Shown in pieces: positions 1 to 64,000 of a DNA stretch of 64,000 nt. The notes below the pieces were generated by a model. The model saw only the letters and a list, made by a program, of their open reading frames with translations. It was not told where the DNA came from and did no database searches. The DNA is from Bacteroidota bacterium (GTDB lineage Bacteria; Bacteroidota; Bacteroidia; 2-12-FULL-35-15). The stretch lies in assembly GCA_947449315.1 (NCBI GenBank), contig CANFRC010000005.1, forward strand, positions 62,001 to 126,000, read 5' to 3'. Each line of letters opens with the position of its first letter. Positions within the stretch are counted from its first letter, which is position 1. Position numbers and translations under genes: made by a program.

Positions 1-701
1 TTTTAGATGCTGCAAAGATCGCTGAAAATGCAACAGAATTAGCTTCTTTATTAGGAATTGACAAAGCACAGGCAGAAGCATTTACCTCAAAATTACAATT
101 CACGGTTAGAGGTGTAAGCCGTTTAGCTGCAGCTGAAATAAATCAGGACTTTTTTGATAAAATTTATGGGCCGGGAGCTATTTCTACAGAAGAAGAGTTT
201 AAATTGAAGATCAAAGATGAATTGTCTGCAATGTTCGTAAATGACAGTGAGCGTAAATTTTATAATGATGTTGTAGAGCATTTAATGAATAAAATTAACT
301 TCAATTTACCAACTCAATTCTTGAAACGTTGGATTGTCGCTGCAAATGAAAAACCAGTTACTCCAGAACAAGTAGAATCAGAATTTGATGGCTATTCAAA
401 AGGTTTGAAATGGCAATTGATCGAAAACAAAATCATTAAGGATAATAATTTGCAAGTGACCAACGAAGAAGTTGTGGAGCATACCAAAGAATTGATCCAA
501 CAGCAATTTGCACAAATGGGGCAAGGACCTATGGGAGATGAGGAATTAACTCAAACAACACAACGTGTTTTGGCAAATCAAGAAGAAGCGAAAAAATTGT
601 ACGAAAAATTATATGGACAAAAAGTAATGACTTTATTTAAAACCAAATTTACATTGGATAACAAAGAAGTTGCTTATGACGATTTTTTTAAAAAGGCATA
701 A
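1..701 (+). CDS. tig: Trigger factor, C-terminal part (5' end outside window)
   Basis: The reading frame is open from the window edge (codons in phase with position 3) to the TAA at 699-701, giving about 232 residues of the C-terminal, chaperone-arm half of trigger factor; the ribosome-binding and PPIase parts lie upstream. The stretch GVSRLAAAEINQDFFDKIYG is typical of the start of the trigger factor C-terminal domain, followed by a long charged helical region. Trigger factor is the ribosome-associated chaperone that receives nascent chains. It is followed by clpP and clpX, the classical tig-clpP-clpX order, which supports the call. An internal ATG at 204 is not a start, because the frame continues upstream with conserved family sequence. 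Confidence 0.93.
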   Translation, partial: LDAAKIAENATELASLLGIDKAQAEAFTSKLQFTVRGVSRLAAAEINQDFFDKIYGPGAISTEEEFKLKIKDELSAMFVNDSERKFYNDVVEHLMNKINFNLPTQFLKRWIVAANEKPVTPEQVESEFDGYSKGLKWQLIENKIIKDNNLQVTNEEVVEHTKELIQQQFAQMGQGPMGDEELTQTTQRVLANQEEAKKLYEKLYGQKVMTLFKTKFTLDNKEVAYDDFFKKA

Positions 702-810
702 TCTGACAAAAAGTCTATGTTTTTATTAAGGATTACTTTTTGTTAGTACATTTAAACATTCAAATTATAAACCATGTCCAGATGAAGATCGGGATCTAAA
801 ACGCAACAAT

Positions 811-1485
811 ATGTTTGATAACAACGATTTTAGAAAATATGCTGTAAAGCACAAAGGAATCAGTGGAAATACATTCGATTCGTACACGAAGCACAATATT
901 TCAAATGTTACTCCTTACATTATTGAAGAGCGCCAGTTGAACGTGACACAGATGGACGTTTTCTCTCGTTTGATGATGGATCGTGTTATTTTCCTGGGTA
1001 CAGGAATCGATGATCAAGTAGCTAATATTATCCAGGCGCAGTTATTGTTTTTACAATCTCTGGATGCTAAAAAGGATATTCAGATCTATTTGAATAGTCC
1101 TGGTGGATCTGTTTATGCAGGTCTTGGTATTTATGACACGATGCAATACATTACTCCTGATGTGGCAACAATTTGTACAGGTATGGCTGCTTCTATGGGT
1201 GCTGTATTAATGTGTGCAGGAACAAAAGGAAAAAGAGCTGCATTGAAACATTCACGTGTAATGATTCACCAACCATTAGGTGGTGCGGATGGACAAGCTT
1301 CTGATATCGAAATCACTGCTCGTGAAATCCAAAAATTGAAAAAAGAATTATACGATATCATTGCAAACCATAGCGGTCAAACGTATGAAAAAGTTTGGGC
1401 GGATAGCGACCGCGATTATTGGATGACAGCTGAAGAAGCGAAAGCATACGGTATGGTAGATGAAGTTTTGGTGAAATCGAAATAA
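811..1485 (+). CDS. clpP: ATP-dependent Clp protease proteolytic subunit ClpP
   Basis: Serine peptidase that forms the tetradecameric barrel of the Clp protease and degrades substrates fed by ClpX. The 224-residue product has the catalytic triad at the expected spacing: Ser128 in GMAASMG, His153 in MIHQPLGG and Asp202 in DSDRDYWM; the offsets of 25 and 74 residues match the E. coli enzyme (97/122/171). The N-terminus MFDNNDFRKYAVKHKG is like other Bacteroidota ClpP proteins, so the first ATG is kept. It lies 109 bp after tig and 71 bp before clpX, all in one direction. A hairpin with a following T-run sits in the gap to clpX, so clpX may be transcribed partly on its own. Confidence 0.97.
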   Translation: MFDNNDFRKYAVKHKGISGNTFDSYTKHNISNVTPYIIEERQLNVTQMDVFSRLMMDRVIFLGTGIDDQVANIIQAQLLFLQSLDAKKDIQIYLNSPGGSVYAGLGIYDTMQYITPDVATICTGMAASMGAVLMCAGTKGKRAALKHSRVMIHQPLGGADGQASDIEITAREIQKLKKELYDIIANHSGQTYEKVWADSDRDYWMTAEEAKAYGMVDEVLVKSK

Positions 1486-1509
1486 GAATAGAATAAAAAT
1501 AAAATCATC

Positions 1510-1546
1510 GAATGGTTAATGGCATTGCTATTAACCATTCATTTTT
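1510..1546 (+). terminator. Hairpin between clpP and clpX (terminator or attenuator)
   Basis: Perfect 11-bp inverted repeat, 1510-1520 pairing with 1530-1540 around a 9-nt loop, followed by ATTTTTAT. It looks like a rho-independent terminator, but the stem is AT-rich and it lies only 17 bp before the clpX ATG, so it may only reduce read-through into clpX. Confidence 0.5.
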
Positions 1547-1556
1547 ATAAAACAAA

Positions 1557-2804
1557 ATGGCAAAAGAAGATAAAGAAATCAAATGTTCCTTTTGTGGTCG
1601 CACAAAAAAAGATTCAGATATATTGATAGCCGGTATTACTGGACATATTTGTAGTCATTGTGTCGTTCAGGCACAAACAATTGTTAAGGATGAATTAGGT
1701 GCTAAAAACAGTTCATCCTTTAATGCTTTACAATTGCTTAAGCCAATTGAAATAAAAAAGCATTTGGATGAATATGTGATAGGGCAGGATGAAGCGAAAA
1801 AAGTTCTTTCAGTTGCTGTATATAACCATTATAAACGATTGATTTTAAGTCAGACGAAAACCACTGGCAAAGAAGAAATTGAGGTAGATAAATCCAATGT
1901 GATAATGGTGGGTGAAACGGGAACAGGTAAAACGCTTCTGGCACGCACTATTGCAAAAGTTTTGAATGTTCCTTTTTGTATTGCTGATGCGACTGTTTTA
2001 ACAGAAGCCGGTTATGTAGGGGAAGATGTAGAAAGTATCTTATCCCGATTGTTACAGGCAGCCGATTTTGATGTTGCTGCAGCTGAACGAGGAATTGTTT
2101 TTATAGATGAAATAGATAAAATTGCCCGTAAAAGCGATAATCCGTCTATCACCAGAGATGTTTCCGGTGAAGGCGTTCAGCAAGGATTGTTGAAATTGCT
2201 GGAAGGTTCGGTTGTTGGAGTTCCTCCTCAGGGTGGAAGAAAACATCCGGAACAAAAAATGATACAGGTGAATACTAAAAATATTCTTTTTATTTGCGGT
2301 GGTGCGTTTGATGGCATCGTGAGAAATATAGGAAGCCGTTTAAGTACTCAAGCAATCGGATATGGCGTAAACAAAGAAGCTGCAAGTGTGGATAAAGACA
2401 ATTTGTTGCAATATGTTTCTCCACAAGATTTCAAAAGTTTTGGATTAATCCCTGAATTGATAGGCCGCTTACCAGTTCTAACCTATTTGAATCCATTGGA
2501 TGCAGATACGTTATTGCGTATTTTGAGTGAGCCTAAAAATGCCTTGATCAAGCAATACACGCATTTGTTTGATATGGATGGTGTGAAAATTAAATTTGAG
2601 AAAGGGGTGCTCGATTTTATTGTTGAGAAAGCAATGGAATTTAAATTGGGTGCCCGCGGTTTACGTTCTATTTGTGAAGCCATCATGATGGATATGATGT
2701 TTGATACACCTTCTGATAAAACTGTGAAGGAAATAACTGTCACACTTCGGTATGCAAAAGAAAAGTTGAAAAAATCTACTTTGAATAAACTAAAAGTAGC
2801 ATAA
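1557..2804 (+). CDS. clpX: ATP-dependent Clp protease ATP-binding subunit ClpX
   Basis: AAA+ unfoldase that recognises substrates and threads them into ClpP. The 415-residue protein has, in order: the N-terminal treble-clef zinc site (Cys10, Cys13, Cys32, Cys35), Walker A GETGTGKT at 119-126, pore loop GYVG at 152-155, Walker B with FIDEID at 182-187, the RKH substrate loop at 228-230, and a ClpP-docking loop with IGY at 267-269 in place of the usual IGF. Length is normal. It is downstream of clpP and convergent with the VIT-type transporter gene, from which it is separated by a strong bidirectional terminator. Confidence 0.97.
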
Positions 2805-2809
2805 GATTT

Positions 2810-2855
2810 AAAAGAAAAAGCCCTCCTGCATAAATGCTGGAGGGCTTTTTCTTTT
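2810..2855. terminator. Bidirectional rho-independent terminator, clpX / VIT transporter
   Basis: Perfect 17-bp stem, 2810-2826 pairing with 2839-2855, with a CCCTCC/GGAGGG core flanked by A- and T-runs on both sides. It lies between the convergent ends of clpX and the VIT-family gene and can terminate transcription from either strand. Confidence 0.9.
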
Positions 2856-2870
2856 AAGAACTATTTTTTA

Positions 2871-3560
2871 TTATGCGCTAAACAATTTTGCGACTCCAAA
2901 AGCAGCAGCAGCAGCAGCAGCGCCAATCAGCATTACTTTTAAAGCGCCTGATAATAAAGGCTGTCCTGTTGCTTTGCTTTTGAAAAATCCAAAAGTAAAT
3001 AAACAGCACAATGTAATTATAGCTGAAACTTTTAATCCTGAAAATGGTGTGTCTGTAAAAAAGTAGGGAAGAAGCGGAATAGTTCCTCCAACAATATAAG
3101 ATATACCAATTGTTAATGCACTTGTTGTAGCGCGGTTTGCATTAGGCTCTTCTAAGCCTAACTCAAATCGCATCATGAAATCAACCCATTTCTTTTTGTC
3201 TTTTGCCAACTCTTCTACGAGCAAATGTTGTGATTCTTCGCTGAGTCCATATCCTTCAAACACTTCTCTTACTTCTTCTTTTTCTTTCTCCGGAACGGTT
3301 TCCACTTCTTCCCATTCTCTTTTGTATTCAGAATGATAATGTTCTACTTCAGTTCTTCCTGCCAAATATCCACCCAAGCCCATTGCAATGGAGCCTGCAA
3401 TTATTTCCGCAATACCCGCTGTAATAACGATATGGTTATCGCTTACCGCACTGCTAATGCCTGCAGCAAGTGCAAAGGGCACAGTTAATCCATCTGACAT
3501 TCCTATCACAATATCCGTGATGAATGCAGAATCTTTTAAATGTTTTTCTGTATGTATCAT
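2871..3560 (-). CDS. VIT1/CCC1-family metal (Fe2+/Mn2+) transporter
   Basis: Inner-membrane metal transporter of the VIT/CCC1 type, 229 residues. The first membrane helix holds the family motif around Asp23-Gly24 (VIGMSDGLTVPFALAAG). A long Glu-rich cytoplasmic helical segment follows (about residues 68-140, many E, plus H and M), which in plant and yeast homologues binds metal. Two to three hydrophobic helices complete the C-terminal half, the last including an eight-Ala tract. Family knowledge suggests export or sequestration of Fe2+ or Mn2+; which metal is used cannot be told. The gene is monocistronic between two hairpin terminators. Confidence 0.85.
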   Translation of the reverse strand: MIHTEKHLKDSAFITDIVIGMSDGLTVPFALAAGISSAVSDNHIVITAGIAEIIAGSIAMGLGGYLAGRTEVEHYHSEYKREWEEVETVPEKEKEEVREVFEGYGLSEESQHLLVEELAKDKKKWVDFMMRFELGLEEPNANRATTSALTIGISYIVGGTIPLLPYFFTDTPFSGLKVSAIITLCCLFTFGFFKSKATGQPLLSGALKVMLIGAAAAAAAFGVAKLFSA

Positions 3561-3585
3561 TCCGCTAATTTATTGAAAATTACAG

Positions 3586-3628
3586 CATAAAAAAAGCGCT
3601 CTGCAATTTGCGTAGCGCTTTTTTTATG
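3586..3628 (-). terminator. Rho-independent terminator after the lipoprotein gene
   Basis: Perfect 15-bp stem, 3586-3600 with 3614-3628, core AGCGCT, 13-nt loop. On the minus strand it follows the stop of the lipoprotein gene (3643) and ends in a T-run; the opposite arm also carries seven T, so it can act in both directions. Confidence 0.85.
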
Positions 3629-3642
3629 TTTTCCATGTATAA

Positions 3643-4479
3643 TTAATACATCGAAATATTATATGTTGTACCATCTAATGTAGCTGTAGCATTTCCATCG
3701 CAGGCACCTGTTCCGTAATCAAATACAATTGGATATGTTGGATAACTGGCCAATGTAAGGGTGAATTGTCCACTTACAATCCAATGACAACCTACATTAA
3801 CTCGCAAATCAGTATTTGTAACAATGTTGTAAGCTTCTCCGTCAACAGAAATGCCACTGGCGTTACCACTTATCATATAAACGTCATCAAAAATATTCAA
3901 TGCTGTAGATTCTCCAGCATACCAAACTCTATTTTGGTTGGTGCTCCAAGTGCTAACCCCTCCGGAAGTATTCGTGATATGTGCATCATTTACAACTACA
4001 TTATATAATAAGTGTCCTGAAGAAATGTGTCCTTTGTTTGTGATGATTTGTGTTCCTTCAATTTTATAATCGTTGTGGTAATAATTTGTAGTTGTAACTG
4101 TAATAACGGTGTTCGAATCAGCATAAGGGCCAGAAAAAACGGCAGTAACAATACCTCTTCTATTTACATAGTCTGACCCCAAGCAGTTAACAGTGCCAAA
4201 ATTTAAAACGACTGTTTTTGGCCAAGTTGTAAGATCCCAAGGTGTAATAGTGCCAGTTGCACATCCGGATAGGGTAGTAGCCATTGATTTGATTGTACTA
4301 GAGCTATCCGCTACTATGCTAATTTGTTTCCATATACCCGCAAAAGCATTGTCTGCAGCAGCATTGTCTGTAGCAGCATTTGCGTTTTTTGGTTTTCTGT
4401 CTTGTTTTTTACAACTTGTAAAGCAAAGACTTACAGCAATTAGTAGCAAAGCGCTAGTAAAAATAATTTTTGTTTTCAT
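3643..4479 (-). CDS. Hypothetical SPII lipoprotein
   Basis: 278 residues with no family I recognise. The N-terminus is a lipoprotein signal peptide with lipobox FTSC (Cys23), followed by KKQ and a low-complexity Asn/Ala linker, so the mature protein is lipid-anchored in the envelope. The rest is rich in Thr, Ser, Val, Asn and aromatic residues with alternating hydrophobicity, which suggests a beta-sandwich. The C-terminal segment GTGACDGNATATLDGTTYNI recalls other Bacteroidota lipoproteins I have seen, but carries no functional assignment. A TAnnTTTG-type -10 box lies upstream and a strong terminator downstream, so it is probably transcribed alone. Confidence 0.8.
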   Translation of the reverse strand: MKTKIIFTSALLLIAVSLCFTSCKKQDRKPKNANAATDNAAADNAFAGIWKQISIVADSSSTIKSMATTLSGCATGTITPWDLTTWPKTVVLNFGTVNCLGSDYVNRRGIVTAVFSGPYADSNTVITVTTTNYYHNDYKIEGTQIITNKGHISSGHLLYNVVVNDAHITNTSGGVSTWSTNQNRVWYAGESTALNIFDDVYMISGNASGISVDGEAYNIVTNTDLRVNVGCHWIVSGQFTLTLASYPTYPIVFDYGTGACDGNATATLDGTTYNISMY

Positions 4480-4512
4480 TGTTTTGGAGTGTTTGTGAAC
4501 TGTTTACAATAT

Positions 4513-4520
4513 CAAAATTA
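4513..4520 (-). promoter_or_regulatory. Possible Bacteroidota -7 box (TAATTTTG) for the lipoprotein gene
   Basis: On the minus strand this reads TAATTTTG, matching TAnnTTTG, 33 bp before the lipoprotein ATG and overlapping the folA stop region. No -33 TTG element was found at the right distance, so support is partial. Confidence 0.3.
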
Positions 4521-5018
4521 ATGATTTTTTTCAAAAGTAATAAAATCATGCTCGTATTTGTTCTTCTCATCAATGAGTCCTTTTGTTCTGGAGGTTTCTT
4601 TCCATTCAGAAGTCTCTATTTTAGGGAAAAATACGTCCCCGTTAAATTCATGATATATTTTTGTAAAATATATTTTATCTACATAAGGGAGTGCTTGTTT
4701 ATATATTTCAGCACCTCCAATAATAAAAATTTCATTGTCTGTGGTTTGTTTCGCTTTTTCTATTGCTTCTTCGATTGAACCAACCACAATTGCTCCTGGT
4801 GCTTCATAATTTTTCTGACGTGTAATAACAATATTTGTTCTGTTTGGAAGAGGACGAAATTTTTCAGGGATTGATTCGTAATTTTTTCTGCCTGTGATAA
4901 TGCAGTGCCCGGATGTTTTTTCTTTAAAGAATTTCATGTCGGCTGGTAAATGCCAAATCAACGTATTGTCTTTTCCGATGACGTTGTTATTTGCTACTGC
5001 GACTATTATTGATATCAT
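4518..5018 (-). CDS. folA: Dihydrofolate reductase
   Basis: Reduces dihydrofolate to tetrahydrofolate with NADPH, regenerating the cofactor oxidised by thymidylate synthase, which is encoded just upstream. I use the ATG at 5018: the product then starts MISIIVAVANNNVIGKDN and places the catalytic acid Asp27 (HLPADMKFF) at the same number as in E. coli DHFR. A longer frame from 5039 adds seven residues and overlaps thyA. The GRKNYESIP segment and the NADPH-binding stretch IFIIGGAEIY are present. About 166 residues, a normal length. The start is 10 bp after the thyA stop, a folate/dTMP operon. Confidence 0.95.
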   Translation of the reverse strand: MISIIVAVANNNVIGKDNTLIWHLPADMKFFKEKTSGHCIITGRKNYESIPEKFRPLPNRTNIVITRQKNYEAPGAIVVGSIEEAIEKAKQTTDNEIFIIGGAEIYKQALPYVDKIYFTKIYHEFNGDVFFPKIETSEWKETSRTKGLIDEKNKYEHDFITFEKNH

Positions 5019-5028
5019 AATTGTTGAT

Positions 5029-5823
5029 CTATACGGCAACAGCTGCTTTGATATGTGGATGTGGATCGTATCCTTCCAACGTAAAATCTTCGAACTTGAA
5101 ACCGAAAATATCTTTTACTTCCGGATTTATTTTTAAAGAAGGAAGCTTACGGAAATCACGAGATAGTTGTAAGTTGGCTTGCTCAATGTGATTAGAGTAT
5201 AGATGTGCATCTCCAAGTGTATGAATAAATTCTCCAGCCTGTAAATTGCAAACTTGTGCAACCATCATTGTCAAAATAGCATAGGATGCAATGTTGAAAG
5301 GTACGCCTAAAAATATATCGGCACTGCGTTGGTATAATTGACAGCTTAGCTTTCCATCGGCAACATAAAATTGGAAGAATGCGTGACAAGGAGGTAATTT
5401 CATTTTGTCAATTTCGCCAACATTCCATGCACTAACAATCATTCTTCTACTGTCCGGGCTATTTTTAATTTGATTTATTACTTGAGTGATCTGGTCAATG
5501 TGTCTACCATCAGCTGCAGGCCAACTGCGCCATTGCGATCCATATACAGGTCCAAGATTGCCATTTTCGTCAGCCCATTCATCCCAAATACTCACACCAT
5601 TATCTTTTAAATATTTGATATTGGTATCCCCTTTTAAAAACCAAAGTAATTCATGTAAAATAGATTTCATATGCACCTTCTTCGTGGTCATCATCGGAAA
5701 TCCTTCCTGAAGGTCAAAACGCATTTGATACCCAAAAACACTTACCGTTCCTGTTCCTGTTCTGTCTGTTTTGGTTGCACCTTTTGCTAAAACGTGGCGC
5801 ATTAAATCATGGTATTGTTTCAT
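5029..5823 (-). CDS. thyA: Thymidylate synthase
   Basis: Converts dUMP to dTMP using methylene-tetrahydrofolate. The 264-residue length equals that of E. coli ThyA, and the nucleophile is Cys146 in [12 protein letters not shown], also the E. coli number. Other family segments are [12 protein letters not shown] near the N-terminus, [10 protein letters not shown], and [18 protein letters not shown], which carries the folate and phosphate contacts. It is followed by folA with a 10-bp gap, so the two steps of the thymidylate cycle are made together. Confidence 0.97.
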
Positions 5824-5848
5824 TTTTTGAAGGGCTGATATTTTAGAT

Positions 5849-5856
5849 CAAAATTA
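5849..5856 (-). promoter_or_regulatory. Possible Bacteroidota -7 box (TAATTTTG) for thyA-folA
   Basis: Reads TAATTTTG on the minus strand, 26 bp before the thyA ATG, a suitable distance for a short leader. I found no TTG at the expected -33 spacing, so this is a partial match only. Confidence 0.35.
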
Positions 5857-5970
5857 CATGATAAATCATCCTGATAGCAGAAAATCAAGATCGACTTATT
5901 CAATTAATATCAACAAAATGTGAAATAGAGATTGTCCGAATTTTTGAAACAACAGCGAGGTAAAAAAATC

Positions 5971-7224
5971 CTAATGGCTGAATTTTTCCATTTCTTCAGG
6001 CTTATGCTTGTGCTTAAATAAAAAAGCGAAAGCAATGGTAATTATTAATGCATAAATAGCAAAGGACAGCCAGATTGTATGCCAATCTTTTATGCCATTA
6101 GAAGTGAAATAATTGTCTATTAACCAACCGCTGACAGAACTTCCAAGAACAGCTCCGAAACCGTTGGTCATCATCATAAATAAACCTTGAGCGCTGGAAC
6201 GGATCTTAGAATCGGTAGATGTCTCCAAAAATAAAGATCCCGAAATATTAAAGAAATCAAAGGCCATTCCGTATACAATACAGGACATGATGATCATCCA
6301 CAATCCTCCTGAAGGGTCGCCATAAGCGAAGAATCCAAAACGGAGCACCCAGGCCAACATAGATATCAGCATCACCTGCTTGATTCCAAATCTTCTGAAG
6401 AAAAACGGGATGGCTAGAATGAATAATGTTTCCGAAATTTGAGAAATCGACATGATAATGGTAGAATATTTTACCACAAATGAGTTTTGATACGCTTCAA
6501 CTTTTGCAAAATCGGAAAGGAAAGTATCGCCGTACATATTTGTTAATTGAAGGGCAGCACCTAATAACATTGAAAATACAAAAAATAAGGCAATTTTATA
6601 TGTGCCAAACAGTTTGAATGCATTTAATCCCAATTTCTCTGCTAGTGATGATTTTTCAGAGGTGAGTTTCTGTGGAGGACATTTAGGTAATAAAAAGGAA
6701 TACGTTCCTAAAGCAACTGCTGCTGCTGCAGAAATATAAAACATATTGGCAGATGCCTTATTGCCAGAAAGGTTGGTGATCCACATGGCAACAATAAAAC
6801 CAATAGTACCCCACACCCGGATAGGTGGAAAAACTTTCACAACATCATAATTGTTATTTTTTAATATTGTATATGCAATAGAGTTAGACAAAGAAATGGT
6901 TGGCATGTAACAAAGCATCGCCATGAATATTACCCAGAAAAAAGAAGTTGGATTGTCTATCTGTGGAATGTAACATAGTATTATACCGCTAATAATATGC
7001 AATAGACCATATAACTTTTCAGCATCCATCCATCTGTCTGCAATGATTCCTGTTAATGCAGGCATGATGATCGAAGAAATTCCTAATGTTGAAAATATAG
7101 CTCCAAATTCGGCACCACTCCATTGTTTAGTTGCAAACCAATAATTACCAACTGTAATTAACCAGGCGCCCCAAACAAAAAATTGCAGAAAACTCATTAT
7201 TGTAAGACGGATCTTTATGGTCAT
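5971..7224 (-). CDS. Nucleoside permease, MFS nucleoside:H+ symporter family
   Basis: 417-residue, 12-helix inner-membrane transporter. The N-terminus (IMSFLQFFVWGAWLITVGNYW) and the segment after helix 2 (IADRWMDAEKLYGLLHIISG) match the NupG/XapB-like nucleoside:H+ symporters, which import purine and pyrimidine nucleosides. A further family-like stretch is FNISGSLFLETSTDSKIRSS in the second half. The sequence does not reveal substrate preference. It follows the thyA-folA pair in the same direction, separated by 147 bp, and two deoxynucleoside kinases are present elsewhere in the window, so salvage is a plausible role. Confidence 0.85.
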   Translation of the reverse strand: MTIKIRLTIMSFLQFFVWGAWLITVGNYWFATKQWSGAEFGAIFSTLGISSIIMPALTGIIADRWMDAEKLYGLLHIISGIILCYIPQIDNPTSFFWVIFMAMLCYMPTISLSNSIAYTILKNNNYDVVKVFPPIRVWGTIGFIVAMWITNLSGNKASANMFYISAAAAVALGTYSFLLPKCPPQKLTSEKSSLAEKLGLNAFKLFGTYKIALFFVFSMLLGAALQLTNMYGDTFLSDFAKVEAYQNSFVVKYSTIIMSISQISETLFILAIPFFFRRFGIKQVMLISMLAWVLRFGFFAYGDPSGGLWMIIMSCIVYGMAFDFFNISGSLFLETSTDSKIRSSAQGLFMMMTNGFGAVLGSSVSGWLIDNYFTSNGIKDWHTIWLSFAIYALIITIAFAFLFKHKHKPEEMEKFSH

Positions 7225-7288
7225 AAGCTTGTATTTTTTATTAAAGATAAAATTCTTGATTATGGAAAATTTTTCTGAGCTTAATTAC

Positions 7289-7882
7289 TTATGATTTTTT
7301 ACGATTATTCAACTCATCTCTGATGTGGGAGGCTTTTTCGTAATCTTCTTCATCCAACGCCACTTCGAGTAATTGTTTTAATTCTTCGGTTGATTTTTTT
7401 AAATAATCAGTTTCTTTTATCTCTACAAAATCGTCTTTTTCGATCGGCTCGTTGGCTCCGACAATAGCATCATCATCCAAAAGGATACCTGCTTGTGATA
7501 ATATAAATTCGTATGTATTAATAGGGCAATTGAAACGAACAGCTAATGCAATAGCATCCGATGTGCGTGCATCTATTTCAACTTCTTTGCTTCCATCGCT
7601 GGTAATTATTTTTGCGAAAAAAATCCCTTCAACCAGATTGTAAATGATCACTTCGCTAACGTTGATATTAAACCCTTCAACAAAACTTTTGAATAAGTCA
7701 TGCGTCAGAGGGCGGCTAGGTGTCATTTTTTCTAACTCAATTGCAATTGCCTGTGCTTCAAATCCACCGATAACGATCGGTAATCTTCTTTTCCCTTTCG
7801 TTTCGCCAAGTACCAATGTATAGGCACCCGTTTGGGTTTGACTATATGACAATCCTACAATTTCTAATTTAACTTTTTTCAC
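7289..7882 (-). CDS. Bifunctional nuclease-family (DUF151/BFN) protein with UVR motif
   Basis: 197 residues in two parts. Residues 1 to about 140 are a BFN/DUF151 domain: the pattern LPIVIGGFEAQAIA, then LTHDL, then DARTSDAIALAVR is diagnostic. Residues about 163-197 form a UVR motif (LKQLLEVALDEEDYEKASHI), the UvrB/UvrC-type helical hairpin used for protein contact. BFN proteins were described in plants as nucleases with both RNase and DNase activity; the bacterial role is not settled. It lies between the nucleoside transporter and the etf genes on the minus strand, with 52 and 64 bp gaps, so it may be part of the same transcript. Confidence 0.88.
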   Translation of the reverse strand: MKKVKLEIVGLSYSQTQTGAYTLVLGETKGKRRLPIVIGGFEAQAIAIELEKMTPSRPLTHDLFKSFVEGFNINVSEVIIYNLVEGIFFAKIITSDGSKEVEIDARTSDAIALAVRFNCPINTYEFILSQAGILLDDDAIVGANEPIEKDDFVEIKETDYLKKSTEELKQLLEVALDEEDYEKASHIRDELNNRKKS

Positions 7883-7934
7883 TTAACGGCCTTTTCTTTC
7901 CTAAAATCTAAATTACGAATAAAAATTCTAAATC

Positions 7935-8906
7935 TTAGTTGTGGTTTGCTTTGAAATGTTTTACTGCTTCAATTAATTTTGGCACAATTTCAAAGGCGTC
8001 ACCAACAATACCGTAATCAGCTGATTTGAAAAATGGTGCTTCTTTATCGGAATTGATTACAACAATGGTCTTACTGCCATTGACTCCTGCTAAATGTTGA
8101 ATAGCCCCAGATATTCCTATGGCAAAATATAAGTTAGGTCGGATAGCAACTCCTGTTTGACCAACGTGTTCGTGGTGAGGACGCCAGTGCATATCTGCAA
8201 CAGGGCGAGAACATGCTGTTGCCGCTCCTAATTCTTTTGCTAATTCTTCGATCATGCCCCAATTTTCAGGGCCTTTCATTCCACGGCCTGCTGATACAAC
8301 TAATTCTGCATCCGGTAAGTTTAATTCGGTGGTTACTTTTTTCACTTCTTTCACTTTTATAGGAGAAGTGATAGTATCTAAATTAGCTGCAAAATCTGTT
8401 GCTTCAACTGCACTTCCATTTAATTCAATTGGGAATGAGTTTGGCAATAACGAAATGATTTTTTTTGCAGAAGTGATGCTGTATGTTGCAACGGCTTTTC
8501 CTGAAAAAACATTTTTCTTAACTGTAAATGAATCACCTGAGATGGTGGGGTTGTCAACAGCACCAGCAACAATTCCTGCTTTTAATTTTGCAGCTAATCG
8601 CGGTGCAACTTCTTTTCCGGTGAAATCGTGAGCAAAAATAATGATGGTAGCACCTTCTGCGGATACTACTTGTTCAATCGCTGCCGTCAAATATTGACCA
8701 TCAAAATTTGTTAACTTATCATTTTTTAATTTCAATACTTTTGTAGCTCCTGCTTTTCCAAGGTCAGCCAGATCGGCATCTCCTACTATTACAGCTGTAG
8801 CTGTTGTGTTTAATTGTGCCGCAATCCTGCTACCATAATTAACAGCTTCCAAAGAAGATTTTTTTACTTTGCCTTTTGCTATTTCTGTATATATTAAAAC
8901 TGACAT
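7935..8906 (-). CDS. etfA: Electron transfer flavoprotein, alpha subunit
   Basis: FAD-binding subunit of ETF, which accepts electrons from acyl-CoA dehydrogenases and passes them to the quinone pool. The 323-residue product has an N-terminal alpha/beta domain and a C-terminal FAD domain with SAGRGMKGPENW, the SRPVAD segment, and GQTGVAIRPNLYFAIGISGA, which holds the conserved flavin contacts. It is 37 bp downstream of etfB on the same strand, the usual order, so the heterodimer is co-expressed. Confidence 0.96.
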   Translation of the reverse strand: MSVLIYTEIAKGKVKKSSLEAVNYGSRIAAQLNTTATAVIVGDADLADLGKAGATKVLKLKNDKLTNFDGQYLTAAIEQVVSAEGATIIIFAHDFTGKEVAPRLAAKLKAGIVAGAVDNPTISGDSFTVKKNVFSGKAVATYSITSAKKIISLLPNSFPIELNGSAVEATDFAANLDTITSPIKVKEVKKVTTELNLPDAELVVSAGRGMKGPENWGMIEELAKELGAATACSRPVADMHWRPHHEHVGQTGVAIRPNLYFAIGISGAIQHLAGVNGSKTIVVINSDKEAPFFKSADYGIVGDAFEIVPKLIEAVKHFKANHN

Positions 8907-8943
8907 AGATCTTAAATTTTTAAAATTTGAAATTCGTTTTTTA

Positions 8944-9684
8944 TTAGATTGCTTTTGCTTCCGTATGTAACAGCTCGATCAATTTCTCAGGAGTAGATGC
9001 ATCAATGAATTTGCAGTCGGTACGACCTTTTGATAAAGTGAATCCAGTAATAGAAGTTAATTTGTCAGAAGCAGATGCTGCAACAATTTCTAAGGGTTTA
9101 GAACGTGCTGCCATAATTCCACGCATGTTAGGTATACGCGCTTCTGCCATTCCTTTGTTTGCTGATATTACCATTGGTAATGGACATTCAACAACTTCAG
9201 TTCCCCCATCAATATCATGTTCAATCGTTGCAATGTTATTTGTAATTTCTAGTTTGGTAGCCATGGAAACGAAAGGCAAATTCAATAGTTCAGATAACAT
9301 TGCACCCACCATAGATCCATTATAGCTAATCGTTTCTTTACCAGCCATGATCAAGTCAAAACCTTTATCCTTTGCATAAGCAGCAATTAATTCTGCTACA
9401 GCAAATGCATCATTCGGCTCTGCATCAATACGAACGGCATCGTCTGCACCAATCGCTAATCCTTTTCTTATCGTAGCTTCACTGTCAGCTGCACCCACGT
9501 GAATAATAGTAACATTTCCACCTTGCGCTTCTTTTAATTCCAATGCGCGAACCAAGGCATACCACTCATCATATGGGTTGATAATAAACTGAACACCTGC
9601 AGTGTTAAATGTAGTGTCACCATTTGTAAAACTGATCTTTGTGGTGGTGTCAGGAACATTACTGATACAAACTAATATTTTCAT
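8944..9684 (-). CDS. etfB: Electron transfer flavoprotein, beta subunit
   Basis: AMP-binding partner subunit of ETF, 246 residues. It begins MKILVCISNVPDTTTKISF, has NPYDEWYALVRALELKE (the usual NP-D/E signature), the GADDAVRID segment and GKETISYNGSMVGAMLSELL. First gene of a two-gene etfBA operon. A TAnnTTTG-like -7 box on the minus strand at 9752-9759, with TTTG 15 bp further upstream, is a candidate promoter. Confidence 0.96.
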   Translation of the reverse strand: MKILVCISNVPDTTTKISFTNGDTTFNTAGVQFIINPYDEWYALVRALELKEAQGGNVTIIHVGAADSEATIRKGLAIGADDAVRIDAEPNDAFAVAELIAAYAKDKGFDLIMAGKETISYNGSMVGAMLSELLNLPFVSMATKLEITNNIATIEHDIDGGTEVVECPLPMVISANKGMAEARIPNMRGIMAARSKPLEIVAASASDKLTSITGFTLSKGRTDCKFIDASTPEKLIELLHTEAKAI

Positions 9685-10074
9685 AAAAATTAAAAATTAC
9701 TATTTATTTCTATTTATCCTCACAAGCAAAGCCGAAGGGTTTTAAGTGTCGCAAATTTAACAAAATAAGCCGTACAAAAAAATCATTTTTTTGAGCAAAT
9801 TCTGAAAGAAAAAGTAAGGGAGTTTTAATAATAATCTGTAAAGGAAACTTGGCCTTTTGACAATATTCTACCTTTTAATAATTCAGGATTCTATGTTAAT
9901 CGAACTTGCTATCGTTTCTTTTTTTATAAGACCAAAAAATAGTGTGGAATGTTTTTTTATTTTCACACACAGTATTGAAAGGGGATAAACAAAATATGTT
10001 TGTCGTATTCCAATAAAATCACTACTTTTGAATTCTCTTTTAGAGTTAGATACTACCAAATAAAAATAGATTAG
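9685..10074. other. Divergent intergenic region etfB / DUF4290
   Basis: 390 bp without a credible gene. It is AT-rich and holds a candidate etfB promoter on the minus strand (TAAATTTG at 9752-9759, TTTG at 9775-9778) and a well-formed plus-strand promoter at 9999-10030. The minus-strand open frame 9883-10218 overlaps the DUF4290 gene and has no family-like sequence. I see no conserved RNA structure here. Confidence 0.6.
9999..10030 (+). promoter_or_regulatory. Bacteroidota-type promoter for the DUF4290-murA genes
   Basis: TTTG at 9999-10002 and TACTTTTG at 10023-10030, separated by 20 bp, match both elements of the Bacteroidota housekeeping promoter (TTG at -33, TAnnTTTG at -7). The predicted start near 10037 leaves a leader of about 38 nt before the ATG at 10075. 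Confidence 0.65.
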
Positions 10075-10746
10075 ATGGAATATAACACTAGTCTGCCAAA
10101 AATGATTATTCCCGAATATGGCAGAAACATTCAAAAAATGATCGATTTCGCAATTGCCGTTGAAGATCGTGATGAACGAAACAAAGTTGCGCAAGCGATC
10201 ATCAATGTGATGGGTCAATTAAACCCTCATTTAAGAGATGTAACAGATTTTAAACATAAATTGTGGGATCATATTTTTATTATTTCTGAATTTAAATTAG
10301 ATGTTGATTCACCTTATCCAAAGCCTACCGCTGAAACATTTCAAACAAAACCCGATCGAGTGCTTTATCCGAGTAATGATATCCGTTACAAGCATTATGG
10401 AAAAACGGTAGAGCGTATCATAGCCAAAGGAAGAGAAATGCCGAATGGTGATGAAAAAAACGCATTGGTTGAACAGATCGCTAATTTAATGAAACGTTCT
10501 TACTTGACATGGAACCGTGATTCAGTAAATGATGAGGTGATCTTAAAACAATTGCAGGAGCTTTCAAAAGGGGAATTGGTATTAACTGATCCTTCAGCTT
10601 TAAGAAGCACTCAAACCTTTGTTCCTCGCTCTCCTTCTCCAAGCAGAGATGGTGGCAGAGACAAGAAAAAACAAAACAATGGTGGTGGAAAACAAAACGG
10701 TTTCCGTCAGAACAATAACAACCCAAAGTTTAAAAAGAGATTTTAA
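10075..10746 (+). CDS. DUF4290 domain-containing protein
   Basis: 223 residues. The first 180 form the DUF4290 domain, known almost only from Bacteroidota and of unknown function; recognisable parts are MEYNTSLPKMIIPEYGRNIQ at the start, then DFKHKLWDHIFIIS and DIRYKHYGKTVE. The last 40 residues are a disordered basic tail rich in Arg, Lys, Asn and Gly (RSPSPSRDGGRDKKKQNNGG), which could bind nucleic acid; that is inference. It is cytosolic (no signal peptide) and precedes murA, a neighbourhood common in the phylum, although a terminator hairpin separates the two. Confidence 0.9.
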   Translation: MEYNTSLPKMIIPEYGRNIQKMIDFAIAVEDRDERNKVAQAIINVMGQLNPHLRDVTDFKHKLWDHIFIISEFKLDVDSPYPKPTAETFQTKPDRVLYPSNDIRYKHYGKTVERIIAKGREMPNGDEKNALVEQIANLMKRSYLTWNRDSVNDEVILKQLQELSKGELVLTDPSALRSTQTFVPRSPSPSRDGGRDKKKQNNGGGKQNGFRQNNNNPKFKKRF

Positions 10747-10762
10747 CCCCTATTCCTTAATC

Positions 10763-10803
10763 AAAAGCCTCATCTGGAAAAATCCGAATGAGGCTTTTTT
10801 TAT
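10763..10803 (+). terminator. Rho-independent terminator after the DUF4290 gene
   Basis: 11-bp stem AAAAGCCTCAT / ATGAGGCTTTT (10763-10773 with 10788-10798), 14-nt loop, followed by a T-run. Confidence 0.85.
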
Positions 10804-10937
10804 TATTCTAATTAACAATGGATAGTTGGTAAAATGCTAAAAGGGTGGTTTCTTCAAACCTGTTTTAATTCGTACTTCGTAAATAAGATCCACAGGGGTC
10901 TATAGTTATCCATTTCTCAATTTGAAATTTATAGAAA

Positions 10938-12242
10938 ATGAGCGTATTCGAAATCATCGGTGGTAAAAAATTAAAAGGCGAAATTATTCCACAAGGCGCC
11001 AAAAATGAGGCATTACAGATTCTATGTGCGGTGTTGCTGACTCCTGAAAAAGTAGTGATCGGTAATATTCCGGATATTGTGGATGTAAATAAATTGATCG
11101 ATCTGTTGCGTGATTTAGGCGTAAAAATTGAAAAAACAGGGCATGAAGAGTATACCTTTCAAGCAGATAATGTCAATGTCGATTATTTAAATTCCGCTGA
11201 GTTTAAAAAGAAAGGTGGCAGCTTAAGAGGTTCAATAATGATTGTTGGCCCTTTGCTTTCACGTTTCGGAAAAGGATACATCCCTAAACCAGGTGGTGAT
11301 AAAATTGGAAGACGCAGATTGGATACCCACTTTATTGGTTTTCAAAATTTAGGAGCTAAATTCATTTACGATGATGAAAATGATTTCTATAAAGTAGAGG
11401 CAAGTAATTTAAAAGGATGCTACATGCTATTGGATGAAGCTTCTGTAACAGGAACGGCCAATATTTTAATGGCAGCTGTTCTGGCGAAAGGCACCACTAC
11501 CATTTATAATGCTGCATGCGAACCCTATGTTCAGCAATTGTGTAAAATGTTGAACAGAATGGGGGCCAAGATCACAGGGATAGGATCCAATCTATTAACG
11601 ATTGAAGGGGTAGAGTATTTAGGTGGTACAACACATCGAATGTTGCCCGATATGATTGAGGTAGGAAGTTTTATTGGTTTGGCTGCTATGACACAGTCAG
11701 AAATTACTATTAAAGATGTTCATTGGGATGAATTAGGTATCATACCAAGTGTTTTTCAACGATTAGGGATTAAATTAGAACGCAGAGGTGATGACATTTT
11801 TATACCTTCCCAAGACAGTTATGAAATAGATACCTTTATAGATGGTTCTATTTTGACCATTTCGGATGCCATTTGGCCAGGTTTTACTCCCGATCTTTTA
11901 AGCATTGTTTTAGTAGTAGCTACGCAGGCGAAAGGAACGGCATTGATTCACCAGAAAATGTTTGAAAGCCGCCTTTTCTTTGTAGATAAGCTCATCGATA
12001 TGGGAGCACAGATCATTTTGTGTGACCCACACAGGGCAACCGTGATCGGTTTGAACAGAGAACATCAATTAAAGGGGATCTCTATGACTTCTCCTGATAT
12101 TCGTGCCGGTGTATCCTTATTGATTGCCGCACTTTCAGCTAATGGAAAGAGTACCATCCATAATATAGAGCAGATTGACAGGGGGTACCAGAATATTGAT
12201 ACCCGCTTACAGAAACTTGGCGCACAAATTGTAAGGAAATAG
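10938..12242 (+). CDS. murA: UDP-N-acetylglucosamine 1-carboxyvinyltransferase MurA
   Basis: First committed step of peptidoglycan synthesis: transfers enolpyruvate from PEP to UDP-GlcNAc. The 434-residue product has the family start (GAKNEALQILCAVLLT, including the UDP-GlcNAc-binding KN pair) and RGSIMIVGPLLSRFG. The loop that carries the catalytic Cys115 in E. coli reads KPGGDKIGRRRLD here, with Asp121 in place of Cys. That Cys-to-Asp change is known in naturally fosfomycin-insensitive MurA enzymes (for example Mycobacterium and Chlamydia) and keeps activity. The only murA in this window. Confidence 0.95.
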   Translation: MSVFEIIGGKKLKGEIIPQGAKNEALQILCAVLLTPEKVVIGNIPDIVDVNKLIDLLRDLGVKIEKTGHEEYTFQADNVNVDYLNSAEFKKKGGSLRGSIMIVGPLLSRFGKGYIPKPGGDKIGRRRLDTHFIGFQNLGAKFIYDDENDFYKVEASNLKGCYMLLDEASVTGTANILMAAVLAKGTTTIYNAACEPYVQQLCKMLNRMGAKITGIGSNLLTIEGVEYLGGTTHRMLPDMIEVGSFIGLAAMTQSEITIKDVHWDELGIIPSVFQRLGIKLERRGDDIFIPSQDSYEIDTFIDGSILTISDAIWPGFTPDLLSIVLVVATQAKGTALIHQKMFESRLFFVDKLIDMGAQIILCDPHRATVIGLNREHQLKGISMTSPDIRAGVSLLIAALSANGKSTIHNIEQIDRGYQNIDTRLQKLGAQIVRK

Positions 12243-12269
12243 TCCGAAAAAAATTATAAATTTGTGCTT

Positions 12270-12842
12270 ATGAAAAAGATAAACATCATTTTAGTGCTTG
12301 CAGCTGTTTCAGTGCTTGCTTTTGGATTCATAAAAAGTGATTCTGCTGATCAGGATCAAAAATCAGGTGTTATTGTAGGACTTAATGTTGGTAACAAGGC
12401 CCCTGAATTAAAATTCAATGATACAAAAGGAAATCCTTTAGCATTGTCTTCGTTAAAAGGTAAGATCGTATTAATAGATTTCTGGGCTTCCTGGTGTGGA
12501 CCATGCCGTAATGAAATGCCAAATGTGGTTGCAAATTATACTAAATTTAAAGACACAAAATTCAATAAGAAAGCAAAAGGATTTACGGTATTCAGCGTTT
12601 CCTTGGACAACAACAAAGACGCATGGATCAATTCAATTGCTAAATTAGGAATGATATGGGAAAATCATATCAGTGATTTGGGTGGTTGGCAATCACAACC
12701 AGCTGCATTATATGGGGTTAATTCAATTCCTGCCGGCTTTTTGATTGATGAAAATGGTGTTATCGTAGCAAAAGGCGATGTGCTTCGCGGAGCAGGTTTA
12801 GAGAATGAACTTTCTAAGCTGATCACAACGGACGGAAAATAG
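12270..12842 (+). CDS. TlpA/ResA-like periplasmic thioredoxin
   Basis: Secreted thiol-disulfide oxidoreductase of the TlpA/ResA type, 190 residues from the ATG at 12270 (an in-frame GTG at 12264 is less likely). An N-terminal hydrophobic signal or anchor (MKKINIILVLAAVSVLAFGF) is followed by an AhpC-TSA/Redoxin-type domain starting NVGNKAPELKFNDTKGN. The redox site is WASWCGPC, and the family cis-proline loop is in GVNSIPAGFLID. It probably reduces or exchanges disulfides on the outer side of the inner membrane. It starts 27 bp after murA, so it may be read from the same transcript, and ends in a hairpin terminator. Confidence 0.9.
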   Translation: MKKINIILVLAAVSVLAFGFIKSDSADQDQKSGVIVGLNVGNKAPELKFNDTKGNPLALSSLKGKIVLIDFWASWCGPCRNEMPNVVANYTKFKDTKFNKKAKGFTVFSVSLDNNKDAWINSIAKLGMIWENHISDLGGWQSQPAALYGVNSIPAGFLIDENGVIVAKGDVLRGAGLENELSKLITTDGK

Positions 12843-12864
12843 TAATAGGACGGGTTTTCTTTTT

Positions 12865-12896
12865 AAGACAGAATTCAATAGGATTCTGTCTTTTTG
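12865..12896 (+). terminator. Rho-independent terminator after the thioredoxin gene
   Basis: Perfect 10-bp stem AAGACAGAAT / ATTCTGTCTT (12865-12874 with 12883-12892), 8-nt loop, then TTTG. Confidence 0.8.
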
Positions 12897-13029
12897 TTTC
12901 TGGGTATTTATGTCAAATTGTCTTATTATCTTTGATGGCAAATAATTTGAGAGTGAGAAGCGGTTTTAAAATCCTAACCTTGAAAAAGAAGAATTACGAT
13001 TTTAATTGAGCTGGGGTTAAGTAAAATAA

Positions 13030-13596
13030 ATGAGGAAAATAAAAAACATATTTAAGAAAATGAATACATCAGAAAGTGATAAAGTGAATGAGCAAAATGA
13101 AGAGCAAATTTCGCAAGAAGAAACAAATGGAATCGATGATTCTGAAAAACAAATTTCTGAGCTAAAAGCAAAAGCAGATGAACTCAATGATAAATATCTC
13201 AGATTGTATTCCGAATTTGATAATTTTAGGAAAAGAACTGCGAAAGAAAAGATCGAATTGATGCAATCAGCCGGTGAAGATGTTTTTAAAAGTATCTTGC
13301 CAGTTCTTGATGATTTTGAACGTGCTATCAAATCAAATTCCGAAACAACAGATATTAAAGCGGTGAATGATGGCGTCAATCTTATCTTCAATAAATTTAA
13401 AAGTACATTGACACAAAAGGGCTTGGCAGAGATGAATGCTGTTGGAGCAACGTTTGATGCAGATATTCATGAAGCGATCACCAATATTCCTGCTCCTTCA
13501 GACGATCTCAAAGGTAAAGTTGTGGAGGAGTTAGAAAAAGGGTATAGTTTAAATGGTAAAATCATTCGCTTTGCAAAAGTGGTGATAGGTAGCTAA
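13030..13596 (+). CDS. grpE: Nucleotide exchange factor GrpE
   Basis: Exchanges ADP for ATP on DnaK. 188 residues: an acidic, Glu/Gln-rich start, a long coiled coil (about residues 45-85, with LRLYSEFDNFRKRTAKEK, the family core), and a C-terminal beta domain with the GrpE end pattern VVEELEKGYSLNGKIIRFAK. Starts at 13030 and 13060 (Met11, MNTSESDK) are both possible; the second looks more like a usual GrpE N-terminus. It lies 109 bp before dnaJ, as is common. dnaK is not in the window. Confidence 0.95.
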   Translation: MRKIKNIFKKMNTSESDKVNEQNEEQISQEETNGIDDSEKQISELKAKADELNDKYLRLYSEFDNFRKRTAKEKIELMQSAGEDVFKSILPVLDDFERAIKSNSETTDIKAVNDGVNLIFNKFKSTLTQKGLAEMNAVGATFDADIHEAITNIPAPSDDLKGKVVEELEKGYSLNGKIIRFAKVVIGS

Positions 13597-13705
13597 TGTG
13601 TTAATTTGGAAATGTTTAATTGAATTACCATAGTAATTTGTTTTTCAGATTCCAATTTTTGTACATTTTCATATCATCAAATTAATAAATTTTCAAATAA
13701 ATAAG

Positions 13706-14863
13706 ATGTCTAAAAGAGATTTTTACGAGATATTAGAAATAACAAAAAGTGCGAGTGCTGACGAAATAAAAAAAGCATATCGTAAGATGGCAATCAAATT
13801 TCATCCGGACAAAAATCCTGGAGATAAAGCAGCAGAAGAAAAATTTAAAGAAGCCGCTGAAGCCTATGAAATATTAAGTTCACCTGAAAAGAAACAGCGA
13901 TACGATCAGTATGGCCATGCAGGCATGAATGGTAATGCAGGTTTTGGTGGAGGTAGAGGCGGTCAAGGAGGGTTTGGAGGAATGAATATGGACGATATTT
14001 TCAGTCAGTTTGGAGATATTTTCGGTGGACATTTTGGTGGCGGTGGCGGCGGTCGAGGAGGCAGAAGAGTAAATAGAGGCTCGAATCTACGTGTGAAAGT
14101 GAAAATGTCATTGGAAGAAATTGCGAATGGCGTTGAGAAAAAAATCAAAGTAAATAAATATGTTTCTTGTAAAACATGTAGTGGTAGCGGAGCAAAAAAT
14201 GGCTCTTCATTCAATACTTGTTCAACATGCAAAGGTTCCGGACAAGTGACTCGTGTTACGAATACCATATTAGGTGCAATGCAAACCACCAGCACTTGCC
14301 CTACTTGTGGAGGTGAAGGACAAAGCATAACTGAAAAATGTGTTCCTTGTCATGGCGATGGAATTATTCATGCAGAAGAAGTGATTAGCATCAATATTCC
14401 TGCAGGTGTTGCTGAAGGGATGCAATTGTCGGTTTCAGGAAAAGGAAATATGGGTGCTCGCGGAGGTGTTTCCGGCGATTTGATTGTTGTGGTAGAAGAA
14501 ATAGAGCACGAACATCTGAAGCGCGATGGAATGCATTTGTTTTACGATCATTATGTAAGTTTTTCAGATGCCGCTTTGGGAACTCAAATAGAAGTGCCAA
14601 CAATTGATGGGAAAGCAAAAGTGAAAATTGATGCAGGTACACAAAGTGGTAAAATACTTCGATTAAAAGGGAAAGGTTTGCCTGATATTAATACCTATGG
14701 TCGTGGCGATATTCTCGTAAATATTAATGTATGGACCCCACAAAATTTAACAAAAGACGAAAAGAAAATTTTAGAGGAACTGAATGAAGCAGAAAACTTT
14801 AAACCGAAACCGGGTAAAAAGGACAAAGGCTTTTTTGAACGCATGAAACAATATTTTGAATAA
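13706..14863 (+). CDS. dnaJ: Chaperone protein DnaJ
   Basis: Type I Hsp40 co-chaperone that delivers substrates to DnaK and stimulates its ATPase. 385 residues with all canonical parts: J domain with His33-Pro34-Asp35; Gly/Phe-rich linker (about 75-130, [14 protein letters not shown]); zinc domain with four CxxCxGxG repeats ([32 protein letters not shown]); and two C-terminal substrate-binding beta domains. The TAA overlaps the next ATG by one base (TAATG at 14861-14865), so translation of the ABC transporter ATPase is probably coupled to dnaJ. Confidence 0.97.
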
Positions 14864-15813
14864 TGAATAACATCCTATCTGCAAAAAATATTGTAAAGCG
14901 TTACGCCAGTCATACTGCATTGGATGATGTATCGCTCGATATTCCTAGTCAAAGTATATTTGGTTTGCTTGGACCGAATGGTGCCGGAAAAACATCTTTG
15001 ATTCGTATCATTAATCAAATTACCGGCCCTGATAGCGGAGAGCTTTTTTTTGAAGATGAAAAACTTTCTCAAAAACATATTGAGCAAATTGGATACTTAC
15101 CTGAAGAGCGGGGTTTGTACAAAAAGATGGAAGTAGGAGAGCAAGCCTTGTATTTGGCTCAGTTGAAAGGAATGAGCAAAGTTGATGCAAAGAAAAAGTT
15201 GAAATTTTGGTTTGAGAAATTTGAGATCGATGCGTGGTGGAATAAAAAAGTGGAAGAATTATCAAAAGGAATGCAGCAGAAAGTGCAATTCATTGTCACT
15301 GTTTTGCATGAACCAAAGCTATTGATTTTGGATGAGCCTTTCAGCGGATTCGATCCTATCAATGCAAACATTATCAAAAACGAAATTTTAAATTTAAAAA
15401 AACAAGGATCTACCATTTTGTTTTCTACCCATAATATGGGGTCTGTAGAAGAGTTGTGCGACAACATTGCGCTCATCCATCGATCGAAAAAAATTGTAGA
15501 TGGCGCTGTAAAAGAAATCCGTAAAGCATATAAATCAAATATCTACGAAATAGAATTCACAGGAACAATGATGAGTTTTACAAATTCATTATGGACGTTT
15601 GGGAAATTATTAGAGCATACTGTAGATGGTGATTATTGCAAAGCGCAGGTGCAGTTGGTTGGAAATTCAAAGTCCAACCAATTACTAGAATCTGTTTTGG
15701 CTGCTGTTGATATCCAGTCTTATAGAGAAATTGTGCCAAGTATGAATGATATATTTATTGCGAAAGTAAACGAAGAAAATGTTGTTGGAACACAAAGTAA
15801 TTTTACGGAATAA
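14863..15813 (+). CDS. ABC transporter ATP-binding protein (NatA-like)
   Basis: Cytoplasmic ATPase of an ABC-2 type exporter, 316 residues. Walker A GPNGAGKT at 37-44, signature LSKGMQQKVQ, Walker B LLILDEPFSGFDP and the switch His in STHNM are intact. The last 90 residues form the extra C-terminal domain (DUF4162 type) seen in NatA-like ATPases. The permease is encoded 12 bp downstream. This pair resembles the Na+-extruding NatAB system, but the substrate cannot be read from sequence. The start overlaps the dnaJ stop by one base. Confidence 0.92.
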   Translation: MNNILSAKNIVKRYASHTALDDVSLDIPSQSIFGLLGPNGAGKTSLIRIINQITGPDSGELFFEDEKLSQKHIEQIGYLPEERGLYKKMEVGEQALYLAQLKGMSKVDAKKKLKFWFEKFEIDAWWNKKVEELSKGMQQKVQFIVTVLHEPKLLILDEPFSGFDPINANIIKNEILNLKKQGSTILFSTHNMGSVEELCDNIALIHRSKKIVDGAVKEIRKAYKSNIYEIEFTGTMMSFTNSLWTFGKLLEHTVDGDYCKAQVQLVGNSKSNQLLESVLAAVDIQSYREIVPSMNDIFIAKVNEENVVGTQSNFTE

Positions 15814-15825
15814 AAAAGAAGTACA

Positions 15826-17193
15826 ATGAATAAAATTTTTCTCATCATAAAACGTGAATACCTTTCAAGGGTTAAGAAAAAATCATTTATTATCATGACG
15901 ATTCTTGGTCCTATTTTGATGGCGGGTATTGGAATTGTTCCCATCTATCTTTCCATGCAGAAAACTCAAATGCAAAAAATAGAAGTGGTAGATGAGAGTT
16001 TTTTATTTACATACGTTGATAAGTCAGGCGATACGAAAGGGTTGATTCCTGAAAAAGATAATGTTCATTTTGATTACCCTCAGATTTCATTGGATCAAGC
16101 TCGTCAAGGTTTTTTTGATACAGAATATGATGCTATACTTTGGATTCCACAAAATGTATTGAATGGTGGGCAAAAAGGCATCCGTTTAATCTATAAAAAG
16201 CAAATGAGTAATTCTGCTCAGTCCTATATAGAAAGCGCCTTAAGTAAAATGATATTTAATGTTATGCTTGCGAAGAATAAGGTTGATCCCAATTTTATTA
16301 AGGATGCAAAAGATAAAGCATCGTTCACCATGATCACTACACAGGTCGACAAAGATGGGAATGATAAAAAAACAAATACAGGTTTGTACACTGCAATTGG
16401 TTTGGTTTGTGCTTTTTTGATTTATTTTTTCATTTTCTTATATGGTGTGCAGGTTATGCGCGGAGTGATGGAAGAGAAGACCAGTCGTATCGTGGAAGTA
16501 ATTTTGTCTTCCGTAAAACCTTTTCAGTTGATGATGGGGAAGATTGTTGGAATTGCATTGGTTGGTCTGACACAATTTTTATTGTGGGTTATTTTAACAG
16601 GCACGTTGTATAGTATAGCAACAGTAACTATTTTGAAAGATGTAGACATGAAGCAAATTCAGCAGAAAGAACAAACAATTAAGATTGGTGCTGACCTTAA
16701 TTTTTCTGAAATGAAGCACAATGCCGATACAGGAGAAATAGCAAAGCTTTGGAATGATTTTAAAAGTGTTGACATCGTAGCCATATTACTGTGTTTTTTA
16801 TTTTATTTTCTTGTGGGATACCTCATGTACAGTGCTTTGTTTGCAGCTGTTGGTGCAGCTGTCGACAGTGAGGCAGATACACAGCAGTTTATGATGCCGA
16901 TAACGATTCCTTTGATATTGTCCTTTGTAGTTGCTCAGAGTGTCATTCAAGATCCGCAAAGTTCAATGGCTTTTTGGTTTTCTATCATTCCATTTACTTC
17001 TCCTATCGTTATGATGGTTCGACTTCCTTTTGGCGTTCCGGCCTGGGAGTTAGCCTTGTCAATGAGTCTTCTAGTTTTAGGCTTTTTATTTACAACTTGG
17101 ATTGCAGGCCGTATTTACAGAACAGGAATATTAATGTACGGCAAAAAAGTTACTTGGAAAGAGCTTGGTAAATGGCTTTTCTTTAAGGGATAA
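15826..17193 (+). CDS. ABC-2 type permease (NatB-like)
   Basis: Membrane partner of the ATPase just upstream, 455 residues. Topology visible in the sequence: a first helix at about 22-42 after a basic start (REYLSRVKKKSFIIMTILGP), a large soluble loop of about 150 residues, then a cluster of five helices from about residue 190. The segment MRGVMEEKTSRIVEVILSSVKPFQLMMGKI is the characteristic coupling helix of ABC-2/NatB permeases (shown here only for identification at about 207-236). A second soluble insert rich in Lys and Asp sits at about 265-310. Probably exports a cation or small toxic compound. Confidence 0.9.
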   Translation: MNKIFLIIKREYLSRVKKKSFIIMTILGPILMAGIGIVPIYLSMQKTQMQKIEVVDESFLFTYVDKSGDTKGLIPEKDNVHFDYPQISLDQARQGFFDTEYDAILWIPQNVLNGGQKGIRLIYKKQMSNSAQSYIESALSKMIFNVMLAKNKVDPNFIKDAKDKASFTMITTQVDKDGNDKKTNTGLYTAIGLVCAFLIYFFIFLYGVQVMRGVMEEKTSRIVEVILSSVKPFQLMMGKIVGIALVGLTQFLLWVILTGTLYSIATVTILKDVDMKQIQQKEQTIKIGADLNFSEMKHNADTGEIAKLWNDFKSVDIVAILLCFLFYFLVGYLMYSALFAAVGAAVDSEADTQQFMMPITIPLILSFVVAQSVIQDPQSSMAFWFSIIPFTSPIVMMVRLPFGVPAWELALSMSLLVLGFLFTTWIAGRIYRTGILMYGKKVTWKELGKWLFFKG

Positions 17194-17273
17194 AAAATGT
17201 ACATCGTCTCATGTGTTGTCATTAGGATAAATTTTATATTTTTAAATGAAACATTGAAATCGAAATATTTTTT

Positions 17274-18203
17274 ATGAGTAGAATAGCTGTTATTGATCTT
17301 GGAACGAATACATTTAACTTACTAATCGTTGAAGTTAATTCCGATAAATCCTATCAGCATTTATTTCAAACAAAAATATCCGTAAAGCTTGCAGAAGGTG
17401 GAATAAACAAAGGTTTTATTGCTCCGGTTCCATTTCAACGCGGTATCGATGCGTTAAAGAAACACAAACAAACCATAGAGAATTATACGGTTGATAAGGT
17501 TTTAGCTTTTGCTACGTCTGCTATCAGAGGGGCTTCAAATGGAAGCCATTTCGTGTCAGAAGCCATGCAGGAAACGGGTATTAATATCAATGTAATATCA
17601 GGTGACAAAGAAGCCGAATTGATCTATTATGGCGTGCGGTCAGCTGTTAAGATGGATGAGGAAACCTCTTTAGTAATTGATATTGGAGGAGGAAGTACCG
17701 AATTTATCATTGCAAACAAAAATGAAATATTTTGGAAACAAAGTTTTTTATTGGGTGCTGCAAGGCTGCTGGAAATGTTTTCGCCTGCTGATCCAATTAC
17801 GGATAAAGAAATATATGTCATTCATGATTATCTTCTAAAGGAACTTCAGCCACTTTTAACAGCTGTAAAAAAATATCCGATTACCGAATTAATAGGCTCC
17901 TCCGGATCTTTTGATTCTTTAGCGGAAATGGTTGCCTTTCGATTTTATTCTCCTGATATCTTAGTAAATAAAACGGAATATACTTTTGATCTAAATGAAT
18001 GTTCCATAGTGCTTGAGTCTATTCTCAGATCAACAAATGCAGAACGACTGAATATGAAAGGCTTGGTTGCTATGCGTGTAGATATGATAGTGATATCCAG
18101 TATTCTGGTAAATTTTATTCTTTCAACATTAGATATAAAGAAAATGCGCTTATCAACTTATTCTTTAAAAGAGGGTGTGTTGTATGAACTGATGAATTCG
18201 TAA
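17274..18203 (+). CDS. ppx: Exopolyphosphatase / guanosine pentaphosphatase family protein
   Basis: Ppx/GppA hydrolase of the ASKHA fold, 309 residues: only the two N-terminal actin-like subdomains, without the C-terminal HD-like domain of E. coli Ppx (about 510 residues). Phosphate-binding loops are VIDLGTNTFNLLI at the N-terminus and VIDIGGGSTEFII mid-protein; the end STYSLKEGVLYELM is typical. Removes terminal phosphate from polyphosphate, or converts pppGpp to ppGpp; the two activities cannot be separated here. It is 27 bp upstream of a sigma-54 activator-type response regulator, so the two are probably co-transcribed. Confidence 0.9.
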   Translation: MSRIAVIDLGTNTFNLLIVEVNSDKSYQHLFQTKISVKLAEGGINKGFIAPVPFQRGIDALKKHKQTIENYTVDKVLAFATSAIRGASNGSHFVSEAMQETGININVISGDKEAELIYYGVRSAVKMDEETSLVIDIGGGSTEFIIANKNEIFWKQSFLLGAARLLEMFSPADPITDKEIYVIHDYLLKELQPLLTAVKKYPITELIGSSGSFDSLAEMVAFRFYSPDILVNKTEYTFDLNECSIVLESILRSTNAERLNMKGLVAMRVDMIVISSILVNFILSTLDIKKMRLSTYSLKEGVLYELMNS

Positions 18204-18230
18204 ATTTGATCTGTTAAAATAAAAAATAAA

Positions 18231-19397
18231 ATGGCGAAGATATTAATCATTGATGACGAAAAAAGTATCCGTAAAACATTGCGTGAGATCCTTGAATATG
18301 AAAAGTATATTGTTGATGAAGCGGCCGATGGGATAGAAGGGGTTGCCATGATCCAAAAAGAAAAGTACGACATTGTGTTATGCGATATTAAAATGCCTAA
18401 GATGGATGGTATTGAAGTGTTGGATAAAGTAATGCAATTGTCATCTGACACTCCTGTTGTTATGGTTTCCGGACATGGCAATATAGAAACAGCCGTTGAA
18501 GCTGTTAAGAAAGGAGCTTTTGATTTTATTGCTAAACCATTGGATTTAAATCGTTTGTTGGTAACCATCCGAAATGCAATGGACAAATCTACGTTAGTGA
18601 CGGAAACAAAAGTGCTGAAGAAAAAAGTTAGCAAAACATTTGATATGGTGGGTGAGTCGAAAGCAATTGCTCAGATTCAGGAAATGATTGAACGTGTTGC
18701 TCCAACAGATGCACGTGTATTGATAACTGGAGGAAACGGAAGTGGAAAAGAATTGGTGGCTCGTTGGCTGCATGAGAAGAGCAATAGAGCGAATGCTCCA
18801 CTTATTGAAGTGAATTGTGCGGCTATACCAAGTGAATTGATTGAAAGTGAATTGTTCGGTCACGAAAAAGGCGCTTTTACATCTGCAATAAATCAGCGGA
18901 AAGGTAAATTTGAGCAGGCAGAAGGCGGCACCTTATTTATGGATGAGATAGGTGATATGAGTTTATCGGCTCAGGCAAAAGTGTTAAGAGCGTTGCAGGA
19001 AAATAAAATTACCCGAGTTGGTGGTGAAAAAGAGATCAAAGTAAATGTACGCGTTGTTGCCGCTACGAATAAGGATTTGCAGAAAGAAATTGCTGCGGGA
19101 AATTTCAGAGAGGATCTTTACCATCGCTTGAGTGTTATTTTAATTCATGTTCCTTCCTTGAATGAACGGAAGGACGATATTCCCTTGTTGGCGCAGCATT
19201 TTCTCAAAATGATCTGTGAGGATCATGGTATGCCTCTGAAAACATTCACAAAAGAAGCCATGAAAGAACTTCAAAAAATTAACTGGACAGGAAATATTCG
19301 TGAATTCAGAAATGTGGTGGAGCGTTTAATTATTCTTTGTGATAAAACCATAACAGATAAAGATGTGATTGCGTATGCAAGACCATTGAAAGGTTAA
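18231..19397 (+). CDS. NtrC-type response regulator lacking a C-terminal DNA-binding domain
   Basis: 388 residues. Receiver domain at 1-120 with acidic pocket Asp8/Asp9, phosphoacceptor Asp52 (VLCDIKMPKMDG) and Lys in the FIAKPLDLN loop. Then an AAA+ sigma-54 activation domain: Walker A GGNGSGKE, a GAFTGA-loop reading GAFTSA, Walker B GTLFMDEIGDM, and the NIREFRNVVERLI sensor-2 segment. The protein stops about 20 residues later, so the Fis-type helix-turn-helix found in NtrC is missing. Such activators can work from solution without enhancer binding. No histidine kinase gene adjoins it. It sits behind ppx and is convergent with the polysaccharide operon. Confidence 0.92.
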   Translation: MAKILIIDDEKSIRKTLREILEYEKYIVDEAADGIEGVAMIQKEKYDIVLCDIKMPKMDGIEVLDKVMQLSSDTPVVMVSGHGNIETAVEAVKKGAFDFIAKPLDLNRLLVTIRNAMDKSTLVTETKVLKKKVSKTFDMVGESKAIAQIQEMIERVAPTDARVLITGGNGSGKELVARWLHEKSNRANAPLIEVNCAAIPSELIESELFGHEKGAFTSAINQRKGKFEQAEGGTLFMDEIGDMSLSAQAKVLRALQENKITRVGGEKEIKVNVRVVAATNKDLQKEIAAGNFREDLYHRLSVILIHVPSLNERKDDIPLLAQHFLKMICEDHGMPLKTFTKEAMKELQKINWTGNIREFRNVVERLIILCDKTITDKDVIAYARPLKG

Positions 19398-19467
19398 CCT
19401 TTATAAATATTAAGCAGTTTTTTTAGCTTTTTTCTCAAAATAATATTGAAACTGTGAAGGGGGAAAA

Positions 19468-20214
19468 TTAAAGAGTCTTATTTAAAAGCGTTTCGCTTTC
19501 GATCAATTTCAATAAATGTTTTTCATACACAACATTCTTTATAAGATCAATATGTCCGATGTGGTGACAATCTGTTCCTAAGAAAGAGATCATGTTTTTA
19601 TCAATCATTTGTTCCGCTATTTTTTTTGTAGAGATAGAATAATAGCCAGTAAGGGAGTTGATATTCATTTGAAGCAATACGCCTTTATCTATAAAGGTTT
19701 CGTATTTTTTGAAATCGGTGTGCCAAAAATTGTAACGCTCGGGATGTGCTAATACAGGCTTGTATCCATGTAATTGCATTTTGAAAATGACGTGCATTAA
19801 ATTGTCGGGAGGATTCATATAAGAGATCTCAAATAAGAGATGATTGTCTCCGAAAGTCAATAATTTTTCCTCGTCCAGTTTACGTTCAAAATCATAATCT
19901 AAATAGTATTCAGACGCAGCATTTACTTCAATAGGAATGTTTGCTTCTTTCAGTGCAGCTCTCACTTTATCTAATCCGCCCAAAATAATTTCAGGAGTAT
20001 TTCGGTAATAATCGCTCATGATATGCGGAGTAGTGATCACCTTTTTGTATCCCATCTTGTGCAACTCTGTGATCATCTGAACGCTGTCTTCAATCGTTTT
20101 TGCGCCATCGTCAATCCCAGGAATAAAATGAGAATGGATATCGCATCCCAGCGTTGAAAGGTCTACCGGAGTTTCAAGTCGCGTAGTTTTTTTGAAGAAA
20201 TTGAATAATCCCAT
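19468..20214 (-). CDS. PHP-family tyrosine phosphatase (CpsB/YwqE-like)
   Basis: 248-residue metal-dependent phosphatase of the PHP fold, the type that dephosphorylates the bacterial tyrosine kinase controlling capsule chain length. Metal-ligand motifs are visible: DIHSHFIPGIDDG near residue 25, TTPHIMSDYY, an NAASEYYLD glutamate, VLAHPERYNFW, and FLGTDCHHIG at the end. It is the last gene of the minus-strand polysaccharide operon, 9 bp after the epimerase, which fits a role in regulating polysaccharide assembly. Its kinase partner (Wzc-like) is not in the window. Confidence 0.88.
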   Translation of the reverse strand: MGLFNFFKKTTRLETPVDLSTLGCDIHSHFIPGIDDGAKTIEDSVQMITELHKMGYKKVITTPHIMSDYYRNTPEIILGGLDKVRAALKEANIPIEVNAASEYYLDYDFERKLDEEKLLTFGDNHLLFEISYMNPPDNLMHVIFKMQLHGYKPVLAHPERYNFWHTDFKKYETFIDKGVLLQMNINSLTGYYSISTKKIAEQMIDKNMISFLGTDCHHIGHIDLIKNVVYEKHLLKLIESETLLNKTL

Positions 20215-20223
20215 TGCAGTTTA

Positions 20224-21210
20224 TTAATAGTGTGTTTTGAACCAATCAAGTGTATGTTTTAATCCTTCTTCAATTTTTATTTTAGGTTCGTATCCAATGC
20301 TTGTTTTTGCTTTTGAAATATCGGCCAAGGAGTCGCGCACATCCCCCATGCGTTCTTCACGGTATATTTGTTTAACGGAAGCACCAGTTAATTTTTTTAG
20401 TATTTCAATTAATTGATTTAATGAAACCCGTTCACCAACTGCAATATTAAATACATTGCCTTGTGTATTTATATTTTCCGCAAACATTGCTTTCATATTT
20501 GCTTGTACTGCATTTTCTACAAATGTAAAATCGCGTGTTTGTTCCCCATCGCCATTTAACGTAGGTGCTTCATTATTTAATATAGCGTTTAAGAAAAGTG
20601 GAATGGCAGCAGCGTATTCGCCTAATGGATTTTGTCTGGGACCGAAAATATTGAAATACCTCAATCCTATGATTTCCATATTGTATGTTTTTGAGAAAAT
20701 TTCCGCATACAATTCGTTTGTCATTTTTGAAACGGCATAAGGCGATAATTGTTTGCCTATTTGGTTCTCCACTTTTGGTAAGATTTTGCTATCACCATAA
20801 ACGGAAGAAGAACTGGCATATACTATTCGCTTTACTTTTGCATCGCGTGCAGCAATTAAAACATTAATGAATCCAGTTGCATTTACCTGATGAGTAGCAA
20901 TCGGATTTTTGATGGAGCGTGGTACAGAACCTAAGGCAGCTTCATGGAATACGTAATCAATTCCAATACATGCCTTTTCGCAGTCCTCCATGTTGCAAAT
21001 AGTTCCATTGATGAATTCAAAATTTGGTAATTGCAGATACGGTTGAATATTTTCTTCAAATCCTGTTGCTAGATTGTCTAAAACGACCACCTTTTTTGCA
21101 TTGTATTTTAAGAGGTATTCTACAAGATTTGAACCTATGAATCCGGCACCTCCAGTCACTAAAAATGTCTTCGAGGTTATGTTTATATCGTGAAAAGAGT
21201 TGTTATACAT
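20224..21210 (-). CDS. UDP-N-acetylhexosamine(uronate) 4-epimerase, WbpP/TviC-like
   Basis: Extended short-chain dehydrogenase, 328 residues. NAD-binding GGAGFIG at 20-26, the active-site Ser in YASSSSVYGD and Tyr/Lys in SPYAVSKMTNELYAE. The stretches EAALGSVPRSIKNP and IGLRYFNIFGPRQNPLGEYA closely follow WbpP and TviC, which interconvert UDP-GlcNAc/UDP-GalNAc or their uronic acids, rather than GalE. Together with the TviB/WbpA-type dehydrogenase in the same operon it could supply a galacto-configured aminouronate. The exact substrate is inferred from family resemblance. Confidence 0.85.
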   Translation of the reverse strand: MYNNSFHDINITSKTFLVTGGAGFIGSNLVEYLLKYNAKKVVVLDNLATGFEENIQPYLQLPNFEFINGTICNMEDCEKACIGIDYVFHEAALGSVPRSIKNPIATHQVNATGFINVLIAARDAKVKRIVYASSSSVYGDSKILPKVENQIGKQLSPYAVSKMTNELYAEIFSKTYNMEIIGLRYFNIFGPRQNPLGEYAAAIPLFLNAILNNEAPTLNGDGEQTRDFTFVENAVQANMKAMFAENINTQGNVFNIAVGERVSLNQLIEILKKLTGASVKQIYREERMGDVRDSLADISKAKTSIGYEPKIKIEEGLKHTLDWFKTHY

Positions 21211-21246
21211 TGTTGTGTTAAAAGTTAATAATGATACGGTTTGAAA

Positions 21247-22299
21247 TTATCTTTTAACGTATTGGGTTTCGTAATATTTTTTATAATCACCTGAAGTAAC
21301 ATTGCTTAGCCAAGCTTCATTATTTAAATACCAGTCAACGGTTTTGGTCAATCCTTCTTCAAATTGCAAAGAGGGTACCCATCCCAATTCTTTTTGAAGT
21401 TTTGAAGAATCAATAGCATATCGGTGATCATGTCCTGCGCGATCTTTTACATATGTAATCAGTTTTGCAGATTCTCCTTCAGCACGATTTAGTTTTTTAT
21501 CCATGATTTTGCAAAGCAAATGTATTAGATCAATATTTGTCCATTCATTGTGACCACCAATATTGTAGGTGGTTCCTGTTTTTGCCTGATGATATATAAC
21601 GTCTATTGCACGAGCATGGTCTTCTACCCACAGCCAGTCACGAATGTTTTCACCAGTTCCATAAATTGGAATCGATTTGTTGTTTTTGATGTTGTGAATG
21701 GAGAGCGGGATTAATTTTTCAGGAAAATGATGACTTCCGTAATTGTTGGAACAATTTGAAATAACTGCATCAATTCCATACGTGTCGTGATAAGCCCTTA
21801 CAAAATGATCGGAACTTGCTTTTGACGCGGAATAAGGACTGTGTGGGTCGTATGCTGTTGTTTCTGTAAACATGCCCGTTTCACCCAGAGAGCCATATAC
21901 TTCATCGGTAGAAACATGGTAAAATCGATGAGCAGAAAAATTTTCTTTCCATTGATTTTTTGCGGCATTTAATAAATTAACAGTGCCGATAACATTCGTC
22001 ATTACAAACTCCAGAGGGTTTGAAATGCTTCTATCAACGTGGCTTTCTGCTGCAAGATGAATCACACCATCCAATTTGTGCAATGTGAAAAGTTCATTTA
22101 CGAAATCTGCATCCACGATATCTCCTTTCACAAAAGTGTAGTTGGGCTTATCTTGAATATCTTTTAAGTTGGCAAGATTACCTGCGTAGGTTAATTTGTC
22201 TAGATTGACAATGTGATAATTCGGATATTTAGTTACAAATAGTCTGACAACGTGAGAGCCAATGAAGCCTGCGCCGCCTGTTATCAATATCTTTTTCAT
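21247..22299 (-). CDS. rfbB: dTDP-glucose 4,6-dehydratase
   Basis: Converts dTDP-glucose to dTDP-4-keto-6-deoxyglucose. I place the start at 22299 (MKKILITGGAGFIGSH): there the ATG shares one base with the stop of the upstream dehydrogenase (TAATG), whereas the longer frame from 22311 only adds four residues. Motifs: GGAGFIG near the N-terminus, the DVDRSI/HVDRSISNP region, the catalytic YHVSTDEVYGSLGE with Thr-Asp-Glu, and YSASKASSDH with Tyr-x3-Lys. About 350 residues, as expected. RmlA, RmlC and RmlD are absent here, so the end product cannot be assigned to rhamnose. Confidence 0.93.
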   Translation of the reverse strand: MKKILITGGAGFIGSHVVRLFVTKYPNYHIVNLDKLTYAGNLANLKDIQDKPNYTFVKGDIVDADFVNELFTLHKLDGVIHLAAESHVDRSISNPLEFVMTNVIGTVNLLNAAKNQWKENFSAHRFYHVSTDEVYGSLGETGMFTETTAYDPHSPYSASKASSDHFVRAYHDTYGIDAVISNCSNNYGSHHFPEKLIPLSIHNIKNNKSIPIYGTGENIRDWLWVEDHARAIDVIYHQAKTGTTYNIGGHNEWTNIDLIHLLCKIMDKKLNRAEGESAKLITYVKDRAGHDHRYAIDSSKLQKELGWVPSLQFEEGLTKTVDWYLNNEAWLSNVTSGDYKKYYETQYVKR

Positions 22300-23588
22300 T
22301 ATAAGCTCCAATAATTTAAATGTTTTATTTTTCCTTTTAAAATCCCTTTTATATCAACCAAAATTCCTCCATGAGAAAGTATTGATTTGAAATAAGCTTC
22401 ATCATAAGCTAAATACTCATTGTGATTAACAGCAACAACCACAGCATCATACCCTTTGCTAATTGTTTTTACTAATTCGTAGCCGTATTCATGCTTGAGT
22501 TCATCTGATTTAGCATGTGGGTCAATTACGTCAACCTGCACACCATATGATTTAAATTCGTTGATGACATCAGAAACTTTAGAGTTTCTTACATCACTTA
22601 CATTCTCTTTAAATGTTGCACCCATAACTAATACGCGGGATTCTGCCAGATTTTTTTTCGCAGCGATAATTTTTTTAACAGTTTGCTTTGCAATATAAAA
22701 CCCCATCGAGTCATTTACATAACGCCCTGAATTGATCACGCGAGCATGATACCCTAAGGCTTCTGCCTTATAGGTCAAGTAGTAGGGATCCACACCAATA
22801 CAATGTCCTCCAACTAATCCGGGAGAAAATTTTAAGAAGTTCCATTTTGTTCCTGCAGCTTCTAATACATCGTAAGTGTTAATTCCAATACGACTAAAAA
22901 TGATAGACAATTCATTCATTAAAGCAATGTTCACATCGCGTTGCGTATTCTCTATAATTTTGGCTGCTTCTGCAACTTTTATTGATGATGCTTTGAATAC
23001 ACCTGGCTCCACAATTATTTTATATGTTTCAGCAATTACTTCTAACGACTCTTCGCAACATCCAGAAACAACTTTTAAAATTTTAGTAATGGTGTGTTCT
23101 CTATCTCCTGGATTTATACGTTCTGGAGAATAGCCAACTTTGAAATCGGTTTTAAATTTTAAACCCGATACTTCTTCTAAAACTGGAATACAATCTTCTT
23201 CCGTGCATCCCGGGTACACGGTCGATTCATAAACAACATAATCGCCTTTTTTTAATGCTTTTCCAACAGTTTGAGACGCACCAAGTAATGGTTTTAGATC
23301 AGGTAGATTGTGCTCATCAATTGGAGTAGGTACAGCAATAATAAAAAAGTTCGCTGATTTTAGAACATCTATTGAAGCGGTAAATTCTATATCACAGCCT
23401 TCAAAATCTTTTGCTCCTAATTCCTGTGAAGGATCAATATGGTTCTGTATCATCTTCACCCGCTCTTCATTGATGTCAAAGCCAATTACTTTCACTTTTT
23501 TTGCAAAAGCAAGTGCAATTGGCAATCCAACATATCCAAGTCCAATAACAGCAATTTTTGCTTCTTTGTTTTTTATTTTATCGATCAT
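22299..23588 (-). CDS. UDP-N-acetylglucosamine 6-dehydrogenase, WbpA/TviB/WbpO-like
   Basis: Nucleotide-sugar dehydrogenase, 429 residues, oxidising C6 of a UDP-N-acetylhexosamine with two NAD+. NAD fold IGLGYVGLPIALAF; the TviB/WecC-type pattern ESTVYPGCTEEDC; YSPERINPGDREHT; and the catalytic cysteine in GGHCIGVDPYYL. It differs from the Ugd encoded in the same operon, whose site reads GGSCFPKD, so the two enzymes act on different sugars. With the WbpB-, WbpE- and WbpD-like neighbours, this is most likely the first step of UDP-GlcNAc(3NAc)A synthesis. It overlaps rfbB by one base and lies 4 bp after the WbpB-like gene. Confidence 0.9.
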   Translation of the reverse strand: MIDKIKNKEAKIAVIGLGYVGLPIALAFAKKVKVIGFDINEERVKMIQNHIDPSQELGAKDFEGCDIEFTASIDVLKSANFFIIAVPTPIDEHNLPDLKPLLGASQTVGKALKKGDYVVYESTVYPGCTEEDCIPVLEEVSGLKFKTDFKVGYSPERINPGDREHTITKILKVVSGCCEESLEVIAETYKIIVEPGVFKASSIKVAEAAKIIENTQRDVNIALMNELSIIFSRIGINTYDVLEAAGTKWNFLKFSPGLVGGHCIGVDPYYLTYKAEALGYHARVINSGRYVNDSMGFYIAKQTVKKIIAAKKNLAESRVLVMGATFKENVSDVRNSKVSDVINEFKSYGVQVDVIDPHAKSDELKHEYGYELVKTISKGYDAVVVAVNHNEYLAYDEAYFKSILSHGGILVDIKGILKGKIKHLNYWSL

Positions 23589-23592
23589 AATC

Positions 23593-24648
23593 TTATGATT
23601 TTCTGTCAGGGTTTCGTAATGAATAAATTCTTTCTATGATATCAACCACTTTCAATCCTTCCATTGCATTTGTGGTCATGGTGGTTCTTCCTTTTAATGT
23701 ATTAATAACATTTGAAATTACTTGAGGGTGATTGTTGGCTGAGCCTTTGTAAGCGCCATAATCATTTGCTTCATTCGTGGGGTCAAGCATTGGTAACGCA
23801 TAGTTTTTGATATGACAATATTCTACTTTGTCCATATATTGTCCGCCTACTTTTACGCTTCCATTGCTTCCGATTATAGTAATGCTACTTTCTAAGTTTG
23901 TGTCCCACACAGCAGTAGAATAGTTAATGCTTCCCATTCCGCCATTAGTGAAATTGAAATTTACAAAGCCGCTGTCTTCAAATTCAGTGAGGTTAGCGTG
24001 ATTGAAGTCGTTGAATTTTGCTTGAAAATCTTTCATATCACCAAAGATCCAGTAAAGTAGATCGACCCAGTGCGAAAACTGGGTAAACAATGTTCCACCG
24101 TCTAATTCTTGATTCCCTTTCCATCCTTCTTTTTTGCCCGCCTGTCCGGCCGGCAGGTAGTAACGTTCATCCCGGTTCCAATAACAATTTAATTGGACCA
24201 TAAACACATCGCCAATAATTTTTTCGTCTACTATTTTTTTTAACCAAACTGAAGGTGGTGAATAACGATTTTGCATCACGCAAAACACAGTCTTATTTAC
24301 TTGCAGCGCTTTAAATAACATTGCCTCACAATCTGCTTTTGTAAGAGCCATTGGCTTTTCACATACGACATTTTTACCTGCCTCCAAAGCAATTAATGAA
24401 TGTTGGGCATGTAAACCATTGGGTGTGCACACATTCACAACTTCAATTTCTGGATGAGCTGCCAAAAGATCTTCAACAGAATTGTAAAATAATTCTTTTA
24501 AATCATTTAATCCCAGTTGTCCTTTAGGTGCAATATCACAAACAGCAATTAGCTCTGCTTCTGGATTTCTCCGAACCATATCAGCATGACGTTTTCCGAT
24601 GTGCCCCTGACCGATAACTGCAAATTTTATTTTTTCACTCATTATCAT
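23593..24648 (-). CDS. Gfo/Idh/MocA oxidoreductase, WbpB-like (UDP-GlcNAcA 3-dehydrogenase)
   Basis: 351 residues. N-terminal Rossmann fold (AVIGQGHIGKRHADMV), the Gfo/Idh signature EKPMALTKADCEAM with the catalytic Lys, and a C-terminal domain with ELDGGTLFTQFSHWVDLLYW. WbpB-type enzymes oxidise C3 of UDP-GlcNAcA so that WbpE can aminate it. Peculiarity: between RYY and KKEGWKG there is a seven-residue insert, LPAGQAG, encoded by an 86 percent GC near-palindrome (24136-24156). The start at 24648 overlaps the WbpD-like stop as ATGA; a second ATG at 24642 (MSEKIKF) is equally possible. Confidence 0.88.
   Translation of the reverse strand: MIMSEKIKFAVIGQGHIGKRHADMVRRNPEAELIAVCDIAPKGQLGLNDLKELFYNSVEDLLAAHPEIEVVNVCTPNGLHAQHSLIALEAGKNVVCEKPMALTKADCEAMLFKALQVNKTVFCVMQNRYSPPSVWLKKIVDEKIIGDVFMVQLNCYWNRDERYYLPAGQAGKKEGWKGNQELDGGTLFTQFSHWVDLLYWIFGDMKDFQAKFNDFNHANLTEFEDSGFVNFNFTNGGMGSINYSTAVWDTNLESSITIIGSNGSVKVGGQYMDKVEYCHIKNYALPMLDPTNEANDYGAYKGSANNHPQVISNVINTLKGRTTMTTNAMEGLKVVDIIERIYSLRNPDRKS
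24136..24156. repeat. GC-rich near-palindromic in-frame insertion (REP-like) in the WbpB-like gene
   Basis: 21 bp with 18 G/C in an otherwise AT-rich gene. Positions 24141-24157 (CCTGTCCGGCCGGCAGG) form CCTG-T-CCGG paired with CCGG-CAGG, a palindrome with one bulged T. It adds exactly seven codons (LPAGQAG) without breaking the frame. I see no second copy in the window. Confidence 0.55.
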
Positions 24649-25223
24649 TTTATTTTTTTTACAACTCCATTATCGAGTTTGTACATCTCATTACTTTCAA
24701 AGCAAACAGCTATTCCTTCTTTGTCGAATTGTAATCGGTGTCCGTATTCACTGATCCATCCCATTTGTTTTGCTGGGTTTCCTACCCACAATGAATAAGG
24801 CTGAACATGTTTAGTAACAACAGCTCCAGCTCCAATGAACGCATATTCACCAATATCATGTCCGCAAACGATTGTTGCATTTGCACCAATCGATGCACCT
24901 TTACCAACATGCGTTTTTGCATATTCGCTTTTTCTGTTAATAGCACTTCTCGGATTAATTACATTGGTAAAAACCATGGATGGTCCAAGAAATACATCGT
25001 CATCGCAAGTTACTCCCGTGTAGATAGAAACATTGTTTTGTACTTTCACATTTTTGCCTAGCACTACCTCTGGAGATATGACAACATTTTGTCCGATATT
25101 GCAATTTTCTCCAATAGTACAATTGGGCATTATATGAGAGAAATGCCAGATCTTAACACCATTGGCAATTTTACAACCCTCATCAATGATTGCAGTTTCG
25201 TGACTAAAATATTCTTTGCTCAT
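24645..25223 (-). CDS. WbpD-like UDP-aminosugar N-acetyltransferase
   Basis: 192-residue left-handed beta-helix acyltransferase with hexapeptide repeats from about residue 30 (IGENCNIGQNVVISPEVVLG) to 145 (IGEYAFIGAGAVV). The order FLGPSMVFTNVINPRS, then VGKGASIGANATIVCGHDIG with the catalytic His, follows WbpD, which acetylates the 3-amino group of UDP-GlcNAc3NA. It lies between the WbpB-like gene (4-bp ATGA overlap) and the UDP-xylose synthase gene (stop of the latter adjoins this start at 25223), so coupling is tight. Confidence 0.88.
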   Translation of the reverse strand: MSKEYFSHETAIIDEGCKIANGVKIWHFSHIMPNCTIGENCNIGQNVVISPEVVLGKNVKVQNNVSIYTGVTCDDDVFLGPSMVFTNVINPRSAINRKSEYAKTHVGKGASIGANATIVCGHDIGEYAFIGAGAVVTKHVQPYSLWVGNPAKQMGWISEYGHRLQFDKEGIAVCFESNEMYKLDNGVVKKIK

Positions 25224-26194
25224 TAATTAAAATTTCTGTGTTCGGTTTTATTTAATTCTTCTTGCGAAAGCGATTTGAAATAGTCGTACGTAATTTTCAA
25301 TCCTTCTGCACGGTCTACTTTGGGTTCCCAACCTAAAATTTCTTTTGCTTTTGTGATGTCCGGCTTTCTTTGTTTTGGATCGTCTTGTGGCAATGGTTTT
25401 GAAATTAATTTTTGTTTTGTTCCTGTTAATTTAATAATTTCTTCACCAAACTCTTTGATTGTTATTTCACTTGGATTACCAATGTTCACTGGCTGAGAAT
25501 AATTACTCATCAATAATCGATAAATACCCTCTACAAGATCATCCACATAACAAAATGATCGTGTTTGAGAACCGTCACCAAACATGGTTAAATCTTCACC
25601 ACGCAATGCTTGTCCAATAAAAGCGGGTAATACGCGTCCGTCATTCAGTCGCATACGAGGACCATACGTGTTGAAGATGCGTATGATTCGTGTTTCCAAA
25701 CCATGATATGTATGATATGCCATGGTTATTGCTTCCATGAATCGCTTTGCTTCATCATACACACCTCTTGGACCAACAGGGTTTACATTGCCCCAATATT
25801 CTTCAGTTTGTGGATGAACCATTGGATCGCCATATACTTCAGAAGTGGATGCTACCAATATTCTTGCTTTTTTTACACGAGCCAATCCAAGTAAATTGTG
25901 GGTTCCAAGCGAACTCACTTTTAATGTTTGAATTGGAATTTTTAAATAATCGATTGGAGAAGCGGGAGAAGCAAAATGTAAAATGTAATCCAGTTCACCT
26001 GGTACGAATACAAATTTTGAAACATCATGATGGTAGAATTCAAAATGTTCCAGCTTCATTAAATGCTCAATATTTTTTAAATCTCCTGTGATAAGATTAT
26101 CCATTGCAATTACATGGTAACCTTCTTTTATGAAGCGATCACAAAGATGTGAGCCTAAAAAGCCTGCTGCTCCTGTTATTAAGATTCTTTTCAT
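25223..26194 (-). CDS. uxs: UDP-glucuronate decarboxylase (UDP-xylose synthase)
   Basis: Extended SDR, 323 residues, converting UDP-glucuronic acid to UDP-xylose with internal NAD+ recycling. Motifs: [17 protein letters not shown] at the start, [20 protein letters not shown] (a UXS hallmark), [10 protein letters not shown] with the active-site Thr/Ser, [11 protein letters not shown] with Tyr-x3-Lys, and [20 protein letters not shown]. Its substrate is made by the ugd gene 76 bp upstream. The product is a xylose donor for a surface glycan. Confidence 0.93.
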
Positions 26195-26270
26195 AGTTTG
26201 TCAAATAAGTTAAGTATGTTAAAGGAGTATAGCTTAGGCACCTAAAAATTTCATCCTCTCTTTTTGCTAA

Positions 26271-27584
26271 TTAACCTTTTACAGTTTCTCTTCCAATACT
26301 TGTGTAATAATAGCCCATCTCTTTCATTTGATCGATCGCATATAAATTTCTTCCATCAAAAATTGCTTTGTTTTTTAATAGAGAAGAAACTTTTCCGAAA
26401 TCTGGGGTACGAAATAAACTCCACTCCGTTGCAATCAATAAAGCATCTGCATCTCGCAATGCATCGTATTCATCCAATGCATAAGCGATACGGTTGCCCA
26501 TTATGTTTTTTACATTGTTCATAGCTTCCGGATCGTATGCAGAGACGCTCGCTCCTTCTTTCAGTAATTCTTCAATTATGTAAAGGGCTGGTGCTTCGCG
26601 AATATCGTCTGTGTCAGGTTTAAATGCTAAGCCCCATATTGCAATTTTTTTTCCTTTTAGATCTCCTTTGAAATAATCTTTCACTTTAGGAATGATAATG
26701 GTTTTTTGTTTCTCATTAATATCCATTACAGCTTCCAGCATTTTGAAATTGTATGTTACTTCTGCAGCAGATTTCGCCAAGGCTTGAACATCTTTAGGGA
26801 AACAACTTCCGCCATAGCCAATTCCTGGAAATAAAAACCGTTTTCCTATTCTGTCATCTGATCCTATTCCAATGCGAACAGCATCCACATCTGCGCCCAA
26901 TTTCTCGCATAAGTTTGCAATTTCATTCATGAAAGTGATCTTCGTTGCTAAGAAAGCATTGGCAGCATATTTGGTTAATTCAGCCGATTTCTCATCCATA
27001 AAAATGATCGGATTTCCTTGGCGCACGTATGGTTTGTAAAGTTCTTCCATTGTTTTTCTGGCCTTCTCAGAGCTTGTGCCAATCACCACACGGTCAGGTT
27101 TTAAAAAATCATCAACAGCAAATCCTTCGCGTAAAAATTCAGGGTTAGAAACGATATCAAATTCTACTTTTGCATGTTTAGCAACTGCTGCGCGCACTTT
27201 TTCAGCCGTGCCAACAGGAACAGTGCTTTTGTCAACAATTACTTTGTAATCTTTTATGATTTTCCCCAGATCGTTTGCTACGCCCAAGATATAGCTAAGG
27301 TCTGCTGAGCCATCTTCACCTGGAGGAGTTGGTAAAGCAAGAAATATTATTTTTGCGTTTTCAATTGCTTGAGTTAGGTCAGTTGTAAAAGTTAATCTTC
27401 CTTGTTTGATATTACGTTGAAATAGAACATCCAAGTGTGGTTCGTAAATCGGAACAATACCTGCTTGCATTTTATTTACTTTAACGTTATCGATATCGAC
27501 ACAGATGACATGATTGCCTGTTTCTGCTAAACATGTTCCTGTTACCAATCCCACATATCCTGTACCTACAACCGCTATATTCAT
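26271..27584 (-). CDS. ugd: UDP-glucose 6-dehydrogenase
   Basis: Oxidises UDP-glucose to UDP-glucuronic acid. 437 residues with VVGTGYVGLVTGTCLAETGN at the N-terminus, DKSTVPVGTAEKVR, EFLREGFAVDDFLKPDR, and the catalytic Cys in GIGYGGSCFPKDVQAL; the end GLAFKPDTDDIREAP is standard. It feeds the adjacent uxs gene. Of the two UDP-sugar dehydrogenases in the operon, this one has the canonical glucose-type active site. Confidence 0.95.
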   Translation of the reverse strand: MNIAVVGTGYVGLVTGTCLAETGNHVICVDIDNVKVNKMQAGIVPIYEPHLDVLFQRNIKQGRLTFTTDLTQAIENAKIIFLALPTPPGEDGSADLSYILGVANDLGKIIKDYKVIVDKSTVPVGTAEKVRAAVAKHAKVEFDIVSNPEFLREGFAVDDFLKPDRVVIGTSSEKARKTMEELYKPYVRQGNPIIFMDEKSAELTKYAANAFLATKITFMNEIANLCEKLGADVDAVRIGIGSDDRIGKRFLFPGIGYGGSCFPKDVQALAKSAAEVTYNFKMLEAVMDINEKQKTIIIPKVKDYFKGDLKGKKIAIWGLAFKPDTDDIREAPALYIIEELLKEGASVSAYDPEAMNNVKNIMGNRIAYALDEYDALRDADALLIATEWSLFRTPDFGKVSSLLKNKAIFDGRNLYAIDQMKEMGYYYTSIGRETVKG

Positions 27585-27638
27585 ATTGTCAATTTTGAAA
27601 TTTGAAAATTAGTTAATGAGCTAGTTTTAAAAATAATA

Positions 27639-28778
27639 TTATTTGCAAAAGTCTAAAACAGAATCAGTAATATATTTTAATGTTTCTTCGTCCAATTCTG
27701 TATGCATAGGCAATGACATTACGGATGCACAAAGTTTTTCTGTTACAGGGAAATCACCTGCTTTGTAGCGTGAATCTAAATATGCTTTTTGTAAATGCAA
27801 TGGAATAGGGTAGTAAATCATTGCCGGTATGTCTTTGCTAGCTAGAAAATCACGCAGTGCTGTTCTGTCAACTCCATTTAATTGAAGTGTGTACTGATGG
27901 AAAACGTGATTAGAGAATTTAGCGCGCGCGGGTGTTATTAATTTGGGATGATTTGCAAATGCTTTGTCGTAATACGTTGCTGCTTTATTTCTTGCAGCCG
28001 CATAATGATCTAGGTCGCGTAATTTGATTCTCAAAATAGCGGCCTGAATACTGTCCAGGCGTGAATTTACGCCAATAGAATCATGAATGTATTGTGCGGA
28101 TTGCCCATGATTTGCGATGATTCTGATCTTAGTGGCAAGTGTATCATCGTTAGTGAATATGGCTCCGCCGTCACCATAACAGCCCAGATTTTTCGATGGA
28201 AAAAATGAGGTGCAGCCTATTGTTCCAATAGTTCCTGCTTTTTTCTTTGTTCCGTCTGAAAAAATATATTCTGCGCCAATCGCTTGTGCGGTGTCTTCAA
28301 TAACATATAAATTATGTTTTTTTGCCAATGCCATGATTGCTTCCATGTCGGCACATTGTCCAAACAAATGAACTGGAACAATAGCTTTCGTTTTCGGTGT
28401 AATTGCCTTTTCGATTGCTGCTGTATCAATTTCAAATGTATTTGGAATCACGTCTACTAAAACAGGTTTCAGGCCAAGTAAAGCAATCACTTCTGCAGTT
28501 GCAACATAGGTGAAATCGGCTGTGATAACTTCATCTCCAGGCTTTAAGTCCAAGGCCATCATTGCTATTTGCAATGCATCTGTTCCATTCGCGCAAGGGA
28601 TAACATGCTTGGCTCCTAGATAGTGTTCCAATTCTGTCTGAAATGCTTTCACTTCCGGACCATTAATAAAAGCAGTGTTATTCAATACATTTTGAATCGC
28701 ACTGTCTACTTCAGTTTTTATTTTTTCGTATTGACTTTTTAAGTCAACCATTTGAATTTTTCTGGAAATTTTATCCAT
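27639..28778 (-). CDS. DegT/DnrJ/EryC1 aminotransferase, WbpE-like
   Basis: PLP-dependent sugar aminotransferase, 379 residues. Near residue 60 CANGTDALQIAMMAL binds the cofactor phosphate; VIEDTAQAIGAEY carries the PLP-pairing Asp; the Schiff-base lysine is Lys196 in TSFFPSKNLGCYGDGGA. The surrounding sequence (DVITADFTYVATAE-like, VNSRLDSIQAAIL) follows WbpE, which aminates UDP-3-keto-GlcNAcA. It is the first gene of the nine-gene polysaccharide operon; the 187-bp divergent region in front should contain the operon promoter, though I found no full consensus there. Confidence 0.9.
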   Translation of the reverse strand: MDKISRKIQMVDLKSQYEKIKTEVDSAIQNVLNNTAFINGPEVKAFQTELEHYLGAKHVIPCANGTDALQIAMMALDLKPGDEVITADFTYVATAEVIALLGLKPVLVDVIPNTFEIDTAAIEKAITPKTKAIVPVHLFGQCADMEAIMALAKKHNLYVIEDTAQAIGAEYIFSDGTKKKAGTIGTIGCTSFFPSKNLGCYGDGGAIFTNDDTLATKIRIIANHGQSAQYIHDSIGVNSRLDSIQAAILRIKLRDLDHYAAARNKAATYYDKAFANHPKLITPARAKFSNHVFHQYTLQLNGVDRTALRDFLASKDIPAMIYYPIPLHLQKAYLDSRYKAGDFPVTEKLCASVMSLPMHTELDEETLKYITDSVLDFCK

Positions 28779-28965
28779 TGTTTTTCCTTGATTTAATAAG
28801 AATGCGAATATAGTGAAAATATATAAATTCTGATGGCAATTTTCGACATATATATTCGTTATAAAACTGTATATTAGCCGTCACTTTTCACCTAAAAGGA
28901 ATAGATCATTATTTATTCGAAATGGTGAAGGATAAATCATCCCTGATAATGAATAATATTTTAAA

Positions 28966-29724
28966 ATGAGCATAAAAAAAATACATCTATTTTTCCTTTC
29001 GATCTTATTTATTTCGCCCTATTTATCAGCACAAGTAAGCCTCAAAGATTCCTCCATATCTACTCCATTAGTCGGTGTTTCGTATGGCTTTCAACTTTCC
29101 GGTGGCGACTTGGTAAAGCGATTTGGAAATAGTTCCTCCGTTGAAATCAAACTTGATTTTAAAACCAAGAGCTATTGGACTTTTGGTGTAAATGGAAGTT
29201 ATTTTTTTGGAAAGGACGTTAAAGAAAATTTATTTGATAGCATCAATACATCTACAGGGGCCATTATTAATAGAATAGGGGAATATGCCGATGTCAGGAC
29301 TTTTGAAAGAGGTTTTACAGTTTCAGGGACCATTGGAAGAATGTTTTCTTTTAAAAAACCTAACCCCAATTCAGGACTTGTTGTTGATATTGGACTTGGG
29401 TTTATTCAACATAAAATTAGAATTGAAACAATTGGCAACAATGTTCCCCAACTTTCTACAGATTATAAAAAAGGCTATGACCGCTTGACTAACGGTTTTT
29501 TGCTAAGCGAAAATTTAGGCTATTTGTATTTAAGTAATAATCGCTTTGTAAATTTTTATTTTGGTTTTGAATGCATGCAAGGGTTTACTCAAAGCAGAAG
29601 AAGTTTCGATTTCGATTTGATGAAACAAGATACTCAAAAGAGATTGGATATATTGTATGGGGCAAAGGTTGCTTGGATATTGCCTTTATATAAGAAAGCT
29701 CCACAGGAATTTTATACATACTAA
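28966..29724 (+). CDS. Predicted outer-membrane beta-barrel protein
   Basis: 252 residues, no named family recognised. A signal peptide (IHLFFLSILFISPYLSAQ) is followed by alternating hydrophobic and polar strands with many aromatic residues and Gly (GVSYGFQLSGGDLVKRFG, WTFGVNGSYFFGKD, GFLLSENLGYLYLSNNRFV), which suggests a small outer-membrane barrel; the C-terminal FYTY is aromatic but not a classical terminal Phe. Its TAA shares a base with the waaA ATG (TAATG at 29722-29726), so it is translated together with the Kdo transferase and may serve the envelope. Confidence 0.75.
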   Translation: MSIKKIHLFFLSILFISPYLSAQVSLKDSSISTPLVGVSYGFQLSGGDLVKRFGNSSSVEIKLDFKTKSYWTFGVNGSYFFGKDVKENLFDSINTSTGAIINRIGEYADVRTFERGFTVSGTIGRMFSFKKPNPNSGLVVDIGLGFIQHKIRIETIGNNVPQLSTDYKKGYDRLTNGFLLSENLGYLYLSNNRFVNFYFGFECMQGFTQSRRSFDFDLMKQDTQKRLDILYGAKVAWILPLYKKAPQEFYTY

Positions 29725-30971
29725 TGCGTTTTTTATACAACCTCACTGTTTTTTTATATTCTGTAGCACTTCATGTTGCTGCACTGTTTAATTCGAAAGC
29801 GAAATTGTGGGTTGACGGCAGAAAAAATATTTTTGATCGCCTTAAATCCAAACTTCAAAATAGAGTTCAGGAAAATATTGTTTGGTTTCATTGTGCTTCC
29901 TTAGGTGAGTTTGAGCAAGGAAGACCGTTGATTGAAAAAATAAAAAGTCAACATCCGGAATATAAAATACTTCTCACCTTCTTTTCGCCTTCAGGTTTCG
30001 AAATCAGGAAAAATTATGCTGGTGCCGATTACATTTTTTACTTACCTATCGATTCACCTAAAAACGCAAAAAAGTTTGTGGACATTGTCAATCCTAAATT
30101 GGTATTTTTTGTTAAATATGAATTTTGGTTTAACTATTTGAATGAGGTAAATCGTAAAAACATTCCTTTGTATTTGGTGAGTGGGATATTCCGAAAGGAG
30201 CAACATTTTTTCAAATGGTATGGCGGATGGTTCAAAGAACAATTACATTGTTTTAAAGCCTTTTTTTTACAGGATCAATCGTCATTTGAGTTGTTGAAAA
30301 GCATAGGTTTAGAAAATTGTCACATTACGGGAGATACCCGTTTCGACAGGGTTTTTGAGATATCTCAAAATACAAAACCGATCCCTCTTATAGAGCAATT
30401 TAAGCAATCGTCAACATTGGTTATTGTGGGAAGTAGTTGGCCTTTGGATGAACAGTTGATTGCTGATTTTTTGGAAAATCCAGCCCATCATTTTTTAAAT
30501 TCTAAATTGATAATTGTTCCTCACGAAATAGGCGAAGATCATATTCAATCTGTTATTAAGCGATTCAGTTTTTACACGTGTGTTAGATTTTCCCAGGCGC
30601 ATGCAGTTGATCTTGTAGATGCTCAGGTATTGATAATTGATAACATCGGAATGTTGTCTTCCATTTATAAATATGGTACTGCTGCCTACATAGGTGGTGG
30701 CTTTGGAAAGGGCATTCACAATATCTTGGAAGCTGCAACATTCGGCTTGCCGGTAATTTTTGGCCCCAATTATCAGAAATTTTCAGAAGCAAATGAGCTT
30801 ATACATTTGGGAGGTGCTTTTTCTGTAAAAGATGAACGCGAATTGGCAAAAATTGTCCATTTGCTTAACAACAAAGACGTTCTTCAAACAGCCACTCACA
30901 TCGCTAAACAATATGTTATTAGCCGAATTGGCGCGACCGACAAAATCCTTTCTTACATACCCTTAAAGTAA
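29724..30971 (+). CDS. waaA: 3-deoxy-D-manno-octulosonic acid (Kdo) transferase
   Basis: GT30 glycosyltransferase that adds Kdo to lipid A at the inner face of the inner membrane. 415 residues: an N-terminal membrane anchor (MRFLYNLTVFLYSVALHVAA), the acidic catalytic motif WFHCASLGEFEQGRPLI with the general-base Glu, YEFWFNYLNE, and the C-terminal donor-binding part GGGFGKGIHNILEAATFG. Presence of waaA implies a lipopolysaccharide outer membrane. Start codon overlaps the stop of the barrel protein gene upstream. Confidence 0.93.
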   Translation: MRFLYNLTVFLYSVALHVAALFNSKAKLWVDGRKNIFDRLKSKLQNRVQENIVWFHCASLGEFEQGRPLIEKIKSQHPEYKILLTFFSPSGFEIRKNYAGADYIFYLPIDSPKNAKKFVDIVNPKLVFFVKYEFWFNYLNEVNRKNIPLYLVSGIFRKEQHFFKWYGGWFKEQLHCFKAFFLQDQSSFELLKSIGLENCHITGDTRFDRVFEISQNTKPIPLIEQFKQSSTLVIVGSSWPLDEQLIADFLENPAHHFLNSKLIIVPHEIGEDHIQSVIKRFSFYTCVRFSQAHAVDLVDAQVLIIDNIGMLSSIYKYGTAAYIGGGFGKGIHNILEAATFGLPVIFGPNYQKFSEANELIHLGGAFSVKDERELAKIVHLLNNKDVLQTATHIAKQYVISRIGATDKILSYIPLK

Positions 30972-31020
30972 TTAACCATCGTTTGCTAACAATAGTTCAT
31001 AATTGCTTTTTGTTCGTAAA

Positions 31021-31028
31021 TAGATTTG
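31021..31028 (+). promoter_or_regulatory. Possible Bacteroidota -7 box (TAGATTTG) for the N-glycan locus
   Basis: TAGATTTG matches TAnnTTTG and lies 34 bp before the permease ATG at 31063. A TTG at 31003-31005 is 15 bp upstream, somewhat short of the usual spacing. Confidence 0.4.
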
Positions 31029-31062
31029 CGTTATTTTCGGTAAAAATCAATTAATAAAATGT

Positions 31063-32514
31063 ATGGAAACTAAAACTACAACAAGTACATCTGCGCTGGT
31101 AACATTAATTTCAGTATTTTTTTTCTGGGGATTTGTTGCAGCAAGTAATGATATCTTAATTCCTGTTTTTAAGGAAAAATTGAATTTAACTCAAGGGCAA
31201 GCGCAACTTATTTCGTTGGCTTTTTATATTGCTTATACGGTTGGTTCAATAATCTATTATATCATTTCTAAAATCATCGGACAGGATATACTTAATCGTA
31301 TAGGTTATAAAAATGGTATCGCTTTGGGCTTAGTTATCTCTGCTTGTGGCACTTTGTTATTTATTCCAGCAGCCAATACTGTTTCGTTTCCTTTAATGAT
31401 CTCTGGTTTATTTACCGTTGCGCTCGGCTTTTCTTTACAGCAAACGGCTGCAAATCCGCTCGCAATAACAATGGGCGATCCTCAAAAAGGCTCACAACGT
31501 TTAAGTTTGGCAGGTGGTGTAAATAATGTGGGGACTACCATAGGTCCTCTTTTATTAAGCTTTGCCATTTTTGGTTCTGTTGCAGTTGCTGGGACTTCCT
31601 CCTTGAGTATCGAAAATATTAAAATTCCTTATTTAATTTTAGGAGCAGCGTTTATTGTAGTAGCCGTTATATTTAAATTCTCATCTATACCCAATAAGAT
31701 TGAATCAGTCAATGATGATTCTTCTGTTGCATCATCAACCAAAAGTGATAGAAAAAGTGCATTAAAATACCCTCAGCTGGTGTTGGGCATGATCGCCATT
31801 TTTGTTTATGTTGGTGTTGAAGTGTCCACCGCAAGTAATCTGCCTGAGTTTATGAAGCAGCATCTGCATACAACCACAGATAAAATAGCTCCATTTATTT
31901 CTTTGTTTTGGGCCAGTCTGATGATTGGTCGTTGGACATCATCTGTAGGTGCATTTAATTTAAATGGAGGAGCAAAAGCGATTATGAAATTTTTAATGCC
32001 CTACATTGCCTTTGCAGTATTTTTAGGTGTGAATAAAATTGCGAATCATGATATTACTCCGTTTTATATTTATGCATTTGTGATTATTGCTTTAATTATC
32101 GGAGATATGTTAAGTAAAGGAAATCCTGCCCGCCAATTATTATTGTATTCGTTTTTAGGAATAGCTGCATTAATGATTGGAATGTTATCCGATGGGATGG
32201 TTAGTGTATATGCGTTTATCTCAGTTGGTTTGTTTTGTAGTACATTATGGCCTTGTATTTATACCTTAGCTATTGCTGGTTTAGGAAGACATACCAATGA
32301 AGGGTCCAGTTTTTTAATTATGATGATCATGGGTGGTGGAATTATCAGTTATACCCAAGGCACGTTGTCTTCCGACAGTATGTTGGGAATTCAATGGAGT
32401 TATTTAGTGGGTGTGGCTTGCTTTGCTTATTTAGCATTCTACGCATGGAAAGTAAGTGCAATATTAAAATCACAAGGAATTGATTACGATGCAACAACTG
32501 GTAGCGGGCATTGA
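31063..32514 (+). CDS. Sugar MFS transporter (FucP/GluP/NagP type)
   Basis: 12-helix proton-linked sugar importer of the FGHS family, 483 residues. The helix-1 pattern TLISVFFFWGFVAASNDILIP, YxIGSxIY-like helix 2, and the helix-4 segment LGFSLQQTAANPLAITMG are typical of FucP-related permeases, which in Bacteroidota carry glucose, galactose, fucose or N-acetylglucosamine. The cluster it heads releases GlcNAc and mannose, so one of these is the likely cargo. Overlaps the kinase gene downstream by 26 bp. Confidence 0.88.
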   Translation: METKTTTSTSALVTLISVFFFWGFVAASNDILIPVFKEKLNLTQGQAQLISLAFYIAYTVGSIIYYIISKIIGQDILNRIGYKNGIALGLVISACGTLLFIPAANTVSFPLMISGLFTVALGFSLQQTAANPLAITMGDPQKGSQRLSLAGGVNNVGTTIGPLLLSFAIFGSVAVAGTSSLSIENIKIPYLILGAAFIVVAVIFKFSSIPNKIESVNDDSSVASSTKSDRKSALKYPQLVLGMIAIFVYVGVEVSTASNLPEFMKQHLHTTTDKIAPFISLFWASLMIGRWTSSVGAFNLNGGAKAIMKFLMPYIAFAVFLGVNKIANHDITPFYIYAFVIIALIIGDMLSKGNPARQLLLYSFLGIAALMIGMLSDGMVSVYAFISVGLFCSTLWPCIYTLAIAGLGRHTNEGSSFLIMMIMGGGIISYTQGTLSSDSMLGIQWSYLVGVACFAYLAFYAWKVSAILKSQGIDYDATTGSGH

Positions 32515-33445
32515 TATTGGTGGTACAAACACCGTATTCGGATTGGTGGATGAAAAGGGCAATATACTTTTGAAAGAAAGTGTTGCTACCGAACATTTTC
32601 CTATTCCTGAAGATTTAGTTGCTGTTGTATGTGAACGCATCAAAAAATCCGTCGCGGCATTTTCTCATAAATATAATTTTGTTGGAGTAGGTATTGGAGC
32701 TCCAAATGGAAATTATTTTAAGGGAACAATTGAATTTGCACCCAATTTAAAATGGGAAGGAATTGTTCCTCTCGCAAAACTATTCTCTGAAAGATTAAAT
32801 GTAAAAGCTGTTTTAACAAATGATGCAAATGCTGCAGCCATTGGTGAAATGGTGTTTGGTGGCGCCAAAGGCATGAAAGACTTTCTTTTCATCACACTTG
32901 GTACAGGCCTAGGAAGCGGAATTGTTGCAAATGGTGAACTCATTTTAGGGCACGATAGTTTTGCCGGTGAGATTGGCCATGTAATACTTTTTCCTGATGG
33001 AAGACAATGCGGCTGTGGTAGAAAAGGATGTTTGGAGACCTATTGCTCGGCAACAGGAATCAAAAGAACATACTCCGATTTGTTGATGCGTCACCCTGAA
33101 AAAAACAATTTGTCGGGTAAGGTTGCAGATGCCAAATATATTTATGATAAAGCTGTACAGGGTGATACAGAAGCATTAGAAGCATTTAATTACACGGGAG
33201 ATGTGTTGGGGTTGGCATTGGCTAATAGTGTAGCTTATACGAGTCCTGAAGCAATCTTTTTATTTGGTGGGTTAGCCTTAGCGGGTGATTTTATTTTTAA
33301 GCCAACCATTGAAAGTTTCGAACGAAATTTATTGAACATCTATAAAAATAAAATAAAAATTCTTCCATCGCAATTAAAAGAAAATGATGCAGCCATTCTG
33401 GGTGCTGCTTCTTTAATCTTGAAAGAATTAAATGAATTCATCTGA
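32489..33445 (+). CDS. ROK-family sugar kinase
   Basis: Phosphorylates an imported hexose (glucose, GlcNAc or mannose type; not decidable here). From the ATG at 32489 (MQQLVAGIDIGGTN) the product has 318 residues; a frame from 32480 adds three. It contains the ATP phosphate loop GIDIGGTNTVFGLVDEKG, the catalytic Asp in LTNDANAAAIGE, and the ROK zinc site CGCGRKGCLETYCSATG after the zinc His in EIGHVILF. It overlaps the permease gene by 26 bp, so uptake and phosphorylation are linked. Confidence 0.92.
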   Translation: MQQLVAGIDIGGTNTVFGLVDEKGNILLKESVATEHFPIPEDLVAVVCERIKKSVAAFSHKYNFVGVGIGAPNGNYFKGTIEFAPNLKWEGIVPLAKLFSERLNVKAVLTNDANAAAIGEMVFGGAKGMKDFLFITLGTGLGSGIVANGELILGHDSFAGEIGHVILFPDGRQCGCGRKGCLETYCSATGIKRTYSDLLMRHPEKNNLSGKVADAKYIYDKAVQGDTEALEAFNYTGDVLGLALANSVAYTSPEAIFLFGGLALAGDFIFKPTIESFERNLLNIYKNKIKILPSQLKENDAAILGAASLILKELNEFI

Positions 33446-33519
33446 GAAGAAAATAAAAATAAATAGTTACACATAATTACAGTACAGCAGTTAGATATCA
33501 ATTTAGATAAATTATTACG

Positions 33520-35151
33520 ATGAAAAAAATATGTTTAGTAATTGGTATTTTAATTTCTTCCGCTTTATTTGCTCAGGAAAAAATGCCAGTAACACCATTA
33601 GGGTTAATTCCCTTGCCTAATAAGGTAGTGCAGAGCAATGGCGAATTCAAACTCACGAAAGAGACCAAAATAGTGTTGATGAATAGCTCATTCGAGCTTG
33701 AGGTGAGTTATCTGAATTCATATTTAAAAACAAATTATGATCTGGAATTGCAAGTTGTATCTGTTTTACCTTCGGATGGAAACTATATGATTATTACGGA
33801 GCCAGAAGTTAAAGTGGGGCAGCTTGAAAATTATAGTTTAAATGTAAATCAGAATCAGATTTTATTTTCGGCAGAAGGGAATGCTGGTCTTTTTTATAGC
33901 ATGCAAACATTGTTACAGTTGTTGCCATTACAAAAATCTGCAGAAGTGAAAATCCCCTGTGTTCAGATCAAAGATTCTCCAAGATATGCTTGGCGTGGGA
34001 TGCATTTGGATTGTAGTCGACATTTTTTTACAAAAGAAGAAGTCAAAAAATACATTGATTATTTAGCGATGTATAAATTCAATGTTTTTCATTGGCATCT
34101 GGTGGATGATCAGGGCTGGAGAATTGAAATTAAAAAATATCCATTATTGACGAAGATTGGTTCCCAACGAAAAGAAACAATCATAGGGAAACCTGCATTC
34201 AATAAAGATGGAACACCTTCAAAAGATGATAAGTACGATGGAATAGCTTATGGAGGGTTTTATACGCAGGAAGATATAAAAGAAGTAGTAGCGTATGCAA
34301 AAAGTAAATACATAACCGTAGTGCCTGAAATTGAAATGCCGGGACATTCATTGGCTGCATTAGCTGCCTATCCTAACTATTCGTGTACAGGTGGTCCCTT
34401 TGAAACATTCACTAAATGGGGCGTTTCGGATGATGTGTATTGTGCAGGGAATGATTCGACATTTTTATTTTTAGAGAATATTCTTTCTGAAGTAATGGAT
34501 CTGTTCCCAGGAAAATACATTCATATTGGTGGCGATGAATGTTTAAAAGACCGATGGAAAGTTTGTCCGAAATGTCAAAAACGGATTGCCGATGAAAAGC
34601 TCAAAGATGAAAGTGAATTACAAAGTTATTTTATTACACGTATTGAGAAATATGTGAATTCAAAAGGAAAACAAATTATTGGCTGGGATGAAATTTTAGA
34701 AGGTGGGTTGGCTCCAAATGCGGCTCTGATGAGTTGGAGAGGCACTGAAGGTGGTATTGCTGCTGCTCAACAAAAACATTTTGTTGTCATGACACCTGGA
34801 AAGCCATGTTATTTTGATCATTACCAATCAAAAGACAAAACCAAGGAACCCCTTGCCATAGGTGGCTTTAATCCCTTGGCTGCTGTGTATGCATATAACC
34901 CAACACCTCAAGCCCTTTTAGAGGATGAATCAAAATATATAATGGGTGCGCAAGGGAATGTTTGGACAGAATACATTACAGATTTTGCAAAGGTTCAGTA
35001 CATGTCTATGCCACGAATGGCTGCATTATCAGAAGTATTATGGACGCTACCTGAAAAAAAGAATTACAAAGATTTTCTTATGCGTTTAAAAATTCATACT
35101 AAAACATTGGATAAAATGGGAGTGAATTATTCGAAACAATTTTTGAAATAA
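33520..35151 (+). CDS. Beta-N-acetylhexosaminidase, GH20
   Basis: Exported enzyme, 543 residues, that removes terminal beta-linked GlcNAc or GalNAc. Signal peptide MKKICLVIGILISSALFAQ. An N-terminal GH20b-type domain (about 25-150) precedes the catalytic barrel beginning SPRYAWRGMHLDCSRHF. The substrate-assisted catalytic pair is Asp339-Glu340 in HIGGDECLKDRW; HWHLVDDQGWRIEI and PEIEMPGHSLAAL are further family blocks. Within this locus it would trim antenna or core GlcNAc of N-glycans. Confidence 0.94.
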   Translation: MKKICLVIGILISSALFAQEKMPVTPLGLIPLPNKVVQSNGEFKLTKETKIVLMNSSFELEVSYLNSYLKTNYDLELQVVSVLPSDGNYMIITEPEVKVGQLENYSLNVNQNQILFSAEGNAGLFYSMQTLLQLLPLQKSAEVKIPCVQIKDSPRYAWRGMHLDCSRHFFTKEEVKKYIDYLAMYKFNVFHWHLVDDQGWRIEIKKYPLLTKIGSQRKETIIGKPAFNKDGTPSKDDKYDGIAYGGFYTQEDIKEVVAYAKSKYITVVPEIEMPGHSLAALAAYPNYSCTGGPFETFTKWGVSDDVYCAGNDSTFLFLENILSEVMDLFPGKYIHIGGDECLKDRWKVCPKCQKRIADEKLKDESELQSYFITRIEKYVNSKGKQIIGWDEILEGGLAPNAALMSWRGTEGGIAAAQQKHFVVMTPGKPCYFDHYQSKDKTKEPLAIGGFNPLAAVYAYNPTPQALLEDESKYIMGAQGNVWTEYITDFAKVQYMSMPRMAALSEVLWTLPEKKNYKDFLMRLKIHTKTLDKMGVNYSKQFLK

Positions 35152-35165
35152 ACAAATTTGCTCAT

Positions 35166-36164
35166 ATGACAACGAGACGTGATTTTATAAAAACATCTGC
35201 TTTTGCTTCGGCCGCACTATTGGTTTCCAATTCGGATGCAAATTCCCTCGTAAAGGAGGTGATGCTGAAAAAGGATAGTGTAAAGCCAATTGTATTATCC
35301 ACCTGGAATTTTGGATTAAAAGCAAACGAAGCTGCGTGGCAAGTATTAAGTAATAACGGTAACGCATTGGATGCAGTGGAGGCGGGTGTTAAAATTCCGG
35401 AAGGTGATCCAACTGAACGAAGTGTTGGATATGGAGGACGTCCGGATAGAGATGGCAGGGTTACTCTTGATGCGTGCATCATGGATGAAAATGCAAATAT
35501 TGGTTCTGTGGCATGTTTAGAATTTATAAAACATCCTATTTCAGTAGCAAGGGCGGTGATGGAAAAAACACCACACGTGATGTTGGTTGGTGATGGCGCT
35601 TTGCAGTTTGCATTATCCCAAGGGTTTATGAAAGAGAATTTATTGGTTGAAGATTCTGAAAAGGAATGGAAAGAATGGTTGAAAACGAGCAATTACAAAC
35701 CAATTGTAAATATAGAAAATCATGATACAATCGGAATGATCGCTATGGATGCAGCGGGTAATTTATCTGGTGCATGTACCACAAGTGGAATGGCTTATAA
35801 GATGCATGGCAGAGTTGGCGACTCACCTATTATCGGAGCCGGTTTGTATGTTGATAACGAAATTGGAGCTGCAACAGCAACAGGTCATGGTGAAGAAGTA
35901 ATACGTATAGCTGGATGTCATTTGGTGGTTGAATTGATGCGCCAAGGGAATTCTCCTGATCAAGCCTGCAGAATAGCTGTAGATAGAGTCGTGAAATTGA
36001 CTGCTAATAGAAAAAAAAATCTGAAAGATATTCAAGTTGGTTTTATTGCCTTAAATAAAAACGGCGAATACGGTTCATATTGTGTTCAAAGCGGATTTAA
36101 TTATGCCGTGCATGATAACACAGGGAATCGTTTAATCAATGCAGAATTTCATTTGAAAGTCTAA
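35166..36164 (+). CDS. N4-(beta-N-acetylglucosaminyl)-L-asparaginase (glycosylasparaginase)
   Basis: Ntn-hydrolase that splits GlcNAc from asparagine, the last bond of an N-glycan. 332 residues. The precursor cuts itself before the nucleophile Thr188 in NHDTIGMIAMD; other family parts are TWNFG near residue 46, VGYGGRPDRDGRVTLDACIM, GRVGDSPIIGAGLY and TGHGEEVIR. The N-terminus has a twin-arginine motif (TTRRDFIKTSAFASAALLV), so it is probably exported folded by Tat. It starts 14 bp after the GH20 gene. Confidence 0.94.
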   Translation: MTTRRDFIKTSAFASAALLVSNSDANSLVKEVMLKKDSVKPIVLSTWNFGLKANEAAWQVLSNNGNALDAVEAGVKIPEGDPTERSVGYGGRPDRDGRVTLDACIMDENANIGSVACLEFIKHPISVARAVMEKTPHVMLVGDGALQFALSQGFMKENLLVEDSEKEWKEWLKTSNYKPIVNIENHDTIGMIAMDAAGNLSGACTTSGMAYKMHGRVGDSPIIGAGLYVDNEIGAATATGHGEEVIRIAGCHLVVELMRQGNSPDQACRIAVDRVVKLTANRKKNLKDIQVGFIALNKNGEYGSYCVQSGFNYAVHDNTGNRLINAEFHLKV

Positions 36165-36240
36165 TCGATTCATACATGATCTGGAATAGCCTCTCTTTTT
36201 CTAAAGGAGAATTGCACGATGAAAATAGTAGTAAAATATC

Positions 36241-36912
36241 ATGAACAACCACAAACTCGAAATAGCCTGCTTTAATCTCGAATCAGCATTAATTGCTCAA
36301 GAAGGTGGTGCAGACAGGATTGAGTTATGCGATGACTTTTCTCTGGGTGGTGTTACGCCTAATTATGGCACAGTTGAAACGGCTCGAAAATTAATTGCGA
36401 TTGATTTGTTTGTGATGATTCGTCCTCGTGGTGGAAATTTTATCTATACAAGGGATGAATTTGAGCAAATGAAAAAAGACATTCTTCATTTCAAAGACAT
36501 GAAAGTGAATGGTTTTGTTTTCGGAATATTGAACGATGGTGGAAGCGTTAATAAAGAACAAAATAAGACATTGGTTGAATTGGCGAAACCTTTTCCGTGT
36601 ACTTTTCATCGTGCATTTGATGTTTCACAAAATCTTAGCAAGAATATAGAAGATGTTATTGCGTGTGGATTTAAAACCATTCTAACTTCTGGACAAACAA
36701 AATCTGCAATGGATGGCATTTCTCAATTATCAGCATTGGTCAACTATTCAAATGGAAGAATATCCATTATGCCGGGAGGTGGAGTTCGCTCCTCCAATAT
36801 TTCTTTATTGAAAGAAAAAGTGAACACTTCTTTTTATCATTCATCTGCCATCATAAAAAATAATCTTGCAGATTTGAATGAAGTTAAATTGCTTAAGCAG
36901 AAATTGGGATGA
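36241..36912 (+). CDS. cutC: CutC-family TIM-barrel protein
   Basis: 223 residues of the CutC family (PF03932), with LEIACFNLESALIAQEGGAD, RIELCDDFSLGGVTPNYG, VMIRPRGGNF, FHRAFDVSQN, ILTSGQTKSAMDG and MPGGGVRSSN. The name comes from a copper-sensitivity phenotype in E. coli; the biochemical reaction is unknown and the fold is that of sugar-phosphate and amino-acid enzymes. There is no signal peptide and it is probably cytosolic. Here it sits between glycosylasparaginase and beta-mannosidase and overlaps the latter by 4 bp (ATGA), which points to a part in using N-glycan products rather than in copper control; that is inference. Confidence 0.9.
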   Translation: MNNHKLEIACFNLESALIAQEGGADRIELCDDFSLGGVTPNYGTVETARKLIAIDLFVMIRPRGGNFIYTRDEFEQMKKDILHFKDMKVNGFVFGILNDGGSVNKEQNKTLVELAKPFPCTFHRAFDVSQNLSKNIEDVIACGFKTILTSGQTKSAMDGISQLSALVNYSNGRISIMPGGGVRSSNISLLKEKVNTSFYHSSAIIKNNLADLNEVKLLKQKLG

Positions 36913-39482
36913 AAGTGAATGTTGTAACCTATTTTATTTTTTTGATGCTTTCGTTTGCTTCGTATTCGCAATCTATGAATAGGGTTCCGATTGAAAGAAG
37001 TTTAAATTCATCATCTACTTGGAAATTTAAAAAGAAAGGCGAAGCAATCTGGCATTCGGCAAGGGTTCCCGGGACGGTTCATACAGATCTTTTCAACAAT
37101 AAATTAATCCCTGACCCATTTTTTGGTAACAATGAAAAACAATTACAATGGATCGAGAATGAAAGTTGGGAATACAGCACTTCTGTTAGGATCACTCAAA
37201 AAGAAATGGCGCAATCTCATATAGAGTTGCAATTTGATGGATTGGATACCTACGCAAAAGTGTATGTAAACGATTCATTAATTATTACTGCTGACAATAT
37301 GTTTCGCCGATGGAATGTGGATGTAAAAAAATACTTACACAAAGGCGAAAATAAATTATACATTCTTTTTGAATCTGCCGTAATAAAAGGAAAAGAAGAA
37401 GCAAAAAAAATACCTTATACGTTGCCCGGAGATGAAAAAGTGTTTGCTCGAAAAGCGCAATATCAATATGGGTGGGATTGGGGTCCACGCTTTGTGACTT
37501 GCGGTATTTGGAAAAGTGTAAAATTGATCGAGTGGAGTGGATTGAAAGTAAATTCAGTTCATTTTATTCAGGATTCGATCAGTAAAAATGAAGCACGTGT
37601 ACGATTCGAATTTGATATAAGTAGTGATGTGGATACTAAAGTGGATATATCTGCGAACTACGTTATTTCTTTTCCAGGTGGGAACACAGCAAGAATTAAT
37701 GAAGCTCCTGTTGTTCTGAAAAAAGGCGATAATCAGGTTGTTCTTCATTGTATAATAGAAGAGCCTAAATTGTGGTGGTGCAACGGCTTAGGGAAGCAGA
37801 ATTTATATCCAATTACACTTAAAATAAAAGAAGGTGATCGTGTTTGCTACCATGGAATAAAGACCATCGGCTTGAGAACAATAGAGCTTATTCAAGATAA
37901 AGACAGCATTGGTGCATCTTTTTATTTTAAATTGAATGGAGTTCCTGTTTTCATGAAAGGAGCCAATTATATTCCATCGGATAATTTTTTACCTCGTATG
38001 CAAAAAGAGGATTATAAAAAGTGTGTTAAAAATGCAGTTGAAGTTAACATGAATATGTTGCGGGTGTGGGGTGGAGGCGTTTATGCCGATGATGAATTTT
38101 ATAATCAATGTGATGAACAGGGGATTTTAGTGTGGCAGGATTTTATGTTTGCTTGCGCCATGTATCCCGGCGATAATCATTTTGTGAATAATGTTGCGCA
38201 AGAAGTGATTGATCAGGTTGATCGTTTGAGGAATCATCCTTCTTTGGCTTTATGGTGTGGAAATAATGAAGTGGATGAAGGATGGAAAAATTGGGAATGG
38301 CAAAAACAGTATCACTACTCTGAAAAAGATTCTTCAACCATTTATCAGAACAATTCCATTTTATTCAATGATTTTATAAAAGAAATAGTCAATCAGCAAG
38401 ACGGGGTTCGAAATTATTGGCCATCATCTCCATCAATCGGTTGGGGGCATCCAGAAAGTTTACAACAGGGAGATTCACATTATTGGGGCGTTTGGTGGGG
38501 AGGTGAATCATTTGAAAATTACAATAGTAAAGTTGGAAGGTTTGTTAGTGAATATGGATTTCAGGGAATGCCCGATGTCACGACTTTTAAAAAGGCAGGT
38601 ATTGTTGGTTCTGAAAAGAAAGGAATATCAAAAATTGATTCAGTGAATTATTTTGCGCATCAGAAAAATACAAATGGTTATGATATAATCAATACGTATA
38701 TGAAACGCGATTATGTTGTTCCAAAAAAATTTGATGATTACAGTTATGTTTCGCAACTATTACAGGCAGAAGGTATGAAAACTGCAATAGAGGCTCATAG
38801 AAGGGCGAAGCCGTATTGCATGGGATCCATGTATTGGCAATTGAATGATTGTTGGCCTGTGACTTCCTGGAGCTCTGTAGATTATTATGGAAATTGGAAA
38901 GCATCCCATTTTCAAGTCAGAAGGAGTTACAAAAATGTACTGATAGCTGTTGCACAAAAAAACGAACAACTACAGATATATATTATCAATGACGGGTTGG
39001 ATTCTTTGAATCAGGAATTGATGATTTCATTGATGAATTTTAAGGGAGAAACATTGTGGACAAAGAAAAGAGTTTTGGTAATTCGTCCGAACAGCTCCAA
39101 TATTTATGATTCTGTTTCAAAAGCGGAGTTTCAAAAATATGATCCTCAACAAGTATTTTTATCATTGACCTTAGTAAAGACAAGCTCACTGGAGGAGATA
39201 AATGAGTTGTATTATTTTGTTAAACCCAAAGATCTCCAATTGCAACCTTCTAAAATTAATTACAACCTAACGTTTGATCACGAAAAGCAAGCTATTGTTC
39301 TTTCTTCAGACGTACTTGCGAAAGATGTTTGTATTCAGATAGAAGGAACAAACGTAAATTTGTCTGATAATTATTTTGATATTTTACCACACCAACAAAA
39401 AGTAATTTATTTACCTGCTGGTAAATACATTCCAGATCTTCTAAAAAAAATAAAAATAAAATCATTGATTGATACATATTGA
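36909..39482 (+). CDS. Beta-mannosidase, GH2
   Basis: Exported exo-beta-mannosidase, 857 residues, suited to the single beta-mannose of the N-glycan core. Signal peptide ends near SFASYSQS. Then a GH2 sugar-binding domain, an immunoglobulin-like domain, and the catalytic barrel (from about residue 330). The acid/base is Glu454 in LWCGNNEVDEGW and the nucleophile Glu548 in VSEYGFQGMP; RVWGGGVYADDEFY is another beta-mannosidase block. Its start overlaps the cutC stop and its end is 1 bp from the GH92 start, so the three genes are tightly coupled. Confidence 0.93.
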   Translation: MKVNVVTYFIFLMLSFASYSQSMNRVPIERSLNSSSTWKFKKKGEAIWHSARVPGTVHTDLFNNKLIPDPFFGNNEKQLQWIENESWEYSTSVRITQKEMAQSHIELQFDGLDTYAKVYVNDSLIITADNMFRRWNVDVKKYLHKGENKLYILFESAVIKGKEEAKKIPYTLPGDEKVFARKAQYQYGWDWGPRFVTCGIWKSVKLIEWSGLKVNSVHFIQDSISKNEARVRFEFDISSDVDTKVDISANYVISFPGGNTARINEAPVVLKKGDNQVVLHCIIEEPKLWWCNGLGKQNLYPITLKIKEGDRVCYHGIKTIGLRTIELIQDKDSIGASFYFKLNGVPVFMKGANYIPSDNFLPRMQKEDYKKCVKNAVEVNMNMLRVWGGGVYADDEFYNQCDEQGILVWQDFMFACAMYPGDNHFVNNVAQEVIDQVDRLRNHPSLALWCGNNEVDEGWKNWEWQKQYHYSEKDSSTIYQNNSILFNDFIKEIVNQQDGVRNYWPSSPSIGWGHPESLQQGDSHYWGVWWGGESFENYNSKVGRFVSEYGFQGMPDVTTFKKAGIVGSEKKGISKIDSVNYFAHQKNTNGYDIINTYMKRDYVVPKKFDDYSYVSQLLQAEGMKTAIEAHRRAKPYCMGSMYWQLNDCWPVTSWSSVDYYGNWKASHFQVRRSYKNVLIAVAQKNEQLQIYIINDGLDSLNQELMISLMNFKGETLWTKKRVLVIRPNSSNIYDSVSKAEFQKYDPQQVFLSLTLVKTSSLEEINELYYFVKPKDLQLQPSKINYNLTFDHEKQAIVLSSDVLAKDVCIQIEGTNVNLSDNYFDILPHQQKVIYLPAGKYIPDLLKKIKIKSLIDTY

Positions 39483-39483
39483 A

Positions 39484-42387
39484 ATGAGAAAGTTATTCTT
39501 TATTCCGCTTTTATTAGTCTTGTGCGCATGCACAGCTCAACAATTTAACTATGTTCAATATGTCGACCCTATGGTTGGCACAGGTGGTCATGGACATACG
39601 TTTCCGGGCGCGACTGTTCCATTTGGAATGGTTCAGCTTTCTCCCGATACGCGTATTGATGGTAGCTGGGATGGATGTAGTGGCTATCATTATAGTGATT
39701 CAATAGTTTATGGTTTCTCTCACACCCATTTGAGTGGAACGGGCTGCAGTGATTATGGAGATATTTTGTTATTTCCAACATCCGAAGAAATTACATCAAC
39801 AGATTTTCTGCACCATACATATTCTACTTCATTCAAACACAAAAATGAAAAAGCGAGCGCAGGATATTATTCAGTTAAATTGGATAACGGTGTAAATGTT
39901 GAATTAACAGCAACTACACGTGTTGGTTTTCACAAATATACGTTTACAAATAAGGCAGCTCCTTGGATCATTCTTGATTTGTCTCACAGAGATAAAACCC
40001 TGGAGGCTTCCTTTAAAGAAGTGAGTAATACTGAAATTGAAGGGATGAGAAGGAGTGAGGCATGGGCAAAGGATCAGCACATCTATTTTGTTGCAAAATT
40101 TTCCGAACCTTTTGTTGAATCAAAGAATTTAGAAACGGGAGGTTTGAATATCATCAATCGGCACGCCTTTAAATTTTCTAACCAGAGTAAATCCATTTAT
40201 GTAAAAGTTGGAATATCTACTGTTAGTATTGAAGGAGCTAGAAAAAATTTGGAAGCAGAACTACCGGAATGGGATTTTGAAAAAACGAAGCAAGTGGCGG
40301 AAGAGATGTGGAATAAAGAATTAAGTAAAATAGAAGTGGTGTCTTCAGATAAAGAAAAAATGAAAATTTTTTATACCGCTTTGTACCATACCCTAATTCA
40401 ACCAAATGTTGCAATGGATGTAGATGGAATGTATAGAGGACGTGATAATAAGATTCATCAGGCGGAAGGATTTACCTATTATTCTGTTTTTTCGTTGTGG
40501 GATACTTTTCGTGCAGCACATCCATTGTACACGTTGATTGATCAAAAGCGCACTTCCGATTATATCAATACTTTTTTAGCACAATACGAGCAAGGTGGCC
40601 GATTACCTGTTTGGGAACTTGCAAGCAATGAAACCGATTGTATGATTGGGTATCATTCGGTCAGCGTTATTGCCGATGCAATGGTGAAAGGTATAAAAGG
40701 TTTTGATTACGAAAAGGCATTTGAAGCAAGTAAACACAGTGCCATGTTGGATCATTTAGGATTAAAAGCATACAAACAAAATGGCTTTATTAGTATGGAT
40801 GATGAGCCGGAGAGTGTTTCTAAAACATTAGAATATGCCTATGATGATTGGTGTATTGCCCAGATGGCAAAGGTTTTGAACAAAAATTCAGATTACGATT
40901 ACTTTATGAAACGTTCGCAATCGTGGAAAAATCTTTTTGATCAGAAGACTGGTTTCATGCGCCCTAAGAAAAATGGAGGATGGTTGGAGCCATTTGAGCC
41001 GCGTGAAGTCAATAATAATTTTACGGAAGGAAATTCCTGGCAATATACTTTTTTTGTCCCTCAGGATGTAACAGGATTAATTGCAATGATGGGAGGAAAT
41101 GATATGTTCGAGAAAAAGCTGGACGAACTTTTCACCACTTCTAGTCAAACTACAGGCCGAGAACAAGCTGATATATCTGGTCTTGTTGGGCAATATGCTC
41201 ATGGTAACGAACCCAGTCATCATATGGCATATCTCTATAATTTTGTAAATAAGCCCCAAAAGACGCAATACCGAATTCATCAAATAATGAATGAATTTTA
41301 TAAAGCAGCGCCTGATGGTTTAATAGGGAATGAAGATTGTGGCCAAATGAGTGCATGGTATGTTTTAAATGCAATAGGCTTGTATTCAGTCATTCCGGGT
41401 GGAGGGAATTTTGAATTCGGAACGCCTGTTTTTAATCATGTTAAAATTCATTTAGAAAATGCTAAAATTTTTGAGATCGATGCTTCTGATTTATCTAACA
41501 CTCATTTTTATGTCCAGAAGTATGTCTTGAATGGTGTTCCGCTTCGTGGGCTATCTGCCAGTTATCAGTCACTGATGTTGGGTGGGGTTCTTTCTTTGAA
41601 AATGTCGGGTACACCTTCCGATGATGTATCTGATACTACATTTTCTTCACCCATTAAAAGCGCTGATCTTATTTTGCCCGTCCCAACAATCAATGCAAAA
41701 TCTCGTGTTTTTGATGATAGCCTGCTAATCACATTGAGTGCTGGTTCTTCTAAAGATAATATAGTGTATTCCTGCAGCGATAGCGCTACCCAACCGCTGG
41801 AATTTGTTCCCTATCGTAAGTCGTTCACCATCCAAAAATCTAAAACGGTTGTTGCTTACATTGATAATAAAAATATGAAAAGCGATACGGTTTCAGGCTC
41901 TTTTTATAAACGCCCGAATCATTGGGTCATAAAAATAAATTCTAATTACAATCCTCAATATACAGCTGGTGGCGACGAAGGAATTATTGACGGTTTGCGT
42001 GGCGATGTCAATTGGAGGAAAGGAGAATGGCAAGGCTATCAATCGCAAGATTTTGAAGCGATTGTCGATTTTGGAAAAAAGATACCTGTGCATTTTTTCA
42101 GCGCAGGTTTTTTGCAGGATTCACGCTCGTGGATTTTGATGCCTGTTAGAGTGGAATATTACACATCATCAGATAATGTGAACTATACGCTTGTTGAAAC
42201 AGTTGAAAATACAGTAAAACCAGACGATTACATAACTCAAATAAAAGAATTTGCTGCAACGCATTCAAAGCCAATAAATGCACGATATGTGAAAGTGAAG
42301 GCATACAATTTCGGAAAACTTCCCGAAGGGCACCAGGGTGCAGGTGGCGATGCCTTTCTATTTGTCGATGAAATAAACGTTCGTTAG
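39484..42387 (+). CDS. GH92 alpha-mannosidase lipoprotein with C-terminal discoidin-type module
   Basis: Ca2+-dependent exo-alpha-mannosidase, 967 residues from the ATG at 39484 (an in-frame start at 39469 overlaps the previous gene). Lipobox LCAC at residues 13-16 makes it a lipoprotein. GH92 blocks: DPMVGTGGHGHTFPGATVPF, GFSHTHLSGTGCSDYGD, GNEPSHHMAYLYNF and NEDCGQMSAWYVLNAIGLYS, which hold calcium and catalytic residues. After residue 740 comes a beta-sandwich (chitobiase C-terminal-like) and then a discoidin/F5-8C carbohydrate-binding module. It removes alpha-mannose from high-mannose glycans and is last in the locus. Confidence 0.94.
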   Translation: MRKLFFIPLLLVLCACTAQQFNYVQYVDPMVGTGGHGHTFPGATVPFGMVQLSPDTRIDGSWDGCSGYHYSDSIVYGFSHTHLSGTGCSDYGDILLFPTSEEITSTDFLHHTYSTSFKHKNEKASAGYYSVKLDNGVNVELTATTRVGFHKYTFTNKAAPWIILDLSHRDKTLEASFKEVSNTEIEGMRRSEAWAKDQHIYFVAKFSEPFVESKNLETGGLNIINRHAFKFSNQSKSIYVKVGISTVSIEGARKNLEAELPEWDFEKTKQVAEEMWNKELSKIEVVSSDKEKMKIFYTALYHTLIQPNVAMDVDGMYRGRDNKIHQAEGFTYYSVFSLWDTFRAAHPLYTLIDQKRTSDYINTFLAQYEQGGRLPVWELASNETDCMIGYHSVSVIADAMVKGIKGFDYEKAFEASKHSAMLDHLGLKAYKQNGFISMDDEPESVSKTLEYAYDDWCIAQMAKVLNKNSDYDYFMKRSQSWKNLFDQKTGFMRPKKNGGWLEPFEPREVNNNFTEGNSWQYTFFVPQDVTGLIAMMGGNDMFEKKLDELFTTSSQTTGREQADISGLVGQYAHGNEPSHHMAYLYNFVNKPQKTQYRIHQIMNEFYKAAPDGLIGNEDCGQMSAWYVLNAIGLYSVIPGGGNFEFGTPVFNHVKIHLENAKIFEIDASDLSNTHFYVQKYVLNGVPLRGLSASYQSLMLGGVLSLKMSGTPSDDVSDTTFSSPIKSADLILPVPTINAKSRVFDDSLLITLSAGSSKDNIVYSCSDSATQPLEFVPYRKSFTIQKSKTVVAYIDNKNMKSDTVSGSFYKRPNHWVIKINSNYNPQYTAGGDEGIIDGLRGDVNWRKGEWQGYQSQDFEAIVDFGKKIPVHFFSAGFLQDSRSWILMPVRVEYYTSSDNVNYTLVETVENTVKPDDYITQIKEFAATHSKPINARYVKVKAYNFGKLPEGHQGAGGDAFLFVDEINVR

Positions 42388-42454
42388 TCGGCGCAAGTTT
42401 ATTAAAAGGCTGTCGTCTAACAAGTACATCCCCCGTATAAATTAATTTAAACCA

Positions 42455-42928
42455 ATGAAGAAGATGAAAAAAATGACCTTATTGTTTGCAGCAGTAAGCG
42501 TTGCAATGATTGGAATGCAATCATGCAAAAAAGAACAAAATCACAAGCCGCCGATCAATGAATCGTTCGACATTCAATTAAAGGCAAATGAAGTTTATAC
42601 CTTTTCATTACCAAAAAATAAACGTGATGACGCATATGAAATTACAACGCAGTCGGCACATTTTTCAATTAGTGAAGTTGGTAAGGATGTTTCAGGTAAT
42701 AGAATTTATCAATACACTCCCAGCTTAAATTATACAGGAACAGACATGGTAGTAGTTGCGAATGTCGAAGAAAACCCTGCAAATCAGCCTCCGACAGGCG
42801 GTAGTGGTAAGCCGAAACCTCATTTGTTTCCACCTGCTCACTCAGGCAATTGCAATGGAGGCGAGGAAGATCATTATATCATTACCATTCACTTCACCAT
42901 CAATAGTTCGAATACCACAAATAAATAA
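42455..42928 (+). CDS. Hypothetical SPII lipoprotein
   Basis: 157 residues, unrecognised. Lipoprotein signal with lipobox MQSC (Cys24), then KKE. A short beta-type segment (ESFDIQLKANEVYTFSLPKN) recalls the lead of Ig-like secreted domains, and there is a Pro/Gly/His-rich loop (PPTGGSGKPKPHLFPPAHSG) followed by CNGGEEDHY. The single extra Cys with neighbouring His and acidic residues could bind metal; this is only a suggestion. It is 67 bp after the GH92 gene and ends in a strong terminator, so it might be the last gene of the N-glycan locus. Confidence 0.75.
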   Translation: MKKMKKMTLLFAAVSVAMIGMQSCKKEQNHKPPINESFDIQLKANEVYTFSLPKNKRDDAYEITTQSAHFSISEVGKDVSGNRIYQYTPSLNYTGTDMVVVANVEENPANQPPTGGSGKPKPHLFPPAHSGNCNGGEEDHYIITIHFTINSSNTTNK

Positions 42929-42945
42929 AATAATTGTTGTTTATT

Positions 42946-42987
42946 ACTTCGTTACTTTTCTTCATCGATTGGTAACGAAGTTTTTTT
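42946..42987 (+). terminator. Rho-independent terminator after the lipoprotein gene
   Basis: Perfect 10-bp stem ACTTCGTTAC / GTAACGAAGT (42946-42955 with 42972-42981), 16-nt loop, then seven T. Confidence 0.85.
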
Positions 42988-43121
42988 GTTTTTAAGGCAA
43001 TTTTATAACTGTGGTCTGCTTTTAGACATGACTTTCTTGATGACATCTTCCATGTATTAACAATTGGGAGGGCATGCAAAATGATGGTTGTAGACTAAAA
43101 TAGTTTGTGATTGTTATTAAT

Positions 43122-43481
43122 TTATTCTTCGTGTTCCGAATCCCAGGCAAAGAACAATTCTTTCAGAAATTTATTTTCCTCTGGCGTGATCTTTTTATCG
43201 GCTTTTACAAGTTTAACAGCAAAATTCAGGAAATCCACTCGTTCTTGTTGGGTTGAGTCCTCATAAAAATCGTTCATGGCATTATTGAAATGAATAAAGT
43301 AATCTTCGGTTGGCAGGGTGCTTATAATATCCATTTCACCATCCAAATTAACTCTAAAAGGAAAAGCTTCCTTTAAATAATTAATAATCACCTTTCCTTC
43401 TGAATGATCAAACTCTCCATCTACCTGCGACAAGATCATCAGCATGTGATAACCAGCCATTACTTTGTTCATTTTTTCCAT
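43122..43481 (-). CDS. TerB-like (tellurite-resistance fold) protein
   Basis: 119 residues, all helical, cytosolic. The pattern MLMILSQVDGEFDHSEGKVI near the start and VKLVKADKKITPEENKFLKE near the end are two copies of the acidic helix-loop typical of TerB/TerB-like proteins. The family is linked to stress responses and possibly divalent metal sensing; no specific function can be given. Monocistronic, minus strand, between the lipoprotein gene and the tRNA genes. Start at Met1 or Met4. Confidence 0.75.
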   Translation of the reverse strand: MEKMNKVMAGYHMLMILSQVDGEFDHSEGKVIINYLKEAFPFRVNLDGEMDIISTLPTEDYFIHFNNAMNDFYEDSTQQERVDFLNFAVKLVKADKKITPEENKFLKELFFAWDSEHEE

Positions 43482-43574
43482 AATTGCTTCATTTACTCCT
43501 TAAATATACGTTTTATGGCAAAATAAGCCGATTTCTATGGTAAAATAAAATCAAAATGATTTTAGCTTAAATAT

Positions 43575-43604
43575 TTTGCAGAATTAAAAAAATACTTACT
43601 TTTG
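43575..43604 (+). promoter_or_regulatory. Bacteroidota-type promoter for the tRNA-Gly / tRNA-Leu pair
   Basis: TTTG at 43575-43578 and TACTTTTG at 43597-43604 with an 18-bp spacer match the Bacteroidota promoter in both elements. The predicted start near 43611 gives a 5' leader of about 24 nt before tRNA-Gly. Confidence 0.7.
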
Positions 43605-43634
43605 CAATCCTAAATTCAACGAAAGTAGGTTAAT

Positions 43635-43710
43635 GCGAAAGTAGCTCAGTTGGTAGAGCGCGACCTTGCCAAGGTCGAGGTCGCGGGTTCGAACCCCGTC
43701 TTTCGCTCCA
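43635..43710 (+). tRNA. tRNA-Gly (GCC)
   Basis: 76 nt including an encoded CCA. Acceptor stem GCGAAAG (43635-43641) pairs perfectly with CTTTCGC (43700-43706), followed by T and CCA. Anticodon stem CGACC/GGTCG with loop TTGCCAA gives anticodon GCC. T arm GCGGGTTCGAACCCCGT is regular. Confidence 0.97.
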
Positions 43711-43717
43711 AGAGATC

Positions 43718-43745
43718 ACCTCTCTTTTTGAGAGGTTATTTTTTT
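43718..43745 (+). terminator. Hairpin with T-run between the two tRNA genes
   Basis: 7-bp stem ACCTCTC / GAGAGGT (43718-43724 with 43730-43736), T5 loop, then TATTTTTTT. It looks like an intrinsic terminator after tRNA-Gly, although tRNA-Leu has no separate promoter that I can see, so partial read-through is likely. Confidence 0.55.
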
Positions 43746-43774
43746 AGATAACTGAGTGCTATGCTCAGTGGAAT

Positions 43775-43859
43775 GCCCAGGTGGTGGAATTGGTAGACAC
43801 GCAGGACTTAAAATCCTGTATTCATTGCGAATGTATCGGTTCAAGTCCGATCCCGGGTA
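43775..43859 (+). tRNA. tRNA-Leu (TAA)
   Basis: 85 nt without encoded CCA (CAACA follows). Anticodon arm CAGGA-CTTAAAA-TCCTG gives anticodon TAA. Long variable arm ATTC/GAAT as in class II tRNAs; T arm ATCGG-TTCAAGT-CCGAT. Acceptor GCCCAGG against CCCGGGT gives five Watson-Crick pairs, G-T at 1:72 and an A-C mismatch at 5:68, which is unusual. Confidence 0.93.
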
Positions 43860-43863
43860 CAAC

Positions 43864-43899
43864 ATCAAAAAGACCAAAGCATGCTTTGGTCTTTTTGAT
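43864..43899 (+). terminator. Perfect 36-nt palindromic terminator after tRNA-Leu
   Basis: 18 nt (43864-43881) are followed directly by their exact reverse complement (43882-43899). The RNA folds into a stem of about 16 bp with a 4-nt loop, with A-run and T-run arms, so it ends transcription of the tRNA unit. Confidence 0.85.
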
Positions 43900-44157
43900 T
43901 ACCAGTAATTATTAAAACTCTCATTTACTTTCCTTCATTTAATTCTTCTATCAATGATACGGGCTATTATCCACGCATTGCTACATGTAAATTAATTGTG
44001 CTGAATACTTGCTTTCAAAAAGAAAAAATACATCTAATAATTGGCATTTTGTGGTGTAGTATTTTTATAGAATCATTAGGATAGTAACACTTTTTAATCT
44101 CAATTTATTTTTTTTAATGGGTCTTTTTTATTATATTGCATTATAAATAAAAAACGA

Positions 44158-44646
44158 ATGAAAAAAATACTCATACTTTTTGCGTGGATCTTTTCTTCTA
44201 CTTTCTGTTTTTCCCAATCGCTTATCCCAACAGTTGTAGGAAGCACAGGCGCTTTCGGAACTTCTGCATCTGGTAATATCGATTGGACGGTCGGAGAGAT
44301 GATGACTGAAACCTTTAATGGAGGGAATAGTATAACTCAAGGGTTTCATCAGCCATGGGTAAACATTGCTACATCTGTTAGCACTCTTCCTTCTGTTTCG
44401 GAGTTTGATGTATATCCAAATCCAGTTTCCGATTATTTGAATGTTCATTTTTTCGGAGTAGACAATTCGTTCTACACATTTGATTTGTTCGATGTACAGG
44501 GTCGGATTGTTTTTTCAAAATCGATTGAAGACCTCTCTCTGAATGTGATACCCATGGGGAACTTGAATGTTGGAATCTATTATTTGAACATCTACAATAC
44601 AGCAAGTAATACAAAGGTTTCGTTTACAATAAGCAAAATAAAATAA
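44158..44646 (+). CDS. Short T9SS-secreted protein with type A sorting domain
   Basis: 162 residues: signal peptide (ILILFAWIFSSTFCFSQ), a small N-terminal region with VGSTGAFGTSASGNIDWTVG and ITQGFHQPW that recurs in Bacteroidota surface proteins, and a C-terminal T9SS type A sorting domain starting FDVYPNPVSDYLNVHF and ending in VSFTISKIK. It would cross the outer membrane through T9SS and be attached to the surface. No enzymatic domain fits between the two, so the mature protein is only about 65 residues. It precedes two more genes for exported proteins. Confidence 0.85.
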   Translation: MKKILILFAWIFSSTFCFSQSLIPTVVGSTGAFGTSASGNIDWTVGEMMTETFNGGNSITQGFHQPWVNIATSVSTLPSVSEFDVYPNPVSDYLNVHFFGVDNSFYTFDLFDVQGRIVFSKSIEDLSLNVIPMGNLNVGIYYLNIYNTASNTKVSFTISKIK

Positions 44647-44680
44647 GTTCAGAACACAAATCATTAAATAAAAAAATCAC

Positions 44681-45721
44681 ATGAAAAACGTTAAATTTAT
44701 TACTACTCTTTTCTTGCTCATTACTGCGGGCTTATTTGCTCAAGCGCCACAAGCATTCAAGTATCAGGGGATTGCGCGCGATGCTTCAGGAAATCCAATG
44801 GCGAGTGCATCACTATCGGTGCGTGTAACAATACACAATGTTTCTGCAGCGGGAACAACACTTTATCAAGAAACACAATCAACAACAACAAATACATTTG
44901 GGCTTATGAGCCTTGAGATTGGAAACGGAACCCCAGTATCTGGAACGTTTTCGAGTATTCCTTGGGGTGTTGCTGAAAAATGGTTAGAAGTTGAAGTTGA
45001 TTTCGGATCGGGATATCTTCCAATGGGAACAGCACAATTGTTAAGTGTTCCTTATGCACTTTATGCAGCAAGCGGAACTGCTGGCCCTACAGGAGCTACA
45101 GGTGCAATGGGAGCTACTGGAGCAATCGGTGCTACTGGAGTAACAGGTGCTACTGGAATTACAGGAACAACAGGTGCAACTGGAACGACAGGTGCTACTG
45201 GAACGACAGGTGCTACTGGAACGACAGGTGCAACTGGAACGACAGGTGCTACAGGAGCAACGGGTGCTGTTGGAGCGACAGGAGTAGCTGGAACAGCGGG
45301 ACAAAATTCTACTACTTATTTCACTACTGGAGGCCTTGCATTGACTAGTGCAGTAACAGGGCTTACTTATGTAACTGGTTTTCCTGTTACCATCACTGTT
45401 CCTGCTGGATGTAAAACACTTATTTCGGCAGACATTGGTGTTGCAGGAACTTCAGCAGCCAATGCAACAGTGGATGCCGTGCTTACAATTGATGGATTTC
45501 CCCCAACAAATGGTGGGTATCAACGTTTGTCTGTTAATAGTGCTGTGCCAGATGGGGTTGCTGTTTTTTCCTTTAGCCAGACCTTTGTGCTTACTGCAGG
45601 AACGCATACTGTTGGAATTGCCGGAGCATGGGTGAGTACAGGTCTTGCTACTGCTACATTAGGCGGTGATAATACTTCTGTATTACAAGGAGAATTAACT
45701 GTCACATTTATTAATCAGTAA
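44681..45721 (+). CDS. Collagen-like repeat surface protein
   Basis: 346 residues. Signal peptide ([16 protein letters not shown]); an N-terminal domain about 22-130 with [19 protein letters not shown] and [14 protein letters not shown], common at the base of Bacteroidota surface fibres; 25 uninterrupted Gly-X-Y triplets at residues 135-209 (GAT, GTT, GVT, GAI and others, Thr-rich); and a C-terminal beta-rich domain of about 135 residues that could be a trimerising head like those of C1q- or BclA-type fibres. It has no T9SS domain. The repeat DNA is a direct 18-bp tandem array. Confidence 0.85.
45164..45253 (+). repeat. Five 18-bp tandem repeats encoding Gly-Thr-Thr-Gly-Ala-Thr
   Basis: Units at 45164, 45182, 45200, 45218 and 45236, consensus GGAACGACAGGTGCTACT. 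Units 2 and 3 are identical; unit 4 differs at one base (GCAACT), unit 5 at its last base and unit 1 at two. Near-identity suggests recent slippage or unequal recombination, so copy number may vary between strains. Confidence 0.9.
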
Positions 45722-45735
45722 TAATAAGAATTCTG

Positions 45736-45999
45736 ATGAAAAAAATATTCGTAGTAGGAATTTGTTTATTGGCTGTTTCAGCCGTGTTTGCTCAAAGTGG
45801 TAACAATTCCGATAAAATAAAAGCGGGACAAACGGTTGCTCCTGCACCAGCAGCAGTTGCTCCTACAGCAGCAACTACTAAAAAAAATAATGCAACAATT
45901 ATACTTATGCCATCGCCATCGCAAATAATAACATCTACGGCACCTGAGTTTAAAAAACATAAGGCTATAACTATTTTGCCAGCCGAGAAGAAAAATTAA
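45736..45999 (+). CDS. Small secreted protein, unrecognised
   Basis: 87 residues. Signal peptide (IFVVGICLLAVSAVFAQ) and then a low-complexity Ala/Pro/Thr region (APAPAAVAPTAATTKKNN), followed by IILMPSPSQIITS and a basic C-terminus. About 70 residues after cleavage, no cysteine. It lies 14 bp after the collagen-like gene and shares a terminator with it, so the two are probably co-expressed. It might be an accessory of the fibre protein, but nothing in the sequence proves this. Confidence 0.7.
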   Translation: MKKIFVVGICLLAVSAVFAQSGNNSDKIKAGQTVAPAPAAVAPTAATTKKNNATIILMPSPSQIITSTAPEFKKHKAITILPAEKKN

Positions 46000-46024
46000 G
46001 TTTCGATTTTTTATTTGAAATCAC

Positions 46025-46060
46025 AAAAGGCCTCTAACGAAAGTTTGGGGCCTTTTTTCT
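46025..46060 (+). terminator. Rho-independent terminator after the small secreted protein gene
   Basis: 10-bp stem (one G-T) AAAAGGCCTC / GGGGCCTTTT (46025-46034 with 46047-46056), followed by TTCTTT. Confidence 0.75.
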
Positions 46061-46188
46061 TTACAAATGCTAAGCTTTTCCCACTTCCAATTTTCTAGAA
46101 CCAAGAATTACAACTTTTTCAATTCTTTGTATGTTTTGTTGTGTTAACGTATGGGATTTTACAGCAACCACAGAATTCTTATTTTGCT

Positions 46189-48882
46189 TTAGCCACCAAT
46201 CATTTTTTTGATCTCATTTAATTTCATTAAGGCTTCAACGGGTGTCAGCATATTGATATCTGTCTTCTGAAGTTCCTCTTTAATATTTTCCAATACAGGG
46301 TCGTTCAATTGGAAAAAGCTTAATTGCATATTTTCTGTTTCAGTTTGTGCAGTGTTCGGGATCGTTTGAAATTCAGGTTGGTTGATTGCCTTCGCGTTTT
46401 GTTTGCTTCCGATAGCAAATTCATTTTTACCCTTTCCTTCGCGTTGTCCTTCTAATTCTGATAAAATCTGATTGGCTCTGTCAAGCACTTTCTTGGGCAT
46501 ACCGGCCATTTTTGCTACATGAATTCCAAAACTATGTTCGCTTCCACCAGGAACGAGTTTGCGCATGAATAAAATTTTATTGCCAATTTCTTTTACCGAT
46601 ACATTGTAATTTTTAATGCGAGGCAGGGTGTTGGTCATTTCATTTAATTCATGGTAGTGCGTTGCAAAAAGTGTTTTTGCTTTTGCTGAAGTATTTTCAT
46701 GAATATATTCGGCAATTGCCCATGCGATTGAGATTCCATCATAGGTACTTGTTCCGCGACCAATCTCATCTAATAAAATTAAACTTCTGTTTGATAGGTT
46801 ATTTAATATGCTAGCTGTTTCATTCATTTCAACCATAAATGTGGATTCTCCCGATGAAATATTATCGGAAGCTCCAACGCGCGTAAATACCTTATCTACT
46901 AGTCCTAAATTAGCATGTTTTGCTGGCACAAAACTTCCCATTTGCGCCATCAATACAATCAAGGCTGTTTGTCTTAATAAGGCTGATTTACCGCTCATAT
47001 TGGGGCCTGTGATCATAATGATTTGCTGCTTATCGTTATCGAGGTAAACATCATTTGCAATATATTCTTCACCAAGAGGCAGCTGCTTTTCAATGACAGG
47101 ATGACGGCCATCTTTAATATCTAGTATATCATTTTCAAAAATATGCGGTCGTACATAATTGTTTTTTTGTGCAATAACAGAAAAGGATAATAAGCAGTCG
47201 ATTCGCCCTATCAATGAGGCATTCAATTGAATGGTCGAAATGAAATCGATCAATTCGATTACCAGTTCATTAAAAATTTTTAATTCAAGTGCCTGTATTT
47301 TTTCTTCTGCTCCTAATATTTTTTCTTCGTAAATTTTTAATTCCGGTGTGATGTAGCGTTCTGCGCCTGTCAATGTTTGCTTACGCATCCAATCACTGGG
47401 TACTTTATCTTTGTGCGTGTTTGTTACTTCCAAATAATACCCATACACATTATTAAACCCTACTTTTAATGAGCTGATGCCCGTCTTTTCATTCTCTCTT
47501 TGCTGGATCTGTAACAAGAAATCTTTTCCTGAAACAGATATAGTTCTTAATTCATCCAGTTCTGCATTAACTCCTTCTGCTATCACATTTCCTTTAATGA
47601 TAAGGTAGGGAGGGTCTGCTGTAATTTCTTTTTCTATTCGTTCAACAATGCTTTTACAAGGGTTGAGTTGTTCAGAAATTTTTTGCAACGATTTGTTCTT
47701 GGACTTTTCGCAAGCAATTTTTATTGGCTCAACAGCAAGCAAGGCTCTTTTTAATTGAACCACTTCTTTAGGTGAAATACGCCCTGTTGCTACTTTTGAA
47801 ATAATGCGTTCCAAATCGCCGATCAATTCTATTTGTTCAATGATCTGTTCGCTTACTTCCGCATTTGATAAAAAATAGTCCACCACATCCAATCGTTCTT
47901 CAATAGGCGCTTTATCTTTTAATGGCAATGCTAACCATCGTTTTAACATACGTGCACCCATGGGCGAAATTGTATGGTCGATTACATCGATCAATGTTTT
48001 TGCATTGTCATTCTGAGAACCGAATAATTCTAAATTTCGAATCGTAAAACGGTCGAGCCATACATATTTTTCTTCCTCAATGCGTGAGATAGTACTTATA
48101 TGTTTTACTTTATCATGCGCAGTGTCTGCGAGGTAATGCAATGCTGCACCTGCAGCAATAATAGCTTGGTCCATCCCTTCAATTCCGAAACCTTTCAAGG
48201 ATTTCGTTCCGAAATGTTTTAATAAAAGATCGGATCCGAATTCAGATGTAAATGCCCAGTCGTCTAATCCATAGGTATAAAATTTCTCTCCGAAAGTATC
48301 AACAAATAATTTTTTCTTATTTTTTTGAAACAATACTTCTTTAGGGCGGAAACTTTGTAAAAGCTTGTCTATGTATTCGAGATGGCCCTGAGCTACTAAA
48401 AACTCTCCTGTAGAGACATCCAAAAAAGAGATGCCGCACATTTTCTCAGCAAGAAAAACGCTCGCTAAAAAGTTATTGTTTTTGTGGTCTAATACTTTAT
48501 CATTATAAGATACTCCAGGGGTTACCAATTCAGTAACTCCTCTTTTAACAATCGATTTCGTTAGTTTAGGGTCTTCCAGTTGGTCGCAAATAGCAACGCG
48601 TTGTCCGGCACGTACTAATTTAGGTAGATAAGTGTCTAAAGAGTGATGAGGGAAACCGGCAAGCTCAATAAAAGAAGCAGATCCATTGGCACGTTTTGTT
48701 AGAACAATTCCCAAAATAGTTGCCGCTTTTACGGCATCGCTTCCGAAAGTCTCGTAAAAATCTCCTACACGAAACAATAACAACGCATCAGGGTATTTTG
48801 CTTTGATTGTATTGTATTGTTTCATCAGTGGCGTTTCGGATTCCGCTGCTGTTGTTTTTGTTGTTGCTTTACTCTTTGCCAT
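46189..48882 (-). CDS. mutS: DNA mismatch repair protein MutS
   Basis: Recognises mispaired bases and starts mismatch repair. I use the ATG at 48882 ([20 protein letters not shown]), giving 897 residues; the open frame continues 11 hydrophobic codons upstream with no family character. Motifs: mismatch-reading Phe-x-Glu in [12 protein letters not shown], connector and lever domains, Walker [17 protein letters not shown], Walker [17 protein letters not shown], and [11 protein letters not shown]. The last segment ([14 protein letters not shown]) is the usual C-terminal dimer helix. MutL is not in the window. Confidence 0.96.
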
Positions 48883-48971
48883 TAAGAGTAAAAATACGAA
48901 ACCTATAAACACCACTATTGCAAAGTTTTTAACACTTTTTGAGCATTTCTTTTATAGATTTGCAAGTATAA

Positions 48972-50414
48972 ATGGCTTTAGATTTTAATCATAACAACAC
49001 ATTCGCAAAATATAAATGGCTGACCGATATTCGCTTTTGGATATTATTCTTTTTTATTTTGCGTTTGATTGGCATTACCAATCCTCCCTTAGAGATAAGT
49101 CATAATTGGCGTCAAACCCTTACCAATATGATTGCGCGCAATTTTCTGGAAATGGATGCCAATATTTTGTATCCGCGTATTGACATGGATGGAAATAAAA
49201 CAGGAATCATCGCATCGGAGTTCCCACTGTATAATTATCTGATTTTTTTAGCTGCTAAATTATTCGGTTATGCGCATTGGTATGGCCGCTTAATTAGTCT
49301 CTTCTTTTCCTCCCTTGGGATCTTTTATTTTTATAAGATCCTGAAACGTTTTTTTACAGAAGAGCTTGCTTTCTTTTCTTCCTTACTTCTGTTATCTTCT
49401 ATCTGGTTTGCGTTTTCAAGAAAGTCAATGCCTGATGTTTTTTGCATGTCGCTTGTTATGATTGGTATCTATTATGGTTTGATGTATTTGTATGAAAAGA
49501 GAGTCCATTATCTTTTATTATTTTTTGTGATCTCGTCGTTGGCTGTGTTGTCAAAAATTCCTGCCTTGTATTTGATCAGTGTGCTTGTTATTCCAATGTT
49601 TGATAAGCGTATTGATTTTTCCGTTAAAAGAAATATTCTATTAACGGGTACCATACTTTTACTTGTAGTTTATTTGTGGTATTTTTTCTGGGTGCCTTAT
49701 TTGCTTGATGCGTATGGTTTTCAGCTGTATTTCCCAAAACATTTTTTGGAAGGCCTGAAAGAATTGCTCGCTTATGGGCCAGACACATTGGAGAAATTTT
49801 ATTTTAGTGCTCTGCAAAGTTTTGTCGGTTTCACAATTTTTTTGATCGGAATTTTTTTGATTCTAAAACGTAAACAAATATTGCCACTTGCAATTTTTGG
49901 AATTGGGACAATGTTCTTTTTTTTATTTATTGTTAAAACAGGTTTTGTGTTCTCTGTTCACAATTATTATGTAATTCCATATGTGCCCATTATGGCTTTT
50001 GTTGCAGGATTTGCATTGGTGGAGATAAAGAATGTAAGGTGGAGGTCAATCCTTGTTTTTGTAATTGTGTTGGAGGCCATTTTAAATCAGCAACATGACT
50101 TTCTTATAAAGAACAGTGAAAAGTATAAACTTTCCCTGGAAGCTGTGGCAGACCATGTTTCAACTAAGAAAGATCTATTTGCAATTAATGGTGGACAAGG
50201 TCCGCAACAAATTTATTTCCTTCACAGAAAAGGATGGACCATTGATGATAGTAGGGTGAATGATTCCATATATTTGCAAGGGTTGATCAGCAAAGGATGT
50301 AAGTTTTTATTGATTAATAAACATACGGCTTCCGTTTTACCTTCCTCCTCTAAATGGGAAAGAGAAGTTTTTAAAAATGAGGATTTTGTCATATATTCAC
50401 TAGAGCATAAATAA
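48972..50414 (+). CDS. GT-C type membrane glycosyltransferase (PMT/ArnT-like, GT39/GT83 group)
   Basis: 480 residues with about 10 membrane helices. The first periplasmic loop holds ISHNWRQTLTNMIARNFLEM and DMDGNKTGIIASEFPLYNYL; the Glu in SEFPLYN is in the position of the acidic residue seen in PMT/ArnT enzymes. Such proteins transfer sugar from a lipid-linked donor to lipid A or protein on the periplasmic side. A soluble C-terminal domain of about 100 residues follows the helices. Divergent from mutS, 2 bp upstream of the methyltransferase gene. Sugar and acceptor are unknown. Confidence 0.8.
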   Translation: MALDFNHNNTFAKYKWLTDIRFWILFFFILRLIGITNPPLEISHNWRQTLTNMIARNFLEMDANILYPRIDMDGNKTGIIASEFPLYNYLIFLAAKLFGYAHWYGRLISLFFSSLGIFYFYKILKRFFTEELAFFSSLLLLSSIWFAFSRKSMPDVFCMSLVMIGIYYGLMYLYEKRVHYLLLFFVISSLAVLSKIPALYLISVLVIPMFDKRIDFSVKRNILLTGTILLLVVYLWYFFWVPYLLDAYGFQLYFPKHFLEGLKELLAYGPDTLEKFYFSALQSFVGFTIFLIGIFLILKRKQILPLAIFGIGTMFFFLFIVKTGFVFSVHNYYVIPYVPIMAFVAGFALVEIKNVRWRSILVFVIVLEAILNQQHDFLIKNSEKYKLSLEAVADHVSTKKDLFAINGGQGPQQIYFLHRKGWTIDDSRVNDSIYLQGLISKGCKFLLINKHTASVLPSSSKWEREVFKNEDFVIYSLEHK

Positions 50415-50416
50415 GG

Positions 50417-50947
50417 ATGAGAAAATTATTGAACGAAGAATTGGATCGTAAATCGGTGGAAGAGTTTAAATTGTCTTCGAAAACGCCTATTGTTATTGTT
50501 CTTGATAATGTGCGCAGTTTGAATAATGTAGGCTCTGCTTTCAGAACGGCGGATGCATTTTTAGTTGAAGCTGTTTATTTATGTGGTATCACCGGTCAAC
50601 CGCCCAATAAAGAAATTCAAAAAACAGCTTTAGGAGCTACAGAAAGTGTTGCTTGGAAATATTTTGAAAATACCTTAGATGCTGTTGCTGAATTAAAAGC
50701 CAATAATTATGTTGTTTACGCTATTGAACAAACCGAAACGGCTATCATGCTGAATAATTTTATTCCTAGCAAGAAACAGCATATTGCCATCGTTTTTGGA
50801 AATGAAGTGAAAGGTGTAGAACAAGATGTAATTGATGCCAGTGAAGGTGTGATTGAGATCCCTCAGATTGGAACGAAACACTCATTAAATATATCGGTCA
50901 GTGTGGGAATTGTTTTGTGGGACCTGTTCTTGAAATTGGGTAGTTAA
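50417..50947 (+). CDS. SpoU/TrmH-family RNA 2'-O-methyltransferase
   Basis: 176-residue single-domain methyltransferase with the trefoil-knot fold. Motif 1 LDNVRSLNNVGSAFRTADAF (with the catalytic Asn/Arg), the middle block GATESVAWKYF, motif 2 IAIVFGNEVKGVEQDVID, and motif 3 IPQIGTKHSLNISVSVGIVL. It lacks an extra RNA-binding domain, and the target tRNA or rRNA site cannot be told. It follows the glycosyltransferase by 2 bp. Its TAA at 50945-50947 directly abuts the stop of the convergent gene. Confidence 0.92.
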   Translation: MRKLLNEELDRKSVEEFKLSSKTPIVIVLDNVRSLNNVGSAFRTADAFLVEAVYLCGITGQPPNKEIQKTALGATESVAWKYFENTLDAVAELKANNYVVYAIEQTETAIMLNNFIPSKKQHIAIVFGNEVKGVEQDVIDASEGVIEIPQIGTKHSLNISVSVGIVLWDLFLKLGS

Positions 50948-51631
50948 TTATTTCTCATTCACAGGTAGCTTTTTCTGAGGCGCCTGTTTGTCCATTAATA
51001 AGGTATCCTTCATAGATTTTTGAAGTTCATAGTATTTTTTATACAGGTTCATTAATTCTCCATTGATCTTGTTTGTATAATTTACATCGTATCGGAACCC
51101 ATCAAGACTAGCACTGTAGTTGATTTTCGCTATAGGAGAATTTAGTATGGTAACATCAAGTCCTTTTATTTCTTCAAAAATCATTACTTCACAATTGAAA
51201 CGGAAGGCATCTTTTTTGTTTTCCGGAATTTTTGTGTTGATGGCAATTGATTTTGAGACAAAACCTTTCTTAGCAACTTCCACTTTTAGATTTTTATTTA
51301 ATGGCATTCGAATGGTGCATTTCCCTTTTTTGTTTGTCCATAATTTAGAAATGAGAATATCTTCGCTGTATAAGTTGATCTGAACACTATCAAGTGGGGT
51401 TGACATTTCATCTTTTTCATCACCTTTCGACTGTTTTACAATGGCTTTAAGTTCAAAGTAGTAAGGTTCTTTTTCCTTTGAAGTGTCACTTGCAATTTGC
51501 TCAGCAGAAGTTGGTTTTACTGTTGTCGAACAAATGTTGGCTGTAGGCTTGTCTGTTCGGGAAAATGCACTTTCGACTGAAAAAATCAGTAAAAAAAGGA
51601 AGCTTAGGTATAAAGTGGATAATTTGAACAT
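50948..51631 (-). CDS. Hypothetical exported protein with a carboxypeptidase-regulatory-like fold
   Basis: 227 residues. N-terminal signal peptide (LYLSFLFLLIFSVESAFS). A beta-sandwich of about 80 residues follows (PLDSVQINLYSEDILISKLW, then TNKKGKCTIRMPLNKNLKVE, KKGFVSKSI), like the Ig-type carboxypeptidase regulatory domain common in Bacteroidota envelope proteins. The C-terminal third has DGFRYDVNYTNKINGELM and a helical, Lys-rich end. I know no function. It is separated by no base at all from the convergent methyltransferase gene. Confidence 0.7.
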   Translation of the reverse strand: MFKLSTLYLSFLFLLIFSVESAFSRTDKPTANICSTTVKPTSAEQIASDTSKEKEPYYFELKAIVKQSKGDEKDEMSTPLDSVQINLYSEDILISKLWTNKKGKCTIRMPLNKNLKVEVAKKGFVSKSIAINTKIPENKKDAFRFNCEVMIFEEIKGLDVTILNSPIAKINYSASLDGFRYDVNYTNKINGELMNLYKKYYELQKSMKDTLLMDKQAPQKKLPVNEK

Positions 51632-51716
51632 AATTTTCTATTCTCGTTAAACTAGTTTTTCTACTGGCAATATTAATACAAAATCTGCTTAATTGTTTAT
51701 GTTGAGTAGTATAATA

Positions 51717-51751
51717 AAAAAACGTCCCACAAACTCTGTGGGACGTTTTTT
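51717..51751 (-). terminator. Rho-independent terminator after the OmpA/TPR lipoprotein gene
   Basis: Perfect 15-bp stem (51717-51731 with 51737-51751), 5-nt loop, core CGTCCCACA/TGTGGGACG. On the minus strand it follows the stop at 51773 and ends in T6. Confidence 0.9.
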
Positions 51752-51772
51752 AGTTTTACTTATAAGACCAAA

Positions 51773-53512
51773 TTAGTTAGTTAATGCTTTAAAGTCTGCA
51801 TTGTCGCGGAATTTAATGAATTCAGCATCCTCTTTAGCCATTTGTTTGAAAGATGCATCTTTTTGGATAGCAACTTTTAAGTTGTTAGTTAACACGTCAG
51901 CTTTGCTTTGGCGAGCACCAGCAATTGCTTTCAAATAGAAAGATAATGCAGCGTCTTTATCAGCAGCGTTATCAATAGTTGACATAGCACCCTCAGAATT
52001 ACCATTTAATAACTTCGCTAACGCAGCGTTGAAAGAATTGTCTCCACCGAAATTAGCTACAGCTGAAGGGTAGTTACCATTTTGAATTTCAACGATTCCC
52101 ATGTTGTAAGAAACTTCAGGACCAGCGCTTATTGCCGATTTGTAAAGATCCATTGCCGCTTTACGATCACCTTTCCAACGAGCAACAATTCCTAAGTTAT
52201 TTTTGATAACAGGGTTGTTTGCAGAAAGACCATCCGCTTTTTTGAATTCAGCTTCAGCATCGTTTAATTTGTTTTGGATCAATAAGATCATTCCAACATT
52301 GTTAGATGTTCTCCAGTCAGAACCATATTTTGCTTCTGCTTTTTTGTAGATATCTAATTTAGCATTGATGTCTTGTGTCAATGTAGCAGCATATAGAATT
52401 TCTTCAACCGATAAGCTATCAGGTGTTGAAGCAGCTAATTTAGATATTTGCTCATCTGTACGGCTTTTTACTTCAACATTTAATGTAAGAACAGCTCTAC
52501 GTAATTGAGGTAAAATTTTATCAGCAACAACGGTATATGTTTTAGATAAATTTTTGATTTCTTTTTCACGTGTTTCTCCGTCAGGATACATCGTCAAAAC
52601 ACGTAAGATCAAATCTTTGTCTGCAATAGAAGATGCTTCCATCGCTTTTTTGAAACCATCCCAATCTTCAGCAGTAGTTACTTTATTGTAAAACTCATCT
52701 TTTTGAGCAGCATCTACTTTCGTTTTTTTGTCTTTAAACATTGCTTCCATCGCTTTTGTAGCTTCTTTAGCACGGTTTTCAGCAAGATCAGTGTTTAATG
52801 ATAATTCACCGTCTGGTGAAGCATATGCAGAAACATTCATGTTTTTGAATGCAATGTTTGGGTTAACAGCTGCAGCAGCAACATATTGTTTGAAAGATTT
52901 CATTTCAGCGCTGTTTAATTCTGTTCCGCGAACTTGTGATTGATTCACAATAAAGAAAATATTTGCAGTTTCAGAATGAGGCACTACTTTTTTGAACTCA
53001 TCTTTTCCAACAATCGCTTTGTCATCAGATTTAACTAATAAAGGAGTGATGATTGTTCCATCCGCTACTTTTTTAGCAGGAAGATCTTTCTTTTTAGATT
53101 TTACTTGTCCGCCAACTCTTACTTCTAAGGTAGCCACTTTCATTTCTGGTATGTATGCAACTTTGTCTGAAGTGTAAGAAAAATTTCCACCAGTTTTGTT
53201 TGCAATTTTTTGTCCTTGAACACCTGTAACTTTCTCGCCAATCAATACAACAGGTTTTAGAGCTTTTTCTCCACCATTATATTTAATAACAGGAATAGTA
53301 GTTACTGTTGCCTTTTTAGGGAAAATTTTAGCTGGGTATGTTCCAGTAATGGTTACTTGAATGCTATCACCGTGCATTTCCATTGGATTTGGTGTCACCT
53401 TGTAGGTGATTTTGTTAGCATTTTTAACCAATTTACCAAGCCCTGTACAAGCAGTAAACCCAACAACTGTGATTAAAGCTAAAGCTAGTGTTTGTAACGA
53501 TCGATTTTTCAT
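51773..53512 (-). CDS. Lipoprotein with split OmpA-like domain and TPR repeats
   Basis: 579 residues from the ATG at 53512, which starts a lipoprotein signal with lipobox FTAC (Cys22); an upstream frame to 53569 has no signal. N-terminal beta-rich part (about 25-200), then an OmpA-like section with NIFFIVNQSQVRGTEL and VSAYASPDGELSLNTDLAENRA, interrupted by a helical insert of about 80 residues before LPQLRRAVLTLNVE. The C-terminal 200 residues are tetratricopeptide repeats (NVGMILLIQNKLNDAEAEFK and similar). Likely a periplasm-facing scaffold of the outer membrane; the exact role is unknown. A TAnnTTTG-like box lies 65 bp upstream. Confidence 0.8.
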   Translation of the reverse strand: MKNRSLQTLALALITVVGFTACTGLGKLVKNANKITYKVTPNPMEMHGDSIQVTITGTYPAKIFPKKATVTTIPVIKYNGGEKALKPVVLIGEKVTGVQGQKIANKTGGNFSYTSDKVAYIPEMKVATLEVRVGGQVKSKKKDLPAKKVADGTIITPLLVKSDDKAIVGKDEFKKVVPHSETANIFFIVNQSQVRGTELNSAEMKSFKQYVAAAAVNPNIAFKNMNVSAYASPDGELSLNTDLAENRAKEATKAMEAMFKDKKTKVDAAQKDEFYNKVTTAEDWDGFKKAMEASSIADKDLILRVLTMYPDGETREKEIKNLSKTYTVVADKILPQLRRAVLTLNVEVKSRTDEQISKLAASTPDSLSVEEILYAATLTQDINAKLDIYKKAEAKYGSDWRTSNNVGMILLIQNKLNDAEAEFKKADGLSANNPVIKNNLGIVARWKGDRKAAMDLYKSAISAGPEVSYNMGIVEIQNGNYPSAVANFGGDNSFNAALAKLLNGNSEGAMSTIDNAADKDAALSFYLKAIAGARQSKADVLTNNLKVAIQKDASFKQMAKEDAEFIKFRDNADFKALTN

Positions 53513-53576
53513 TTGAATGTTTTTAGTTCTATATGGATTAGTTACTCTTTTTGAGATTATACCTCGCATTTAGGTG

Positions 53577-53584
53577 CAAAAATA
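53577..53584 (-). promoter_or_regulatory. Possible Bacteroidota -7 box (TATTTTTG) for the OmpA/TPR gene
   Basis: Reads TATTTTTG on the minus strand, 64 bp before the chosen ATG. No -33 element at suitable spacing. Confidence 0.3.
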
Positions 53585-53639
53585 ATTAATTTTTCAAATA
53601 ATGAAAGTTTTTATTCATTTATAAAATATTAAATTTCGT

Positions 53640-54392
53640 TTATTCGGTGTCTTTTTTTACGATTAAGCTTGTTATTCCTGGATTGTACGGTCTTTGGATG
53701 GTCTCCTTGATTAATTCAAAATCCGCTGAATTGTTGGCAAAATCCATGTTATTTACATCTAACACCAAAATGCGGAGGTCTGGCAGCTGTTTGAAGAAAT
53801 CAAAGTAAGCCTGTTGTATTTTTATTAGATAGTCATCCGAAATATTTTGTTCGTAGCTCCTACCTCTTTTTTTTATGTTTTCTTGAAGACGTTTTATATC
53901 GTGATACAAATAAACGAACAGATCGGGTTTTGGTAACGAACCGTTTATGATATGAAATAATTTACTGTAAAGTTCATATTCATCTTCTTTCAAGTTTGAT
54001 TTTGCAAAGATCAGTGACTTTACAAAATAATAATCTGAGACGATGGATGGCTTGAAAATATCCTGGGTAGAAAGTTCCTTTTTTAATTGATGATAACGTT
54101 CTGCTAGAAATGATAATTCGAGCGGAAAAGCATGTTTTTCTGGCTCTGCATAAAACTTTGGCAAGAAGGGATTATCGGCAAATTGCTCTAATACCAATCG
54201 TGCATGTAAATCGTTTGCCAATTTCGTAGCTAATGTGGTTTTGCCGGCGCCTATATTCCCTTCTACGACGATATAATTGTATGTTGGGGTGTTATTCAAT
54301 GGTTCGGGTATTTTATTAATTGTCTTATCGATTCTTATCGATTTCGACTTTTTTAATTTCACAATTTTTCCACTTCCAGTGGATCTTTGCAT
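53640..54392 (-). CDS. Deoxynucleoside kinase family protein
   Basis: P-loop kinase that phosphorylates deoxynucleosides for salvage. 250 residues from the ATG at 54392. A basic, unconserved N-terminus precedes the P-loop in VVEGNIGAGKTTLATKLA; then LEQFADNPFLPKFY, the SDYYFVKSLIFAKSNL segment in the place of the usual DRS motif, and the lid KKRGRSYEQNI. The gene overlaps folK. A GTG at 54362 would form a GTGA overlap with the folK stop and give a 240-residue product; this coupling is an attractive alternative start. A second family member is at 62622. Confidence 0.88.
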   Translation of the reverse strand: MQRSTGSGKIVKLKKSKSIRIDKTINKIPEPLNNTPTYNYIVVEGNIGAGKTTLATKLANDLHARLVLEQFADNPFLPKFYAEPEKHAFPLELSFLAERYHQLKKELSTQDIFKPSIVSDYYFVKSLIFAKSNLKEDEYELYSKLFHIINGSLPKPDLFVYLYHDIKRLQENIKKRGRSYEQNISDDYLIKIQQAYFDFFKQLPDLRILVLDVNNMDFANNSADFELIKETIQRPYNPGITSLIVKKDTE

Positions 54393-54841
54393 TCATTTAA
54401 TAATTGCTGTATACTTTTTTTAAGAACAGGATGAAAAAAATTCTCAGCAATTTCATTCATAGGTAACAAAACAAATCTTCTTTCTTGAATAAAAGGATGC
54501 GGAATTTTCAACTCCGGATCATCAATGCGTGCATCGTTGTAAAAAAGGATATCTATATCAATGGTCCTTGCTTGCCATTTGTCGCCATTTCTTTGCCGTC
54601 CAAGTGCTTCTTCTATTTTTAATAGACATGCCAATAGTTCTTTTGGCTTAAGGCTTGTTTCAATACATACAGCTTGATTGTAAAAATCGGGCTGAAGCTC
54701 ATTTCCCCATGCTTTTGTTAAATAGATCATCGATTTTTTAGTGCACCCACCAGCCCGCTTTTCAATTAATAACAAAGCCTTTTGCAGGTTTTGTTTCCTG
54801 TTACCTAAGTTTCCCCCCAATAATAAATAGGCTATATTCAT
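54359..54841 (-). CDS. folK: 2-amino-4-hydroxy-6-hydroxymethyldihydropteridine diphosphokinase
   Basis: Pyrophosphorylates the pterin in folate synthesis. 160 residues, the usual length for a single-domain HPPK: YLLLGGNLGNRKQNLQKALL at the N-terminus, TKAWGNELQPDFYNQAV, and the metal-binding signature WQARTIDIDILFYND, then IPHPFIQERRFVLLPM. It is first in a two-gene unit with the deoxynucleoside kinase, so a folate gene and a nucleotide salvage gene are expressed together. Confidence 0.95.
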   Translation of the reverse strand: MNIAYLLLGGNLGNRKQNLQKALLLIEKRAGGCTKKSMIYLTKAWGNELQPDFYNQAVCIETSLKPKELLACLLKIEEALGRQRNGDKWQARTIDIDILFYNDARIDDPELKIPHPFIQERRFVLLPMNEIAENFFHPVLKKSIQQLLNECKDPLEVEKL

Positions 54842-54893
54842 CTACCCCAAATATAGAAAAATTGTTTCGCCTAAACTTTAAATTTGAATTTAC

Positions 54894-54901
54894 TATATTT
54901 G
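54894..54901 (+). promoter_or_regulatory. Possible Bacteroidota -7 box (TATATTTG) upstream of the sugar-dehydrogenase-like gene
   Basis: TATATTTG matches TAnnTTTG 24 bp before the ATG at 54926; a second match, TAAATTTG, is at 54879-54886. No TTG at the ideal -33 distance. Confidence 0.35.
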
Positions 54902-54925
54902 TTTCCACAACAAAAAAAACAGCTA

Positions 54926-56440
54926 ATGAAAAAAATCATACTTATTCTTTCTATTCTATTCTTCTCGGTAGTTACTTTTAAAACAACTGCTCAAACATTA
55001 CCTGCAGGGTATGTTAAAACCACAATGGTTACGGGGTTAGCTTATCCTGTAGCATTTGATTTCACTCCAGACGGTAGATATCTGATCACATTAAAAGGTG
55101 GTAATGCTGCTGGTGCTTGTGCGAATGGAAAAATTATGACTTACAGTTCATCGGGTACGTTGTTGTCTACTTTTTATGATCTTACGGATTCTGTTAATTG
55201 CGATTTCGAAAGAGGATTATTAGGAATTTGTATCGACCCTAATTTTACAACAAATCATTATGTGTATGCGTATTACGTTCATAAATGGTTAACTGCAAAT
55301 TCATTGCGTGTCATTCGTTTTACTGAAGTTGCAAATGTGGGTACCAGTCCAACTGTTATTTTAAATATCGATCTAAACCCATATACTGTTGCGGGTAATC
55401 ACGTAGGTGGAAATGTACACTTCCGTCCATCCGACCCCAATAGATTATATGTATCCATTGGTGATCTGGCTTTTCATCAAGGCGATTCTGTTTTGAACTA
55501 TGCCAATAAATTAAACAAACCTTTTGGAAAAAATCTGAGAATCAATTCTGATGGAACGATTCCTACCACAAATCCATATTATGATGATGGTGATCCTGCA
55601 ACAGGGAATGATGACCGTATTTGGACCTGGGGGCATCGCAACCCATTTGATTTCTGTTTCAGCCCCGTTTCCGATTCCATGTATACCAGTGAGAATGGAT
55701 GGAATGCGTACGATGAAATAAACTTAGTTGTAAAAGGTAAAAATTATGGTTGGTCGGCTTGTGAAGGAAATTATATTGTTACCACTGGTGGAGCCACAAC
55801 AACGCCTTGTGCCAATGCAAATTATGTAAATCCAATCACTACTTGGAGTGCTCCCTTAGGAGGTATAACAGGTATCGTATATTACTCCGGTTCTGTTATG
55901 CCCGAATTTGATAATCACTTATTGGTTGCCGATAATGATTATGGACGTGTTTATGATCTTACCTTAGGAAATGCTCCAGCATATAATACCGTAACAAGTA
56001 ATGTTCTTTGGGCCGATCTTACATCTACTGGAGGGTTAACTACCATGAAGGAAGGATCTGACGGTTGTATTTATGCCATGAAAGGTGGCTACACCACATC
56101 AGGACAGATCTATAGAATTTGTCATACGCCAACCGGAGTTGTTTCTAATGAAACTGTTGCAACTGTCATCGGACAAAATTATCCGAATCCTACAACTGGT
56201 TCCACTCAAATTGATTACACTGTTTCTCAAACATCCACTGTTTCAATTGAATTGTATGATGTGACAGGACGTAAAATAAGAACCATTTTAAATGCCACAG
56301 GAATCAGCGCAGGAACACATACAGTTGAAATTTTTGATCTTGAAAAATTTGCAGCCGGAAGTTATTTTTATAAAATGGAAGTAAAACAAAATAGTAAGAT
56401 TGTTTTTTCTGAAACAAAACGAATGGTGATTTCTCAATAA
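54926..56440 (+). CDS. PQQ-dependent sugar dehydrogenase-like beta-propeller with T9SS sorting domain
   Basis: 504 residues from the ATG at 54926 (MKKIILILSILFF); an upstream in-frame ATG at 54884 would put 14 residues before the signal. Six-bladed propeller of the GSDH/sorbosone dehydrogenase type: FERGLLGICIDPNFTTNHYV, VGGNVHFRPSDPNRLYVSIG, ARGHRNPFDF-like GHRNPFDFCFSP, and YGWSACEGNYI. The last 80 residues are a T9SS type A domain (GQNYPNPTTGSTQIDYTVSQ), so it is secreted and surface-bound. It may oxidise aldoses outside the cell if PQQ is available; activity is inferred. Confidence 0.88.
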   Translation: MKKIILILSILFFSVVTFKTTAQTLPAGYVKTTMVTGLAYPVAFDFTPDGRYLITLKGGNAAGACANGKIMTYSSSGTLLSTFYDLTDSVNCDFERGLLGICIDPNFTTNHYVYAYYVHKWLTANSLRVIRFTEVANVGTSPTVILNIDLNPYTVAGNHVGGNVHFRPSDPNRLYVSIGDLAFHQGDSVLNYANKLNKPFGKNLRINSDGTIPTTNPYYDDGDPATGNDDRIWTWGHRNPFDFCFSPVSDSMYTSENGWNAYDEINLVVKGKNYGWSACEGNYIVTTGGATTTPCANANYVNPITTWSAPLGGITGIVYYSGSVMPEFDNHLLVADNDYGRVYDLTLGNAPAYNTVTSNVLWADLTSTGGLTTMKEGSDGCIYAMKGGYTTSGQIYRICHTPTGVVSNETVATVIGQNYPNPTTGSTQIDYTVSQTSTVSIELYDVTGRKIRTILNATGISAGTHTVEIFDLEKFAAGSYFYKMEVKQNSKIVFSETKRMVISQ

Positions 56441-56509
56441 TAGTAATTGAATAAATCTCGTCCTGAAAAATTTGAGACGGAAGAGGGTATATAATCACAT
56501 AAAAAAATG

Positions 56510-56543
56510 ACCTCGGAAGAATATTCTTTCGAGGTTTTTTTTG
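56510..56543 (+). terminator. Rho-independent terminator after the sugar-dehydrogenase-like gene
   Basis: Stem of about 11 bp with one G-T pair, ACCTCGGAAGA against TCTTTCGAGGT region (56510-56520 with 56525-56535), followed by a run of T. Confidence 0.8.
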
Positions 56544-56624
56544 TTTAGACCTTTAGCTAGTGCATTTTCATCAGGAGCAGCATTCTCGGGGATACTTGAT
56601 AAGCGCAGTTTTTTTTAGGATGTA

Positions 56625-58232
56625 TTAATTCACTACGATTAGCTTTAACAGTCGTTCGCTCGTATCATTTTGGATTTTACAGATATAAATCCCAGGGGAA
56701 AGTTTAGAGGTTTGAATAGTTAGTTGGTTATTTCCTTTTTGCATTTCTTCATTGGCAATTTGCATCATTTCTTTCCCCGTAATATCAAATAAGGTAATTT
56801 TTATCGTTGCCGTATTTTTCAAATAAAAAAGCAGTGTTGCGTTTTGCACAGTTGGGTTAGGAAACAGTATCGAATTTTGAATGGTGTTTGTTGCTTCATC
56901 TATGCCAACATTATTATTTGGAGTGATATAAATGCGGTAGATGGTGTCGTTACTTCTACTTGAACCTAAGTTGTTTTGAGCCGCTCGGATGCCGCCAAAT
57001 AAATACCCGACCAATGTTTTTGTATTTGACATCGATCTAATTTTGATTACCTCATTCGCATAAGAAGGTACGTGTTGCGTTGGAATAAACTTCGCATTTG
57101 AACCTAATAATCCGGAAAGCTGAGTAGGTAAAACGGTTTCTTCTACTAGACCGCTTGCATGTGTTGTAAGTGTTGTTACATCTTTGATAAAGGGAATCAG
57201 CGTATCTTTTGCAACTAAGTGTGACGTGGTGTTGTAATCAAATAAACTAATGCCACCTAAAAAAGTGGTGTACATGGTTTGAGTTGCAGAATCATAAACA
57301 GGTATCATGGCACACGTATACTGGCTCATTACCTGCTTGTAAGCGAAGTTGATGGATGTTCCTCCAGCATCAATGGTTATCGGTTCGCGGAAAGGGGCGA
57401 GGGTATCTTTTCTGAAAACGCCTCCAAATACTTCCAATCCTTCAGCACCGTTGGGTTGAATGATTGGTCCCATATTGAAATCTCTGCGATGGAAATTGTT
57501 CGTGTCTGTTTGATAGGTAAATCCCGATAAGGTAATTGTTGTCCCATCGTCAGTTAGATTGAATTTTTTTAATTTGTCGCTGTACTTTTGAGTGAATAAT
57601 CCGATATCTGGATCCGTATAGCGTCCGCCAAATTTATGTCCCCCCATTAAGTAATAGGTTGTTCCTATTTTTCCAAGTTCGCCACCGCACACAGCCAAGT
57701 TAGTGTCTATTACCTGACGAACAGAAGAAGCGATAGGCAAAGAGTTGATTACAGCATTGATCATGTTGTCCACATTTATTGCTGTAAGTTTTGGATATGT
57801 TGTAAAAAAACTTAACGTGCTGTCGTAACCATAACCGCCCATCATGTATAAATAATTTCCTTCTTGGATATATTCCATATTGGAGGAGCGCATGGGGTCT
57901 GCAATTAATTTCGGTAGTTGGTTAAGATCAGCTTGATAATAGGTCCATGTGGTAGTATCCACAACTATTACGGCATCGTTCTTAAATTCTGGTGGAAAAC
58001 CATCGCTACTGTTTACGCCATGTAAACCATTTGTTCTTCCTCCTACAAATAACCATTTATCACCCGATTGTGCAAAAGCAAATGAATGAAGTCCGGGTAT
58101 GTTGATTCCGTTGATTGCTTCAATTTGAACAGTGAATGGTGGCATTGCTCCATATTGCGCAAAACTTTTTGCTGATAATAAAATAGTCAGAAAGAATAAG
58201 TAGGAGGTAAGTTTAAAACGCATTTTTGACAA
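56625..58232 (-). CDS. Kelch-like beta-propeller protein with T9SS sorting domain
   Basis: 535 residues. Signal peptide (YLFFLTILLSAKSFAQ), then repeats with the kelch double-Gly/aromatic pattern: WLFVGGRTNGLHG, NYLYMMGGYGYDS, TYYLMGGHKFGGRY, GLEVFGGVFRKD and TTFLGGISLFDYN. The C-terminus is a T9SS type A sorting domain (ILFPNPTVQNATLLFYLKN ... SPGIYICKIQNDTSERLL). No catalytic residues are known for this group; it may bind glycan or protein on the surface. Starts at Met1 or Met4 (MRFKLTSY). Divergent from the PolX-like gene. Confidence 0.85.
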   Translation of the reverse strand: MSKMRFKLTSYLFFLTILLSAKSFAQYGAMPPFTVQIEAINGINIPGLHSFAFAQSGDKWLFVGGRTNGLHGVNSSDGFPPEFKNDAVIVVDTTTWTYYQADLNQLPKLIADPMRSSNMEYIQEGNYLYMMGGYGYDSTLSFFTTYPKLTAINVDNMINAVINSLPIASSVRQVIDTNLAVCGGELGKIGTTYYLMGGHKFGGRYTDPDIGLFTQKYSDKLKKFNLTDDGTTITLSGFTYQTDTNNFHRRDFNMGPIIQPNGAEGLEVFGGVFRKDTLAPFREPITIDAGGTSINFAYKQVMSQYTCAMIPVYDSATQTMYTTFLGGISLFDYNTTSHLVAKDTLIPFIKDVTTLTTHASGLVEETVLPTQLSGLLGSNAKFIPTQHVPSYANEVIKIRSMSNTKTLVGYLFGGIRAAQNNLGSSRSNDTIYRIYITPNNNVGIDEATNTIQNSILFPNPTVQNATLLFYLKNTATIKITLFDITGKEMMQIANEEMQKGNNQLTIQTSKLSPGIYICKIQNDTSERLLKLIVVN

Positions 58233-58318
58233 ATTTTATTTAAAGATAGTTATTAAGTTTAAAATTACTAAATATCATCCTGATAATTTTCTTATTGGCA
58301 AAAAAATCATTTGTATTA

Positions 58319-58380
58319 GCCCCGATTGCAGCGGAAATCCTTTTTGCTTTTTTGCAAAAAGATTGCAGAGAAAAGCGGGC
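58319..58380. ncRNA. Candidate structured element: hairpin with two GATTGCAG motifs
   Basis: Outer pairing GCCC (58319-58322) with GGGC (58377-58380), plus G58324-C58376 with one bulged C. Inner stem CTTTTTGC / GCAAAAAG (58340-58347 with 58354-58361), T6 loop. Between them both strands begin with the same octamer GATTGCAG (58324-58331 and 58361-58368) followed by a purine run, forming a symmetric internal loop. It recalls intergenic repeat hairpins in other Bacteroidota; the family is not certain. Confidence 0.45.
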
Positions 58381-58445
58381 GAATGTTCCATAAAAAAATA
58401 AAATAAACTGCTCCCAAAATTGAATGAAACTTGTAAATTTACAAC

Positions 58446-60074
58446 ATGAGTACAGAAGAAATTGCACAGGCTCTTAAATTGACAGCCCAATTGATGGAGT
58501 TGCATGAAGAGAATCCTTTTAAGATCAAATCCATTGCTAATGCTGCGTACAGGTTAGATAAAACGGACATTGTGCTGGAAGGTAAATCATTGACAGAATT
58601 AGAAAAGATAGAGGGAATAGGAAAAGGCATTGCAGCAAAAATAAATGAATTGCTCATAACAGGAGCGTTAAAGGAGTTGCGCGAAATGGTAGAAAAAACT
58701 CCAATCGGCGTGATTGATATGCTTCGAGTAAAAGGCGTTGGTCCGAAGAAAGTAGGACAGCTTTGGCGTGAACTAGAAATTGAAAGTGTAGGGGAGTTGC
58801 TTTATGCCTGTAATGAAAACAGATTAATAACCCTCAAGGGTTTTGGAGCAAAGACCCAAGAGGCGATAAAAAAACAAATCGAGTTCTTTCAATCGAATAT
58901 TGGTAAGTTTCATTATGCCTCTGTAGAAAAATTTGCATGTGAACTTGTTGATTGTTTAAAAAAGAAATACAAAACGGAATTGGTATCACTTACGGGTGAG
59001 ATGCGCAGAAAATGCGAGGTTGTTACCAAGATCGAGATTCTTATTGCTTCTGATAGAGGGGTTAGTGTGGATGAAATTGAAAATAGATTTGGAATTGCAA
59101 TTCAACTCATTACATGTTCTGTATCTGATTTTTATTCTAAATTGTTTTTAACAACGGGTGCTGCAGCGCATTTTGAAAAACTAACGTCTTCTTCTATTTC
59201 AATTCAAGAAATCGAAGGTTGGCATGCAGGATCTGAGGCAGAAATATTTAAAGCGCTGAACTTACCATTCATTGAACCGGAAGTACGTGAAGGGATGAAT
59301 GAAGTTGTTTTGGCAACAGAAAACAAAATCCCGACATTGATTGAGTTAGCTGATCTTCGCGGTATTTTACATAATCACAGCACATACAGCGATGGTATGA
59401 ATACGCTGAAAGACATGGCTGAATATTGCAAGGAATTAGGATATGAATATCTTGGAATTTGTGATCACTCTCAATCTGCTTTTTATGCTGAGGGTTTAAA
59501 AATAGAACGTGTTTTAGAACAACATCAGGAAATTTCTGAGTTGAATAAAAAATTGTTTCCATTTAAAATTTTTAAAGGAATTGAAAGCGATATTTTAAAT
59601 GACGGATCTCTTGATTATCCCGAAGATGTGCTGAAAACATTTGATTTTATTGTTGCCTCTGTTCATTCTAATTTAAAGATGAACAAAGAAAAAGCAACAG
59701 AACGACTGATAACTGCAATAGAAAATCCATATACAACTATTTTAGGGCACCCAACTGGAAGGCTATTGTTATCGCGCCCCGGATACCCTATCGATCATAA
59801 AAAAGTTATTGATGCATGTGCCGCAAACGGTGTTGTTATCGAATTGAATGCGCATCCCTATCGTTTGGATATCGATTGGCGTTGGATCCCTTACTGTATG
59901 GAAAAAGGGGTGAAGGTTGCTATTAACCCGGATGCTCATGAAAAACAGGGCTATCACGATATGTATTTTGGAACGTGTGTTGCTCGCAAAGGAATGTTGA
60001 CCAAAGAGATGTGTTTTAATACACTTCCGTTAAGTGAAATAGGAGCCTATTTTACAAATAGAAAAGGGAAGTAG
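58446..60074 (+). CDS. PolX-like protein: HhH domains, degenerate polymerase palm, intact PHP nuclease
   Basis: 542 residues, near the 570 of B. subtilis PolX. Order: helix-hairpin-helix DNA-binding segments (IEGIGKGIAAKINELL near 55-70 and VKGVGPKKVGQLW near 95-107), a family X palm, then a C-terminal PHP domain. In the palm, the block that reads GDIDIL in active PolX reads TKIEIL here: Lys195 and Glu197 replace both metal-binding Asp residues. The PHP metal motifs are intact: LHNHSTYSDG (His309, His311), CDHSQSAFYAEG, GIESDIL, SVHSNL, GHPTGRLLL and NPDAHEKQGYHDM. I expect nuclease but no polymerase activity. Confidence 0.9.
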   Translation: MSTEEIAQALKLTAQLMELHEENPFKIKSIANAAYRLDKTDIVLEGKSLTELEKIEGIGKGIAAKINELLITGALKELREMVEKTPIGVIDMLRVKGVGPKKVGQLWRELEIESVGELLYACNENRLITLKGFGAKTQEAIKKQIEFFQSNIGKFHYASVEKFACELVDCLKKKYKTELVSLTGEMRRKCEVVTKIEILIASDRGVSVDEIENRFGIAIQLITCSVSDFYSKLFLTTGAAAHFEKLTSSSISIQEIEGWHAGSEAEIFKALNLPFIEPEVREGMNEVVLATENKIPTLIELADLRGILHNHSTYSDGMNTLKDMAEYCKELGYEYLGICDHSQSAFYAEGLKIERVLEQHQEISELNKKLFPFKIFKGIESDILNDGSLDYPEDVLKTFDFIVASVHSNLKMNKEKATERLITAIENPYTTILGHPTGRLLLSRPGYPIDHKKVIDACAANGVVIELNAHPYRLDIDWRWIPYCMEKGVKVAINPDAHEKQGYHDMYFGTCVARKGMLTKEMCFNTLPLSEIGAYFTNRKGK

Positions 60075-60112
60075 TTTAATAAGCATGCTGTATAAAAAAA
60101 TAGTTTGATCCT

Positions 60113-61630
60113 ATGCCCATTTTAAATTCAATAGCATCCTGGTGGATGAAAAAGCGAATGCATCAGATAGATCTGTTTATGAAATATCCGGATGATGTTC
60201 AACATGAATGGCTGTTGAAGTTGGTTTCTTCAGCAAAGGATACTGAATGGGGAAAAAAGTATGATTATAAAAACATTTTCAATTTGGAGCAATTTAAAAA
60301 CAATGTTCCAATCCAGCATTACGAAACGCTAAAACCTTTTATTGATAGGATTCGCAGAGGTGAGCAAAATATTTTATGGAATACGGAAATAAAGTGGTTT
60401 GCAAAATCATCAGGGACCACGAACGATAAAAGTAAGTTTATACCTGTCAGTGAAGAGTCCTTAAATGATTGTCATTACAATGGAGGGCGGGATATGATTT
60501 CTATTCATTGTTCACTCCATCCGGAAACACAATTATTTACTGGAAAAAATTTAGCACTAGCAGGTAGCCTTGTCACGGATCATTTTGGCGATTATGAATC
60601 ACAAAATGGAGACCTCTCAGCAATAGTAATAAATAACTTGCCTGTTTGGGCGGAATTTTTTCGGGCACCCGACTTGTCAATTGCTTTGCTAGAAAAATGG
60701 GATGAGAAGCTGGAGAAGATTGCTCGGGCAACGATGAATGAAAATATGGTAAGCTTGGCAGGCGTGCCTTCGTGGATGATGTTGATCATGAAACGCGTTT
60801 TGGAAGAAACAGGAAAAGGATCTATTGCTGAAGTTTGGCCGAATCTGGAAGTGTATTTTCATGGTGGTGTAAATTTTAATCCCTATCGTGAACAGTTTAA
60901 ATCTATCTTCAATAAAACAGATATGAATTATCTGGAATTATATAATGCTACTGAAGGTTTTTTTGGAATTCAGGATCAACGGAATTCTGAAGAACTTTTG
61001 TTGATGTTGGATTATGGAATTTATTATGAGTTTTTGCCTGTTGGTGAGTTGGAAAAAGAAAGTCCAAAAACTTTATCATTGGATGAAGTAGAACTGAATA
61101 CGAATTATGCTTTGGTGATCTCCACCAATGCGGGCCTTTGGCGTTATATGATTGGTGATACGATTCAGTTCACGTCTTTGTATCCGTTTCGATTTAAAAT
61201 TACTGGTCGCACAAAACATTTTATGAATGCTTTTGGTGAAGAAATTATAGTGGATAATGCAGATAGGGCATTAGCTATTGCATGCGAAAAAACAGGTGCC
61301 AGGATTACGGAATATACAGCAGCTCCCATTTATATGAATGGGAATGAAAACGGGGCTCATGAATGGTTAATAGAATTCGATCTTCCACCATCTAGTATTT
61401 CCTATTTTTCAGAAGTGCTTGATAACGCTTTGAAATCAATTAATTCGGACTATGAAGCTAAACGTTACCTGAATCTTGCATTAAAACAACCTGTTGTTCA
61501 GATTTTACCCTCAGGAACATTTTATAAGTGGCTAGCGTCTAAAAATAAAATAGGAGGCCAGCATAAAGTGCCTCGTTTAAGTAATGATAGGAAGTATGTG
61601 GAGGAGATTCTGAGTTTGATGAAGCATTAA
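60113..61630 (+). CDS. GH3 auxin-responsive-promoter family protein (acyl-acid amido synthetase fold)
   Basis: 505 residues of the adenylate-forming GH3 family, first known from plants, where members join amino acids to jasmonate or auxin. Recognisable: WFAKSSGTTNDKSKFIPVSE (nucleotide-binding P-loop-like SSGTT), YLELYNATEGFFGIQDQR, DYGIYYEFLPVGELEKE and TNAGLWRYMIGDTIQFT, then TGRTKHFMNAFGEEI. Bacterial members are widespread in Bacteroidota; their substrate is not known to me. No signal peptide, so cytosolic. Preceded by the PolX-like gene (38 bp) and followed by a gene for a secreted protein. Confidence 0.9.
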   Translation: MPILNSIASWWMKKRMHQIDLFMKYPDDVQHEWLLKLVSSAKDTEWGKKYDYKNIFNLEQFKNNVPIQHYETLKPFIDRIRRGEQNILWNTEIKWFAKSSGTTNDKSKFIPVSEESLNDCHYNGGRDMISIHCSLHPETQLFTGKNLALAGSLVTDHFGDYESQNGDLSAIVINNLPVWAEFFRAPDLSIALLEKWDEKLEKIARATMNENMVSLAGVPSWMMLIMKRVLEETGKGSIAEVWPNLEVYFHGGVNFNPYREQFKSIFNKTDMNYLELYNATEGFFGIQDQRNSEELLLMLDYGIYYEFLPVGELEKESPKTLSLDEVELNTNYALVISTNAGLWRYMIGDTIQFTSLYPFRFKITGRTKHFMNAFGEEIIVDNADRALAIACEKTGARITEYTAAPIYMNGNENGAHEWLIEFDLPPSSISYFSEVLDNALKSINSDYEAKRYLNLALKQPVVQILPSGTFYKWLASKNKIGGQHKVPRLSNDRKYVEEILSLMKH

Positions 61631-61699
61631 ATTCTAACTCGTTTTTTTGCTAGAAGTGGAGATGTAGAATAATATTTGCTAAATTTAGATCGTTATTCG

Positions 61700-62491
61700 A
61701 TGATGAGAAAGTTACTATATCTATTATTATTCATTTCTTCTACTGCCTTTTCTCAAGGCAAATTCACCCTTATAAAAACAATTGATACAGGTTCAGATTT
61801 TTTTACATCAGATAATCAATGTAATGTATATGTGGTAAAAGGAAACGAACTCACAAAATACGATAAGACAGGAAAAGAACTCTATAAATACAGCAACAAA
61901 AACTTTGGGAACATAAATTTTGTTGACGCTTCCAGCATGTTAAGGATTTTAGTTTTTTACAAGGATTTTTTGCAAGTTGTTCTTCTTGATAATACATTAA
62001 GCACTATTGGCGACCCAATTAATTTTGAAAAGGTAGGTTTTCAGCAAACCCAATTGGTTTGTTCTTCACATAATAATGGTGTATGGATCTATGATCAGCA
62101 AAATTTTGAGCTGTTGCGTTTTGATCAAAATGTAAATAAGACGCAACAAACGGGTAATTTAACGTCTGTTTTGAATGTAGCACTGCTCCCTGATTTTTTA
62201 TTGGAACATGATAATAAAGTGTATCTAAATAATCCTTTATCAGGGATCATGATTTTTGACGTCTATGGAACCTACTACAAAACGATTGCCGTGAAAAATG
62301 CATTGTCCATTCAACCGATTGGGGATTGGGTGTATTACAAGGAAAATGACAAAATAAAGTCCTACAATATTAAAACTACAGAAGAAAAAGAATTTAATAT
62401 CCCCTTGTCGAATATCTTAAATTTTCGATTAGAAATGGGGGTTTTGATACTTCAAACCAAAAACGCTATCTCTCTCTTTTCTGCTGAATAA
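61700..62491 (+). CDS. Hypothetical secreted protein, probable small beta-propeller
   Basis: About 263 residues from the ATG at 61700 (MMRKLLYLLLFISSTAFSQG, a clear signal peptide); the frame from 61676 adds eight polar residues. Repeated short strands with aromatic and Asp/Gly turns (NVYVVKGNELTKYDKTGKEL, VWIYDQQNFELLRFD, IMIFDVYGTYYKTIAVK) suggest WD/NHL-like blades. No named family is recognised. It sits between the GH3 and the second deoxynucleoside kinase genes, and gldF follows; a link to gliding is possible but unsupported. Confidence 0.7.
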   Translation: MMRKLLYLLLFISSTAFSQGKFTLIKTIDTGSDFFTSDNQCNVYVVKGNELTKYDKTGKELYKYSNKNFGNINFVDASSMLRILVFYKDFLQVVLLDNTLSTIGDPINFEKVGFQQTQLVCSSHNNGVWIYDQQNFELLRFDQNVNKTQQTGNLTSVLNVALLPDFLLEHDNKVYLNNPLSGIMIFDVYGTYYKTIAVKNALSIQPIGDWVYYKENDKIKSYNIKTTEEKEFNIPLSNILNFRLEMGVLILQTKNAISLFSAE

Positions 62492-62517
62492 TTCAGCCCT
62501 TTGCTCGATTAAAAAAC

Positions 62518-62526
62518 TTATCCACA
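62518..62526 (+). promoter_or_regulatory. Perfect DnaA-box sequence upstream of the second deoxynucleoside kinase
   Basis: TTATCCACA, identical to the DnaA-box consensus, 96 bp before the kinase ATG. A single copy; about one chance match per two windows of this size is expected, so function is uncertain. Confidence 0.3.
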
Positions 62527-62621
62527 ATTTCTACTTTTTTTCTTGCTTAGCACCTTAGATTTTGTATTTTCGTTTTTTCGGTTTTTAAAAAAGTTTTAAA
62601 TTATTTTATTCTACTTCAGGT

Positions 62622-63248
62622 ATGCATATAGCAATAGCAGGAAATATAGGTGCTGGTAAAACAACTCTTACAACTCTTTTAGCAAAACATTACAAGTGGC
62701 AACCTCATTTTGAGGATGCGGATGATAATCCATATCTGAATGACTTTTACGATGATATGCAACGTTGGTCTTTCAATCTACAAGTCTACTTTTTGAATAG
62801 TCGCTTTGGGCAAGTTCAGCAAATTCGAACGAGTGGAAAAACCGTTATTCAGGATAGAACCATCTATGAAGACGCGTATATTTTTGCTCCAAACTTACAT
62901 GCAATGGGTTTAATGACGACCCGAGATTTTGAAAACTATTTTGCTTTATTCAAATTAATGGAGTCATTTATTTCTCCTCCTGATCTATTGATATATTTAC
63001 GCGCTTCCGTGCCTACTTTGGTAAGTCAGATTTCAAAACGCGGACGTGAATATGAAAATGCAATCCGTTTGGATTATTTAAAACGGTTGAATGAGCGTTA
63101 CGAAGCTTTTATTACCTCTTATGAGCAAGAGCATCCGGGTGCAAAATTGTTGATCATTGATGTAGACAATAATAATTTTTCTGAGAATGCTGAAGATCTA
63201 GGTTCAATCATCAATAAAATTGATGCTGAGATTAATGGATTGTTCTAA
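62622..63248 (+). CDS. Deoxynucleoside (deoxyadenosine/deoxyguanosine-type) kinase
   Basis: 208 residues, a compact member of the deoxynucleoside kinase family. P-loop at the very start (IAIAGNIGAGKTTLTTLLAK), base- and sugar-contact segment FEDADDNPYLNDFYDDMQRW, the DRT motif VIQDRTIYEDAYIFA, lid SKRGREYENAI, and LLIIDVDNNNF at the end. It differs from the family member at 53640 by its normal DRT motif and by lacking an N-terminal extension. Preceded by a 130-bp AT-rich region and ended by a strong terminator. Confidence 0.92.
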   Translation: MHIAIAGNIGAGKTTLTTLLAKHYKWQPHFEDADDNPYLNDFYDDMQRWSFNLQVYFLNSRFGQVQQIRTSGKTVIQDRTIYEDAYIFAPNLHAMGLMTTRDFENYFALFKLMESFISPPDLLIYLRASVPTLVSQISKRGREYENAIRLDYLKRLNERYEAFITSYEQEHPGAKLLIIDVDNNNFSENAEDLGSIINKIDAEINGLF

Positions 63249-63270
63249 TTATTTTTATGAATGGTTCAAT

Positions 63271-63306
63271 AAAAAAACGCCCTACATTTTGCTAGGGCGT
63301 TTTTTT
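63271..63306 (+). terminator. Rho-independent terminator after the deoxynucleoside kinase gene
   Basis: 14-bp stem (63271-63284 with 63293-63306), core ACGCCCTA/TAGGGCGT, 8-nt loop, flanked by A7 and T7. Confidence 0.9.
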
Positions 63307-63509
63307 GTTTTCATAGATAGCCTTCCAGTATATTGCGCTGCTCGGTGAATCTTACCCATGTGCTGTCCAATTTTAAATGCGCTTCCACTTACTTAACAAT
63401 AATTAACATTGCAAGGTTGGAAAATATATAAACAATGGAGTTTCCAAGGGTGATTAATTCGTATTTTCGTCGTAATAAAAAAACAGCCCTACCATACTGT
63501 TTTAAATAG

Positions 63510-63517
63510 TATTTTTG
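63510..63517 (+). promoter_or_regulatory. Possible Bacteroidota -7 box (TATTTTTG) just before gldF
   Basis: TATTTTTG matches TAnnTTTG but ends only 10 bp before the gldF ATG, so a transcript from here would have almost no leader. No -33 TTG was found. Confidence 0.25.
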
Positions 63518-63527
63518 TTACCTGCTT

Positions 63528-64000
63528 ATGTTTACATTACTAAAAAAGGAAATCCGTAGTTTTTTAAGTTCACTGATTGGCTACATTGCGATTGGGGTGT
63601 TCTTATTGCTTATAGGCTTGTTCATGTGGGTGCTAGATTCTTCTTCAAGTAATAATTCCAATGTACTTGAAAGCGGTTATGCAAATATTGACCCTTTGTT
63701 CATTATTGCTCCTTGGGTGTTTTTGTTTCTTATTCCAGCTATAACAATGCGATCTTTTGCCGATGAAAAAAAATCGGGAACAATTGAACTTTTATTAACC
63801 CGTCCGCTTACCGATTTGCAAATTATTTTAGCGAAATATTTTGCCGGATTTATTTTAGTCCTTTTTTCACTTTTGCCAACTCTTATTTATTATTATTCAG
63901 TATACAAGCTAGGTAGCCCTGTTGGGAATATTGATACAGGAGGGATGTGGGGGTCCTACATCGGATTGTTGTTTTTAGGTGCGGCATTTGTTTCTATTGG
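63528..64000 (+). CDS. gldF: Gliding motility ABC transporter permease GldF, N-terminal part (3' end outside window)
   Basis: 157 codons from the ATG at 63528 to the window edge. The product starts MFTLLKKEIRSFLSSLIGYI, with a first membrane helix (YIAIGVFLLLIGLFMWVL), a periplasmic loop with LDSSSSNNSNVLESGYANID, and the ABC-2 coupling segment TMRSFADEKKSGTIELLLTR followed by PLTDLQIILAKYF. These are features of GldF, which with GldA and GldG forms an ABC transporter required for gliding in Flavobacterium. The right neighbour should be gldG; it lies outside the window. Confidence 0.9.
   Translation, partial: MFTLLKKEIRSFLSSLIGYIAIGVFLLLIGLFMWVLDSSSSNNSNVLESGYANIDPLFIIAPWVFLFLIPAITMRSFADEKKSGTIELLLTRPLTDLQIILAKYFAGFILVLFSLLPTLIYYYSVYKLGSPVGNIDTGGMWGSYIGLLFLGAAFVSI

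Follow-up and report, generated by a model that had tools for sequence, protein, structure and literature searches.

A glycosylasparaginase gene as the recurrent partner of cutC across Bacteroidota suggests that CutC is an enzyme of sugar metabolism

CutC proteins are conserved from bacteria to human and yet have no known reaction, and the copper in their name comes from a phenotype that was later traced to a small RNA. What, then, does a cutC gene contribute when it is found in an operon of glycan-trimming enzymes? The question is raised by a stretch of 64,000 nucleotides from a Bacteroidota bacterium (hereafter the window, meaning the whole of the DNA analysed), in which cutC (36241..36912, + strand; PF03932, 4e-63) begins with ATG, encodes a protein of 223 amino acids and belongs to a run of seven genes on the single + strand, in the order MFS–ROK–GH20–AGA–CutC–GH2–GH92, that extends from 31063 to 42387.

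All seven genes can be assigned to families. The run opens with a gluP/NagP/fucP-like MFS sugar transporter (31063..32514, +; PF07690, 1.8e-16; NagP, 2e-49), which scores 198 bits against TIGR01272 gluP, slightly below the cut-off of 202.6, and continues with a ROK sugar kinase (32480..33445, +; PF00480, 1.4e-64) whose top NCBIfam match, ROK_glcA_fam, is under its cut-off at 219 bits; the listed start of the kinase gene is TTG, the in-frame ATG at 32489 being likelier. There follow a GH20 beta-N-acetylhexosaminidase with a signal peptide (33520..35151, +; PF00728, 9e-120, and PF02838; N-terminus MKKICLVIGILISSALFAQ) and the glycosylasparaginase AGA (Asparaginase_2; 35166..36164, +; PF01112, 1.9e-70), an orthologue of the solved enzyme 3LJQ (E 3e-161). 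The beta chain of AGA begins at Thr188, the self-cleavage point, matching the solved enzymes, and its Tat-type signal, TTRRDFIK, has counterparts in its relatives, 53 of 57 of which carry a twin-arginine RRxF/L motif. Downstream of cutC lie a GH2 beta-mannosidase-type enzyme with a signal peptide (36909..39482, +; PF22666, 1.4e-63, PF17786 and PF17753) and a GH92 alpha-mannosidase, a likely lipoprotein (39469..42387, +; PF07971, 7e-179, and PF17678; N-terminus MRKLFFIPLLLVLCAC), for which the ATG at 39484 is a likelier start than the listed TTG.

An earlier note on this DNA had set cutC between the glycosylasparaginase and beta-mannosidase genes and had described an ATGA shared with the latter. 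Both statements hold: AGA lies 76 bp upstream and GH2 directly downstream, with the stop codon of cutC (36910–36912) and the start codon of the GH2 gene (36909–36911) overlapping in an ATGA at 36909..36912 (+). The same CutC/GH2 gap of −4 recurs at 14 further loci, a few of which may be duplicates of a genome present in two sets. Between AGA and CutC, gaps of −4, −1 and 0 are seen at 10, 13 and 6 loci, respectively. To judge from the sequence, cutC and the GH2 gene are probably translationally coupled. Export signals can be recognised by eye on GH20, AGA, GH2 and GH92; CutC and the ROK kinase are the predicted soluble, cytosolic members of the operon. In the case of CutC, this prediction is made because the first strand of the modelled protein begins at residue 5, leaving no export signal, in line with the cytosolic location proposed earlier. 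Pfam detects no SusC/D, TonB receptor, endoglycosidase or PNGase among the seven genes at 31063–42387, and the operon would therefore cover the closing steps of a glycan route and not all of it; it is not a complete N-glycan utilisation locus of either the PUL or the nix type. Elsewhere in the window, a cell-surface sugar cluster on the − strand (22299–28778) encodes two UDP-sugar dehydrogenases, a GFO/IDH oxidoreductase, a DegT-type aminotransferase and a GDP-mannose-dehydratase-like protein, as in amino-uronic sugar synthesis, and a gene at 44681–45721 (+) encodes a protein with a collagen-like run of G-x-x triplets (GTTGATGTT...).

By its sequence and predicted fold, the product of the window gene is an ordinary CutC. 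It matches PF03932 at 213 bits (cut-off 23.3) over residues 5–204, equivalent to positions 2–201 of the 202 in the profile, and the model (pLDDT 97.6, pTM 0.93) is a TIM barrel with its first strand at residues 5–10. The nearest solved folds found with Foldseek are human CutC (3IWP; E 3.9e-27, TM 0.94) and bacterial CutC, followed by MJ1099 (2.8e-8), TrpF (1.3e-7), PdxS (1.5e-7), PdxJ (1.8e-7) and a KDPG-type aldolase. The kinship of the barrel to sugar-phosphate enzymes that had been pointed out before this analysis is thus upheld at the level of the fold; the link to epimerases is not upheld by sequence, where hhalign gave probabilities of 0.7, 8.4, 3.8 and 22% for CutC against TrpF, NanE, PdxJ and HisA, none of them significant in what, with single-sequence templates, is a weak test (the positive control, E. 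coli CutC, gave 100%). Nine residues (E7, R26, E28, G37, T39, G95, D127, L148 and H200) are invariant in 62 CutC sequences and a further nine (C30, R61, R63, E73, H123, R124, S150, G179 and G181) are conserved in at least 90%. Most of these residues lie at or just past the C-terminal ends of the strands of the modelled barrel, the place where barrel enzymes have their active sites. Strand 7 is followed by the conserved G179/G181 and strand 8 carries the conserved H200/S202, positions that by analogy may correspond to those with which related barrels hold phosphate.

The neighbours of cutC were surveyed across Bacteroidota, as the earlier note had advised. Of the 296 Bacteroidota genomes sampled, 92 carry PF03932; so do 18 of 41 relatives, one of these below the family cut-off. 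The loci extended up to 20 kb; counts of AGA come from a six-frame recount of 100 loci and other neighbour frequencies from the 93 loci of a first count. The neighbours prove to be non-random: an AGA orthologue lies near CutC at 56 of the 100 loci, spread over 13 families, where about half a locus would be expected by chance (20 kb of a genome of roughly 4 Mb). AGA is within 1.2 kb of CutC at 54 loci and within 300 bp at 46, and is found upstream on the same strand at 48, upstream on the opposite strand (divergent) at seven and downstream at one. When the ten loci of the window's relatives are dropped, 47 of 90 remain. A second, named set of 80 loci, picked by similarity to the query, gives 60 of 80, with Flavobacterium, Chryseobacterium, Sphingobacterium, Pedobacter, Empedobacter and Chitinophagaceae among those showing the pair. 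The sets share taxa, and probably one genome or more, and are not independent. Clustering of neighbours over the 93 loci recovered AGA at 56, GH2 at 18, GH20 at 15 and GH92 at nine, the remaining recurrent neighbours being lineage-bound housekeeping genes. No GH20, GH2 or GH92 gene lies within 9 kb of 35 of the 55 close AGA–CutC pairs; the conserved partner of CutC is therefore AGA, not the glycosidases, and the pair is the unit.

Loci without AGA were searched for another theme common to them and none was found, the neighbours comprising fabH/argS-type synteny in Flavobacterium, E. coli-like flanks in enterics, Dynamin_N, Rho, SecDF and others. At four such Bacteroidota loci (L117, L112, L121 and L088), a gene that by eye resembles pseudouridine synthases follows CutC, and at L112 an esterase precedes it. 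Separately, long open frames in three genomes (G179, G497 and G546) are possible fusions of AGA or CutC.

The two genes also keep company at the level of whole genomes. With an AGA orthologue defined as a match of at least 285 bits, or as fragments that by eye are clearly similar, 83 of the 296 Bacteroidota genomes have both genes, nine CutC only, 36 AGA only and 168 neither (Fisher 6e-34, relatedness ignored), so that AGA is present in 83 of the 92 CutC genomes. Within the window's genus, all 13 genomes with CutC have an AGA orthologue (at least 74% identity) as against none of the 12 without CutC. Much of this co-occurrence arises because the two genes share a locus and are lost with it, and some genomes are incomplete. 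In two draft genomes of this genus (G300 and G302), CutC and AGA are on separate contigs, being either truly apart or split by contig ends.

Beyond Bacteroidota, 60 of the 299 Pseudomonadota genomes sampled carry PF03932, as do 10 of 80 from the acidobacterial phylum. AGA lies within 300 bp of CutC at five of the 40 Pseudomonadota loci read, three of them (L255, L260 and L262) with a 4-base overlap of the two genes; the surroundings of the others are mostly of the E. coli type. At L252, GH2 and GH92 genes come after CutC, and at two Pseudomonadota loci with no AGA near (L254, 9589–11244, and L267, 9647–11330), CutC directly follows a ROK kinase whose best match is N-acetylglucosamine kinase (NagK-like). 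In an Acidobacteriaceae bin (L225, 2395–11323), CutC is flanked by genes for an outer-membrane barrel protein and a GH38 alpha-mannosidase, the latter after it. In a tree built from 220 CutC proteins, linkage to AGA must have changed at least 24 times. The linked proteins fall in both of its deep halves and in two Pseudomonadota lineages, and are therefore not one specialised subfamily.

Taken with the fold, the AGA pairing suggests that CutC is a sugar-metabolism enzyme. That it is metabolically linked to AGA rather than to copper we consider quite probable. More tentatively, and as the likeliest of the explanations weighed here but one that we would not yet call probable, we propose that CutC, as a TIM-barrel enzyme of the cytosol, acts together with AGA at the last step of glycoprotein-sugar use, turning 1-amino-GlcNAc or its 6-phosphate into a normal sugar. 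In such a route, GH92, GH2 and GH20 would trim the glycan down to GlcNAc-Asn outside the cytosol, where the Tat-exported AGA would cleave it to aspartate and the glycosylamine 1-amino-GlcNAc. Since AGA is exported and CutC is not, an import step must intervene; the MFS carrier and the ROK kinase would import 1-amino-GlcNAc and may phosphorylate it, and CutC would then act on the glycosylamine, free or as the 6-phosphate, to give a normal sugar for the remainder of the pathway. We infer that CutC is an enzyme and that it acts in the cytosol, its putative chemistry being either hydrolysis with release of ammonia or a ring-opening or isomerising step; 1-amino-GlcNAc or its phosphate is a candidate substrate about which we are distinctly doubtful.

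Why such an enzyme might be needed is indicated by work on Lactobacillus casei (PMC6960285), in which 1-amino-GlcNAc is described as not metabolizable and as unstable under acidic conditions, and its breakdown is left to chemistry; an enzyme would therefore benefit a cell at neutral pH. Such a partner would be expected to go with AGA and not with any of the glycosidases. GlcNAc-Asn cannot be the sole context of CutC, however, since the protein is also found without AGA, in nine of the 92 Bacteroidota genomes, and has no AGA near it at 35 of the 40 Pseudomonadota loci, E. coli included; in organisms without AGA, CutC could use other glycosylamines. It also counts against the proposal that 36 genomes have AGA and no CutC, that in L. 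casei, with no CutC named, the AsnA2 pathway is assumed to depend on spontaneous decay, and that sequence profiles tie CutC to no characterised barrel enzyme. A wider form of the proposal would make CutC a glycosylamine enzyme in bacteria and animals alike, clearing the AGA-made 1-amino-GlcNAc (or its phosphate) in the former and the 1-amino-GlcNAc-ended glycans released by cytosolic PNGase (NGLY1) in the latter. We regard this as unlikely; were it true, an orphan family misnamed for copper would belong to glycoprotein turnover.

The earlier note had favoured a cytosolic enzyme in the use of glycan-derived sugar or GlcNAc-Asn products over metal handling. The non-random neighbours, the lack of copper genes, the missing export signal and the sugar-phosphate-like fold all speak for this, but general use of mannose or GlcNAc now appears too unspecific, given how often AGA accompanies CutC with no glycosidase. 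In its general form, this explanation would make CutC an enzyme that epimerises or isomerises, in the cytosol, the sugar phosphates derived from mannose or GlcNAc, the pairing with AGA reflecting no more than a common use of glycans. The fold neighbours are indeed sugar-phosphate barrels, GH2, GH20 and GH92 genes do recur near CutC, and a NagK-like ROK gene adjoins it at L254 and L267. Moreover, the window's genome (G000), which is 99.8% complete, has no match to PF01182 (NagB) and no NagA over the cut-off despite its GlcNAc-releasing operon, and so has a gap in its GlcNAc route. Against this, no glycosidase is nearly as frequent as AGA, most of the close pairs have none of the three glycosidases near them, a PGI/PMI-type gene may cover mannose-6-phosphate isomerase, and a NagB-type gene lies near CutC at L090 and L109, so that CutC is no NagB replacement there. 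We think this explanation rather improbable. Two stand-in roles were also weighed. As a stand-in for mannose-6-phosphate isomerase, CutC would suit a genome from which type I PMI is absent, but the PGI/PMI-type gene is present and the idea was rejected; as a stand-in for NagB, it would suit the absence of that gene here, but the NagB-type genes near CutC elsewhere leave only a weak lead.

We give a similarly low probability to CutC being a general metabolite-repair or housekeeping enzyme that owes its place beside AGA to operon inertia or shared regulation. CutC is widespread beyond the carriers of AGA, structures having been solved for relatives in human, Shigella, Streptococcus and Bacillus, and is unlinked to AGA in enterics, all of which would fit such a role. 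The linkage, however, recurs in 13 families with differing flanks and includes the seven divergent arrangements, and the co-occurrence within the window's genus is perfect. A further reading, which is harder to credit, has CutC work not on the freed sugar but on the amino-acid side, or on a glycosyl-asparagine derivative that has been imported. Its specific partner AGA does yield aspartate besides the sugar, and the pocket contains many Arg, Glu, His and Asp residues; but aspartate, once made by AGA, needs no further special enzyme, and the fold neighbours handle sugar phosphates.

The name of the family leaves the copper question to be settled. No copper gene is found among the Pfam-scanned ORFs of the window, which are a subset, and this agrees with what had been noted earlier. 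Homologues of CopA, CusA, CusF and CueO, searched for with E. coli queries, are found at none of the 100 Bacteroidota loci of up to 20 kb, as compared with 56 for AGA; there is a single CusB-like match. In human CutC, C31 and C52 have been proposed as copper ligands. The position of C52 is C30 in the window protein and is Cys in 92 of 93 sequences; that of C31 is Ala9 and is Cys in only 40 of the 93, so the window CutC lacks one of the two cysteines expected of a copper-homeostasis protein. The copper sensitivity of E. coli cutC mutants has been ascribed entirely to loss of the MicL sRNA (PMC6538781; see also PMC8216713), and the RefSeq name of the E. coli gene is now 'PF03932 family protein CutC'. 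In spite of the family name and the well-kept C30, it is thus extremely improbable that CutC is a copper-homeostasis protein sitting by accident in the operon.

Doubt about a copper role is already in print (PMC6538781) and is not new here, as are the presence of cutC beside nix genes and the MicL origin of the copper phenotype. The phylum-wide pairing with AGA appears to be new: in the open-access literature searched, we found no paper that states it across Bacteroidota or that proposes a reaction. The interest of the result lies in a pairing that is both wide and specific, where a single example had been seen before. For an orphan family conserved in human, it points to a definite pathway, to a few candidate substrates and to suitable hosts for genetic work among environmental laboratory strains that carry the pair, such as Pedobacter cryoconitis (L227) and Flavobacterium glaciei (L162), and it calls into question the annotation of CutC as a copper-resistance or virulence gene (e.g. 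PMC5111406).

Compared with known systems, the window protein matches E. coli CutC, human CUTC (3IWP) and Shigella CutC (1TWD) over its full length, with the same barrel and the same conserved residues, at about 36% identity to the human protein (fold match) and 31% to that of E. coli. Its context differs: E. coli cutC lies between torY and yecM with MicL at its 3′ end, whereas the window gene is accompanied by AGA and glycosidases. The barrels of TrpF, PdxJ, PdxS and MJ1099 are the closest folds after CutC itself (TM, query, about 0.6–0.75) but share only 10–17% identity with it, and profile comparison with E. coli TrpC(F) and PdxJ is not significant. The nix N-glycan cluster of Xanthomonas includes a cutC gene (XAC3091), called a copper-resistance gene by its authors (PMC6718126, PMC5700972), and resembles the window operon in combining CutC with N-glycan genes and, to judge from consecutive locus numbers, with the asparaginase XAC3092 (PMC6718126, PMC5700972); it belongs to another phylum and has a TonB receptor and further glycosidases. 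In the alf-2 cluster of L. casei, which serves the use of fucosyl-GlcNAc-Asn, the MFS transporter AlfH, the glycosylasparaginase AsnA2 and the ROK kinase SugK cooperate on a GlcNAc-Asn compound, much as is proposed here for their counterparts, but AsnA2 is intracellular, the cluster is without CutC and the decay of 1-amino-GlcNAc is assumed to be spontaneous (PMC6960285).
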